Assembly (NCBI GenBank): GCA_964019135.1
Contig: OZ025256.1
Location: 16,995,911-17,059,910 of the forward strand
Length of the DNA: 64,000 bases
Origin: Arenicola marina
Lineage: Eukaryota; Annelida; Polychaeta; Arenicolidae
Direction of reading: 5' to 3'
Numbering within the stretch: the stretch's first letter is position 1; the number at the start of each line of letters is the position of its first letter. Below the pieces are notes generated by a model. That model did no database searches, had not been told where the DNA came from, and saw only the letters and a list, made by a program, of their open reading frames with translations. The translations under genes and the position numbers were made by a program. Below, one piece after another: positions 1-64,000 of the stretch.

Positions 1-162
1 CAGGATCTCGCCTCTTGTTGTTGTTGTTGGCACCCGCCACTTGTAACGTTCCGAAAATGACGTCGTTGCATGGTTGTTATGAAGTAACCAATATGACGTC
101 ATAACAACCAGTGGCGTTAATAACGACGTCACTTTCGGAACAGAACCGGTGGCGAGATCCTG
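1..162. repeat. Hairpin (foldback/MITE-like) element
   Basis: The first 12 bases (CAGGATCTCGCC) are the exact reverse complement of 151-162. The inner arms also pair: TTCCGAAA with TTTCGGAA, TGACGTCGTT with AACGACGTCA and TGGTTGTTATGA with its complement. The left arm has about 25 extra bases including a (TTG)n run. Palindromic arms over almost the full length suggest a non-autonomous DNA element. The left end coincides with the window edge, so true termini and a target-site duplication cannot be judged. Confidence 0.6.
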
Positions 163-724
163 TGTCCAGCCCGCGACACTTCTTTCTCCCGGGTCGGGTG
201 CGCGCGCATCCATTCGAAATGCCCATGCGCCCCGTTCAAAACAGCACGGCACATTCGGGAGAAGATGGCGGCTGATTGAAAAATGAATGCATAGGCTGGT
301 TGCATTGGCCCTAAATGAACCGGACCTGGCTGTTATGCACATTTCATAGACATTTGGGCGTAGCATTACCGGCAGGTCAAGAAGAGTCAACCGGGCGGCC
401 TACCAGTTCTGGGGCCATATTCATAATTGCCACTTAGGCTACGCCACTAGACTTAGCGCTAAGTGGAAGATTTGTCGAGCGATTATCGGGTTCAAAATAC
501 ACAAGTAATCACCCAAGAAGTGGATTTTCTGAATTAAGAAAGGGCTAAAATTATGTTGAAAAGGATTTCTTAGTCATGAGCACCACCACAACGAGCTGGT
601 GAGGCTAAGATGAAAATGCACTTTCCGTGCGTAACTTACGAGGAGATTATGAAATGTGCCCAGTGAGTTGAGCGAGACCAGAGTCCGTAGCAACAATACA
701 GCGCCTCGCGCCTTTTCCCTCAGT
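163..724. other. Intergenic, no gene recognised
   Basis: No exon-like coding sequence was recognised. Around 412-560 the sequence begins GGGCCATATTCATAA, a style of terminus resembling the GGGCCGGTTTCATGA stretch near 63700, possibly ends of DNA-element families, but no partner terminus was found. Confidence 0.4.
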
Positions 725-895
725 AATAATTTATGGAAATGTGCGTAAGGCCGTTTTTGTGCCCACGTTGGGCCCAAAAAATAACATGGGTTTGGATGAA
801 ACTAGCCCCACATGCAGTTGGCGGGGGTTCGAACCCACGACCTGGTGATCTGCAGCTCAGTCCGCTTACCCAGCGACCTAGGGGATTCTGATTCG
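725..895 (-). mobile_element. tRNA-derived SINE (family B)
   Basis: On the minus strand a tRNA-like head (GGTAAGCGGACTGAGC, then the B-box-like GGTTCGAACCC near 824-834) is followed by a body and a tail with GGGCCCAACGTGGGCACAAAAACGGCC-like sequence. The tail is shared with copies near 16605, 58640 and 62310, which supports a dispersed SINE and not a tRNA gene. There is no cloverleaf with proper acceptor pairing. Confidence 0.6.
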
Positions 896-1435
896 AGAAG
901 AAAGACCACTGCACTACAATGCTGCGCGATTTGTTTATTTACAATATATACATACACACATTTCACTCAGTGATGACGTACATTGTTATCTTAGCTTGCA
1001 TTGCGTGACGCGGGTTTCTGTGTCCAGACCGAAGAAAACCGAACCACCGCCGAAATGAAAACATTTTGTACACCTACTATAGCGAATATAAACGCAAGCG
1101 GTTAAAATGAGAAATGTTAGCGTGGGGAAGATGAAGTCCAGAGCCGAACCATGTCTCGGTGGGTAACCCAGACTCTTTTCGAACGAGGTGGGCTCTTTAT
1201 ACTGCACAAAAATAAAATTTGCGCTGCGGGGTGCGCCCCCCCCCCCTCTCAACCCCCGAGCTTCGACAGCCACTGGCTTGGCAGAGATCACTAGTTAAAC
1301 CCAGTGAGCTAACCACCCACCAGACCACTCGGGTGGCCTCGTAAATTTGAATGCGGATCTATCCTGTGAATGTACACCTATCAAACGAGATTCTGCAAGA
1401 GGCGACGAGCCACGTTGACACTAAGACCGCGACTT
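896..1435. other. Intergenic, no gene recognised
   Basis: Open frames here show no recognisable domain. There is a C-rich run near 1237. A short tRNA-like head (CCCAGTGAGCTAACCACCCACCAG, read on the minus strand) lies at about 1298-1330. Confidence 0.35.
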
Positions 1436-1785
1436 ACAGGCACGGGGGCTGGTCTTGCAGTTTGCAATCGACCAGGCCGAGCGCGCTAACCACTAGACCA
1501 TTCGGGTCGCGAACCCCTGAACAGGCAAGGGGGCTGGTCTGGCAGTGTGCAATCGACCAGGCCGAGCGCGCTAACCACTAGACCATTCGGGTCGCGAACC
1601 CCTGAACAGGCACGGGGGCTGGTCTGGCAGTGTTCACTCGACCAGGCCGAGCGCGCTAACCACTAGACCATTCGGGTGACCCACAGTGGGTCGCGAACCC
1701 CTGAACAGGCACGGTGGCTGGTCTGGAGGCTAGAGCTCATTTGACCAGGCCGAGCGCGCTAACCACTAGCCTCTCGCCAAGTAGT
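1436..1785 (-). repeat. Tandem array of tRNA-like heads (4 units of about 85-95 bp)
   Basis: Four head-to-tail units on the minus strand each contain GGTCTAGTGGTTAG, which resembles the A box of tRNA-Glu/Asp-type genes, followed by GCGCGCTCGGCCTGGTC. The units begin near 1440, 1530, 1613 and 1706. They lack a clean cloverleaf, so I call them tandemly amplified SINE or tRNA pseudogene heads. Confidence 0.6.
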
Positions 1786-2079
1786 GAGTCACATAGTTAC
1801 ATGGTTACATTCAAGGCCCTCCCACCTCCCCTCAACATACAAGTCAAAAATTCTTGTGCTGCTTAATCACAACTTTTTAACATATATTATTCATTAATAA
1901 TACTAAGCGCTTGGACAACATTGCTTACATGGTCACGTGATTTGCTGCCATGCACTGCAAGTCGCGGGTTATTTCTGAAGGCCCACTCGGGGGTTCGTTC
2001 GTCAGTAGGTAAGTAAGGCAGGTCCTGTCAGAGAGGCGAGTAAGAGTGGCAGTGCAGATGCGGACCTCGGATTAAATAT
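1786..2079. other. Intergenic, no gene recognised
   Basis: AT-rich to mixed sequence with no recognisable coding potential. It probably lies downstream of the capping-enzyme gene. No convincing minus-strand AATAAA was found close to that gene's stop codon, so its 3' end is undefined. Confidence 0.3.
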
Positions 2080-2600
2080 CATAGCATGACGTCATCAACG
2101 CTAACGTCACCAACCAATCCTCGTCAACGGTTAAGGTGGGATTTTTGACGTCATCGAGGCCTTTGGTATGACCGCTGACGTCATCAACACCCAGTTTTAT
2201 CCTCATTGACGTCATCAAGTCCCCAAGGTATGACGACGTCATCAACGTCCAGGGTATGCTCGCCGACGTCATCAACGTCCAAGGTATGCTCACCGACGTC
2301 ATCAATGTCTAGAATATGACTGCTGACGTCATCCACGTCCGGGACATGCGCTCGGACGTCATCATAACCCAGCGTACGTTCGCTGAGAGATCACCGTGTT
2401 ACACCGCACCGCGGTCACGTCCTTACCTATAACGTCATCGACGCCTTTGACGTCATACCGCGTTCATTGACGTCAGCCTTGTCCCGTAGGCTACCGACCT
2501 GATGGCCGTAGTCGTATTATCGCAGAACTTCAATGCTGCCTCATTCTCTGACGTCATTGCAGACAAGGCCCCACTATGACGTCACCACGGGTGTTCGATC
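2080..2600. repeat. Degenerate about 30-35-bp tandem repeat rich in TGACGTCA (CRE) motifs
   Basis: About 13 copies of (T/G)ACGTCA occur in 520 bases, most as GACGTCATCAACG followed by a variable 15-20-bp spacer containing GGTATG. TGACGTCA is the palindromic binding site of CREB/ATF proteins. The array lies just past the stop codon of the capping-enzyme gene and could be in its 3' UTR or flank. Whether any copy is regulatory is not shown by the sequence. Confidence 0.6.
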
Positions 2601-2805
2601 CGGGCGGGTCTACCGCCGATACATGCCTAGAATCCACCGGAAGTGCACCGGCAAACACTCTCCGCCATTCGCTTCCTACGGCGGCCGCGTGGCGTCGCTA
2701 CAATCCGCGTGGTAGTTTGCGGAACATCAGAGATGAAGATAACAATAATCCCCATTCAAACACTCTCCGTCATTCGCTGTCAACGACGGCCGCTTGGGGT
2801 CGCTT

Positions 2806-2975
2806 TCAGTGTCTCGGTATCTTAGGCGGCGGCATGAGGTCGGTGTCGGTGGGGGCCTCCCGCTTCTCGCCCTGGGGGGGTGGCAGCTTGGTGACGGGGG
2901 GTCGCCACCGGTGGCGCTCAATGAAGTCAAATAGGAGGTCTCTGGTTACCGGCTTCCGGATGCTCTGGCAGACGC
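2806..2975 (-). CDS. RNGTT: RNGTT exon 18, terminal (residues 559-614)
   Basis: Encodes [20 protein letters not shown] and on to [13 protein letters not shown], then TGA. It matches VCNSISNPVTKEMLFEFI and the proline-rich C-terminus of the vertebrate enzyme. Acceptor TTTCGGCAG. Confidence 0.95.
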
Positions 2976-5900
2976 CTGCCGAAAGGGAAAAAGTATGGTT
3001 CACATTTATCCTCGAGTGACAAATCTCTCCGCGTAAACGAACTTCACAGTATTACGTCTGTCAGGTTGTTTTATCTTATTTCTAATATATTGATACATGT
3101 ATACACATAGAATACAACAACTGATAATACATGTGACATATAGGTCGTTACTATTTCAAAATACAACTACAGTTTGACATCATCGAAAGCCCTGATATAT
3201 ATATGTTTTGGCCAAGGCCCAAATTATATCTATGTAGGCGAATTGTATTGCTAGATTTCCCTTTACATGGGTATTTCATTCCAGGTGGAAAAATGTTCGA
3301 TCTTTTCTGGAAGTTGCAGTCAGCATGTTTAATCCCCCGGGAACATGGCTCCACTCTCCCTTCCTTCTCCCATTGACCCGATATGACCAAAAGTGGTTAC
3401 AGCAGCCTACTTACATGCGCCATAATTTTTTACATTTTAGAATCAAGACTGAAAGTATCTCAAAATTATGATGCATATGTTTTAGATATCTTTGAGTCTG
3501 TAAAACAACCATTTCAACATAAAACTGCGCGGTTTACATCGCGCGCGGACGTCCTAGCGAGCCGCGGCCGACATCGAACAGAATACCGAACAGCGAACAG
3601 GCGCAGGGATACAAACCGGCCATATATTTATTTGGCATGGAGAAAAAGCTGGGAATACAAAAAAATAGACAACATATTACTTTAAAGCTTCCTGAATATA
3701 CAACCAAACAATCTTTATGTAATCGTGCATGTGCACGTGCGTGTGTGTGTGTGTGGGGGGGGGGGGCTTCATCCGCTTTCTGCCGCGCGCATATAGTTCA
3801 CTCTTAGAGACTTGTGTTTATGCTTTTATCACTGGTTGTTCAGGTCTTGTCTGTTAGTATCTGGGTTATACCTGCTTATATTGGTCTGTGACTATATGAT
3901 CGTTTGTGCTCCTGCTGGTTAATATTTCAGCTGGATTTTCTGTATACGCGCAATGATTCCGGGTGACACCTAGCTAGGCTGGCGCCAACGAATTAGTGCC
4001 ATTTCGTTTATCCTGTATCTACGGTAAATGTATACGTCATCTACTTCTATGGTTTGCCAAAAGCCGTACAAAGGCCCCCTGCGTGTTACTTTGCAACATT
4101 AATTCACCGTTCATTAAGATCTGGTTTTGTTCGCACGCAATGTACGTGACCCGCGAAGTAACTCCTCTTTCGCTCTATATATAGAGGCTACACTGGCGTC
4201 ATTTGTCCTCTTCCACGCCTGCAGCCCCCTTGTTAGAACACCCCCTTCTCCCCCCTTCTCGGCTGGCCTCATTGTCTGTGTGGTGGTCTGGGCGGATTGG
4301 CCAACACCTTGTGTATATAGTTTATGGACTTTATAAGAAAACAACAAAGCACCAATCTCGAATTAACTATGCGAAGAGGCGTCTATGTAAAGTACAGACT
4401 ACGATATGCCTACCCATGGCCGTGCTATGTGAAGAGGCGTCCATGTAAAGTACAGACTACGATATGCCTTACCTATGGCCTAGCTATGTGAAGAGGCGTC
4501 TATGTAAAGTACAGACTACGATAGGCCTTACCCATGGCCGTGCTATGTGAAGAGGCGTCCATGTAAGGTGCAGACTACGATATACCTTACCCATAGCCGT
4601 GCTATGTGAAGAGGCGTCCATGTTAGGTACAGACTACGATATACCTTACCCATGGCCGAGCTATGCGAAGAGGCGTCCATGTAAAGTACAGACTACGATA
4701 GGCCTTACCCATGGCCGTGCTATGTGAAGAGGCGTCCATGTAAAGTACAGACTACGATATATCTTACCCATGGCCGTGCTATGTGAAGAGGCGTCCATGT
4801 AAGGTACAGACTACGATAGGCCTTACCCATGGCCGAGCTATGCGAAGAGGCGTCCAGGTAAAGTACAGACTACGATATACCTTACCCATGGCCGGGCTTT
4901 GTGAAGCGGCATTCATGTAAAGTACAGACTATGATATACCTTACCCATGGCCGAGCTATGCGAAGAGGCGTCCATGTAAGGTACAGACTACGATATACCT
5001 TACCCATGGCCGGGCTTTGTGAAGCGGCGTCCATGTAAGGTACAGACTACGATATACCTTACCCATGGCCGAGCTATGCGAAGAGGCGTCCATGTAAAGT
5101 ACAGACTACGATAGGCCATACCCATGGCCGAGCTTTGTAAAGAGGCGTCCAGGTAAAGTACAGACTACGATATACCTTACCCATGGCCGGGCTTTGTGAA
5201 GCGGCGTCCATGTAAAGTACAGACTACGATATGCCTTACCCATGGCCGGGCTTTGTGAAGAGGCGTCCAGGTAAAGTACAGACTACGATATACCTTACCC
5301 ATGGCCGGGCTTTGTGAAGCGGCGTCCATGTAAGGTACAGACTACGATATACCTTACCCATGGCCGAGCTATGCGAAGAGGCGTCCATGTAAAGTACAGA
5401 CTACGATAGGCCATACACATGGCCGTGCTTTGTGAAGAGGCGTCCAGGTAAAGTACAGACTACGATATACCTTACCCATGGCCGGGCTTTGTGAAGCGGC
5501 GTCCATGTAAAGTACAGACTACGATATGCCTTACCCATGGCCGGGCTTTGTGAAGAGGCGTCCAGGTAAAGTACAGACTACGATATACCTTACCCATGGC
5601 CGGGCTTTGTGAAGCGGCGTCCATGTAAAGTACAGACTACGATATACCTTACCCATGGCCGAGCTATGCGAAGAGGCGTCCATGTAAGGTACAGACTACG
5701 ATATACCTTACCCATGGCCGGGCTTTGTGAAGCGGCGTCCATGTAAGGTACAGACTACGATATACCTTACCCATGGCCGAGCTATGCGAAGAGGCGTCCA
5801 TGTAAAGTACAGACTACGATAGGCCTTACCCATGGCCGTGCTATGTGAAGAGGCGTCCATGTAAGGTACAGACTACAATATGCCTTACCCATGGCTGTGC

Positions 5901-8900
5901 TATGTGAAGAGACGTCCATGTAAAGTACAGACTACGATATGCCTTACCCATGGCCGTGCTATGCGAAGAGGCGTCCATGTAAGGTACAGACTACGATATG
6001 CCTTACCCATGGCCGTGCTATGCGAAGAGGCGTCCATGTAAAGTACAGACTACGATGGGCCTTACCCATGACCGGGCTTTGTAAAGAGGCGTCCATGTAA
6101 AGTACAGACTACGATATGCCTTACCCATAGCCGTGCTGTGTGAAGAGGCGTCCATGTAAAGTACTGACTACGATATGCCTTACCCATGGCCGTGCTATGC
6201 GAAGAGGCGTCCATGTAAAGTACAGACTACGATAGGCCTTACCCATGGCCGTGCTATGTGAAGAGGCGTCCATGTAAGGTACAGACTACGATATGCCTAA
6301 CCCATGGCCGTGCTATGTGAAGAGGCGTCCATGTAAAGTACAGACTACGATAGGCCTTACCCATGGCCGTGCTATGTGAAGAGGCGTCCATGTAAAGTAC
6401 AGACCACGATAGGCCTTACCCATGGCGGTGCTATGTGAAGAGGCGTCCATGTAAGGTACAGACTACGATAGGCCTTACCCATGGCCGAGCTATGCGAAGA
6501 GGCGTCCATGTAAAGTACAGACTACGATATACCTTACCCATGGCCGGGCTTTGTGAAGCGGCGTCCATGTAAGGTACAGACTACGATATACCTTACCCAT
6601 GGCCGAGCTATGCGAAGAGGCGTCCATGTAAAGTACAGACTACGATAGGCCTTACCCATGGCCGTGCTATGTGAAGAGGCGTCCATGTAAGGTACAGACT
6701 ACAATATGCCTTACCCATGGCTGTGCTATGTGAAGAGACGTCCATGTAAAGTACAGACTACGATATGCCTTACCCATGGCCGTGCTATGCGAAGAGGCGT
6801 CCATGTAAAGTACAGACTACGGTATGCCTAACCCATGGTCGTGCTTTGTGAAGAGGCGTCCATGTAAAGTACAGATTACGATAGGCCTTACCCATGGCCG
6901 TGCTGTGTAAAGTACAGACTACAATAGGCCTTACCCATGGCCGTGCTGTGTAAAGTACAGACTACGATAGGCCTTACCCATTGCCGTGCTGTAGCTGTTG
7001 GGGAACGACTTGTCCGTCCTCTGCCGCATGAACTTCCACGAGTTGGCCTCCTGGTCGAAGTGACACTCCACGATCTTGTTTTCCAGACCCTTTAGTTCCT
7101 TCGTCAAGGGCTGTCGGAGAAACAAAATCCCGATTGCTTCAACTTCACTATCACAACAAACAAATTGCAGAACCGCATGAATTAATCTTTAACAGCTAAT
7201 ATTTATACAATATTATGGGTAACATCCCAATAAAGAAACCCCGGATTACTTCCAGTAACAAGGTACAAAGACATTGAAGGGCAGTGAAGTCTATCTAAGC
7301 GGTCTGCGAAGCTGCGAAAAAACAGAACCACCTGGGACTGCGACTCATGTTCTGTTACCAGTTCAGTCACTAGTTATATACTACGGGAGCCTTCCAAGAT
7401 CAGTCGGTAAGCAGGCTGAGCTGTAGATCAACAGGTCGTGGGTTCGAACCCGGGCAGAGAGCCTTCCAAGATCAGTTGGTAAGCAGGCTGAGCTGCAGAT
7501 CAACAGGTCGTGGGTTTGAACCCGGGCAGAGAGCCTTCCAAGATCAGTTGGTAAGCAGGCTGAGCTGCAGGTCAACAGATCGTGGGTTCGAACCCTGGCA
7601 GAGAGCCTTCCAAGATCAGTTGGTAAGCAGGCTGAGCGGCAGATTAACAAGTCGTGGGTTCGAACCCTGGCAGAGAGCCTTCCAAGATCAGTTGGTAAGC
7701 AGGCTGAGCGGCAGATTAACAGGTCGTGGGTTCGAACCCTGGCAGAGCCTTCCAAGATCAGTGGGTAAGCAGTAGAGATCTGCGCGGGGCGGGCGCGGGC
7801 ACAGTTCTTGCGGGCGCGGGGCGGGCGCGGGGCGGGCGCGGGGCGGGCGCGGGCAGGCCTTTGCGGGCACTGCCCCCATTGCGCCCGCAGCGTTTGAAAC
7901 TTATTTTCATTCACTTATTTTTGTAGACGTAAAAAGACGCAGTAGATTCAAGACCAAACCATCGACCCGTAACAAATCATATTTTCGTGCATCAATAAAA
8001 ACGTCTGTTTCCGGCGGAAATAGTTAGTGCAAGCATGTTCTTGTTGTCTTGCGACCGATAAAGCTTCATTTAATCTCGCATAGTGTGAGACAAAGGCCTA
8101 GTGGTTGCGGCTATGGCTCCCAATGTGTTAAACGAACATGATAATCTCCTGTACGGGGTCCGCCATAGACACAAAGAGAGAAGCAGAAAAGATAGGGGGT
8201 TGAGGAGGGGAGGGGGGGTGCTTGACACAGGTGTTTGTCTGTGCAACTTGCGGGATACAAGGCTGAGAGAAAAGCGGCGGGGCTGGGGTGGGGAGAGGGG
8301 TGGGATTGTTATTTATTTCTAGCCAGTAGGTAGTTAGGTACGGTCGTTTGGGGGCATGCTTACTAAGCAGGCTGAGCGGCAGGTCCACAGGTCGTGGGTT
8401 CGAACCCTGGTACAGAGCCTTCCAAGATCAGTTGGTAAGCAGGCTGAGCGGCAGATCAACAGGTCGTGGGTTCGAACCCTGGCAGAGAGCCTTCCAAGAT
8501 CAGTTGGTACGCACTCTGAGCTGTAGATCAACAGGTCGTGGGTTCGAACCCTGGCAGAGGGCCTTCTAAGATCAGTTGGTAAGCAGGCTGAGCGGCAGAT
8601 CAACAGGTCGTGGGTTCGAACCCTGGCACGTATTTCATCGTCATGGGAGGTGTCGTGGTCCAAGTTGGCGTTCATGCGCCAAACATTTACAAGCAAACAT
8701 GACGGTTTTAGATTATCAATCGGTTTCAATACCTTGATCATAGAAAACGGTGCGTCCTGACCCCCGACGTACAGATATCCGATGGTTGTCGGCAACATTC
8801 TGGAAGACAAGGAATGGAATAAAATGAAGGTACATATCAAACTTAAGGCCAACGAGTGTTGCCTCAACTACATTATTGTGCGGTGACCGAAACACTGAGC

Positions 8901-11900
8901 TCTAAACCGAGATTACCATCGGCATGGTTGGATTTCTCGCTGTCATTACCGCTCGTTCAGTTTATGGACCAGTTCAGAATAACCCTCTGTAATTGATTCA
9001 TGACATACACTGCCCCAGACTGACGCAATATATATATATCTCTTTTCCTATTTTTTGGTCCAATATTGAAAGCATATATATGTATATAAATAATATACAG
9101 TAAGCGCATCATGTAATGTCATACATGCGGCAGGTTGGTTTATTTCCGTATAAAGCAATCCATTTTCCCTATTTTAGTACCATTCACATTCTTCCATGTT
9201 TGCGTTACGATCACGGCTGGTTTACTTTTAGGAACAAGACGACATAGCCACTAATTCGTTAGGTGGCGCTAGTACGGCCATCAGAGGTTATGTCTATATA
9301 TAGGGTGTGTGTCTCAAAATAAGCTTCTTCGTATCCATCACGTGACGTGTCGTACGGTTATCGGTCTGAGCCTCGATCTTGGACATTACAAATACATAAC
9401 ACGACAACCGAATGAGTTTACAAACCGTTACAAACAGTGTGGCATGACTTGTTAACCTACCCTATCTTCTCTTCTCGAACTATTTTGAGTCTGAAGTCGA
9501 CAGAGTTGAGGCTTGGAGGTTTCCACTTCAAGACATCCATGCAGCGACCGCACTTATACCTCTGCAAGACACATAGTAGACGCACAGTAGAAAATTGTCA
9601 AACACATTTGGAAAGAAGATGGAGGAAGGGAAAGAGACGACCTTTCAGCCGACGAGGCATATTTTTCCATGACGGGCAAGACCATTCCACAATGTTCTAT
9701 ACAATTTCGGAGTCTCCACAGTTAATATTGAGGGCACCGTGAATATCGTGACGTCCTAACCGCTAGTCCAATTTTGCTGAAATTTTAAACGAAAGGTTCT
9801 GAATTATGCCTGAGGCTGTGGTAAAAATAGGAAGGCGATAGCTCCAAACTTGGAAAAGTCGGGCTCGACACCCCCGTGTTCCAGGCACTCTAGCACCTCA
9901 AACGTTGCTCGCTACGCGCTCGAGCTGAGATCGGATTTGGTACAAGCTACATCACCAGTATCTCCAAGGACAACATTGGTGTTCAGATGTCGTCTAGTTT
10001 TCGAGCTAAAGGCTACACTGGGCATCTACAATTGTCAAGGTCACTACGTTCACCTTTGACCGAGGTCGCTGAAAAACGGTCAGCTTCGAGATATTATCTG
10101 ACGTAATCTTTGTATGTTTGTTGGCACCTGTTTAACTTGAAAAATTAAAAATCTTCAAGCATGGGTCAAATTTATAAAAAAGAATCCTGTGACGTCATTT
10201 CCATGTCGAATTGCACATGAAAGTGACAGTGCCGGGTACGTTCTTACACAACGAAAATTATAATGGGACTGTTTGAAGAAGGCATGTCTGAAATATTCGA
10301 AAAGATATCGCCGTAATGATGAAAGATTGACGTTTTTGACATGGAGAGTTCCGTGAATTTTCGGTCAACTCTGCAACCGGAAGTAAGGTAGGAACATACT
10401 ATTTTTATGTTAGAGACGGACAGGGGACCCCATTCACGCAATGACGCCATTTGCGTATTTTCGACATTTTTCGTCTGATGTTTGAAGATGTTTTAATATA
10501 CCGGAACTGACGTCATCGTGACGCCATATAACGCATGCGACAAATCTCAAATTTCCCAGGCCTTTTTGCTATTCGTGTTTTTAAGTCCCAGAGCAATATC
10601 TTCTACGTAAATACGTCAAACCACAGCAGAACGGTTCAAGGTCATGTTTTTTGTTTTTCGAAAAACATCAAGCTCAAAAATGAGTATGACGCATAAAAAA
10701 ATGAACAATACACGAAAGATGCTTAAATAGAGTAGCGCATTACACATGTGCTTAGTACTCTTGTCTCAGTCTTGCATTTGCCTTACAATTATTAATATCA
10801 GCACTTACGCCTTTCGAGCCCATATTTTTTGTATATATTATCTATATCATTTACTTAAGTCACTACCGTCGACTATACAGTGTGCTTCACCATCTTCATT
10901 TTTATACGGGAACCGTGTTTAACTGCCCGTATGGTGTATAGTGATGTTGTCGGAGGGGGGACCGGGGGGGGGGGGGACGCGGAGGATCGTAAACGGTTGA
11001 CTCGAGGAGTATTGAGCGTCAAGGAAGCTCCAGAGCCAGCTTAATTAATTAACAAAGCGTTCTACTTGGATATTCTGTAGTTAGTTTTATGTGTTGCGTA
11101 AAGATCTTGCTGATATAATAGAAGTCCTAAATCACCGCCGAACCCAACCCGGTCTTTCGGCAGGCGCCCCGAGCATTCCTTACACGTCACACGTAACTGT
11201 CCTTCGACCAGTCTGGGTTTTAACGAGAGTTGGCCGTACGGTAGGTGTCTGTCGACGGCATTGGAAGCATTGGTTGTATAGTCAGGAAGCTTGAACCACT
11301 TTTGGTTATATCGGGATACGGAAGTCAGCGTTAAGCCATGTCCCACGGGGTAATCGACTACTCTTTGAGAAGAAGGACATGGAATATTTATCCTGCGACC
11401 ATACAGACATGGCCACGTACAGCGGGGTTCGAACCACCGATCCACGTGCCGTTAGGCTTTCAGCTCAATGAGAGCGCTCTAACCCACTGAACTACCGGGC
11501 GGCCCTTGGAAGACGTGAGCATCAATGTGATGGAAATGTGATGGTGAAAACTCCTGTCGAGAATAATAGATGCGACACTGTTATCATCCTGTTGAGAAAC
11601 AGAGAAGTATCGTTTCTTGAAGTACTTCAGGTTCTTGATATGCGACGGGGGGGGGGGGCGCTTCTACAGACACCTTACAGTTAATTGCACGGGCCGTCTT
11701 CGAACCCTCACGGCCATGAAGGCCACGTTAGTGTAGCTCTAGACACTTACGTCAGGTGCCGGCTGGAAGATCAGACCGTCAATCTCATGAGCAACATCCT
11801 TGGCAAAGGACCCCTCCAAGATCTGAAACAGTGCCAACATCATCACCATTATCATCACCATCAGTAACATCACCATTATTAGAATCACCATCATCATCAG

Positions 11901-14900
11901 TGCATGAACAGTCATAAAGTAGAGGCAATGCCTAAGTGGATGGCGCATGTGACGTCACAAGTTTATCATACATCGTTCGGTAAGCGTGACGTCACAATCT
12001 GACCACCCACCTGCACAGCACACGTGACGTCACAATCTGACCACCCACCTGCACAGCACACGTGACGTCACAATCTGACCTCTCACCTGCACGGCACACG
12101 TGACGTCACAAGCTGACTACCCACCTGTACGGCACACGTGACGTCCCAGAACTGTTTCAAGCGGACGCTGAAGGGTTCCCGCGCCTTGTCCAGACCTCCG
12201 GTCCGGATCTTCTCGTATCGAGGTCCCACGAGCTCCTTCTGGATGCACAGCAACCGCCGATCCAGATCCGTCCCGCCCACGTCAATACCCTGCAACGAAA
12301 TGAAACAGTGCTTCAGGCCGTGTTTGTGATAAGATAAGTTAGTTGGTTGTATATTCAGAACGCTTTAACCACTTTTGGTGATATCGGGTCAATGGGAGAA
12401 GGAAGGGAGAGCGGAGCCATGTGCCCGGGGGTAACCCCCTACTCTTTACGAAGATGAACATGGGATCTTTAACCTGCGACATGGCAACAGCGGGTCTCGC
12501 ACCACCGATCCACGTGCCGTTAGGCTCTCAGCTAACCAGAGCACTCAATGCGAACGCTCTAGGCCACTGAGCTACCGGGCCGGCCCCTCTGATAAGATCT
12601 ATACTAATAAATTTAAGCTGTCTGTCCCACTATGCGCTGTCTGTCCCACTATGCCGCGGCATGCAAGAGCCCATTGGCATCAGCAGCCGCCTTGAACCTA
12701 TTAATATCCAGCCGTCGCTCTTAGATGTGTCAAAGCTATCGCATGTGTCAACACAACCGCTGGGTGCCTATCACCTTATCCCGCGGCATAATATCGCTTT
12801 CGGGTGCTTATCGAGCATGGTGACCATGCCTGCGGCGGGCTACCTGGCTTGGTGCCAACAGTAATAATATTTCTCCCAACGCCTTATCGCCCGAACCGTC
12901 ATCAAAACAAACAAATCCCGTAATGTCTCGCGTCCACAACTTCCCATTAGTAGCAAGAGAACGAACTCTGCCCGGGGAACCTTGTCTATTTGAATTGATT
13001 TGATCTTTTTGATCTTTGATCCAATTTTACAGTAATAGTTAAGCGGTCTACACGTCAATTCTATAGACCAACCAGGACGTCAGGCAGATTTTATCCACTG
13101 AAGGTAGTAGTAATACGTTAAATGACCAACAACGGACGGGAAACAGCCCCTTTTTTAACTCAATCAACCCTTTTTTTTTCACTCAATCAATGTATGAGCT
13201 TGGGCCTTAGTTTTACTGGACTGATATTCCTTTATATCATGCTTTAGCCGCAATTTGAGTATTCTGTACTGGATGCACAATAATTGCACAGGGTTTAAAT
13301 ATCCTTAACATATATGTCCCGTTATTCCGTAGCTCCGGGTCTCAATTTATGTCAATATGATTATCGATATTATTTCTGCCCAATGTCTACCTTCTGCCTG
13401 CTACTATTTGACGTATAAAACAAAATACTGTCATACTGTTATTTCTTTCGCTTATTACTACGAACGCTAGACGTAGGCTAGTAAGAGAAGAGAAGAGAAA
13501 TGAAGAGTCTCCTGTGTTAAAGTGATGTTTGTCATCCATTTATGTTCATTCATGCATTAAGTATTATCGCTTTGACGAATAAATGATTTTGAATCTTTTT
13601 GAATCTTGAATCTTGTGTCTACCGGGTGGAAACTTGGCCAAGCAACCTCGGCTTTCAATATAGTTTCTGTAAAGATTCAGTTAAAAATTCGTTCTGGCAG
13701 CAGTCATACAACCTCTGCTACGATCTCCCGGCAGAGGGCGTTCCGCTGAAGCTATAGTCCCTCTGCCCCACGTCATAGTTAGCCATCAGAATTACCCTTC
13801 ATACGGGAAAATTGAAAACGAATCTAATCGAAAAAATATTTGAAGATTGGCATCCAATACAACCCCTATTGCATTTACAGTGCTATTAGTACGGCGTCGG
13901 ACGAAGGAAATCGATTTTGTCGCTAATTATAGGCCATGTTTCTGTCGAAGTTACATCCAGTTCAAAGGCGTTAAGCGCTTTGAACTTTGACCCCGTGTAA
14001 TTTTAAAACATTTCTGTCGTAAGCTGTCGTAAGACAGCGACATGGCTACATTCTATTAATGTTACATCGAAATTACGTGTATGCTGCCAGGTTACACAAC
14101 ATCTAGTCATTCGCTGCCTTCATTACTGTATGGAGATTACCTCTGGCAACATATTTGTCAGGAATACAGTAGTATGTAGCGACTCACCTCAAACTTGATG
14201 ATGTCGTAGATCAGGTAGCGCGGAACTGGTTTTTCGTCCACTTTGTCAATGATCATTTCCTGTAATAGCGACCGCGAGAGACCGCGAGACTTTAGACGAC
14301 GTAAGTGACAATTAATGGCGGCCGCACGTGGAACGCCGAACGATGATGCAAAATCGGTCCATTTCAACTGACCATATAATAATCAACACTATTTATCATT
14401 CTTCACGTTTCTAACCTGACTTTACCCATCTCGGACAAAATCGAGGATTATTCATTCACTTCTCCACTTTAAAAAAAGAAAGAAACATGGCGGCTCGGGT
14501 GACGTACACATGATATATAGAAACGTCAGCCCTTTGTATAGCTGGGTGTACGAGTCGGTAAACGTACCCCATCCACCAGAGTCTTGGTCACGTGGTCCCG
14601 GAGATCCTTCCGCTTGGGAAAGACGAGGTGCGGCACGTGGAAGACGGTGTTGTCTCTGTCCAACATGTAAACCTCGTTGGCACCGTTTATCAACATCATG
14701 AACCTGTGGGGAGAGTCACACTTAACATGTACATCATGTACCTGAGTCACACTTAACATGTACATCATACACCAGAGGGGAAGGTCACACTTAACATGTA
14801 CATCATACACCTGAGGGGAAAGTCACCCTTAACATGTACATCATGTACCTGAGGGGAGAGTCACACTTAACATGTACATCATACACATGTGGGGAGAGTC

Positions 14901-17900
14901 ACACTTAACATGTACATCATGTACCTGAGGGGAGAGTCACACTTGACATGTACATCATGTACCTGTGGGGAGTGTCACACTTAACATGTACATCATGTAC
15001 CTGAGGGGAGAGTCACACTTAACATGTACATCATACACCTGAGGGGAGAGTCACACTTAACATGTACATCATGTACCTGAGGGGAGAGTCACACTTAACA
15101 TGTACATCATACACCTGAGGGGAGAGTCACACTTAACATGTACATCATGTACCTGAGGGGAGAGTCACACTTAACATGTACATCATACACCTGAGGGGAG
15201 AGTCACACTTAACATGTACATCATACACCTGAGGGGAGAGTCACACTTAACATGTACATCATGTACCTGTGGGGAGAGTCACACTTAACATGTACATCAT
15301 ACACCTGTGGGGAGAGCCACCCTTAACATGTACATCATGTACCTGAGGGGAGAGTCACACTTAACATGTACATCATACACCTGAAGGGAGAGTCACACTT
15401 AACATGTACATCATGTACCTGAGGGGAAAGTCACCCTTAACATGTACATCATGCACCGGCGGGGAGAGTCACACTTAACATGTACATCATGTACCTGAGG
15501 GGAGAGTCACACTTAACATGTACATCATACACCTGAGGGGAAAGTCACCCTTAACATGTACATCATACACCTGTGGGGAGAGTCACCCTTAACATGTACA
15601 TCATGTACCTGAGGGGAGAGTCACACTTAACATGTACATCATGTACCTGAGGGGAGAGTCACACTTAACATGTACATCATACACCTGTGGGGAGAGTCAC
15701 CCTTAACATGTACATCATGTACCTGAGGGGAGAGTCACACTTAACATGTACATCATAAACCTGTGGGGAGAGTCACACTTAACATGTACATCATGAACCT
15801 GTGGGGAGTCACTTAACATGTACATCATGTACCTGAGGAGAGAGTCACACTTAACATGTACATCATGTACCTGAGGGGAGAGTCACACTTAACATGTACA
15901 TCATGTACCTGAGGGGAGAGTCACACTTAACATGTACATCATACACCTGTGGGGAGAGTCACACTTAACATGTACATCATGTACCTGAGGGGAGAGTCAC
16001 ACTTAACATGTACATCATGTACCTGAGGGGAGTCACACTTAACATGTACATCATGTACCTGAGGGGAGAGTCACACTTAACATGTACATCATGTACCTGA
16101 GGGGAGAGTCACACTTAACATGTACATCATGTACCTGTGGGGAGTGTCACACTTAACATGTACATCATGCACCTGAGGGGAGAGTCACACTTAACATGTA
16201 CATCATACACCTGAAGGGAGAGTCACACTTAACATGTACATCATAAACCTGTGGGGAGAGTCACACTTAACATGTACATCATGTACCTGAGGGGAGAGTC
16301 ACATTTAACATGTACATCATACACCTGTGGGGAGAGTCACCCTTAACATGTACATCATGAACCTGTGGGGAGAGTCACACTTAACATGTACATCATACAC
16401 CTGAAGGGAGTCACATTTAACATGTACATCATGTACCTGAGGGGAGAGTCACATTTAACATGTACATCATGTACCTGAGGGGAGAGTCACATTTAACATG
16501 TACATCATACACCTGAAGGGAGAGTCACATTTAACATGTACATCATGTACCTGTGGCGAGAGTCACACTTAACAGGTACATCTTGTATCTGAGATAAGGC
16601 CGCTTTTGAGCAGACAAATGCTAAACTGGGCCAACCTCCCGGGACGATGAAGTATGAACGGATAACACATGCATCAGATTAGGTGCCCGTGCCCTAATTC
16701 GAACCCAGGACATATTGATCTGTGTGTAACCACTACACCAGAGAGTCCCACTACGCTGTGAGAGATATGCGGCCAGAAACAAGAGACCAGAGGGTTCCAT
16801 ACACCACAGGGCATTAAGCTGCACTGACCTCACACCGTCTATACACCACAGGGCATTAAGCTGCACTGACCTCACACCGTCTATACACCACAGGGCATTA
16901 AGCTGCACTCACCTCACACCGTCTATACACCACAGGGCATTAAGCTGCACTGACCTCACACCGTCCATACACCACAGGGCAGTAAGCTGCACTGACCTCA
17001 CACCGTCCATACACCACAGGGCATTAAGCGGCACTGACCTCACACCGTCCATACACCACAGGGCATTAAGCTGCACTCACCTCACACCGTCCATACACCA
17101 CAGGGCATTAAGCTGCACTGACCTCACACCGTCCATACACCACAGGGCATTAAGCGGCACTCACCTCACACCCTCCATACACCACAGGGCATTAAGCGGC
17201 ACTCACCTCACACCGTCTATACACCACAGGGCATTAAGCTGCACTCACCTCACACCGTCCATACACCACAGGGCATTAAGCTGCACTCACCTCACACCGT
17301 CCATACACCACAGGGCAGTAAGCTGCACTGACCTCACACCGTCCATACACCACAGGGCATTAAGCGGCACTGACCTCACACCGTCCATACACCACAGGGC
17401 ATTAAGCTGCACTGACCTCACACCGTCCATACACCACAGGGCATTAAGCGGCACTGACCTCACACCGTCCATACACCACAGGGCATTAAGCTGCACTCAC
17501 CTCACACCGTCCATACACCACAGGGCATTAAGCGGCACTCACCTCACACCGTCCATACACCACAGGGCATTAAGCTGCACTGATCTCACACCGTCTATAC
17601 ACCACAGGGCATTAAGCTGCACTGACCTCACACCGTCCATACACCACAGGGCATTAAGCTGCACTCACCTCACACCGTCCATACACCACAGGGCATTAAG
17701 CGGCACTCACCTCACACCGTCCATACACCACAGGGCATTAAGCGGCACTCACCTCACACCGTCCATACACCACAGGGCATTAAGCGGCACTGACCTCACA
17801 CCGTCCATACACCACAGGGCATTAAGCGGCACTGACCTCACACCGTCCATACACCACAGGGCATTAAGCTGCACTCACCTCACACCGTCCATACACCACA

Positions 17901-20900
17901 GGGCATTAAGCTGCACTCACCTCACACCGTCCATACACCACAGGGCATTAAGCGGCACTGACCTCACACCGTCCATACACCACAGGGCATTAAGCGGCAC
18001 TCACCTCACACCGTCCATACACCACAGAGCATTAAGCGGCACTCACCTCACACCGTCCATACACCACAGGGCATTAAGCGGCACTCACCTCACACCGTCC
18101 ATACACCACAGGGCATTAAGCTGCACTCACCTCACACCGTCCATACACCACAGGGCATTAAGCTGCACTGACCTCACACCGTCCATACACCACAGGGCAT
18201 TAAGCTGCACTGACCTCACACCGTCCATACACCACAGGGCATTAAGCTGCACTCACCTCACACCGTCCATACACCACAGGGCATTAAGCGGCACTGACCT
18301 CACACCGTCCATACACCACAGGGCATTAAGCGGCACTGACCTCACACCGTCCATACACCACAGGGCATTAAGCTGCACTGACCTCACACCGTCCATACAC
18401 CACAGGGCATTAGGCTGCACTCACCTCACACCGTCCATACACCACAGGGCATTAAGCTGCACTCACCTCACACCCTCCATACACCACAGGGCATTAAGCG
18501 GCACTCACCTCACACCGTCCATACACCACAGGGCATTAAGCGGCACTGACCTCACACCGTCCATACACCACAGGGCATTAAGCTGCACTGACCTCACACC
18601 GTCCATACACCACAGGGCATTAAGCGGCACTCACCTCACACCGTCCATACACCACAGGGCATTAAGCTGCACTGACCTCACACCGTCCATACACCACAGG
18701 GCATTAAGCTGCACTCACCTCACACCGTCCATACACCATAGGGCATTAAGCTGCACTCACCTCACACCGTCCATACACCACAGGGCATTAAGCGGCACTG
18801 ACCTCACACCGTCCATACACCACAGGGCATTAAGCGGCACTCACCTCACACCGTCCATACACCACAGGGCATTAAGCGGCACTGACCTCACACCGTCCAT
18901 ACACCACAGGGCATTAAGCTGCACTCACCTCACACCGTCCATACACCACAGGGCATTAAGCTGCACTGACCTCACACCGTCCATACACCACAGGGCATTA
19001 AGCTGCACTGACCTCACACCGTCTATACACCACAGGGCATTAAGCGGCACTGACCTCACACCGTCCATACACCACAGGGCATTAAGCTGTACTCACCTCA
19101 CACCGTCCATACACCACAGGGCATTAAGCTGCACTGACCTCACACCGTCCATACACCACAGGGCATTAAGCGGCACTCACCTCACACCGTCCATACACCA
19201 CAGGGCATTAAGCGGCACTCACCTCACACCGTCCATACACCACAGGGCATTAAGCGGCACTGACCTCACACCGTCCATACACCACAGGGCATTAAACGGC
19301 ACTGACCTCACACCGTCCATACACCACAGGGCATTAAGCGGCACTCACCTCACACCGTCCATACACCACAGGGCATTAAGCTGTACTGACCTCACACCGT
19401 CCATACACCACAGGGCATTAAGCGGCACTCACCTCACACCGTCCATACACCACAGGGCATTAAGCGGCACTGACCTCACACCGTCCATACACCACAGGGC
19501 ATTAAACGGCACTGACCTCACACCGTCCATACACCACAGGGCATTAAGCTGCACTGACCTCACACCGTCCATACACCACAGGGCATTAAGCGGCACTCAC
19601 CTCACACCGTCTATACACCACAGGGCATTAAGCTGCACTCACCTCACACCGTCCATACACCACAGGGCATTAAGTTGCACTCACCTCACACCGTCCATAC
19701 ACCACAGGGCATTAAGCTGCACTCACCTCACACCCTCCATACACCACAGGGCATTAAGCTGCACTGACCTCACACCGTCCATACACCACAGGGCATTAAG
19801 CTGCACTGACCTCACACCGTCTATACACCACAGGGCATTAAGCGGCACTGACCTCACACCGTCCATACACCACAGGGCATTAAGCTGCACTGACCTCACA
19901 CCGTCCATACACCACAGGGCATTAAGCTGTACTGACCTCACACCGTCTATACACCACAGGGCATTAAGCGGCACTCACCTCACACCGTCCATACACCACA
20001 GGGCATTAAGCTGCACTCACCTCACACCGTCCATACACCACAGGGCATTAAGCTGCACTCACCTCACACCGTCCATACACCACAGGGCATTAAGCTGCAC
20101 TCACCTCACACCGTCCATACACCACAGGGCATTAAGCTGCACTGACCTCACACCGTCCATACACCACAGGGCATTAAGCTGTACTCACCTCACACCGTCC
20201 ATACACCACAGGGCATTAAGCTGCACTGACCTCACACCGTCCATACACCACAGGGCATTAAGCGGCACTCACCTCACACCGTCCATACACCACAGGGCAT
20301 TAAGCGGCACTCACCTCACACCGTCCATACACCACAGGGCATTAAGCTGCACTCACCTCACACCGTCCATACACCACAGGGCATTAAGCTGCACTGACCT
20401 CACACCGTCCATACACCACAGGGCATTAAGAGGCACTCACTTCACACCGTCCATACACCACAGGGCATTAAGCTGTACTCACCTCACACCGTCCATACAC
20501 CACAGGGCATTAAGCTGCACTGACCTCACACCGTCCATACACCACAGGGCATTAAGAGGCACTCACTTCACACCGTCCATACACCACAGGGCATTAAGCT
20601 GTACTCACCTCACACCGTCCATACACCACATGGCATTAAGCTGCACTGACCTCACACCGTCCATACACCACAGGGCATTAGGCTGCACTCACCTCACACC
20701 GTCCATACACCACAGGGCATTAAGCTGCACTCACCTCACACCGTCCATACACCACAGGGCATTAAGCTGCACTGACCTCACACCGTCCATACACCACAGG
20801 GCATTAAGCGGCACTCACTTCACACCGTCCATACACCACAGGGCATTAAGCTGCACTCACCTCACACCGTCCATACACCACAGGGCATTAAGCTGCACTC

Positions 20901-23900
20901 ACCTCACACCGTCCATACACCACAGGGCATTAAGAGGCACTCACTTCACACCGTCCATACACCACAGGGCATTAAGCTGCACTCACCTCACACCGTCCAT
21001 ACACCACAGGGCATTAAGCTGCACTCACCTCACACCGTCCATACACCACAGGGCATTAAGCTGCACTGACCTCACACCGTCCATACACCACAGGGCATTA
21101 AGCTGCACTGACCTCACACCGTCCATACACCACAGGGCATTAAGCTGCACTCACCTCACACCGTCTATACACCACAGGGCATTAAGCTGTACTCACCTCA
21201 CACCGTCCATACACCACAGGGCATTAAGCTGCACTCACCTCACACCGTCTATACACCACAGGGCATTAAGCTGCATTGACCTCACACCGTCTATACACCA
21301 CAGGGCATTAAGCGGCACTCACCTCACACCGTCCATACACCACAGGGCATTAAGCGGCACTCACCTCACACCGTCCATACACCACAGGGCATTAAGCGGC
21401 ACTCACCTCACACCGTCCATACACCACAGGGCATTAAGCTGCACTGACCTCACACCGTCCATACACCACAGGGCATTAAGCTGCACTCACCTCACACCGT
21501 CCATACACCACAGGGCATTAAGCGGCACTCACCTCACACCGTCCATACACCACAGGGCATTAAGCTGCACTCACCTCACACCGTCCATACACCACAGGGC
21601 ATTAAGCGGCACTCACCTCACACCGTCCATACACCACAGGGCATTAAGCGGCACTCACCTCACACCGTCCATACACCACAGGGCATTAAGCTGCACTCAC
21701 CTCACACCGTCCATACACCACAGGGCATTAACCGGCACTCACCTCACACCGTCCATACACCACAGGGCATTAAGCTGCACTGACCTCACACCGTCCATAC
21801 ACCACAGGGCATTAAGCGGCACTCACCTCACACCGTCCATACACCACAGGGCATTAAGCTGCACTGACCTCACACCGTCCATACACCACAGGGCATTAAG
21901 CTGCACTGACCTCACACCGTCCATACACCACAGGGCATTAAGCGGCACTCACTTCACACCGTCCATACACCACAGGGCATTAAGCGGCACTCACCTCACA
22001 CCGTCCATACAACACAGGGCATTAAGCTGCACTCACCTCACACCGTCCATACACCACAGGGCATTAAGCGGCACTCACCTCACACCGTCCATACACCACA
22101 GGGCATTAGGCTGCACTGACCTCACACCGTCCATACACCACAGGGCATTAAGCTGCACTCACCTCACACCGTCCATACACCACAGGGCATTAAGCTGCAC
22201 TCACCTCACACCGTCCATACACCACAGGGCATTAAGCTGCACTGACCTCACACCGTCCATACACCACAGGGCATTAAGCTGCACTGACCTCACACCGTCC
22301 ATACACCACAGGGCATTAAGCTGCACTGACCTCACACCGTCCATACACCACAGGGCATTAAGCGGCACTCACCTCACACCGTCTATACACCACAGGGCAT
22401 TAAGCGGCACTGACCTCACACCGTCCATACACCACAGGGCATTAAGCTGCACTGACCTCACACCGTCCATACACCACAGGGCATTAAGCGGCACTCACCT
22501 CACACCGTCCATACACCACAGGGCATTAAGCGGCACTCACCTCACACCGTCTATACACCACAGGGCATTAAGCGGCACTCACCTCACACCCTCCATACAC
22601 CACAGGGCATTAAGCTGCACTCACCTCACACCGTCCATACACCACAGGGCATTAAGCGGCACTGACCTCACACCGTCCATACACCACAGGGCATTAAGCG
22701 GCACTCACCTCACACCGTCCATACACCACAGGGCATTAAGCTGCACTGACCTCACACCGTCCATACACCACAGGGCATTAAGCGGCACTCACCTCACACC
22801 GTCTATACACCACAGGGCATTAAGCGGCACTGACCTCACACCGTCCATACACCACAGGGCATTAAGCGGCACTCACCTCACACCCTCCATACACCACAGG
22901 GCATTAAGCGGCACTGACCTCACACCGTCCATACACCACAGGGCATTAAGCGGCACTCACCTCACACCGTCCATACACCACAGGGCATTAAGCGGCACTG
23001 ACCTCACACCGTCCATACACCACAGGGCATTAAGCGGCACTGACCTCACACCGTCCATACACCACAGGGCATTAAGCTGCACTGACCTCACACCGTCCAT
23101 ACACCACAGGGCATTAAGCTGCACTCACCTCACACCGTCTATACACCACAGGGCATTAAGCTGCACTGACCTCACACCGTCCATACACCACAGGGCATTA
23201 AGCTGCACTGACCTCACACCGTCCATACACCACAGGGCATTAAGCGGCACTCACCTCACACCGTCCATACACCACAGGGCATTAAGCGGCACTCACCTCA
23301 CACCGTCCATACACCACAGGGCATTAAGCTGCACTCACCTCACACCGTCCATACACCACAGGGCATTAAGCGGCACTCACCTCACACCGTCCATACACCA
23401 CAGGGCATTAAGCGGCACTCACCTCACACCGTCCATACACCACAGGGCATTAAGCTGCACTGACCTCACACCGTCCATACACCACAGGGCATTAAGCGGC
23501 ACTCACCTCACACCGTCCATACACCACAGGGCATTAAGCTGCACTCACCTCACACCGTCCATACACCACAGGGCATTAAGCGGCACTCACCTCACACCGT
23601 CCATACACCACAGGGCATTAAGCGGCACTCACCTCACACCGTCCATACACCACAGGGCATTAAGCTGCACTCACCTCACACCGTCCATACACCACAGGGC
23701 ATTAAGCGGCACTGACCTCACACCCTCCATACACCACAGGGCATTAAGCTGCACTGACCTCACACCGTCCATACACCACAGGGCATTAAGCTGCACTGAC
23801 CTCACACCGTCCATACACCACAGGGCATTAAGCGGCACTCACCTCACACCGTCCATACACCACAGAGCATTAAGCGGCACTCACCTCACACCGTCCATAC

Positions 23901-26900
23901 ACCACAGGGCATTAAGCTGCACTCACCTCACACCGTCCATACACCACAGGGCATTAAGCTGCACTCACCTCACACCGTCCATACACCACAGGGCATTAAG
24001 CTGCACTCACCTCACACCGTCTATACACCACAGGGCATTAAGCTGCACTCACCTCACACCATCCGCCTTCCAGCTGACTTTATATGCCTTCTTGGCGAGT
24101 AACGGCAGATTTACGCAGTCCATAGAAACAGGCTGTGATCCCGGAAACCCTGATCTGTAATGTAATAAACAAGATGATACCCAATATATCTGCTGATACA
24201 CTCATCAAAATGAAAGACTTATATTCACTACAATGGCCTTAACTTGTTATACTATTTTTTTTCTCCGGGTAATGTGTATCATATTATTGTTATTATAAGT
24301 CAATTGCCAGATTTTGGGAAACATATCCAGTAACAGATGAAAGTTAGGAAACCTTACAATACAGTATGGTTTGAAAGTCAAATTCACTAAATACCTCTGA
24401 ACTTTGAAGACATTTTGATTAAAGACATATGCAATCCAATGATGAAATCTAGAATTAAAACGAACTAAAATGAAAGACGAACGTACCCTTCCCAGCCACA
24501 CAGCTCTTGCGCGCGCCTTTGAATCTGAGAAAGACGCGGTTGTGACGTCACTTGTACGACGGTTGGGATGAGGCCATCCATAAATTGAGCATTCTGAAAA
24601 CCGTAAACGGCACATGTAACACGAACTGACAGAAAAACAGCTTTACCCAAACAAAGCAGAAACGCTGTCAAACTGGGTATTTTTTTATGTATATTTTGTT
24701 ACAAAATCATGAATTTCAAAGACACTTGGTAGAAAAGGATTCTTATCAAACTTAAACAGAAGAAAATGCACAGAAGCGTGACCAGCGAACAGAATGCACA
24801 GAAGCGTGACTAGTGAACAGAACGCACAGAAGCGTGACCAGCGAACAGAATGCACAGAAACGTGTCCAGCGAACAGAATGCACAGAAGCGTGACTAGTGA
24901 ACAGAAGGCACAGAAGCGTGACCAGCGAACAGAATGCACAGAAGCGTGACCAGAGAACAGAAGCGTGACCAGCGAACAGAATGCACAGAAGCGTGTCCAG
25001 CGAACAGAATGCACAGAAGCGTGACCAGCGAACAGAATGCACAGAAGCGTGACCAGCGAACATAATGCACAGAAGCGTGACCAGAGAACAGAAGCGTGAC
25101 CAGCGAACAGAATGCACAGAAGCGTGTCCAGTGAACAGAATGCACAGAAGCGTGACCACAGAACAGAAGCGTGACCAGCGAACAGAATGCACAGAAGCGT
25201 GACCAGTGAACAGAATGCACAGAAGCGTGACCAGTGAACAGAATGCACAGAAGCGTGACCAGCGAACAGAATGCACAGAAACGTGACCAGTGAACAGAAT
25301 GCACAGAAGCGTGACCAGTGAACAGAATGCACAGAAGCGTGACCAGAGAACAGAAGCGTGACCAGTGAACAGAATGCACAGAAGCGTGTCCAGCGAACAG
25401 AATGCACAGAAGCGTGACCAGTGAACAGAATGCACAGAAGCGTGTCCAGCGAACAGAATGCACAGAAGCGTGACCAGAGAACAGAAGCGTGACCAGCGAA
25501 CAGAATGCACAGAAGCGTGACCAGAGAACAGAATGCACAGAAGCGTGACCAGAGAACAGAAGCGTGACCAGTGAACAGAATGCACAGAAGCGTGACCAGC
25601 GAACAGAATGCACAGAAGCGTGACCAGAGAACAGAAGCGTGACCAGCGAACAGAACGCACAGAAACGTGACCAGTGAACAGAATGCACAGAAGCGTGACC
25701 AGCGAACAGAATGCACAGAAGCGTGACCAGCGAACAGAATGCACAGAAGCGTGACCAGTGAACAGAATGCACAGAAGCGTGACCAGTGAACAGAAGCGTG
25801 ACCAGCGAACAGAATGCACAGAAGCGTGTCCAGCGAACACAATGCACAGAAGCGTGACCAGCGAACAGAATGCACAGAAGCGTGACCAGAGAACAGAATG
25901 CACAGAAGCGTGACCAGAGAACAGAATGCACAGAAGCGTGTCCAGCGAACAGAATGCACAGAAGCGTGACCAGAGAACAGAAGCGTGACCAGCGAACAGA
26001 ATGCACAGAAGCGTGACCAGAGAACAGAATGCACAGAAGCGTGACCAGCGAACAGAAGCGTGACCAGAGAACAGAATGCACAGAAGCGTGACCAGAGAAC
26101 AGAATGCACAGAAGCGTGACCAGAGAACAGAAGCGTGACCAGCGAACAGAATGCACAGAAGCGTGACCAGAGAACAGAATGCACAGAAGCGTGACCAGAG
26201 AACAGAATGCCCAGAAGCGTGACCAGCGAACAGAAGCGTGACCAGCGAACAGAAGCGTGACCAGAGAACAGAATGCACAGAAGCGTGACCAGAGAACAGA
26301 ATGCCCAGAAGCGTGACCAGCGAACAGAAGCGTGACCAGCGAACAGAATGCACAGAAGCGTGACCAGAGAACAGAATGCACAGAAGCGTGACCAGAGAAC
26401 AGAAGCGTGACCAGCGAACAGAATGCACAGAAGCGTGACCAGCGAACAGAATGCACAGAAGCGTGACCAGAGAACAGAATGCACAGAAGCGTGACCAGAG
26501 AACAGAAGCGTGACCAGCGAACAGAATGCACAGAAGCGTGACCAGAGAACAGAACGCACAGAAGCGTGACCAGAGAACAGAATGCACAGAAGCGTGACCA
26601 GAGAACAGAAGCGTGACCAGCGAACAGAATGCACAGAAGCGTGACCAGCGAACAGAATGCACAGAAGCGTGACCAGCGAACAGAATGCACAGAAGCGTGA
26701 CCAGCGAACAGAATGCACAGAAGCGTGACCAGTGAACAGAATGCACAGAAGCGTGACTAGTGAACAGAATGCACAGAAGCGTGACCAGCGAACAGAATGC
26801 ACAGAAGCGTGACCAGCGAACAGAATGCACAGAAGCGTGACCAGCGAACAGAATGCACAGAAGCGTGACCAGAGAACAGAATGCACAGAAGCGTGACCAG

Positions 26901-29900
26901 AGAACAGAAGCGTGACCAGCGAACAGAATGCACAGAAGCGTGACCAGCGAACAGAATGCACAGAGGCGTGACCAGAGAACAGAATGCACAGAAGCGTGAC
27001 CAGAGAACAGAAGCGTGACCAGCGAACAGAATGCACAGAAGCGTGACCAGATAACAGAACGCACAGAAGCGTGACCAGAGAACAGAAGCGTGACCAGTGA
27101 ACAGAATGCACAGAAGCGTGACCAGCGAACAGAATGCACAGAAGCGTGACCAGCGAACAGAATGCACAGAAGCGTGACCAGTGAACAGAATGCACAGAAG
27201 CGTGACCAGTGAACAGAAGCGTGACCAGCGAACAGAATGCACAGAAGCGTGTCCAGCGAACACAATGCACAGAAGCGTGACCAGCGAACAGAATGCACAG
27301 AAGCGTGACCAGAGAACAGAATGCACAGAAGCGTGACCAGAGAACAGAATGCACAGAAGCGTGTCCAGCGAACAGAATGCACAGAAGCGTGACCAGAGAA
27401 CAGAAGCGTGACCAGCGAACAGAATGCACAGAAGCGTGACCAGAGAACAGAATGCACAGAAGCGTGACCAGCGAACAGAAGCGTGACCAGAGAACAGAAT
27501 GCACAGAAGCGTGACCAGAGAACAGAATGCACAGAAGCGTGACCAGAGAACAGAAGCGTGACCAGCGAACAGAATGCACAGAAGCGTGACCAGAGAACAG
27601 AATGCACAGAAGCGTGACCAGAGAACAGAATGCCCAGAAGCGTGACCAGCGAACAGAAGCGTGACCAGCGAACAGAAGCGTGACCAGAGAACAGAATGCA
27701 CAGAAGCGTGACCAGAGAACAGAATGCCCAGAAGCGTGACCAGCGAACAGAAGCGTGACCAGCGAACAGAATGCACAGAAGCGTGACCAGAGAACAGAAT
27801 GCACAGAAGCGTGACCAAAGAACAGAAGCGTGACCAGCGAACAGAATGCACAGAAGCGTGACCAGCGAACAGAATGCACAGAAGCGTGACCAGAGAACAG
27901 AATGCACAGAAGCGTGACCAGAGAACAGAAGCGTGACCAGCGAACAGAATGCACAGAAGCGTGACCAGAGAACAGAACGCACAGAAGCGTGACCAGAGAA
28001 CAGAATGCACAGAAGCGTGACCAGAGAACAGAAGCGTGACCAGCGAACAGAATGCACAGAAGCGTGACCAGCGAACAGAATGCACAGAAGCGTGACCAGC
28101 GAACAGAATGCACAGAAGCGTGACCAGCGAACAGAATGCACAGAAGCGTGACCAGTGAACAGAATGCACAGAAGCGTGACTAGTGAACAGAATGCACAGA
28201 AGCGTGACCAGCGAACAGAATGCACAGAAGCGTGACCAGCGAACAGAATGCACAGAAGCGTGACCAGCGAACAGAATGCACAGAAGCGTGACCAGCGAAC
28301 AGAATGCACAGAAGCGTGACCAGAGAACAGAATGCACAGAAGCGTGACCAGAGAACAGAAGCGTGACCAGCGAACAGAATGCACAGAAGCGTGACCAGCG
28401 AACAGAATGCACAGAGGCGTGACCAGAGAACAGAATGCACAGAAGCGTGACCAGAGAACAGAAGCGTGACCAGCGAACAGAATGCACAGAAGCGTGACCA
28501 GAGAACAGAACGCACAGAAGCGTGACCAGAGAACAGAATGCACAGAAGCGTGACCAGAGAACAGAAGCGTGACCAGCGAACAGAATGCACAGAAGCGTGA
28601 CCAGCGAACAGAATGCACAGAAGCGTGACCAGCGAACAGAATGCACAGAAGCGTGACCAGCGAACAGAATGCACAGAAGCGTGACCAGTGAACAGAATGC
28701 ACAGAAGCGTGACTAGTGAACAGAATGCACAGAAGCGTGACCAGCGAACAGAATGCACAGAAGCGTGACCAACGAACAGAATGCACAGAAGCGTGACCAG
28801 AGAACAGAATGCACAGAAGCGTGACCAGAGAACAGAATGCACAGAAGCGTGACCAGAGAACAGAACGCACAGAAGCGTGACCAGAGAACAGAACGCACAG
28901 AAGCGTGACCAGAGAACAGAATGCACAGAAGCGTGACCAGAGAACAGAAGCGTGACCAGCGAACAGAATGCACAGAAGCGTGTCCAGCGAACAGAATGCA
29001 CAGAAGCGTGACCAGAGAACAGAAGCGTGACCAGCGAACAGAATGCACAGAAGCGTGACCAGAATGTACAAGAGCGTGACCAGAGTGTACATGAGCGTGA
29101 CCAGAGTGTACAGAGTAAAGATGCGTGAGCAGTGTACAGAATGTACAGGAGCGAGACCAAAGTATACAGATTGTACAAATGCGTGAGCAGAGTGCACAGT
29201 GTACAGATGCGAGATTATTGACCAGAGTGTACAGATGCGTGATCAGTGACCATAGTGTACAGAAGGTGACCTGTGTACAGCACCCTAACCAGAGTACCCA
29301 GATGCCCGAGCAATGTACAGAATGTACAGTAGTAGCGCGACCGGACGTCACCAGAGTGCACAGAACTACGTCCCTACCTGTTTGTTGAGTTCCCGCCGCC
29401 GCTTGCCGCCCTGCCCATTGCTGGTGCCGCCCTCTGGCGAGGTGACTCCGTCTTCAATCATATTCCCGTCGTCGTCTCGACCCGTGTCGTCCGCCTCTGA
29501 TAAACAATAGGAACACGTCACCAACATGGTTTCACTTAAAGATGCTTAGACAAACTAAATGAGAATCTCAGGTCGCCGGTGCTAACCCTGGTGCCGGCGC
29601 CTGGGGTACGTTTCATCCTACTACATCACCATATTTTCGGGAGGTTTATTCGCCCAATTAGGCCTTCATGTGCGCAAAAGCGGCATACAACGTTTACTTT
29701 ACAATAACATGGCATCATGCAAACCGACAAGGTCACACGAACAATTACGATTCGTCATAGAATCACGGATTCTGTTTCGAGGATTTTTCTTCAAGAACTT
29801 GACGACTGTGGGTAGGAGGACAGCTTTCACAGAATTAACTCAAAAAATTCTTGGAGCTACCCGCCTACACTGTAAACCCAATAAATTAATTTCATAGGAA

Positions 29901-32900
29901 TTATCTAAGTGCCAATGACTCACATACACAACAGATTGACTCATCAACACAGCAATAACTCACCTGTACACCAGAGTGACTCATCCCCCAACCAATAACT
30001 CACTTGTACACCAGTGACTCATCCCCAAACCAATAACTCACCTGTACACAAGTGACTCATCCCCAAACCAATAACTCACCTGTACACCAGAGTGACTCAT
30101 CCCCAAACCAATAACTCACCTGTACACCAGAGTGGCTCATCCCCAAACCAATAACTCACCTGTACACCAGAGTGACTCATCCCAAACCAATAACTCACCT
30201 GTATACAAGTGAGTGATCCCCGAACCAATAACTCACCTGTACACCAGAGTGACTCATCCCCAAACCAATAACTCACCTGTATACAAGTGAGTGATCTCTA
30301 AACCAATAACTCACCTGTACACCAGAGTGAATCATCCCCAAATCAATAACTCACCTGTACACCAGAGTGACTCATTCCCAAACCAATAACTCACCTGTAC
30401 ACCAGTGACTCACCCCAAATCAATAACTCACCTGCACACCAGAGTGACTCATTCCCAAACCAATAACTCACCTGTACACCAGAGTGACTCATCCCCAAAC
30501 CAATAACTCACCTGTACACCAGAGTGACTCATCCCCAAACCAATAACTCACTTGTACACCAGAGTGACTCATCCCAAACCAATAACTCACCTGTATACAA
30601 GTGAGTGATCCCCGAACCAATAACTCACCTGTACACCAGAGTGACTCATCCCCAAACCAATAACTCACCTGTACACCAGAGTGACTCATCCCCAAACCAA
30701 TAACTCACCTGTATACAAGTGAGTGATCTCTAAACCAATAACTCACCTGTACACCAGAGTGACTCATCCCCAAACCAATAACTCACCTGTATACAAGTGA
30801 GTGATCTCTAAACCAATAACTCACCTGTACACCAGAGTGAATCATCCCCAAATCAATAACTCACCTGTACACCAGAGTGACTCATTCCCAAACCAATAAC
30901 TCACCTGTACACCAGTGACTCATCCCCAAATCAATAACTCACCTGCACACCAGAGTGATTCATCCCCAAACCAATAACTCACCAGTACACCAGTCAGGCA
31001 GTATGGGAGCACCGGGATTATCTTCCGGATCTCCGTACCGGGTAAATAACTCATCCAGGTAATCTTGTTTATAAATCCCTGGTGATCTAGCCTGTAAGAG
31101 GAGATCATTAATGTGCTCAACTTATCATGGTTGTTAGCAAAAACAATCGAAACGCAGAAAAAAAATCGGGTTTGAGAGATCCAAGATCACTAAGTGAAAT
31201 AAAAAGAGAGGTGTAAAAAAGACATGTCTATGTTAGGTTTCTTCAACAATCTGGTTAGACGTAGTAGCAAGGTTCAATCTTCAGGGTCATGCTTTATAAA
31301 GCAAACATAAAATAGCGTTAACCGGGTAATGTAAGGCTACAAGTTATTTACGCACCTTATCCAAAGTTTACCATGTTTTCTCTATTTCATGAGGTTCGCC
31401 TGAGTCGCTTGCCTGTTATTTTGGTAGTTTACATTTTGTATGAAGGGCATGGTGCCTGTAGTTATTTATCTACCTACGGGTACACGGATCACACTCACCT
31501 TGGAAAAACAGCTTAATGCCGCTTCCACACTGAAAGGAAGTGCCCAACCAACTTTAAATACAGATACAGGCATCAGAATTAATATAATCGTTTAAACGGA
31601 ATTATCATTTCAATATTCCATTAAGGTTTTTTTATATTACATTTTTATGCAGTATGATAACCTACTTTCAGTGACAGAGAAGATTGACTGACATTGTTCC
31701 CTATTTTGTTTGAGCCCACACATACCTCCAGTCCATTTTCTCGACGAGGTAGGCACTGATCAAGAAACCAGTTCTATTAAATCCGTGTGTGCAATGAACT
31801 CCTGTGGGCAAATAATTCATCGTACTATATTGGGAACAGACCCATGCAATACGCAAGGTAAGACAGCATGTACGGCGGGTACATTATCCACCAAATAAAT
31901 GCATATACATGTATATATATAGCGATATTTATAACTGATTTTACGGAGAGTAGTTTGATATATTGTGAGATATATAAATGTGACGTAGTCTCGAAAAAGC
32001 CACCAACTGTTATCATACCTATGACTGCCAATGGATTCTTTCTCATGAAGTTATCACAGACGTTGATGAATGCATTCGTTTGTTCTGGGGATGGTGTTTC
32101 TCCGTGGCTGTAAGATCAATCCGAAGGTTATCTCAAGTCTCAAAGACAATGTCAAGTCCATCTTTAAAGGGGAAGGGAATTGATGGACACAATATACTAT
32201 GAGAGTTATAATGAATCATACTATTTTTTGGCGAAAACTATATATTTTTAGGTGTAACGATAGCTTGAAAAACGCTTGTTAAAGACGGGACTATTTCTTT
32301 GCTGTGTGTAGGGCGTTATGAGGCCTCCGCGCACTGACGTCACGTGAAGTAGTGGTGATTCCTCCGCGATCCAGAGCGTATGGCGAACCCCAGCATATCG
32401 GGAGTTACAAGCCATGTATCCCGGGGGCGCACTGTTATACGAATCTGGTGGGGGGCCAATGCCATATGTATTCTGGACTGTTACAAATTTCTATGATCCA
32501 ACATTATCCCTATACTTATAAACTATATATATTTCCAATTAGTTATATCAATCATTAGCTTTTTATTTAATACTGCTAGGCCATGGGCTAATTAGTATAT
32601 ATAGGAATTTTAAGTACCGGTACATGTGTGTATCCATTTACATGGCAATATCATACAACATGGGTTAGGCTATCTAAACAAAATGCTACTAACATTTAAC
32701 CTTCATAATAACAGAGTGCTATCTCTTTCAATTTCAACAATTAGTTATTAATAGACTAAATCAAAAATGTTTTAATTATGAATCCTACTGTTAAAGTATC
32801 TGCTTTTTGTAAACAAAGATATAATATTTTGGTTTACCTGAAGTTAATTCTGAGATAACAGATATAAGTATGATTCACATGAGTACTTAACATCAACAAA

Positions 32901-34290
32901 CCTTGAAAGTATGTATGTTTAAATTACTAGATAACATAAATAATTTAGAAAAATGACACAAACAGGGCTGGCATAGACCAGTAAAGCCAATGCCAAATGT
33001 ATTCGGGAATGTTATAAAATTCTATAATCCAACATTAGCCCTATACTTATAAACTATCTATATTTCCAATTAGTTATATCATTTGCTGAAAAATCTATAT
33101 CGCATTATGACGGCAGTGTATATCTTCACGCAATGCCCAGCACCAAAAAGGTATACGTATGTATAAACACTGATGTTCAAACATTATCTGTACTGGTATG
33201 TATCTTTCACATCTATCAATGGAAGTTAATATGCAAAGCAAAAATGCAGCAATAATGATCAGAATGCATACTTTAAACAATCTTGGTGCCAACCAGGCGC
33301 TCACATGTTTCTCACTGGACTATGCTATAACAAATCAATTTCGTGTTCGTGGACTCGTGAACATCGAGCGGCACGGGGCAAGGACTTGACTTGGTACTTA
33401 CTCATGAACAACAACAGGGGCAAGACTTACCCACGACATTGTAACTTTGTGTATTTGCAGCCTTTCGCTTCTATGGTGTCCTTGTCATAGAAACGTGTTG
33501 TGTTCGTCAGATCGAGGAGAAGTCCCATGTTGATCTGAGAGGACAAACAAATTGCCGTAAAAACAATATACCGGTTAGCTATATAGGTACCTAATACAAT
33601 TTTGCCATTAGCTCATTGATTGGCGAATTATCAGCTGTGCGGATGACGGATATGACTGGTCTTTGAATACTTAATTGATGAGTTGAGAGTTAGTTGACTG
33701 ATTAGTTGTGGGATGATCAACAAACTGATTATGGGATAATCTGTTTCCCGTTTTGATATATAAATTATTATAGAAGATGAACTTACCTTTTTACTTTTAA
33801 GAGCCATAAATAAGATATCTACACCAAACCGGCATTCCTCTGGAATCTGACTGTCATACTTGCCATCCAATGGAGTTTTCAAAGGAAGAAATTTTCCTTC
33901 AAAATAAAGATATATATTTATTTTAAAAAATGCATATAAATATAATGTATTAAATAGTATGCCAATCACATACCTGACATACAAGTCTGACATAGGAAAG
34001 AAGACTGACAATGATCCAGCTTCTAGGAATCAGTATAAAACAACATGGATTAAGTTTTTTGGGATCCATTAGATAAATAGTATTACAGAAACATTACATA
34101 ATCTTCAATGCTGTCTTTATAAATATATCACTGAGCCCAAAGATATTGTTAAAATATTGCGACAGGCAGGTTGGAGTGGACTGTCAAATAAGCAGTCAAG
34201 ATACTCACCTGCTACAACTTCTCCTCTCCGCGGACAATACAACCATCTGGGAGGAACTTGCAAATGCTTTGGGATTTGATGTGACGCCAT
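2806..34290 (-). CDS. RNGTT: mRNA capping enzyme (RNA 5'-triphosphatase + guanylyltransferase), 18 exons
   Basis: Bifunctional nuclear enzyme that caps nascent Pol II transcripts: the N-terminal domain removes the gamma phosphate and the C-terminal domain transfers GMP through a lysine-GMP intermediate. Eighteen exons with GT..AG borders and matching phases join to 1845 nt, 614 residues (the human protein is 597). The triphosphatase domain (about 1-195) has the cysteine-phosphatase loop [10 protein letters not shown] (Cys132, Arg138). An acidic/basic linker (195-240) follows. The guanylyltransferase (about 241-580) has WKADG with nucleophile Lys305, [10 protein letters not shown] (446-455), [15 protein letters not shown] (467-481) and [12 protein letters not shown] (541-552). 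The tail [13 protein letters not shown] matches the vertebrate C-terminus. The start is the ATG with no upstream in-frame extension, giving [16 protein letters not shown], like the family. All catalytic residues are intact. About 17 kb of its introns are minisatellite, five arrays containing copies of neighbouring splice sites. Confidence 0.97.
3330..3712 (+). mobile_element. SINE family A remnant split by a nested element
   Basis: 3330-3397 (ATGGCTCCACTCTCCC, then CCCATTGACCCGATATGACCAAAAGTGGTT) and 3685-3710 (AAGCTTCCTGAATATACAACC) are adjacent parts of the SINE body and tail seen intact at 12335-12585. About 285 bases between them are a different element. Confidence 0.6.
3400..3620 (+). 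mobile_element. Dispersed about 215-bp repeat, copy 1 (inserted in SINE A)
   Basis: Shares an extended match with the minus strand of 47121-47350: TTACATGCGCCAT, AATCAAGACT.AAAGTATCTCAA, CATAAAACTGCGCGGTTTA and AGGCGC(GC)AGGGATA in the same order. It interrupts a SINE A copy, so it was mobile after the SINE. No coding capacity and no clear terminal inverted repeats; family unknown. Confidence 0.55.
3713..4365. other. Intron 17 unique sequence
   Basis: Unique intronic sequence with a (GT)n/G-run at about 3742-3767. No coding signal or recognised element. Confidence 0.4.
4366..6977 (-). repeat. 59-bp minisatellite carrying copies of the exon 17 donor (about 44 units)
   Basis: Head-to-tail units of 59 bp fill two thirds of intron 17 and end exactly at the donor of exon 17. 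On the transcribed strand each unit reads AGCACGGCCATGG/GTAAGGC, then about 40 bp of former intron (TATCGTAGTCTGTACTTTAC) and a CCTCTTCACATAG linker. The exon reads AGCACGGCAATGG/GTAAGGCC. So 13 exonic bases plus the 5' splice site are inside the unit. Most units keep GTAAGG; a few have GTTAGG. Confidence 0.93.
6978..7110 (-). CDS. RNGTT: RNGTT exon 17: motif VI region (residues 515-559)
   Basis: Encodes [20 protein letters not shown] and on to [20 protein letters not shown]. The end AGCACGGCAATGG/GTAAGG is the template of the 59-bp array that abuts it in intron 17. Confidence 0.96.
7111..7386. other. Intron 16, unique part
   Basis: No coding signal or recognised element. Confidence 0.4.
7387..7775 (+). 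repeat. 72-bp tandem array of tRNA-like SINE heads (5.3 units)
   Basis: Units start near 7387, 7459, 7531, 7603, 7675 and 7742. Each contains GTTGGTAAGCAGGCTGAGC (A-box-like) and GGTCGTGGGTTCGAACCC (B box), joined by GGCAGAGAGCCTTCCAAGATC. The same unit occurs at 8345-8628 and resembles the head of the SINE at 725-895. Both internal Pol III promoter boxes are present in each unit. Confidence 0.75.
7776..7885 (+). repeat. GCGGGGCGGGC low-complexity G-rich block
   Basis: A run of GGGCGCGGGGCGGGCGCG repeats with many G-triplets, able in principle to form G-quadruplexes on the plus strand. It directly follows the truncated last tRNA-like unit. Confidence 0.6.
7886..8344. other. Intron 16, no gene recognised
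   Basis: Contains a possible degenerate tRNA-like head at about 8095-8130 (GGCCTAGTGGTTGCGG) and a G-rich purine stretch 8195-8310. No exon. Confidence 0.35.
8345..8628 (+). repeat. Second 72-bp tandem array of tRNA-like heads (4 units)
   Basis: Same unit as 7387-7775 (TAAGCAGGCTGAGCGGCAG and GGTCGTGGGTTCGAACCC), about 570 bp away in the same intron and orientation. It ends about 105 bp before exon 16. Confidence 0.7.
8733..8799 (-). CDS. RNGTT: RNGTT exon 16 (residues 492-514)
   Basis: Encodes [20 protein letters not shown] and IK, equivalent to GLLYVGGYERPFAQIKV of the human enzyme. The donor GTATTG is weak. Confidence 0.92.
8800..9460. other. Intron 15
   Basis: No coding or repeat feature recognised apart from short AT-rich (TA)n stretches near 9031 and 9075. 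Confidence 0.4.
9461..9561 (-). CDS. RNGTT: RNGTT exon 15: motif V (residues 459-492)
   Basis: Encodes [20 protein letters not shown] and on to [23 protein letters not shown] is nearly identical to the human protein. Acceptor CTTGCAG, donor GTAGGT. Confidence 0.95.
9562..11254. other. Intron 14, main part, nothing recognised
   Basis: About 1.7 kb without a recognised exon. A G-run lies at 10955-10977 and short AT-rich tracts occur. The composition around 9750-10600 suggests old repeat sequence, but no family could be assigned. Confidence 0.35.
11255..11510 (-). mobile_element. SINE family A, near full length
   Basis: On the minus strand: tRNA-like head GCCCGGTAGTTCAGTGGG (A box) and GGTGGTTCGAACCCCGC (B box), then a body with CATGTCCTTCTTC, GGGGTAAT.., ATATAACCAAAAGTGG and the tail CTATACAACCAA. 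Nearly the same layout recurs at 12335-12585 and 42405-42662. Confidence 0.75.
11640..11905. repeat. Short microsatellites around exon 14
   Basis: A G-run at 11647-11658 and a CATCAC/CATTAT trinucleotide tract at about 11835-11905. Exon 14 lies between them. Confidence 0.6.
11751..11822 (-). CDS. RNGTT: RNGTT exon 14: motif IV (residues 435-458)
   Basis: Encodes [20 protein letters not shown] and PAPD. The block DGLIFQP is nucleotidyltransferase motif IV. Donor GTAAGT. Confidence 0.95.
11945..12124 (-). repeat. 38-bp mini-array carrying copies of the exon 13 donor (about 4-5 units)
   Basis: Directly abuts the exon 13 donor. On the transcribed strand the units read GACGTCACGTGTGCTGTGCAG/GTGGGTGG followed by TCAGATTGT. 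The exon end is GACGTCACGTGTGCCGTACAG/GTGGGTAG. About 22 exonic bases are included. Units also carry CACGTG and TGACGTCA motifs because the exon does. One unit has GTGAGAGG after AG. This is the smallest of the splice-boundary arrays. Confidence 0.88.
12125..12289 (-). CDS. RNGTT: RNGTT exon 13 (residues 380-434)
   Basis: Encodes [20 protein letters not shown] and on to [11 protein letters not shown], aligning to [22 protein letters not shown] of the human enzyme. The exon end GACGTCACGTGTGCCGTACAG/GTGGGT is copied in a short array in intron 13. Confidence 0.93.
12335..12585 (-). mobile_element. SINE family A, full length
   Basis: Minus-strand head GGCCCGGTAGCTCAGTGG, B box GGTGGTGCGAGACCC (degenerate), body with GGTAACCCCCTACTC, TTCCTTCTCCCATTGACCC and the tail ending TATACAACCAACTAAC. 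It serves as the window's reference copy for the SINE and for the 73-bp satellite at 47.8-51.5 kb. Confidence 0.75.
12586..14187. other. Intron 12, mostly unrecognised; possible LINE 3' tail
   Basis: No exon seen. At 13574-13615 AATAAATGATTTTGAATC is followed by short TTGAATCTT repeats, the kind of simple-repeat tail found at 3' ends of some LINEs, but no reverse-transcriptase sequence was found upstream. Confidence 0.35.
14188..14259 (-). CDS. RNGTT: RNGTT exon 12 (residues 356-379)
   Basis: Encodes [20 protein letters not shown] and on to IKFE, including the (L)DGE(M) and YLIYD blocks of nucleotidyltransferase motif III. Donor GTGAGT. Confidence 0.96.
14260..14567. other. Intron 11
   Basis: About 300 bases with no recognised feature. 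Confidence 0.4.
14568..14703 (-). CDS. RNGTT: RNGTT exon 11 (residues 310-355)
   Basis: Encodes [18 protein letters not shown] and on to TKTLVDG, matching human YMMLIDGTNEVFMIDRDN. Acceptor CTCTCCCCACAG. This acceptor plus the exon start is the template of the 38-bp array that abuts it. Donor GTACGT. Confidence 0.96.
14704..16590 (-). repeat. 38-bp minisatellite carrying copies of the exon 11 acceptor (about 49 units)
   Basis: On the transcribed strand each unit reads GTGACTCTCCCCTCAG/GTACATGATGTACATGTTAA. The true acceptor and exon read CTCTCCCCACAG/GTTCATGATGTTGATAAA. Each unit therefore includes a polypyrimidine stretch, the AG and about 10 exon bases. The array runs without interruption into exon 11, making the real acceptor the last member. 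Minor variants include GGAAAG for GGAGAG and a few 4-8-bp deletions. Confidence 0.93.
16600..16760 (-). mobile_element. SINE family B between the two intron 10 arrays
   Basis: Minus-strand head CTCTGGTGTAGTGGTTACAC, B box GGGTTCGAATTAGG, and a body with TTCATCGTCCCGGGAGG ending TTGGCCCAGTTTAGC..GCGGCC. The same element is found at 58630-58805. It is the only non-satellite sequence of any length in intron 10. Confidence 0.75.
16793..24052 (-). repeat. 42-bp minisatellite carrying copies of the exon 10 donor (about 173 units)
   Basis: The unit on the transcribed strand is TATGGACGGTGTGAG/GTGAGTG followed by CAGCTTAATGCCCTGTGGTG. The exon edge is GGATGGTGTGAG/GTGAGTG and is the first member of the array. 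The 42-bp spacing shows no frame break over 20630-24060. Of 82 units I counted there, 54 have the consensus GTGAGT and 28 have GTCAGT; a second variable site is GCAGC/GCCGC. Because 42 is a multiple of three the array reads as a long open frame, but this is a by-product of the repeat. Confidence 0.95.
24053..24154 (-). CDS. RNGTT: RNGTT exon 10: GTase nucleophile motif (residues 276-310)
   Basis: Encodes [20 protein letters not shown] and on to [15 protein letters not shown] carries the lysine (Lys305) that forms the GMP adduct. The exon ends GGATGGTGTGAG/GTGAGT, and this edge is repeated about 173 times in the directly abutting 42-bp array. Confidence 0.96.
24155..24486. other. Intron 9
   Basis: AT-rich intron with no recognised feature. 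Confidence 0.45.
24487..24593 (-). CDS. RNGTT: RNGTT exon 9: start of guanylyltransferase (residues 241-276)
   Basis: Encodes [20 protein letters not shown] and on to QELCGWEG, equivalent to human [26 protein letters not shown]. Donor GTACGT. Confidence 0.95.
24765..29365 (-). repeat. 19/28-bp compound minisatellite filling intron 8
   Basis: Plus-strand units are AGAATGCACAGAAGCGTGACCAGCGAAC (split here for reading; 28 bp) and a 19-bp form lacking AATGCACAG, mixed in higher-order patterns. Rare variants recur at a fixed offset: TGCCC at 26209/27631 and 26302/27725 (1422-1423 bp), and identical open-frame starts at 26690 and 28113 (1423) and 28646 (533). From about 29060 to 29365, next to exon 8, the units are diverged (GTGTACAGA..GCGTGA). 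The repeat begins about 10 bases after the exon 8 donor and does not contain it. Confidence 0.9.
29378..29496 (-). CDS. RNGTT: RNGTT exon 8: interdomain linker (residues 201-240)
   Basis: Encodes an acidic and glycine-rich linker ([16 protein letters not shown]) ending in the basic [11 protein letters not shown], matching in position the acidic/basic linker of vertebrate RNGTT. Donor GTAGGG. Confidence 0.9.
29497..29910. other. Intron 7, unique part
   Basis: No exon or element recognised. Confidence 0.4.
29911..30982 (-). repeat. 40-bp minisatellite carrying copies of the exon 7 donor (about 26 units)
   Basis: Transcribed-strand unit: CACTCTGGTGTACAG/GTGAGTTATTGG followed by TTTGGGGATGAGT. 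Exon edge: GACTGGTGTACTG/GTGAGTTATTGG. Eleven exonic bases and the consensus donor are repeated, with occasional 36-38-bp units and a GTATACAAGTGAG variant. The array abuts exon 7. Confidence 0.93.
30983..31091 (-). CDS. RNGTT: RNGTT exon 7 (residues 165-201)
   Basis: Encodes [20 protein letters not shown] and on to LPDWCT, the end of the triphosphatase domain. Its last 11 bases plus donor (TGGTGTACTG/GTGAGT) are the template of the 40-bp array that follows in intron 7. Confidence 0.95.
31092..31498. other. Intron 6
   Basis: Nothing recognised. Confidence 0.4.
31499..31529 (-). CDS. RNGTT: RNGTT exon 6, micro-exon of 31 bp (residues 154-164)
   Basis: Only 31 bases, encoding [10 protein letters not shown], which joins MDWS before it to ARSPGIYK after it exactly as in the human protein ([22 protein letters not shown]). 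Acceptor TTTCAG, donor GTGAGT. Confidence 0.92.
31726..31801 (-). CDS. RNGTT: RNGTT exon 5: triphosphatase active site (residues 129-154)
   Basis: Contains [14 protein letters not shown], the HCX5R(S/T)G signature of the cysteine-phosphatase superfamily. Cys132 is the expected nucleophile and Arg138 the phosphate binder. Donor GTATGT. Confidence 0.97.
32019..32107 (-). CDS. RNGTT: RNGTT exon 4 (residues 99-129)
   Basis: Encodes [17 protein letters not shown] and on to MRKNPLAVI, the helix before the phosphatase loop. Donor GTATGA. Confidence 0.94.
32108..33430. other. Intron 3, with an internal duplicated about 95-bp segment
   Basis: 32455-32552 and 32985-33082 are diverged direct copies (CCAATGCCAAATGTATTC..; CCTATACTTATAAACTAT; TTTCCAATTAGTTATATCA). 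Otherwise AT-rich with no recognised element. Confidence 0.6.
33431..33534 (-). CDS. RNGTT: RNGTT exon 3 (residues 65-99)
   Basis: Encodes [17 protein letters not shown] and on to KLQCRG, equivalent to the MGLLVDLTNTSRFYD block of the human enzyme. Donor GTAAGT. Confidence 0.95.
33787..33896 (-). CDS. RNGTT: RNGTT exon 2 (residues 28-64)
   Basis: Encodes [20 protein letters not shown] and on to ALKSKK, the early triphosphatase domain. Acceptor TTTTGAAG, donor GTAAGT. Confidence 0.95.
34209..34290 (-). CDS. RNGTT: RNGTT exon 1 (residues 1-28)
   Basis: Encodes [19 protein letters not shown] and on to VVAG, matching the start of animal capping enzymes. It ends in phase 1 with donor GTGAGT. Confidence 0.95.
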
Positions 34291-34620
34291 CTTGAGATCT
34301 TCACATCAAAAAGCACTGTTGAGGATCAAGTTGAATTCCCTACACATGGAAGAAGAAATGGATATGTCAATCACATCTGTACCTTGATTTATTTACTATT
34401 TGCCAGATGTCAACAAACGCTGCCTGGCAGCGAGTGCTCACGCTAAGTTTGTTTACTTCCGGCGAGCGGCGGAGCATTCAAAACAAAGCGAGAGGTGACA
34501 AAAATTGCCCGGATTACAAGAAAATACACTACCGACCAAAGAAATGACTGTCCGACGAAAGTCATGAAAGCTTCAGGAATCTAATGGAGCAACTTGACGG
34601 GTAGGCACTGCATATTTATT
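34291..34620. promoter_or_regulatory. Likely shared divergent promoter of RNGTT and the BTB-ZF gene
   Basis: CpG-rich by local standards (34430-34560) with the ETS/GABP-type site CCGGAAGT on the minus strand at 34455-34462. A plausible non-coding RNGTT leader exon would end at a GTGAGC donor at 34437-34442 (minus) and join an acceptor CCTCAACAG just above the ATG. A plausible leader exon for the opposite gene could end before GTAGGC at 34601. No TATA box is evident. All of this is inference from motifs. Confidence 0.4.
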
Positions 34621-36702
34621 CTGTTAGGACCTTCAACTTGAGCCACTGGTCTGCGATTTCTAATTTTAGGCCTGGTGAACTGCATGGCTCTCACCCTTGC
34701 TCCATTTACGGGCGTGGTAAGAGAGGCATGTACCAGGGCTAGGGTAGATGTAACCTATTGTAGGAGATGGTTCGGGTAGTTACAAAACCCTGCCTTGGGA
34801 ACTTAAGCATACACTATAAAAGTCAAGCATTGTGATTCGATATATATCGCAGCTTAACATTTTGCAGATGCAATCCAGTAGCAGATCAAAGGGGAGGAGC
34901 TAAACTGCTAAACCTATACCCAACAAGCAACAGGATGGTAAAGACTGGTAATTAAAGTGAAAAGATTTTTCAATATCCCTGACTGCAAAAAAAACTTTAA
35001 TACAGAAACTTGCAGCAATATTCATCCCCCCCCCCCCCCCCCAACCACCACTCTGTCACAAGTTTTTAAGGGGGCATCCAAATGCCTAGACTCACCCTCT
35101 AACTCGAAGACTCACCCCTGTCAATATCAAAAATAATACAACTCCTACAATCAATAGAGCCTGATAAGTATACATATGATAAGGCAGCGACAGTATGGTT
35201 AAGACTTATGTTTACTTTCACCAGCATTCGCACTCGCCTTCGTAACGGCGTGGGGCCCTATGAGCCTGACTGAGGCTATGTGATGTCTATGATGGAAAAT
35301 GACAATGTTGTCTTGTGAAGGCCTGGACTTGCTAAGGCTATTTCGGCTTCTTTCAAACATCTAGAGATTAAGCTTACAACAATATCGCACGTTTATTATT
35401 CCCTTGCTTGCGTTACTTTCAATTAAATTTGTGCTTTTCTTTATGAACTAAACGCGTGAAAAATACGGACAAAATCAACATCGTCTTTCCAGGTTTGGAG
35501 ACGACGAAACATGTTTGAAACACTTAATATCGCCCAATTAAAATTACCTCCCGTTTTCGAAATATGAAAGAGCACATCCGGTCTGAGGTTTGTATCGAGC
35601 TCCCTCTGCTGGCAGAGTGTGTATGTATGTATCTCACTCGGCAAAGTCCAAGTAACTAAGCTGTTATGGTAAAATTGTTGCTTATAACCTTATATTTGAC
35701 AACAGTTTGAACCTTTCACGTTGTACATGTGGGTGGTTTATGTACATGTGATACCAGATCAAGCTGCTAAGCGTTTTGATACCTGAGCATCCCATGAAGT
35801 AATGAAATATGCTGCGGAAGCTGTGATCTGGCCTGAACACGTATGTCCTCAAATTTGTCTCCCTACTGTCGCCACAGACCACAGTACACGGCGCGGCCAG
35901 GCACCGCCACTGGCACCGTCAGTTTCGCGCTCTGTTCAAGGTGTGAAACTGGTCCGGATGGTCTGATGATGGGACCCAAGAGAACAGGAGATTTTTCTCA
36001 ATAATATGTAACTTAGTTCTGTGCAGACTCAACACCTCAAATACAGATGTACAGCTATGTACATAGAATGTTATTCTAGTAATAGATCTAATTATTTAAT
36101 TTATTAGTAAATAATTAAAGACTCAAGCATACATCTAATTAGGAGTAAAATAAAACAACTGGAATAGATAAGGTTATTACCAACTAAGCTTAGATATATT
36201 TATACTTCTATAGTTTATTATTTATTTATGTTATTCTCTTTAATATAAAAGTAATGGTTTTATACTTTAAAATAAAAATTGATATATTGTATATGACCTA
36301 TAGAAATAAAACTAACTTACCATAATATACATGAGTATAGGCCTAGATATTATATCTAACTATATTATATCTATCTACATATATATATATATCAGACTAT
36401 ATACATATGGTGCTTATAAGTAACTTGCTACATAGAGAGAAAGTTATATGTATAGTTCAAAAACCTTTTAATACCAGAAAGCATATATGACAGGAATATG
36501 TTATATATATTGCTATGATTTTTTAGATTACATACACTTTGACAAAGCATTATAATTAAGGAATAATGAAAGTTAAAGACTTAGAATGGCAATCATAATA
36601 TGCGCTATTAGCATATATTATATAAATTATTCTGTATTTAATTTATATATAAAGCATATTTGACTTAAAGTAAGTAATGCAATTTTCTTGTTTTATCAAC
36701 AG
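34621..36702. other. 5' region / leader intron of the BTB-ZF gene
   Basis: About 2 kb without recognised coding sequence: a C-run at 35025-35043 and a strongly AT-rich stretch 36050-36660. It ends in the acceptor TTTTATCAACAG at 36702 that begins the first coding exon. Confidence 0.5.
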
Positions 36703-36705
36703 AAG

Positions 36706-36735
36706 ATGAACAGTTGTTCACCTAGGCCTAGGTAA
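36706..36735 (+). promoter_or_regulatory. Short upstream ORF (9 codons + stop) before the BTB-ZF start
   Basis: In the exon that starts at 36703, ATG at 36706 opens MNSCSPRPR and stops at TAG/TAA 36733-36735, six bases before the main ATG at 36742. If the transcript uses this exon as drawn, ribosomes meet this uORF first. Confidence 0.5.
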
Positions 36736-36741
36736 TGCATC

Positions 36742-36946
36742 ATGGAGACCCCAACACAGGCTAAAGAGGTGCTGCAGTCCATGCGGAATTTGTTTCAGAG
36801 GCATATTGCTTGTGATCTGATACTTACTACAACACCATGTGAGAAAGAATTTAAGGTTCACAAGGCTTTGCTAGGAACCTTCTCTGGATACTTCCGCAAC
36901 CTTTTGAAAGAGGGAAAGTTGTCATCCAACTTATTTAACCTTGAAT
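36742..36946 (+). CDS. BTB-ZF exon 1 (coding), residues 1-69
   Basis: First part of the BTB domain from METPTQAKEVLQSMRNLF through FNLE. Donor GTGAGT. The exon itself begins at 36703. Confidence 0.9.
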
Positions 36947-39900
36947 GTGAGTAAATACTAGCTTAATCAATTCTAGGTATATGATATTAGGAAATGCACT
37001 ACAAAGAGAGGGTTTACAATGCTTGATGGCTTGATGCAATTCTTTAAGTCTTCTTTTGCACCACAATACCTTTGCACCTTTGAATCATTAGCTGTATGTG
37101 TTCTAATTTATTCAGCTTTGGCAAGGTTTATTGTCACATGAAGATATTTATACGTAAAACAAGTATCCTTAACAAACCAATAACTTCATAATTGCTAAAT
37201 TACATAATTACAGTAATACATGAAGATGAATCAAGGCCACTATATTTATAAGACATAAATAAATAATAAGATGCTCAACAGCTATCCCTTTTGTTATATA
37301 TAGACCAGTATGTTGTATTTATTTATATATCATGTGAATATCGTGATTTCTCTTTCACACATTATTTGTCTCTCCTTCAGGCGACCCTGATACATTGGAA
37401 AAGTTACTGATGTTTATTTACAATGGAGAAGTGGCCATGGATATTGATGTTCAGCAGTTACATGATATGGCATGCACATTACAAGTACCACTGCTTATGG
37501 AAATATGTCAGGTGACCATGTACATATAATAGTACTTAATATAGATCAATACATAGCAGCAGATAGAAACATGTTCATTTTCATATGTAGGTATATTCAA
37601 GTTACAGCGGATAAATACTTTCCAATTAACAAAATTATTAACTTATATGTAGAATGATATTGTCTATCTTCTAATTCTTAACAAGTATGTTAAGAAACCT
37701 GTAATATGCAACTGTCCAATTCATTAATAAATTAAACCCCTTTCTCGTTTGACAGACGCTTTGTATTAAGTCTGAGAAGGAAAATGCACCGGGCACTTCA
37801 GAAGCAAAGGAGAAGATGCCAGTCGCTGCCCCCGCCGATCATACCGGGGAGTGTGACAGTGACGATGGTAAGTACTGAAGCCACTACCATGCGTCGTAAC
37901 CCGTGTGTTAGAACCCAAAACGTCATAGTGACCAAAACGTCATACCTTGGTAGAATGAAATATACAGTTTTAAGTTCAACTTCAACCTTCCCAGGTATTG
38001 CTTACACAACTCGGGGCTGAAGGAGTGATTGATTGACAATTAAAGACGTCTTGGAGGCAGAAATTCGCGCATTAAGGCGCAGGAAAATAAGGAAATCTAA
38101 GGTTTTTGGGAGTAGAAGGTTCCTATAGATAGATCGGGGGGGCGGGGGGCGATGCTCTATATTCCCTCGTTTATGAAACAACTTAAATATATCCAGAACT
38201 GAAGTAATACGTACTGCCTCATATATTCATAGCCCCCGTCAATAGACACTTCCCCAGCATTTAATGCCAGTATGAACTTCCCACCCTACTTCACAAGCCA
38301 AAATAAGATCTGTCCCAACGTAATTGCAGATTGGTTTGTTCTTTTCTATTCAGTGAATGGTCAATTGTACTGACTTACGTAAGCATCCCAATCATTTACA
38401 AGGTAATAAATTAACCGTCAGAATGAAAAAACAACCTATAGCATGTGTCATCTATTTCATGCCATTATGCATCCAATTTGTTTATCTGTTTTGATGAACT
38501 TCTGTTGCGACCCTTTGAGTGAATACTAGTCCTATTATTGTACCACTTAGTTTGTTATGATCTACGCTGTGTTAATAGTGTGTTCTGGTTTTCTTTCTCC
38601 ACCAGAACTTGGATTGCCGACAACCACTGCGGATATGGAAAACATACATTTTTCACAAACGGTGGATAAGGTAAAATACCTGGTTATTCTGTGTGTCTAC
38701 AGTCTATGTTCGTAAGGGATGGGGGTCTCATCCTGGCATACACATATGTTTGCTATGTCATGTTTGGGCTAAAAGTGGTGCACGCACTTTGTCTTCTTTG
38801 CGTTGCAAACAATTTTTTGGTTCTATTCGCTTTTTAAATAGTGCGACGACGCAACTCCATGCTGACATTTCCCGGTGCACTATATTGCCGAGTGAGTTCT
38901 TCTAGGCCAGCCCAAGCTCATTTAGCCTTGTCGCGCTATAAGCTACGGATGTTAAGATATTCAGAGGCGTTTCATCTCAAAAATCCGTTGACCCGCTCTA
39001 TTTCGCAGTTAGGTATACATGCAGACCCGCTCGATTTACTTTTTTGTTCACGGTAAATCCGCTCCGTAGGGGTATCTTTTTCATCACAAATATCCGCTGT
39101 CTCAGGCACCCGCGGAATCCCCCGCCAGATTTGTATAACAATGCCCCCCACCCCCGGTTGTTCTTTTTATAGTGCTGCTGCATGCTCTCGCCAGCTCATG
39201 CTGTTGTTTATTTTGTCCCTTTCTTGCCCTTCTCTTATGAAACAGGATTTGTATCCCAGCCGAAGCAGACAGACATGGCATGAACATCGTCGGTACGACA
39301 CTGTTGACGAGGGAGACGACATGGATTGGGAGCCTGGGGCTAAACATGAGCGAAAGATGTCGAGTGGGAGAGGTCGGGGGAAGGGGAGGGGGCGCGGGCG
39401 GGGCAAAGGTAGAGGCAGAGGCAGAGGACGCCCTCGTGGAAGTGGACGCGCGGGACGCTGTATGACTAATGAAGTTGTGGAAGGCAACATTGACTCACGT
39501 TTACCGGTGGAGAATCCCAACATCAACGACGTCATAAAGAAGGAACCGAACGATGAAGTGGCGGCCGTCTTGCCGTTGAAGCGGAAGCGAGGGCGACCAA
39601 GGCTGGACGCCCAGGCCAAAAGGAGGCTTCCTTCCGGGGGGCTGCCGCTGCCGGAGGAAGCAACAGAGATCCCCGTGAAAAGGGTGAAGAAACACGGAAG
39701 AAAGAAAATGTATCTCAGCGACTACAGATGTCCTACCTGCTGCAAGATTTTTGTTCACTACTCGGCAAATAAACTGCATCAGAAACTTCACAGTAGGGTC
39801 AGAGATCATGCGTTAAAGGCAAGGGACTCTACAAAGCCTGTGCACGTTTACTGTAGGCTAACTACGGCAGCGAGTGCGAGAACCAGTGTAGAAATTCCAG

Positions 39901-42900
39901 TAGTTCCACCATCGAAAGGCTCTCCAGATGCTCAAACGAGGAGCGGTACAGACATGGGGGCCGCTACATCCGCTGGATCTAGTGAAGATATCGTGGACAT
40001 GAAGTCTCGCGTGGCTGGAACTCCTACGTCAGATTGCGCCACGTTGCTTGCCAATCTCGACTACCGTGTCGACGATGACGTCACTTCCGGGACGTCTACG
40101 GACTTTAACGTGGCACTGTTATGGAGCGGACAGAGCGTATCCGCGAATACATATCGCACGATATTACCGGAGACCCTTACAACTGATACAGATCGGAAAT
40201 CCCTAGTCAGAAGTGGAGACTCTTTAGAGGTGGGTTCACCAAAAGAAGAATCGATATCGATTTGTCGCAATGCGGAGGGGATTACCGCGCGATCGCCCAG
40301 GCGCCGACTACATCTCGCCGGCGATGTCTACAAAAGGCTATGCCGGGTGAAGTCTCGCGTGTTCTCGTGCCGCATCTGTCGCCGACGTTTTCCATTACTT
40401 TCCGCATTCCATCGGCACTTTGGACTTCACCACGGTCGTTCCTGGCGCTGTGGCGCACCGTGTGGACTCAGATGCGCGTCTTGGGCGTCGTACCGACTCC
40501 ACAAGCGGCGCGTCCACCCGGCTAGAGACCAGGTGAAGAGTTCCGGTGTTAAGCATTGCAGTCGATGCGGGATTCAATTTCTCTTCCACAGAACCCTAAC
40601 TCGTCACATGAGCGCCCATATCGACGGACACGGGCGTGACGTAGCCGAGGTTGAGCGCCAGTCTCCCTCGCGGGAATTCACATCCTTATTTCAGTCACGT
40701 GATGAAGGTCAGGCAATGGGAGATGAGGAACACAACCGGGATGTAATTTCTCAATCGGTAAAACTTTCACCTCCGCGAGAGGCGATTCGCGTCAATCTGA
40801 TGTGCCGTCATTGCGACAAAGTGTATAAATACCGAAAGGCCTTGAGCATACACCTCCTGGAACACGGCCTAACGACGGGGGAGATCGCGTTGGAGTTCAC
40901 GGATCCCGGCCGGGTGCCTCTACGGCGTGCACCCGCGAAAAAAAGCGCGACCGGCCGACAAACGTACGCCTGCCCCGTCTGTTCCCGCGCTTTCGGCACC
41001 GACCACCACCTGCGCGGACACATGAGTCGCGTGCACGAGCTGCCCGTCACCAAGGCCTGCATGATGCGTCTGCTGAACGTGTCCCAGGAGAGCCGCAAGG
41101 TAAAGGAGTGGCGCTGCATGGAGAATGATTGCCAGTACACTGGAATCACCAGGCTGGCACTGAAGAAGCACATGCTGCAGACTCACACGGTGAAGATATC
41201 CCAATGCGATGAGTGCCCGTTCAGCACTCCCATCGAAGCAGAGTTGGAAAGGTTGGTTAATCCACGTTATTCCCGTTACTATAATTGGTGAGGTTGTAAT
41301 GTAGCTTATGTAGAAGTTGGTCCCGGGAGCTCCAATTTAGCCATCATATGTATAAACTGCCTGAACACAATACAATACAATAGTGTATTTCTTAGGCAGA
41401 AGCTCATATTAACTTTAAGTGTTATTTTTTATCTGTTGAACATTTAAAATAATTTTCTTATATAGATACGCGCTCTATGTACTTTTAAATATCTTACCGG
41501 TAATATTAGCTTTGGCTTCGTCTTATTTTGTACACGTTCAAGATAACTCAGGTATGTTTCAAAAGATACATGTAGATGTATTTACCTGGATACACGTAAC
41601 ACAGGAATACCCCATCGGCTCAGTGTATTTGCTGTAAAATCCAAGTGCACAGTCCTGTATCTCATTGGGAATATGGACATAACTCTGCCCTGACTTAAAT
41701 CGTCAGTCGCTATGTCTTCTATTCTAAGGCATGTGCAGCTGCAACACAAACGGGGTAAGACCTGCGAATTCTGCAACAAGCAATTCAAGAAGTATTACTT
41801 CCTGAAAGTTCATCGCTTCACGAATCACAACATCCAAGACCCATCTCTCAAGGTACGAATGGGGACTTTTTCCAGTTTTCGTATATAGTGTATGAGATTA
41901 GAAGTGTAATTATATTGTGTGCATTACATAAAAGTACGTGTTAGAGACACGGTTTTGCCAGACTAATGCATATCGTATGGGGAAAATGTGGCTTCCTTGG
42001 GTATTACGTCCGTGAGAAAATCACCGCCTTGGACATCGCTGCCCTGCGTATCCCTCTTAACACGAAGGCCGCTATGAAACGTCATAACAGAATCTTACAA
42101 AAGCAACAGTTTAGGATGCAATTGCAAAACAAAATTATGTCGGTTTAAAACTGCAGTTATTACCAGTTGATTGTAAGACATCGTCGGGAGTTGCATGTGG
42201 CAGCCCTCCAGCCTTTTGGGTGATGTATCGATAAGTATGGGACTTGTATGTTGGACAGCTCCACCACTGCCAGGAAGAGGGCTGTGACTACGTCACCTTC
42301 CAGCATCATCTCCTCGAGGTCCACATGCACAGACACAACACCGAGAAGCCCTTCAGCTGCTCCGAGTGCAACAAGAAGCTCAAGACCCAGAAGTAGGTCT
42401 CGGGCGGTTGGTTGTATATTCAGGACGCATTGATCAATTCTGGTCATATCGCGTCAATGGGAGAAGGAAGGGAAAACCAGAGCCATGTCCCCGGTGGTAA
42501 CACCCTACTCTTTGCGAAGAAGGACATGCTGTCTTTATCCTGCGACCACACAGGCATGGCCACAGCGGAGCGCGAACCATCGATCCACGTGCCGCTAGGC
42601 TCTCATGTGGCCAGAGCACTCAATGCAAGCGCTCTAACCCACTGAACTATCGGGCAGCCATGTCCCTTCGGATCAGCTGGGCTCCTGGGGCGTCACTCCG
42701 TAGCCTAGTTGGTAGCGCATTCCGCTAGTGTCGAGTGTACTGTAGCTCCTGGGCAAGCCCGTGATCCCATGTCTCTCGATGTCGAGCCCCACCTGCACAA
42801 ATGTGTGGACTGTTTGTGCAGGATGAAGATCCCGTGTTTTTCTTCGCAAAGTGTGGCGGTTTACTACAGAAGACATGGTTCTTCTATACGTTGTGCGTTT

Positions 42901-44908
42901 CCATTCACGGGTTATGCTCTGCGCATGTGAAAGCGTCCTACTTTAATCTATTAATCAATGATTAAACTGTTATGTGTTAGTCAGTCCGTTCACCAGTTCG
43001 TGGACGTAACTCAGTTACGGAAACGTTTTAAGGTGAAAAGGCTGTCATAAATTGTCACACTCATCACCGAATTATCAGTCAAAAATTATTACGTTTTTGT
43101 GCATATTATAGTTATGCTTATTAAATGAATAACATGTATATGTACATTGTTTTCTGGATGCGTATAAATGAATCTTTGCAGGAACCTCGACAAACACATT
43201 AATAAGGTTCACATGCGCATTCGTCCCTACATCTGCGACCAGTGTGGCGCCTCCTATGGAGAGGAGAGCGAACTAAAGACCCACATGATGTCACACGAGA
43301 CGGAGAAACGCTTCAAATGTGAACAGTGTGAATATGAAACCCAAGACAAGGGTAACTTCCAAAGTGAGTAGTCTACTTGGCTGGGGCTATTATATATAAA
43401 AATATATAAGGACTATACGCTTCAATTTCATAAGTGTCAAAACAACTGTTTAAGCGGGGTTCCTCATGCAACAATACGCCGGAAGTAAGTTTTTTTTTTG
43501 CTCCATCATGTGGAACTGTTTCTCAAAATCTCGCAAACGCTCCATAATGGACCGATCCAGGCTGTCAGTCATTTACTGACGTCACTGTTGCATTTATTCA
43601 ATCATGTCGTGAAAAAAAGGTTTTCCACGTCGGAGTATGAATCGGTCTATAGGTCCACAGCTACAGCAATAGAATACACCACAATATAAGACGACGATAG
43701 TCAATATAGATTTCTCTTTTTGCCGATTATATATGTATATATGTTATTCTCGGCGTCGAGGTCACCTCTGGGCAAGGCACAAACGCCGCCTCCACCAGAA
43801 GCAGAAAGTGTTCTCCTGTAGCCGGTGCGACTATAGCACGGATCGGAAGACGCGCTTCACGCAGCACATGGACTTCCACAATGACGTCAGGCCATTCCAG
43901 TGTCCGGAGTGCCCCAAGCGCTTCACCATCCGTACCACGTTGAACAGCCACGTTCAGGTGAGCAGTCGCGCAGCCAAAAGACGCCGGCAGCCGTTGGTTG
44001 CCATGTATACCGCGTGCTCTTTAAAAGCTAAAGGGCGGTTCTCGATGTTCCTGTAAAAATGTGTGTGTATTATTAGATGTTATCGTGTCTACCGTGTTGC
44101 CGAAAAGGAGTGTTGGTATGAAGGGGTAACATATTCCTTGGAGTGTTGGTGTGAAGGGGTAACATATTCCTTGGAGTGTTGGTGTGAAGGGGTAACATAT
44201 TCCTTGGAGTGTTGGTGTGAAGGGGTAACATATTCCTTGGAGTGTTGGTGTGAAGGGGTAACATATTCCTTGGAGTGTTGGTGTGAAGGGGTAACATATT
44301 CCTTGGAGTGTTGGTGTGAAGGGGTAACATATTCCTTGGAGTGTTGGTGTGAAGGGGTAACATATTCCTTGGAGTGTTGGTGTGAAGGGGTAACATATTC
44401 CTTGGAGTGTTGGTGTGAAGGGGTAACATATTCCTTGGAGTGTTGGTGTGAAGGGGTAACATATTCCTTGGAGTATTGGTGTGAAGGGGTAACATATTCC
44501 TTGGAGTGTTGGTGTGAAGGGGTAACATATTCCGTTTCGCTTATATTGCATACATATACTTAAAAGAGCTTGACAATTAGATTAAATTTCATAAGAGGTA
44601 ATTTTAGTAATCAAGTTGTTTATACCATAACGTTTATGCCATTTACGTATTCGCAACCATTGATTGTTACGGCTATGATTATCAAGCCTAAAGACTCCGT
44701 TGGTCGTGGATATTAAGCGACCAATCGATCAGTACGGTAAATGTGGAGTTCGTGCGTCTTGGCATTCAACTGTTATAATTTTATTTAGTTCATGATCACC
44801 TTGATGAAAAACCAAATACCTAATACCAAAAAGATGACTATGGGTATATTGGCGTATATGACGGTTGTCTGGCAGACTTGGTAGTTTGAACAGTACGCAC
44901 CCACGCAC

Positions 44909-44987
<79 letters not shown>

Positions 44988-46080
44988 CTTGCGCGTTCGT
45001 GTTTTTCCCGGTTTTTTTGGTTATACATTATTTACCTTGCGAGGTCTTCAACATTTGCAGTGGGTCCACAGCGAGAAGTCGCTGCGCTGCGACTACTGCG
45101 ACTACCTGACCAACACGCTGCAGATGCTGCGCGAACACGTGCGCATGATGCACACGCACCGCGACGTGAAGCCGTACAAGTGCGCGTACTGCGACTACCA
45201 CAGCCGGACGAGCGGAAACTGCCGCAAGCACTGCGTCAACAGGCACAAGGACCGAGAGGTCAAATGGATCAAGGTTTGCGAGAAGTACCCCAACAACAGC
45301 CGACCCTTCCTGACGGCCGATATGGAAGCCAGGAAGCCCGGGGCTCCCAGCCGGATCTTCCCCTACGCCGTTGATAAGGACGCGGTTGCGACTTCCGGTT
45401 TGGTTGCCGCGCACGACGGTGCCGCCGGATATGGGGATGCCGGTGACGGCGCGAATCTTGGGAAGTTACCATACCATGGTTACGTGACTTCTGTTGATCA
45501 TGTCAACTCCGATGTGATGACGACCTTGACCTCCTCGCATGGTGTGACCTCGGGGGCCGGCGTGGATTTCAATACGACTGATTTTGCCCCTGTTCTGACC
45601 CCTGACTTGAATTCTGCGATGACCAATTCGGTCGCTAGGGTAACGGCCGCTTCCGCCGCGCAGACATTGACAACGGGTTTGCCACCGTATATGGCCTCAT
45701 CTGGATTAATGCCGACCTTGACCTCAAATATCGTGACCCCGACGGTGAATCCAAACTTGACTTCCAGTTACATTCCAATCATGACCTCTGACCTACCGCA
45801 AGGTCAGAACTCTCACCTGCCTCTCACTTTGTCATCTAATTTGCTCGCGACCTTCACCACGAGCCGAACGCAAACTGAAATGGCGGCTCCAATGATGGTG
45901 AACTGCGAGGTGGGTATGCCAGTGGGAAACTCGACGGTACCGGGAAGTACGGTCCACATGGCTACGCACGGGGACCACCCTTCCCAACACCACCTTGTAG
46001 TGACTCAGCAACTGGGTCAAGGTCAAGGTCATGACCAATACGCCATTATGGAAAACGGTTACGTCATGAGTTACACCTAA
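36742..46080 (+). CDS. BTB/POZ protein with RG-rich/AT-hook segment and about 17 C2H2 zinc fingers, 10 coding exons
   Basis: Probable nuclear DNA-binding regulator; BTB domains dimerise and recruit cofactors, C2H2 fingers bind DNA. Ten coding exons with GT..AG borders and matching phases give 4176 nt, 1391 residues. The BTB domain (about 8-112) has HIACDLILTT, FKVHKALLGTFSGYFRNLL and LHDMACTLQVPLLMEICQ. Residues about 205-235 are RG repeats (GRGRGKGRGR) ending in an AT-hook-like GRPRG, with a second RKRGRPR at about 285. Fingers: one at about 333, then clusters from 546 to 873 and an almost continuous run from exon 7 to exon 10 (about 882-1110), several with TEKPF-type linkers. The last 280 residues are Ser/Thr-rich without domains. 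I cannot assign an orthologue; the layout resembles BTB-ZF proteins in general. The poly(A) signal AATAAA is at 46457-46462. Confidence 0.9.
37381..37511 (+). CDS. BTB-ZF exon 2, residues 69-112
   Basis: Second half of the BTB domain (DPDTLEKLLMFIYNGEVAMD, then LHDMACTLQVPLLMEICQ). Acceptor TCTCCTTCAG, donor GTGACC. Confidence 0.92.
37756..37867 (+). CDS. BTB-ZF exon 3, residues 113-150
   Basis: Linker (TLCIKSEKENAPGTSEAKEK, ending CDSDD) in phase with exons 2 and 4. Donor GTAAGT. Confidence 0.85.
38606..38670 (+). CDS. BTB-ZF exon 4, residues 150-171
   Basis: Short linker exon, LGLPTTTADMENIHFSQTVD and K, bounded by CTCCACCAG and GTAAAA. Accepted because phases fit on both sides. Confidence 0.75.
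39246..41251 (+). CDS. BTB-ZF exon 5, large central exon, residues 172-840
   Basis: Encodes the RG/AT-hook segment, the first finger (CPTCCKIFVHYSANKLHQKLH, about 333) and fingers at about 546, 575 (unusual CGAPC spacing), 611, 690, 746, 791 and 823. The last one is split by the intron after AELE. Donor GTTGGT is non-consensus at +3, but the frame fits exon 6 exactly (ELER/HVQLQH). Confidence 0.9.
41729..41852 (+). CDS. BTB-ZF exon 6, residues 840-881
   Basis: Completes one finger (HVQLQH) and encodes CEFCNKQFKKYYFLKVHRFT and NH. Donor GTACGA. Confidence 0.88.
42259..42392 (+). CDS. BTB-ZF exon 7, residues 882-926
   Basis: Finger CQEEGCDYVTFQHHLLEVHM and HRH, then TEKPFSCSECNKKLKTQK. The acceptor ATGTTGGACAG has a poor pyrimidine tract. 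Donor GTAGGT; a SINE begins about 12 bases later. Confidence 0.85.
42405..42662 (-). mobile_element. SINE family A in BTB-ZF intron 7
   Basis: Minus-strand head GCCCGATAGTTCAGTGGG, B-box-like GATGGTTCGCGCTCC, and the same body and tail as the copy at 12335-12585 (GACCAGAATTGATC.., TATACAACCAACC). Confidence 0.72.
42685..42915 (+). mobile_element. Second SINE, opposite orientation, related body
   Basis: Plus-strand GTAGCCTAGTTGGTAGCGC fits the Pol III A-box consensus. The body GAAGATCCCGTGTTTTTCTTCGCAAAG parallels SINE A (split by variable sites). A similar copy is recognisable on the minus strand at about 47750-47830. Confidence 0.6.
43182..43363 (+). CDS. BTB-ZF exon 8, residues 926-987
   Basis: NLDKHINKVHMRIRPYICDQ and on to HETEKRFKCEQCEYETQDKG. 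Completes one finger, encodes one, starts another. Donor GTGAGT. Confidence 0.9.
43364..43760. other. BTB-ZF intron 8
   Basis: No element recognised; a T-run at 43490. Confidence 0.4.
43761..43957 (+). CDS. BTB-ZF exon 9, residues 987-1052
   Basis: HLWARHKRRLH, then FSCSRCDYSTDRKTRFTQHM and FQCPECPKRFTIRTTLNSHV. Donor GTGAGC. Confidence 0.9.
44105..44535 (+). repeat. 33-bp minisatellite, 13 nearly identical units, BTB-ZF intron 9
   Basis: Unit GGAGTGTTGGTGTGAAGG followed by GGTAACATATTCCTT. Only two or three single-base differences in 13 units, so it is young or recently homogenised. It does not resemble the neighbouring splice sites. Confidence 0.92.
44909..44980. repeat. (TA)n dinucleotide tract
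   Basis: An uninterrupted TA run of roughly 70 bases in intron 9, upstream of exon 10. Confidence 0.9.
45061..46080 (+). CDS. BTB-ZF exon 10, terminal, residues 1053-1391
   Basis: Completes the finger begun in exon 9 (WVHSEKSLRC), encodes CDYCDYLTNTLQMLREHVRM and CAYCDYHSRTSGNCRKHC fingers, then a 250-residue Ser/Thr/Leu-rich tail ending ENGYVMSYT and TAA. Acceptor CAACATTTGCAG. Confidence 0.92.
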   Translation, partial: WVHSEKSLRCDYCDYLTNTLQMLREHVRMMHTHRDVKPYKCAYCDYHSRTSGNCRKHCVNRHKDREVKWIKVCEKYPNNSRPFLTADMEARKPGAPSRIFPYAVDKDAVATSGLVAAHDGAAGYGDAGDGANLGKLPYHGYVTSVDHVNSDVMTTLTSSHGVTSGAGVDFNTTDFAPVLTPDLNSAMTNSVARVTAASAAQTLTTGLPPYMASSGLMPTLTSNIVTPTVNPNLTSSYIPIMTSDLPQGQNSHLPLTLSSNLLATFTTSRTQTEMAAPMMVNCEVGMPVGNSTVPGSTVHMATHGDHPSQHHLVVTQQLGQGQGHDQYAIMENGYVMSYT

Positions 46081-46456
46081 ACCCAAATAATGACATCTAT
46101 GCAATGACCATTCCTGATCACATCCTCGAGGAAATATGTGGCAGAAAGACGCGGTTATATCTGCATTGTTCAAGTTTGCTGCGATTAACTTTTTCCTCTT
46201 TCGATTGAACATTTTTGCTGGTTGATGTTTTGTTATAGAGATTTGTTGCCATTTATTCTGCTGTATTGAGGCAATGTGTGCAATCATGCATAGTATATTA
46301 AGTTTAGATTTGATCTGATAAAATAAGGCACAATTATTATTTATGCAAGTCTAGTTTCTGGGTCCTGCTAATATGTGTTGCGTGAAATTTGTCACGCCCA
46401 CTGCGCGTTGATATTTGCTCTGGCGCTGTTCAAGTTTGTATTCCTTGTTACATTTC

Positions 46457-46462
46457 AATAAA
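46457..46462 (+). terminator. Poly(A) signal of the BTB-ZF gene
   Basis: First canonical AATAAA (in TTCAATAAACAAG) after the stop codon, about 377 bases downstream. Confidence 0.6.
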
Positions 46463-47120
46463 CAAGTCCTACACGGTATATTCGCTTCAATCAATGAGTG
46501 TCTCTTAAGATGCATGCCTGTGATTGATCCCCACTTTCCTACCTTTTCACTACTTTTTTTAGCATCTCCCTACTTTCCGATTATAAAGTAGGTATTATAC
46601 TGTACAATACCTACTCTGTGGCACTGGAATGCCTGTTTTCTGGCCTGGTCTCAAAGTGATTCATCCTGTGTTAAGGGTAAAATTATCTCGGTTAGTAAAT
46701 ATGCAGAAAAGGCGTAGCTAATTTTCATCAGAATGCGTTACTTTTTTCCTGGAGTCCCTACCTTTCCCTACTTTTTCCCATAATTTCCTGGCACAAGTGG
46801 TCCTATTTTATGCCTATTTTTTTATTAGGGGGCATTCACAGGTCTGAAGATGTTTTGTTTTGCTCCTGCGATCTACGGCGTGTCGGCCAGGTGATCGGAG
46901 GGTCGTGGGTTCACACCTCTGCCAGCGCAGCCGGAGCCTCCGAAGTTTCGGAAGGAAACCATACCGGAATATCTCACATGTATAAACATGAAAGCAATAT
47001 ATTCTATAATTGTTTGTAATACCAACCTGTTACCCATATCAAATAAGTATATTCTGTCTTGAATTTAAAGCCTGGGGGCTATCCGGAGAGAAGCAATTTG
47101 GTCACCGGAGGAGACTTTAT
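46463..47120. other. Intergenic, with a tRNA-like SINE fragment
   Basis: At about 46855-46990, GTCGGCCAGGTGATCGGAG and GGTCGTGGGTTCACACC resemble a SINE head on the plus strand. No gene recognised. Confidence 0.4.
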
Positions 47121-47350
47121 ATCCCTGCGCGCCTGTTTGCCGTTCGGTATTTTGTGTGTGATGTCAACCGCGGCTCACTATCACGTCCGCGCTCGATGTA
47201 AATAAACCGCGCAGTTTTATGTTGAAATTGTTGTTTTACAGACTCTCAGAGATATAAAACCTATATGCATCATAGTTTTGAGATACTTTTAGTCTTGATT
47301 CTAGAATGTGAAAAATCTAAGATGGCGCATGTAAGTATATTGCTTTAAAG
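47121..47350 (-). mobile_element. Dispersed about 215-bp repeat, copy 2
   Basis: Minus-strand homologue of 3400-3620, with the same blocks in the same order (TTACATGCGCCAT, ATAAAACTGCGCGGTTTA, GCGCAGGGATA). Confidence 0.55.
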
Positions 47351-47749
47351 TAAATGTTAAGTAAATAAATATATAAATAAATATACATAAAGCGTCCTGT
47401 AAATAGAAAAACATATATTAACACCAACAAGAACACGTGTAATTTTGTACAACATAAATGTAACAACGTAAAGTCACTCTTTCAATAAGATGTAAATAAG
47501 CAAACCAGCTGTGGGATGGGAGGGGGGCGGGTGGTAATGTTCCAAAAAGTCCTAGAATCACAGAATACCGTCGAAGATTTTTCTTTAAAAAAAGTGATGT
47601 TTTACGATTTAGTTATCCGGGCTTTATAACCACTGCAATCCGGCTTCAAAACACCTTAAACAATACGATATGCGGCACTATATAAACACAAAAAGAAATA
47701 TGTGAAACAAAAAGTAAGACACTAAAAAGTCTTCCAATACTCCCATGTG

Positions 47750-50700
47750 GCGAGCCAAAGCGGCCGGTGGTTTTAATCCAACTTTTACAAATGTCTGCGC
47801 AGAATAAAGATCTCGTGTATTCACAAGAAGTATTCCCCGGAGACGTGGCCCCTCTCCCCCTTCACCCTTCCCATTGTCGCGATATAAAGTGCAGAGTAGA
47901 GGGTTATTCCCGGAGACGTGGCCCCTCTCTCCCTTGACCCTTCCCATTGTCGTATTATAACCTACAGAGTAGAGGGTTACTCCCGCAGACGTGGCCCCTC
48001 TCTCCCTTGACCCTTCCCCATTGTCGCGATATAACTTACAGAGTAGAGGGTTATTCCCGGAGACGTGGCCCCTCTCTCCCTTGACCCTTCCCATTGTCGC
48101 GATATAAACTGCAGAGTAGAGGGCTATTCCCGGAGACGTGGCCCCTCTCTCCCTTGACCCTTCCCCATTGTCGCATTATAGCCTACAGAGTAGAGGGTTA
48201 CTCCCGCAGACGTGGCCCCTCTCTCCTTTGACCCTTCCCATTGTCGCATTATAACCTACAGAGTAGAGGGTTACTCCTGCAGACGTGGCCCCTCTCTCCC
48301 TTGACCCTTCCCATTGTCGCATTATAACCTACAGAGTAGAGGGTTACTCCCGCAGACGTGGCCCCTCTCTCCTTTGACCCTTCCCATTGTCGCATTATAA
48401 CCTACAGAGTAGAGGGTTACTCCCGCAGACGTGGCCCCTCTCTCCTTTGACCCTTCCCATTGTCGCATTATAACCTACAGAGTAGAGGGTTACTCCCGCA
48501 GACGTGGCCCCTCTCTCCCTTGACCCTTCCCATTGTCGCATTATAACCTACAGAGTAGAGGGTTACTCCCGGAGACGTGGCCCCTCTCTCCTTTGACCCT
48601 TCCCATTGTCGCATTATAACCTACAGAGTAGAGGGTTACTCCCGCAGACGTGGCCCCTCTCTCCCTTGACCCTTCCCATTGTCGCATTATAACCTACAGA
48701 GTAGAGGGTTACTCCCGCAGACGTGGCCCCTCTCTCCTTTGACCCTTCCCATTGTCGCATTATAACCTACAGAGTAGAGGGTTACTCCCGGAGACGTGGC
48801 CCCTCTCTCCTTTGACCCTTCCCATTGTCGCATTATAACCTACAGAGTAGAGGGTTACTCCCGCAGACGTGGCCCCTCTCTCCTTTGACCCTTCCCATTG
48901 TCGCATTATAACCTACAGAGTAGAGGGTTACTCCCGCAGACGTGGCCCCTCTCTCCTTTGACCCTTCCCATTGTCGCATTATAACCTACAGAGTAGAGGG
49001 TTACTCCCGGAGACGTGGCCCCTCTCTCCCTTGACCCTTCCCATTGTCGCATTATAACCTACAGAGTAGAGGGTTACTCCCGCAGACGTGGCCCCTCTCT
49101 CCCTTGACCCTTCCCATTGTCGCATTATAACCTACAGAGTAGAGGGTTACTCCCGGAGACGTGGCCCCTCTCTCCCTTGACCCTTCCCATTGTCGCATTA
49201 TAACCTACAGAGTAGAGGGTTACTCCCGCAGACGTGGCCCCTCTCTCCCTTGACCCTTCCCATTGTCGCATTATAACCTACAGAGTAGAGGGTTACTCCC
49301 GGAGACGTGGCCCCTCTCTCCCTTGATCCTTCCCATTGTCGCATTATAACCTACAGAGTAGAGGGTTACTCCCGCAGACGTGGCCCCTCTCTCCCTTGAC
49401 CCTTCCCATTGTCGCATTATAACCTACAGAGTAGAGGGTTACTCCCGCAGACGTGGCCCCTCTCTCCTTTGACCCTTCCCATTGTCGCATTATAACCTAC
49501 AGAGTAGAGGGTTACTCCCGGAGACGTGGCCCCTCTCTCCTTTGACCCTTCCCATTGTCGCATTATAACCTACAGAGTAGAGGGTTACTCCCGCAGACGT
49601 GGCCCCTCTCTCCTTTGACCCTTCCCATTGTCGCATTATAACCTACAGAGTAGAGGGTTACTCCCGGAGACGTGGCCCCTCTCTCCTTTGACCCTTCCCA
49701 TTGTCGCATTATAACCTACAGAGTAGAGGGTTACTCCCGCAGACGTGGCCCCTCTCTCCTTTGACCCTTCCCATTGTCGCATTATAACCTACAGAGTAGA
49801 GGGTTACTCCCGCAGACGTGGCCCCTCTCTCCTTTGACCCTTCCCATTGTCGCATTATAACCTACAGAGTAGAGGGTTACTCCCGCAGACGTGGCCCCTC
49901 TCTCCCTTGACCCTTCCCATTGTCGCATTATAACCTACAGAGTAGAGGGTTACTCCCGGAGACGTGGCCCCTCTCTCCTTTGACCCTTCCCATTGTCGCA
50001 TTATAACCTACAGAGTAGAGGGTTACTCCCGCAGACGTGGCCCCTCTCTCCCTTGACCCTTCCCATTGTCGCATTATAACCTACAGAGTAGAGGGTTACT
50101 CCCGCAGACGTGGCCCCTCTCTCCTTTGACCCTTCCCATTGTCGCATTATAACCTACAGAGTAGAGGGTTACTCCCGGAGACGTGGCCCCTCTCTCCTTT
50201 GACCCTTCCCATTGTCGCATTATAACCTACAGAGTAGAGGGTTACTCCCGCAGACGTGGCCCCTCTCTCCTTTGACCCTTCCCATTGTCGCATTATAACC
50301 TACAGAGTAGAGGGTTACTCCCGCAGACGTGGCCCCTCTCTCCTTTGACCCTTCCCATTGTCGCATTATAACCTACAGAGTAGAGGGTTACTCCCGGAGA
50401 CGTGGCCCCTCTCTCCCTTGACCCTTCCCATTGTCGCATTATAACCTACAGAGTAGAGGGTTACTCCCGCAGACGTGGCCCCTCTCTCCCTTGACCCTTC
50501 CCATTGTCGCATTATAACCTACAGAGTAGAGGGTTACTCCCGGAGACGTGGCCCCTCTCTCCCTTGACCCTTCCCATTGTCGCATTATAACCTACAGAGT
50601 AGAGGGTTACTCCCGCAGACGTGGCCCCTCTCTCCCTTGACCCTTCCCATTGTCGCATTATAACCTACAGAGTAGAGGGTTACTCCCGGAGACGTGGCCC

Positions 50701-51480
50701 CTCTCTCCCTTGACCCTTCCCATTGTCGCATTATAACCTACAGAGTAGAGGGTTACTCCCGCAGACGTGGCCCCTCTCTCCCTTGACCCTTCCCATTGTC
50801 GCATTATAACCTACAGAGTAGAGGGTTACTCCCGCAGACGTGGCCCCTCTCTCCTTTGACCCTTCCCATTGTCGCATTATAACCTACAGAGTAGAGGGTT
50901 ACTCCCGGAGACGTGGCCCCTCTCTCCTTTGACCCTTCCCATTGTCGCATTATAACCTACAGAGTAGAGGGTTACTCCCGCAGACGTGGCCCCTCTCTCC
51001 TTTGACCCTTCCCATTGTCGCATTATAACCTACAGAGTAGAGGGTTACTCCCGCAGACGTGGCCCCTCTCTCCTTTGACCCTTCCCATTGTCGCATTATA
51101 ACCTACAGAGTAGAGGGTTACTCCCGCAGACGTGGCCCCTCTCTCCTTTGACCCTTCCCATTGTCGCATTATAACCTACAGGGTAGAGGGTTACTCCCGC
51201 AGACGTGGCCCCTCTCTCCTTTGACCCTTCCCATTGTCGCATTATAACCTACAGAGTAGAGGGTTACTCCCGCAGACGTGGCCCCTCTCTCCTTTGACCC
51301 TTCCCATTGTCGCATTATAACCTACAGAGTAGAGGGTTACTCCCGCAGACGTGGCCCCTCTCTCCTTTGACCCTTCCCATTGTCGCATTATAACCTACAG
51401 AGTAGAGGGTTACTCCCGCAGACGTGGCCCCTCTCTCCCTTGACCCTTCCCCTTGTCGCGATATAAACTACAGTGTTACA
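47750..51480 (-). repeat. 73-bp satellite derived from a SINE body (about 50 units)
   Basis: Minus-strand unit: GCGACAATGGGAAGGGTCAA, GGAGAGAGGGGCCACGTCT, GCGGGAGTAACCCTCTACTC. SINE A at 12335-12585 has CGGGTCAATGGGAGAAGG, GGAGAGCGGAGCCATGTG, CCCGGGGGTAACCCCCTACTC in the same order (plus/minus orientation adjusted). The left edge (47750-47830) continues into another piece of SINE body. Units vary mainly at GGAGAC/GCAGAC and CCCTTG/CCTTTG. Confidence 0.85.
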
Positions 51481-52560
51481 GATTACAGTGTCCTTTCAGT
51501 CAATCAAAATTTGAACCGTTTGAGGTGTCTGTGGTTAGGTGTCAGAGCGACACAGCTGAACTAGAAACTCATTCTGCATTCGACAGACAAGAATAATAAT
51601 TTGTATTATTTGTGTTATTTTCACACCAAGAAAACCAGACTGGAAAATTCAGATCTGGTTCCAGTCAAGAACCCAATGGGATAATAGTGCATTCTTTGTA
51701 ATAAACGTTTACGAGGAATAAGTTATACTTCGATTCAAACAGTATCGTATGTGAAATAGCAGGCGATATAATTATGTTGTGTAGACCTGTATCCTGTTCA
51801 TTAAGAAGTATTTTTTATGTAAATCTATAGTTGTTCATGTGTATTTTTGGTTTGCACGTTGTAACATTTGTCAATGGCGCAAGGAGAACAACACATATTA
51901 CACACGTAACACGCAAGCAGCGGGATATATTATTGTTCCCGTGTGGTTCATTAGGGTGGTGTGGGGGTGGGGGGGGGGGCCAAGGGGCATTTCCTTTTCT
52001 CGGGAATGAGCCTTTCATTTCACCGTGAACTGGATTTGATGAAAATAATTCTTGGAGAACTTGGAATGAGGTATCAGCCGACCATTGTGATCAAGGATTT
52101 TTATTAAACGTTCACTTTTTAATTCATCGTGACCTGGGAATAAAGAGATTTATTTCTCGTCATCTGGGAACACGACCCTCCTTACACGCACTGGTACAAT
52201 AATGACCCGCCCCGAGAAAATAATGACCTCCTGCTCATACCCCGCTGGTCTTACCGGCAAAATTACCGGCAAAACACGATGAAATAAAGTATGCATCAAG
52301 CAGTCACATTAGCATTAAGCCCCAACCATGCGTAGGCCTACCGTGTTGGCTGTTTTCTTCGCTAAACCAGTTATAGACGTTATAAACTGTGACGTGGCCT
52401 ACACAACTGAAGCGTCGGAGCTTAAATGTCACCCGCAGTGTGTCACACCTCGTGCGTGACAATCTAGACGGGCGGGCCGTTGTCATGCAGCGAAACTTTA
52501 ACGAAGCTATTTGCATTCACTAACACAAGATCTCGGCGTTCTTTGGATCCCTAACTTAAT
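51481..52560. other. Intergenic, nothing recognised
   Basis: Mixed unique sequence with a G-run at 51966-51979. Confidence 0.4.
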
Positions 52561-52569
52561 TAAACCTTT

Positions 52570-54140
52570 GATTATAATCATATCACTATTTCCATCTCTC
52601 CATTATAACGATGTCACACTATTTCCATCTCTCCATTATAACGATATCAAACTATTTCCATCTCTCCATTATAACGATGTCACACTATTTCCATCTCTCC
52701 ATTATAACGATGTCACACTATTTCCCTCTCTCCATTATAATGATATCAAACTATTTCCATCTCTCCATTATAACGATATCAAACTATTTCCATCTCTCCA
52801 TTATAACGATATCAAACTATTTCCATCTCTCCATTATAACGATATCAAATTATTTCCATCTCTCCATTATAACGATGTCACACTATTTCCCTCTCTCCAT
52901 TATAATGATATCAAACTATTTCCATCTCTCCATTATAACGATATCAAACTATTTCCATCTCTCCATTATAACGATATCAAATTATTTCCATCTCTCCATT
53001 ATAACGATGTCACACTATTTCCATCTCTCCATTATAATGATATCAAACTATTTCCATCTCTCCATTATAACGATATCACACTATTTCCATCTCTCCATTT
53101 GAATGATATCATACTATTTCGCTCTCTCCATTATGACGATGTCACACTATTTCCATCTCTCCATTATAACGATGTCACACTATTTCCATCTCTCCATTAT
53201 AACGATATCAAACTATTTCGCTCTCTCCATTATGACGATGTCACACTATTTCCATCTCTCCATTATAACGATGTCACACTATTTCCATCTCTCCATTATA
53301 ACGATATCAAACTATTTCCATCTCTCCATTATAACGATGTCACACTATTTCCATCTCTCCATTATAACGATATCAAACTATTTCCATCTCTCCATTATAA
53401 CGATGTCACACTATTTCCATCTCTCCATTATAACGATATCAAACTATTTCCATCTCTCCATTATAACGATGTCACACTATTTCCCTCTCTCCAATTATAA
53501 TGATATCATACTATTTCGCTCTCTCCATTATGACGATGTCACACTATTTCCATCTCTCCATTATAACGATATCAAACTATTTCCATCTCTCCATTATAAC
53601 GATATCAAACTATTTTCATCTCTCCATTATAACGATGTCACACTATTTCCATCTCTCCATTATAACGATATCAAATCATTTCCATCTCTCCATTATAACG
53701 ATGTCACGCTATTTCCCTCTCTCCATTATAACGATATCAAACTATTTCCATCTCTCCATTATAACGATGTCACACTATTTCCCTCTCTCCATTATAATGA
53801 TATCAAACTATTTCCATCTCTCCATTATAACGATGTCACACTATTTCCATCTCTCCATTATGACAATGTCACACTATTTCCATCTCTCCATTATGACGAT
53901 GTCACACTATTTCCATCTCTCCATTATGACGATATCAAACTATTTCCATCTCTCCATTATGACGATGTCATACTATTTCCATCTCTCCATTATAACGATA
54001 TCAAACTATTTCCATCTCTCTTCATTATAACGATGTCACACTATTTCCATCTCTCCATTATAACGATGTCACACTATTTCCCTCTCTCCATTATAATGAT
54101 ATCATACTATTTTCATCTCTCCATTATAATGATATCATTC
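52570..54140 (+). repeat. 33-bp minisatellite (about 47 units, two alternating forms)
   Basis: Unit CTATTTCCATCTCTCCATTA followed by TAACGATGTCACA or TAACGATATCAAA. The open frames it creates in several phases are repeat translations (LFPSLHYNDVT). Confidence 0.92.
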
Positions 54141-55354
54141 TCGTTGTGTCACTCTACTAAACACAAACACAGATGGACGGACAAGAAATCCAACATGTGT
54201 AACATTACAACTTTTTAATCCGAAATAAATATATACTGGTGTCGTCACATCACCTCAATATAAATACTAGACGGAAAATCGTGGTTATGGGACCAATTCG
54301 ACTATTTTAAGACCTATTTCATGACGTTGGTGTGGCACGCCGTCAGTCATTTGGCGTATCGAGGCCTTATAATGGGCTTGGCCATGTTAAAGTATGATTA
54401 TTTGCTAGCGTCCAAACCACTGCTTCGATTTTGCTGCAATTTGGCAAACGTGATGTCAGTAATATGGATACATATTCTACCGCATATGAGTCATCTACCT
54501 ACATTCATGTAGTCACAGCGACTTATTTGCACTTTCGGCAATGTCAAAATTGATCATCCAATAACTCGAAAACTATCAATGAAGTTAAATCTGAGGCCAT
54601 ATTACCTTTGCGCCTGTCTCTGAAGAATACTCTAAAACAAACCGCGAATCTCTAGACCAAATATTAACGAAGTTACGCGGGAAAACATGTTTCGTAACCT
54701 TAACCTTGATGTGACCTTGAACGTGGAAGCGTGACCTTGATCAATATAGTTCTTTACGCCCAAATACTAATGTCATGTCTCACGTAAGGTGTCCATTGTC
54801 TGACATGTCCCCTTCATGGAGAAATTGAGGAGGCCATGTTCCCGCCCAAATACTCCCGTAGGGTCCCATGTTAAAATGTGCAAATTTTTAGCAGAAAAAC
54901 TGTTTGGGCGATTTGCACAAATGAAAGACCATAAAGAAGTACCTATAGGCCCAATACGTGAAATAATTTTCAGCGTGGTTAATTGAAAACTGCGAACGTT
55001 ATAGCACTTTTCCCGATTTTTGGTCCTATCCTTCAATGGTTAAGCGAAATTTGAAAAATTCCTGTGACCTTGACCTTTGACCTACATGGCCCATCTACGA
55101 ACTTGACGTCTGACGATGGCCATTCCGCATCTTTTTGTGAATTTTGAAGTCGATATCTTAAGGCATCGGAAAGATAATGCCTTACGTTACAAACAGACAG
55201 ACATAATTACAGACATACATACAGAGTAACCAAACGCACCGATATTAGACGAAATTTTTCAATTTTCGTTATAATATAAGACAATATCTTAATAAAGACA
55301 ATATTGTTAAATGAGTACGCCATACAATATCCCATTGCAGCAGGTGCAGGCGTG
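54141..55354. other. Intergenic; possible old interspersed repeat
   Basis: Contains repeated TGACCTTGA words (54700-54745, 55065-55085) and a CAGACAGACATA..ACATACATACAGA tail (55190-55225), suggestive of an old transposable element, not classified. Confidence 0.35.
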
Positions 55355-55360
55355 TTTATT
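55355..55360 (-). terminator. AATAAA overlapping the sulfotransferase stop codon
   Basis: The minus strand reads TGC AAA TAA ACA, so the TAA stop lies within AATAAA. It is the only canonical signal seen nearby and implies a 3' UTR of a few tens of bases, if used. Confidence 0.5.
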
Positions 55361-56669
55361 TGCACATTGACATAGTTCCGGGAAGGGCGCATCCCTTCGT
55401 CAGATTGGGCAAAGCCAGTTCTTCGCACATTTCATCAATCTCGCGGATGTCAGTCTCCGTGAAAGGCCTGACGTAAAAGTGGATAAAAGCACCCTTACAA
55501 ACGGGGGAATGGGCTTGCGAATCCCTGTCGAACGCCAACATAGCCGGTTGCAAGAGCGACAAGGAGAGACCGCAGAAATTAAACAGCTCATTGAGAGTAG
55601 CGTCCGTGTTAGACGTAATGTCTTCGTATCGAATCGCGCTGATGTCGTAGCCACGCTGACGCAAGAAGAGGTATTCCCTCATGGCCAACAGCGGCGTGAG
55701 GGATACCTCGGCGTACATCCCCGTGGGCTTGGCGGCGAAGATCTTCGGTACCAGGGGAGGTTGGTTCGGGTTCAAGATGCCGTGGTTGGCCAGGAAGTTC
55801 ATCCACAGGCGCTGGGCGTGGATGGCTTTGGACAGGCCGGCGAGGATGCCCACCGGGAGGGTGACGAAGAGCTTGATGTAGGACGCGCAGGTCGCCTGGA
55901 TGCCGCGATACAAGAAGACGAAGCGTGCGCCGGGGCAGGACTCGGCCAACGCCGGGATCAGGGTCGTCTGGTACGGCTGCATCTTGATCACGTGGGCCTC
56001 CACGGAGTGACCCGTCGGCTTGCACAGCAAGGTCAAGGTCGTTAATATCAGCTGGGAGGCCATGGCGTCGCCAGGTCTCGTGGCGAACTTGAGCAAGTCC
56101 GCCAGCGCGTTGGGCTCGGAGTAGGCTACACATTTGCCCGTGGCTTGAAAGATCTGACAGACCAGAGTCGACCCGCATCGCGCAGTATTGGGGATGAAGA
56201 TCACTCTCTCCCGAGGCCTACTTCTCAGCGTTGCCGCCAGGTGGTGCGCGGCGTGAATCGGTAAAACCATGACCTTCTGGGCTTTCCGGAACTGCGCTTC
56301 CCTGGAGAAGGAATAGTCTCTGACATCCCACGCAGTGTCTCCCTCCGCGCATTGGACAAACACGAACTCACGCGGAGTGATACAATAGAGGGACACCTCA
56401 CTTCTCAGTAAGGTGTTCGGGTCGTCAAACCCCTCGTGGAAGAGGACGAAATCAGACAGGAAGTTACAACACCCGATGACGTCCAACTTCCGGCGTCCCC
56501 AGATAGAGAGCACGTGAACGGACATCCCATAATTGTCTTCCTTCCGGCTCTCCAGCAGGCGGTCATGCGTCCCGTCAGCCCACCACAGGACGTTCCGGAA
56601 CCCGTGGATGCAGATCCGGAGCAAGACGAAGAGCGGGTACACCAGGATCTGGAGGAGAGGGAGCATCAT
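55356..56669 (-). CDS. PAPS-dependent sulfotransferase-like protein (437 aa), intronless coding region
   Basis: Transfers sulfonate from PAPS to an acceptor that I cannot name. The PAPS 5'-phosphosulfate loop FIPNTARCGSTLVCQIF lies at about residues 158-174 and the 3'-phosphate block ARFVFLYRGIQATCASYIK at about 250-268. A hydrophobic N-terminus (LPLLQILVYPLFVLLRICI, residues 3-21) suggests a signal anchor. I chose the ATG at 56669 because the context GCCGCCATGATG is a strong Kozak match; the open frame continues 30 codons further up to 56759 (MRGGGTVYV), and AG acceptors (GACTGCAG) just upstream suggest a spliced leader. Family members like this are expanded in marine invertebrates (recollection). 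No damage seen. Confidence 0.85.
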   Translation of the reverse strand: MMLPLLQILVYPLFVLLRICIHGFRNVLWWADGTHDRLLESRKEDNYGMSVHVLSIWGRRKLDVIGCCNFLSDFVLFHEGFDDPNTLLRSEVSLYCITPREFVFVQCAEGDTAWDVRDYSFSREAQFRKAQKVMVLPIHAAHHLAATLRSRPRERVIFIPNTARCGSTLVCQIFQATGKCVAYSEPNALADLLKFATRPGDAMASQLILTTLTLLCKPTGHSVEAHVIKMQPYQTTLIPALAESCPGARFVFLYRGIQATCASYIKLFVTLPVGILAGLSKAIHAQRLWMNFLANHGILNPNQPPLVPKIFAAKPTGMYAEVSLTPLLAMREYLFLRQRGYDISAIRYEDITSNTDATLNELFNFCGLSLSLLQPAMLAFDRDSQAHSPVCKGAFIHFYVRPFTETDIREIDEMCEELALPNLTKGCALPGTMSMCK

Positions 56670-56769
56670 GGCGGCGTCGTCGTGGCTGCAGTCGATCGCC
56701 CAGTATAACCCTGACAACAGACGATATTCAGACACGTATACAGTACCTCCGCCTCTCAATTTGTCGCCC

Positions 56770-57765
56770 TCAGGTCATTTTGCCATCCAGTCATTTCGCC
56801 CTCATGTCATTTCGCCCTCATATCACTTCGCCCTCATGTCACTTCGCCCTCATGTTAATTCGCCCTCATGTCACTTCGCCCTCATGTCACTTCGCCCTCA
56901 TGTCATTTCGCCCTCATGTCATTTCGCCCTCATGTCATGTCAACCTTATGTCACTTCGCCCCCGTGTCATTTCACCCTCGTGTCATTTCACCCTCGTGCT
57001 ATTGCGCCCTCATGTCATTTCATCTTATATCAGATCGCCCTTATGTCAGCTCGCCCCTCATGTCATGTCAACCTAATGTCACTTCGCCCTCATGTCATTT
57101 CGCCATCATATCAGATCGCTTCTCATGTCTTTTCAAACTCATGTCACTTCGCCCTCATGTCATTTCGCCATCATGTTATTTCGCCATCATGTCATTTCGC
57201 CATCATGTTATTTCGCTATCATGTTATTTCGCCCTCATGTCATTTCACCCTCGTGCTATTGCGCTCTCATGTCATTTCATCTTATATCAGATCGCCCTTA
57301 TGTAGCTCGCCCCTCATGTCATGTCAACCTAATGTCACTTCGCCCCATGTCATTTCACCCTCGTGTCATTTCGCCATCCTGTTATTTCGCCATCATGTTA
57401 TTTCAACCTCATGTCACTTCGCACTCATGTCATTTCGCCATCATGTTATTTCGCCATCATGTTATTTCGCCATCATGTTATTTCAACCTCATGTCACTTC
57501 GCACTCATGTCATTTCGCCATCATGTTATTTCGCCATCATGTTATTTCGCCATCATGTAATTTCGCCATCATGTTATTTCGCCATCATGTTATTTCAACC
57601 TCGTGTCATTTCGCCTTGATGTCATTTCGCCTTGATGTCATTTCGCCTTCATGTCATTTCGCTATCATGTTATTTCAATCTCGTGTCACTTTGCCATCAT
57701 GTTATTTCAACCTCGTATCACTTTGCCATCATGTTATTTCAACCTCGTGTCACTTTGCCATCACA
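56770..57765 (+). repeat. 16-bp minisatellite upstream of the sulfotransferase
   Basis: Unit TCATTTCGCCCTCATG with common variants (CGCCATCATGTTA, CAACCTCGTG). About 60 units starting some 100 bases from the chosen start codon, so it lies in the promoter or leader of that gene. Confidence 0.9.
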
Positions 57766-58629
57766 TTTTTTCTGCATTTACAACAAACGTTTTACGGTGA
57801 ACGTACCTCACTTCAGGATTGACAACAGTGCGCACTCGTGACCAATTAATTAGCCAATCACGTCGTACCGGATGGCGAAAGTTTCCGATATATCACGATT
57901 GGTACGCAGCCCCGGCTTTCAACTGGGTATCCTTGTGTCTTAATTATCTTTTCTATACATGTCAATAAAACCTCTCATCCTTTCAATTCTCAGTGAAACC
58001 GTGGCTGCCGCATTGCATGCTACTCTACGTACCCCAGAAACCAGACGTACTTATATACCCTGGTATGCCAAGCATGTACGGGGGGGTGGGGAGGTGGGGG
58101 AGAACGCGGGGGTAGCAAGGAGAGGCTGTGGAAAGTTACCACACCTATGGGTCTATGGGCTTGACTGCCAGTCCCATCAGCTTCTAATAACCGTAAGTTG
58201 AAACGCCAAAACGAGACATCACACCTCGAAGTGAAAAAAACGACTTGATATCCGAGATATCCAGCCGCAGAGAGAACGGTTTGCGCGTTAGATCAATAAT
58301 CACAAGAATGTTTTTAATGACATTTGATGTAATTTAAATAACGATCATGCTCCAAACATGAAATGGTCGATTATGTGAGGTTGTGTATGGCGTGGGCAGA
58401 CGTGTGAGCCACGCTATAGGCCAATACGAGTTATTATAACAGGAAAAGCCTACGTTTTTAGTGCGTGCACGGAAGGTTGACATGGGACCTGGGTCCACTT
58501 TACACACATGTGTGGTCTAATGGGATGGGTTGGGCGACAGCAGGTGACCTAGTTACGCGGATAATGCTTTATAAGGAAGTTGCAGTCTTTGTAAAACGTT
58601 GCTCACTCATCGCCTCAGAATGAATGAGT
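57766..58629. other. Intergenic, nothing recognised
   Basis: A G-rich stretch at 58078-58110; no coding signal. Confidence 0.4.
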
Positions 58630-58805
58630 GAATGAGACCGCTTTTGTGCACACACTGGCTAAACTGGGCAAAGGAACATTGCGGGACGACCAATGATGAA
58701 TGGATGAAATTGTCCCTAGATTAGGTGCCCTGCAGGCCCGGGATTCGAACCCAGGACCGCTTGATCTTTGGTTGTGTGCGCTAATCACTACTCCATCGAG
58801 ACGTG
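58630..58805 (-). mobile_element. SINE family B, near full length
   Basis: Minus-strand head GATGGAGTAGTGATTAGCGC, B box GGGTTCGAATCCCGG, body and tail GCCCAGTTTAGCC..GTGTGCACAAAAGCGG. Same family as 16600-16760. Confidence 0.72.
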
Positions 58806-59204
58806 CCCACTGTTTTAATGATGGCTGTTAATGATATCAAGGACAGTGTACATACACTACCCCTGATGTTACTCCTTCTTGACCTACTTGCCAATCTCCT
58901 ATCGGTAAATTGTGGATTGATCGTGCCATCCAAATTGGTATATCGCTGCCGTTCTCGACCTTTTCGTCTCGAAGATAGATATATGACAAAAAAAAGCAAG
59001 ATTTAACACCAATCATACTCATACTTTTAAATAAACTTTTCTCTTCTGTATTCAGTTAGGTTACGACAATATGTTTGCGGCCCATTGTGACATTAGGTCT
59101 GAGATGATCCCATCTCGCACTCTTGAGACTGGCGAATTGCTTTAGCCTGCACTCGAACCCATGTCATATCCCTATCAGAATGATACAGGCATACTCACCG
59201 AATG
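58806..59204. other. Intergenic, nothing recognised
   Basis: No gene or repeat recognised. Confidence 0.4.
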
Positions 59205-59492
59205 ACTGGCGTGACGTGTTGTGGTGATGTGTTCACGTGACGTGCTGAAGTGACGTGCTGCGGTGATGTGCTGATGTGACGTGTTCACGTGACGTGCTGT
59301 GGTGACGTGTTCACGTGATGTGCTGGGGTGACGTGCTGCGGTGACGTGCTGATGTGATGTGTTCACGTGACGTGCTGAGGTGACGTGTTCGTGTGACGTG
59401 TTTACGTGACGTGTTCGCGTAACGAGCTGAGGTGACGTGTTCCCGTAACGTGTTCCCGTGACGTGTTCCCTTGACGTGTTCCCGTGACGGGC
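59205..59492 (+). repeat. 15-bp minisatellite rich in GTGACGTG
   Basis: About 19 units of GTGACGTGCTG(A/C)GGT or GTGACGTGTTCACGT. Units of the second kind form CACGTGACGTG, combining an E-box with a CRE half-site. Confidence 0.85.
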
Positions 59493-60747
59493 TTTCCATA
59501 CGCCATACGAATACCCGCCACAAAGCCGGACGACTGAAGCTTCCACGGAGTTCTGGCTTGAGGATCGACAGGACGCTACGCTTTTATAGGATGAAAAGTA
59601 GAGCACAAACACAAAGAAATGTAGTTCATTTCAAGACCCGACAACTGAAAATCCCCCCCCCCCCCCAAAAAAAAATACACATGTTGTCATCTTCCTCATA
59701 TAAGGTATCCTGAACATGAGGTTGACATGTTGATGTCGATCCGCTAGAAACCTTAAATAATTCAGTTCGCCATAAAAACCACAGTTGATTAATTAATTTT
59801 TCTTCGGATCTCGGTCTCTAGATGTAGGTGGTGATAGAGGCAAGGCTGGTGTGAGGGTTGCTGCCTGCTATGACGGGTAAACTCGCTTGTGAAAGTGGAA
59901 GAGTTGTATTGCATGCAGGACGGCCATGCAGAACGGTCAACCTCCGATGTGAACTCGACTATGCGCACTGCTAAGGGTGCTTGGAGGGGAGGGGGGGCGA
60001 CATAGGCGTGTGCCTGCGTGTGTGTGTGGGGGGGGGGAGGGGGCGGTTCACTGGGGTTGCGGACAGATGAGCCGACCTATCTACCTCCTCCCCCCCCCTC
60101 TCCCTCTCCCCTTAGATTGAATTACTAGCTTCAACATCGACAGAGAATGCACGTATACATGTAACTGAACAGTGGAAGCCAAAGCAATACGCACCAGCTT
60201 TCGGGGAAAAATGACGGCACCAAATTAATTTGTTCGATCCAAGGAAGCCTTTAATTGTCGAACGGCCATCTACATGAGTGCCCCCCCCCCTCCCCCCTCC
60301 CCTACCGCCCCCGAACTACAGCCCTCAACCAATCTACGTATGTGTTTTATTATACTGTGAGCCTATTTCACCCATCTTTGTGGAGGAAGATGATTGGAAG
60401 TGGGAAGAGGGGGGAAGGGGGGAGGGGGGGGGGGGCAGACTGACGTGTGGTATATCGTACGAAAGTGGCAGAACTGAAAGTCGATCTGAATTCATTGTCA
60501 TATAGTTACCGTCGCTTGTCAATTTCTTATAATAATTTGAAAGTTACATTCTATTTTTACCGAGTTGTTTTGTTTGCTATTTTTGAATGTCCATTTTGCG
60601 CATAATAACACAAACCCAGGGCCTTAAGGTTCATAACAAACTGTAAACATCTACCATACATAACCCGCTTATGCATGGAGCGGAGAGGGTCTCAATAGTA
60701 TGTATTTTATATAATCTCCGCATAGGGGGTAGCCCTATAACATGTAG
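59493..60747. other. Intergenic with G/C homopolymer runs
   Basis: C-runs at 59648-59664 and 60084-60092, G-runs at 59990, 60028 and 60420-60435. No gene recognised. Confidence 0.4.
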
Positions 60748-61195
60748 CAGGGCGGAGCGGACGGCCATGGAGTACCGATCTCGGCCTGCCGTCCGAGAGC
60801 AGGGGGTGGTGACAAAGATTTCTGGATTTCACAAAAATGTGATGAAGACGCCACTTATATGTCACATACTCGCGAATTCATCAGCCGACAAAAGATCCAC
60901 CAAAATAAACCATCTGTTTGGCAGTTTCTGCAGCTTCTGCAATATTTTTGAAATTGCGGTGAGTGGCACAAGGTTTGTTTTAGTGGATATCGTGTGGGCT
61001 GACGAATTCGCAAGTAGCGCTTGGGGCCTTCAATCGTTTTGCCTAACTGTTTATAAATGTATCCTGGACATGAATATGTGACATATACGTGGCGTCTTCA
61101 TCATATTTCTGTGAAATCCAGAAATCTTTGTCACCACCCCTTGCTCTCGGACGGCGGGCCGTGCTCGGGAATCCATGGCGCTCCGGTCCGCCCTG
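60748..61195. mobile_element. Long-TIR non-autonomous DNA element
   Basis: CAGGGCGGA...GGCCATGG at the left is matched by the reverse complement at the right (CCATGG..TCCGCCCTG). The pairing continues for about 140 bases per arm, including GGTGGTGACAAAGATTTCTG and GATGAAGACGCCAC. The roughly 165-bp centre is non-coding. CAGGG termini are hAT-like, but no 8-bp target duplication was visible. Confidence 0.75.
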
Positions 61196-61795
61196 AGGCC
61201 GGTGGGCCATGTGACATGGTTACATGGGGAGACATTTCGGCATGGGACACCAGCGACCGTTATTGCGTGTAGAATGTTTGAACCCCTAGGTCAGCAGGTG
61301 CTCAAAACCGGGGGTTGAAATCAAGTTTACAAGAGGGCCGTTTCAACGCATCTCCCGATCGTTTGGCACATCGATCAAACTTTTACGTGCCACAAACACT
61401 AATGCATTTTGACACCCAAGTAGAAAGCATTTAGTTTGATGCACGCTTTGCAAAGCCAAAGATTACTTCGGAGTGCATCTTTAAAGTGCATCTCGATTTG
61501 CGTTTCCAACGCTAACTGATGTTTTATTGTTTGCAAGAGGAACTCTTTAAGTGTTGTTGTTTATAGCTATAGAACCTGTGTTGGCAGGGTAGGCTGCTGG
61601 TAAGTACGCAAGGTTCAACTTCGTCTGAGTTCTATAAAAAATCTCTACGTGATAAACACTGCAGCCCTACTTACACCGGAGGTTTGCCAAGCCGAACCTG
61701 TTATTTTCACTACTGTATTCAGAGCAATGAAAACTGAATGGACACAATATCGCCTGACAAGCTACGCTGACTTGGAAAGAAAGTGGGGCACACGA
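61196..61795. other. Intergenic, nothing recognised
   Basis: No gene or repeat recognised. Confidence 0.4.
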
Positions 61796-62066
61796 GCGGG
61801 GAGCCAGCCCCTTGCACCCCCAAATGAAAGGCGGAGGGAGTGGGGGGGGGCGGGGCACGTGCTCCAAGCCGGCCTCCACCACCCCCAAATGAGTGACTGG
61901 AGGTGGCAGGGGAGGGGGGGGGGGGTGCTCCAAGCCGGCCCCCTCTGCCCCCAAATGACAGGCGGAAGGGGGGGGGGGGTGCGTGTTCCAAGCCGGCCCC
62001 CCACCACCCCCAAATGAAAGTCGGAGGGGAGGGGGGGGGGAGGAGGTGCCCCAAGCCGGCCCTACC
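61796..62066 (+). repeat. G-rich about 65-bp tandem repeat (4 units)
   Basis: Each unit has CCCCAAATGA.AG.CGGAGG, a run of 8-12 G, then a GTGCTCCAAGCCGGCC segment. Long G-runs make quadruplex formation likely in principle. Confidence 0.8.
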
Positions 62067-62304
62067 ACTCTACCATTCTACTAGCCTGAAAACGAAAAGA
62101 CGTTACTGTCGTCAGACCGTTGGTAATGGACGACAAGTAGGGGAAGGTCGGCATATTTCGATCACTGTGACGAAACACTCTCTCGACGGGGTCTGAAGCA
62201 ACGCACGACTGCAAACTGAGCAGCACATGGTCGAGTTTGGATATGCGATCGGAGTAATGTTGCACCCGCTGAACTGCACAAATCATGAAGATCGTTGGTG
62301 TTTT

Positions 62305-62400
62305 AGGCCACTTTTGTGCACATACAGGCTAAATTGGGCCAAGGAACCTCCCGAGACGATGAAGGATGAAGGAATGAAACATGCCCCAGATTAGGTGCAC
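62305..62400 (-). mobile_element. SINE family B, tail fragment
   Basis: Plus-strand GGCCACTTTTGTGCACATAC..GGCTAAATTGGGCCAAGG..CAGATTAGGTGC matches the tail half of the copies at 16600 and 58630. The tRNA-like head is missing, and ACAAATCATGAAGATCGTT flanks it on both sides (62278-62296 and 62399-62417), likely a target-site duplication. Confidence 0.65.
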
Positions 62401-62446
62401 AAATCATGAAGATCGTTAAACAGATCGATCAAGTTTACTCAATTTT

Positions 62447-62499
62447 AAATGCACAATACATCTACCATAAATGTACAATATATGTACCATAAATGTACC
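62447..62499 (+). repeat. AAATGTACAATA(C/T)AT(G/C)TACCAT repeat, left part
   Basis: Short tandem repeat of ATAAATGTACAATATATGTA type that resumes at 63174 after an inserted element. Confidence 0.7.
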
Positions 62500-63170
62500 T
62501 TAAAGGGAACCGCCAGCCTGGCCTCTAACGCTGCTTTACCGATTCATATAATACTCAATTGTCTATCCTCCAAATTACAGAATTTTTCGTTCTATCTGTA
62601 GCTCGCCATAGCATTTAGAAGTGACCGCCAGGCACGATTTGGCCGCCTACCCAGGCGGCAGCCCTTTTTGGAGGCGTGTCCGCGATTGACCAATCAGGAG
62701 GCGATACTCTAATTTATTCAAACCGGAAATTGCGCCTATTGTGTGAGCAAAACAAGAGCGAATGATAATCACTAGTATAAATAGCTGCGATTCTAACTCT
62801 AATCATGGCATTGTTGCGGATTCAATCGTCGCAAGACGTATATCAATTTGTATGAACGGTACTTTTCCATGAAAGTATAAGATCTTGCGCTATTGCACGG
62901 CTTGGAACTGCCGCTGTTCATATAGAAATCGCGGCCCTGATCGCTCTCTTCGCGAGCTGTAACGTATGGCGGCGCCATATGAATAGTCACAATATGCGTC
63001 ACTTGCTCCGGCAAAATGGCGCGCTACTCGACATTGATGGGGGCGGGTTGCCTTAATTTTTTTCTTCCTACCAGTCGGCCGAAACGAAGCGTTAACACTG
63101 GCCAATTTAATTTTAAGCTGTAAACTTTCGGTGCAGATTGCGATTAAATTAGGTTGGCCACCCGCTTTAA
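62500..63170. mobile_element. TTAA-flanked non-coding element inserted in a microsatellite
   Basis: Bounded on both sides by TTAA, with imperfect inverted ends (AGGGAACCGCC.. and AGCGGGTGGCC on the reverse complement). The same ATAAATGTGCAATACATGTA repeat lies on both sides. TTAA duplication is typical of piggyBac-type insertion, but no transposase is present. Confidence 0.55.
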
Positions 63171-63173
63171 CAG

Positions 63174-63305
63174 TACAATATATATAAGATAAATGTGCAA
63201 TACATGTACGATAAATGTGCAGTACATGTACGATAAATGTGCAATAAATGTACGATAAATGTGCAATACATGTACGATACATGTGCAATACATGTACTAC
63301 GATAA
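63174..63305 (+). repeat. 24-bp GATAAATGTGCAATACATGTAC repeat, right part
   Basis: About five units; continuation of the repeat at 62447-62499. Confidence 0.8.
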
Positions 63306-63483
63306 ATTGACTATTAATGTATAATGAAAATCGATAAAACTGTGGGCTATTGTTTTCAACGTATTAAAATAAATTTACCCAATGTCACCAGCGTAGGGCC
63401 GACATCAGCCATGTTGATCCGGATCGCGTATGAAAAACCCATTAACATGATTTCAAAAACCGTCAGAAGATGAAAAAAGATCC

Positions 63484-63552
63484 GGAATATACAAAGCGTT
63501 TTTTGAATATACAAAGCGTTTTTTGTTTATACAAAGCGTTTTTTGTCTATGT
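63484..63552 (+). repeat. Three copies of ATACAAAGCGTTTTTTG
   Basis: Three tandem units separated by short AAT/TTT/TCT joins. Confidence 0.8.
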
Positions 63553-64000
63553 GGCTGTCGTGGTTAATGAACACAAACTGCATTCAGGAATTTGTAAAAG
63601 GGGGGGCCGGGGCTGGGTCGGCCGGATCGCCCCCCCCCCCCCCCGGCCCGGTATTATAAGACCGGGCCGAGAATGTCGGCCCCCACTGGATCAGCCCCTG
63701 GGGCCGGTTTCATGAAGAGTGGTCTTAACGTATGACAGGACATAGCGCTCAGACTCTAAATTAAGCATGCTAACGACTCGGTTATTAACTAAGACCAAAG
63801 ACTGTCTAAAGACTAACTGCGTTTCATAAGCAAAAAAGCTGCCGGTCGGCACTAAGACCGGAGAGGACCATCTATTTTTAGACTTGACGGGGGTTTCCTC
63901 GAAATAGCGTCACGCCCACTGTATAAACAATCGCATCATTCATGTCCATTATGGTGACATTTTTGTGCCTGGCGAACTTTCTCTCGCGTTATTGCGATCT
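63553..64000. other. Intergenic to window end
   Basis: GC-rich block 63600-63710 with C-run 63632-63645 and the short palindrome CCCGGT..ACCGGG; then a possible DNA-element terminus at 63700 (GGGCCGGTTTCATGAAG) with an internal GCGTTTCATAAG echo near 63820. No gene. Confidence 0.35.

Follow-up and report, generated by a model that had tools for sequence, protein, structure and literature searches.

How the spliceosome might find the correct junction in an intron built from copies of its own two splice sites is the question raised by a gene of the polychaete Arenicola marina. The window, a 64,000-nt stretch of the genome assembly, carries RNGTT, the gene for the essential mRNA capping enzyme. 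Joining 18 exons, including an exon 6 of 31 nt that is needed for an intact frame, gives an open 614-aa capping-enzyme frame. A 210-aa piece encoded by exons 9-14 matches a capping enzyme in the PDB (E 2.3e-86). The frame also continues intact from exon 10, of 102 nt, into exon 11, of 136 nt, the two exons that flank the intron in question.

Splice-site arrays in RNGTT

The gene and the parts of its tenth intron are laid out as follows.

2806-34290, minus strand: RNGTT (mRNA capping enzyme), 18 coding exons, 614 aa, Pfam domains DSPc, mRNA_cap_enzyme and mRNA_cap_C
24053-24154, minus strand: exon 10, with the 3' end ...AAG GCG GAT GGT GTG AG (KADG motif) and the donor GAG|GTGAGT
14704-24052, minus strand: intron 10, 9349 bp
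16796-24064, minus strand: intron-10 donor array, authentic site and 172 decoys, 42-bp unit, extending 12 nt into exon 10
16594-16795, minus strand: gap of 202 bp with a putative tRNA-like SINE fragment (tRNA-like reading made by eye)
14693-16593, minus strand: intron-10 acceptor array, 49 decoys and authentic site, 38-bp unit, extending 11 nt into exon 11
14568-14703, minus strand: exon 11, the sole one among exons 2-18 with GT at its start

The first-pass annotation had assigned positions 14704-24052 to intron 10, and the 18-exon model with its full 614-aa frame returns exactly these bounds and this exon numbering. Within the intron, the donor array occupies 7257 bp, the gap 202 bp and the acceptor array 1890 bp, so that the two arrays make up 97.8% and the remark that almost nothing else remains is borne out. 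A 22-nt probe (up to 6 mismatches) counts 173 5' splice sites with the authentic one included, each of the 172 spacings measuring 42 bp; a 29-nt probe (up to 9 mismatches) counts 50 3' splice sites, again with the authentic one included, and 45 of their 49 spacings are 38 bp. The earlier estimates of about 173 donor copies running from exon 10 and about 49 acceptor copies running up to exon 11 thus agree with the counts, as does the order proposed for them, no decoy acceptor standing 5' of any decoy donor. Tandem repeat detection by TRF gives 173.1 copies at 96% match for the donor array and 50.4 copies at 90% match for the acceptor array. GT is retained in 171 of 172 decoy donors and AG in 46 of 49 decoy acceptors. 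Shorter probes of the authentic junctions (14 nt, up to 2 mismatches) find 173 donor and 35 acceptor copies in intron 10 and no copies outside it on either strand of the window.

The element between the arrays had been described as a 160-bp SINE. Its length does not hold, the gap being 202 bp, while its nature gains support from diverged partial copies of the tRNA-like stretch at 62305-62398 (80%) and 58632-58770 (70%). Given these copies, "SINE" is a reasonable label on sequence grounds; Rfam at gathering thresholds and ARAGORN gave no match in the window.

Three further introns of RNGTT carry donor arrays.

29912-30994, minus strand: intron-7 donor array, 27 decoys, unit of about 40 bp, authentic donor CTG|GTGAGT
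11985-12148, minus strand: intron-13 donor array, 3 decoys, 38-bp unit
4367-6992, minus strand: intron-17 donor array, 43 decoys, 59-bp unit

The three arrays reach 12, 24 and 15 nt into their exons, which places the junction overlap of all five spanning arrays (two in intron 10, three more) at 11-24 nt. After overlapping TRF rows were merged, RNGTT holds 11 tandem arrays, 5 of which span a junction; random placement leads to an expectation of 0.29, and none of 20,000 placements reached 5. The first-pass annotation was silent on these three introns and on the AG|GT sequence, of recursive type, at most of the decoy acceptors.

Site strength, unit variation and the outcome of wrong pairings

The authentic donor does not stand out by strength. 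By U1 pairing energy, a crude gauge of donor strength, 90 of the 172 intron-10 decoys equal the authentic donor, 5 are stronger and 77 weaker; in intron 7, 24 of the 27 decoys are stronger than the authentic site. Because U1 strength cannot single out the true donor, position must decide, if splicing is accurate. The third intron base is not G in 72 of 172 intron-10 decoy donors, a difference that weakens these decoys and might reflect mild selection against them. Strong and weak donors follow no spatial order (82 runs against 85.4, s.d. 6.2, in shuffles).

Selective upkeep of the decoys was considered and rejected, since per-position variation gives no signal of it: AG and GT are no more constrained than other unit positions. 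The donor unit lacks any variant at 26 of its 42 positions across the 172 decoys, so a near-perfect GT is ordinary. In the acceptor unit, the two AG positions have 2 and 1 variants among 49 decoys, and the median unit position has 1. The 173 donor units fall into 28 kinds; the longest repeated block is 5 units (mean 4.4, maximum 7 in shuffles), and the two commonest variant sites are nearly independent (Fisher p 0.03). Dissimilarity between neighbouring units was set aside as a mark of such arrays, the registered controls being mixed (73-bp and 28/19-bp arrays similar at some lags, a 33-bp array not). The donor and acceptor units share CCCTnnGGTGTATG, a match equalled in 9 of 1000 shuffles and obtained with the best-fitting acceptor variant, for which reason the case for a common origin of the two units is weak.

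Nearly every error in this intron is predicted to truncate the protein. Splicing from any decoy donor puts a TGA immediately downstream of exon 10; all 8600 pairings that involve a decoy donor terminate after residue 310. The true donor joined to a decoy acceptor leads to a premature stop in 48 of 49 cases, one decoy acceptor yielding none. The computed total is 8648 premature stops in 8649 wrong pairings. Because donors precede acceptors throughout, 8428 of the 8649 wrong pairings are nested and could be spliced again.

A probable by-product of minisatellite turnover and its alternatives

The closest known counterparts of the intron-10 arrays are the "mirage" minisatellites of amphioxus, in which tandem units carrying the splice signal with a piece of exon run across an exon-intron boundary, either 5' or 3' (PMC3087553; PMC3902484). 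The available text of these sources names Adh3, TnC, the globins BflGb6 and BflGb9, and PGBD5 as examples, with 6 and 3 units in two haplotypes of BflGb6 and, for PGBD5, arrays at exons 3 and 4 with a 60-bp unit in 2 or 7 copies and a 108-bp unit in 3 or 6 (PMC3087553; PMC3902484). The intron-10 arrays likewise span their boundaries and retain the splice signal, and their 42- and 38-bp units lie inside the 10-160 bp given in the accessible part of that work (PMC3087553). The amphioxus arrays described there have few units, whereas one RNGTT intron has 172 decoys at its 5' end and 49 at its 3' end, and decoy arrays occur in four RNGTT introns. The link to the lancelet arrays is one of resemblance only. 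The first-pass annotation knew of no described intron with arrays of both kinds; this claim has to be narrowed, since arrays at one boundary are already known, mainly from lancelets. The two-sided, very large form appears to be new: in the portions of the literature covered, no clear case at both boundaries of one intron, and no such copy numbers, were found, although the wording on PGBD5 is ambiguous.

Intron 10 is best read, with a probability of about 0.7, as a two-sided mirage minisatellite, a tolerated by-product of minisatellite turnover in which exon definition would select the copies at the exon ends. Two minisatellites would have grown from the two boundaries until the intron was full, each copying the splice signal together with 11-12 nt of exon. 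Exon definition, as generally understood, would favour the copy nearest each exon and so give the correct mRNA. Each decoy taken lengthens the exon by 42 or about 38 nt, and probably only the first few decoys compete. The wrong mRNAs, with their computed premature stops, should go to nonsense-mediated decay. Where two decoys pair with each other, the layout leaves the true outer pair intact, and the product might be spliced again. The lack of special constraint on splice positions fits a by-product, and the amphioxus arrays are reported, in the text available, without interference in regular splicing (PMC3087553).

An unlikely alternative assigns the intron an error-correcting function, with the acceptor array as a set of recursive (ratchet) sites that strip the decoy donors stepwise. 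Decoy acceptors, transcribed before the true acceptor, would join to decoy donors and remove them in nested reactions, a step that seems rather improbable. Joining of the true donor to a decoy acceptor would rebuild a donor at AG|GT and ratchet on to exon 11, a step to be viewed with similar doubt. It is no likelier that the spliceosome could start anywhere and converge on the authentic junction through nested and ratcheting rounds. Recursive sites split introns into segments, first recognised in long introns and also in shorter ones, and Y5+N0-4YAGGT served as the search motif for human sites, according to the available text (PMC10156609). As pyrimidine-rich YAG|GT sites, 45 of 49 decoy acceptors match this motif and are putative recursive sites. 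Further matches in the window are the exon-11 site and 3 others on the minus strand and 3 on the plus strand, and the other 16 introns (20,291 bp) contain none. Unlike known recursive sites, however, the decoy acceptors repeat the intron's own end in tandem, and they stem from one AG|GT junction rather than from 45 independent signals. Donors rebuilt at the 50 sites, including the authentic one, would pair with U1 at -5.7 kcal/mol in 43, -5.4 in 2 and -4.2 in 5, where the weakest authentic RNGTT donors score -5.6 to -5.8.

Modelling of such correction gives results that turn on the assumptions. With no proximity bias, the correct product rises from 0.012% without rescue to 13.8% with nested rescue and 39% with nested rescue and perfect donor rebuilding, the donor array with a single acceptor giving 0.58%. 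The pairing weights, however, are invented, and under strong proximity bias (decay 1-2 copies) a donor-only array beats the double array. A sequential model depends equally on assumed parameters: 0.6% is correct if decoy acceptors are unused and 50% at 20% decoy-acceptor use with 50% rebuilding, but without rebuilding the figure is 4% at 20% use and 0% at 50% use. The absence of extra constraint on AG and GT also argues against this function.

An assembly artefact, in the form of a wrong array length or a false join between the two arrays, is improbable. Long arrays are difficult to assemble, yet both run unbroken into the correct exons in the correct phase, and their units are diverse and scattered rather than block copies. 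Array length itself could differ between individuals or be partly misassembled. Still a little less probable is regulation of RNGTT through poison mRNAs, with array length or splicing-factor levels setting the amount of capping enzyme. The near-universal premature ends and the presence of decoys in four introns would suit such control, but the TGA is a trivial outcome of a GTGAGT donor in this phase, for which selection is not needed, and the units bear no constraint signature.

Very little speaks for RNA structure that hides the decoys or pairs the two arrays and brings the exons together: four donor units with four acceptor units give better pairing than dinucleotide shuffles do (z -3.56), but a stretch of an unrelated 28-bp array, in intron 8, does at least as well (z -4.17) and the intron-7 donor array nearly as well (z -2.78), and the authentic donor is locally paired at 0.58 against 0.42-0.60 in its four nearest decoys. 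Specific pairing between the arrays and structural hiding of decoys were both rejected on these comparisons. The intron-17 donor array (z 0.88) and a 73-bp array (z -0.77) pair no better than shuffles.

Other known systems and wider meaning

A splice-donor minisatellite in human IFI6 was reportedly described by Turri in 1995. In this gene (6-16/G1P3), several donors stand at one exon end, and two downstream units are truly used as donors, giving three mRNAs, as the available text relates (PMC4526556). That description covers donors only; intron 10 also has an acceptor array. Fungal stwintrons are nested spliceosomal introns, again from the accessible text (PMC8469720, PMC9024468), and resemble intron 10 in the nested reactions within one intron, which here are possible pairings. 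In stwintrons, however, a splice element of the outer intron is split by the inner one; intron 10 has an authentic donor and acceptor that are each whole and uninterrupted, with many possible inner pairs, and classification as a stwintron was rejected. Searches of sequence collections found nothing for the donor-unit pattern in viral contigs or for the acceptor-unit pattern in prokaryote genome contigs, and a protein piece of 194 aa, sought in viral contigs, gave 2 stretches that fit a pattern, neither of which encodes a relative; such outcomes are expected because the gene is an animal one.

With more than 170 near-identical donors and 50 acceptors, intron 10 offers a natural experiment in the choice of splice sites. 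If it is spliced accurately, the decision must rest almost wholly on where a site lies with respect to the exon and not on how strong its signal is. Should there be nested or recursive intermediates, introns are able to repair splicing errors, and in an error-correcting intron the acceptor array might remove errors made at the donors. The gene shows that an intron can turn into minisatellites at both of its ends and that five such arrays can sit in one gene, and the RNGTT arrays bear on the lengthening of introns and the origin of new ones.

Intron 10 of RNGTT and its two arrays

34290 to 2806, minus strand: the 18 coding exons of RNGTT, the mRNA capping enzyme gene
14704-24052, minus strand: intron 10 of RNGTT

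Joining the 18 coding exons, among them an exon 6 of 31 nt, yields a 614-residue protein in an unbroken frame, with the Pfam domains DSPc, mRNA_cap_enzyme, and mRNA_cap_C. A 210-aa piece from exons 9-14 matches capping enzymes (PDB 3rtx, E 2.3e-86; 3s24, E 1.1e-84). The exon numbering of the first-pass annotation agrees with this model, and the extent it gave for intron 10 is exact to the base. The intron lies in phase 2, directly after the KADG motif (junction ...GAT GGT GTG AG / G TTC ATG ATG).

Intron 10 had been read from the sequence as about 173 copies of its own 5' splice site, one SINE, and about 49 copies of its 3' splice site. That reading holds up and is a striking one. Counted along the coding strand with the authentic site included, the donor GAG|GTGAGT and its neighbourhood occurs 173 times and the acceptor 50 times. 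The intron consists of a donor array (7257 bp), a 202-bp gap holding a tRNA-like repeat with diverged relatives at other sites in the window, and an acceptor array (1890 bp). Donors are spaced at 42 bp in 172/172 intervals and acceptors at 38 bp in 45/49; GT is retained in 171 of the 172 decoy donors (array copies of the authentic site) and AG in 46 of the 49 decoy acceptors (47/50 with the authentic one). The donor array extends over 12 nt of exon 10 and the acceptor array over 11 nt of exon 11, so that each unit comprises a piece of exon and a splice signal. Simple assembly duplication is disfavoured by the donor array itself, which contains 28 distinct units and no long repeated blocks. Across 14693-24064, CCCTnnGGTGTATG is common to donor and acceptor units on the coding strand (9/1000 shuffles were equally good), weakly suggesting a possible exchange between the arrays.

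The arrays are filed here as a new form of mirages, minisatellites that span an exon-intron boundary and carry its splice signal. A study of amphioxus globin genes describes minisatellite-like duplications of either boundary under this term, taken over from earlier Adh3 work; they vary in length and seemingly leave splicing undisturbed (PMC3087553). A second study reports 60- and 108-bp repeats of low copy number at exons 3 and 4 of PGBD5, citing Adh and TnC cases alongside; its wording would also allow a placement at the two ends of one intron (PMC3902484). Another source cites a minisatellite in humans that offers more than one donor site (PMC4526556). Titles and abstract beginnings in the open-licence literature revealed no further related case among the matches listed.

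Other arrays in RNGTT and the window

24765-29263: intron 8 array, a 28-bp unit lacking a splice site, in about 163 copies that include 19-bp variants
29912-30994: intron 7 donor array
7387-7772 and 8364-8628: tandem 72-bp tRNA-like units, GGTTCGAACCC in each consensus
47836-51473, 52584-54137, and 56764-57763: long arrays outside RNGTT (units of 73, 33, and 16/32 bp)
55359-56774, minus strand: long open frame with a Sulfotransfer_3 match, its upstream end abutted by the last of these arrays
36736-46077, plus strand: open frames that match BTB and C2H2 zinc fingers and may belong to a single BTB zinc-finger gene

Among 32 junctions probed in a 17-exon RNGTT model (exon 6 left out), five have several copies in the adjoining intron and the other 27 have one each. 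These five are the donor and acceptor of intron 10 and the donors of introns 7, 13, and 17 (27, 3, and 43 decoys). When overlapping TRF rows within RNGTT are merged into 11 arrays, five span a junction and end inside an exon; random placement expects 0.29, and none of 20,000 random placements gave five. The intron 8 array, the largest other array in the gene, touches no splice site. ARAGORN finds no tRNA gene at the tandem tRNA-like units, which may be a SINE body multiplied head to tail.

Splice-site strength and choice of site

Judged by pairing with the U1 5' end, strength does not single out the true site. In intron 10, 90 of 172 decoy donors equal the authentic one, 5 are stronger, and 77 are weaker, most of these being GTCAGT units; GTGAGT and other units intermingle as in shuffles (82 runs against 85.4, s.d. 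6.2). In intron 17, 37 of 43 decoys equal the authentic donor, 1 is stronger, and 5 are weaker; all three intron 13 decoys fall below theirs. In intron 7, 24 of 27 decoys outdo the authentic CTG|GTGAGT, making its array a cleaner test of position versus strength than intron 10. Pyrimidine content is likewise alike in decoy (0.61) and authentic (0.59) acceptors of intron 10. Per-position variation points to selection for decoys in neither unit: 26 of 42 donor-unit positions show no variant across the 172 decoys, which makes the near-perfect GT unexceptional, and the acceptor AG varies like the median position. Exon definition would choose the terminal copies as splice sites, and this is the likeliest way in which intron 10 works.

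Array order and possible rescue

All decoy donors precede all decoy acceptors, as first described, so that these two sets leave no room for a false exon between them; short acceptor-array pieces could be framed only if a decoy acceptor AG|GT itself served as donor. Most wrong pairings (172 x 49 = 8428 of 8649) join decoy to decoy, leaving the authentic pair available for re-splicing. Where a decoy donor joins the true acceptor (172 pairings), the product is a dead end. Where the true donor joins a decoy acceptor (49 pairings), rescue could come only from a rebuilt donor, formed at the junction with an AG|GT decoy acceptor. A premature end is computed for 8648 of the 8649; all 8600 decoy-donor pairs stop after residue 310 because the donor unit reads TGA immediately, a plain result of GTGAGT in this phase and no evidence of design. 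The exception, true donor with one decoy acceptor, keeps the frame and would add 23 residues, a length that agrees with the decoy lying 69 nt before exon 11.

A rescue donor exists on paper. AG|GT is present at 46/49 decoy acceptors, 45/49 fit the motif used to search for human recursive sites in one study (PMC10156609), and the acceptor of exon 11 is alone among 17 in RNGTT in being followed by GT. Rebuilt donors at the 50 sites would pair with U1 at -5.7 (43), -5.4 (2), or -4.2 kcal/mol (5); the weakest authentic RNGTT donors pair at -5.6 to -5.8.

Toy models indicate what is possible, not what happens. If every site is equal, the correct product makes up 0.012% when there is no rescue and 0.58% when the donor array faces just one acceptor. 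Its share becomes 13.8% once nested rescue is allowed, and 39% once rebuilt donors also function without fail. A steep fall-off with distance removes or reverses the double-array gain: when the decay length is one copy, the donor array alone gives 63% correct against 51% for the double array with rescue, and when it is two, 39% against 36%; from five copies upward, the double array is ahead. A sequential model ranges from 0 to 100% correct, set by the assumed decoy-acceptor use and rebuilding efficiency.

The anatomy of intron 10 is shown, and it lends good support to a history of paired mirages. That its putative recursive acceptors might act as error correction in splicing is a bold but testable further idea.
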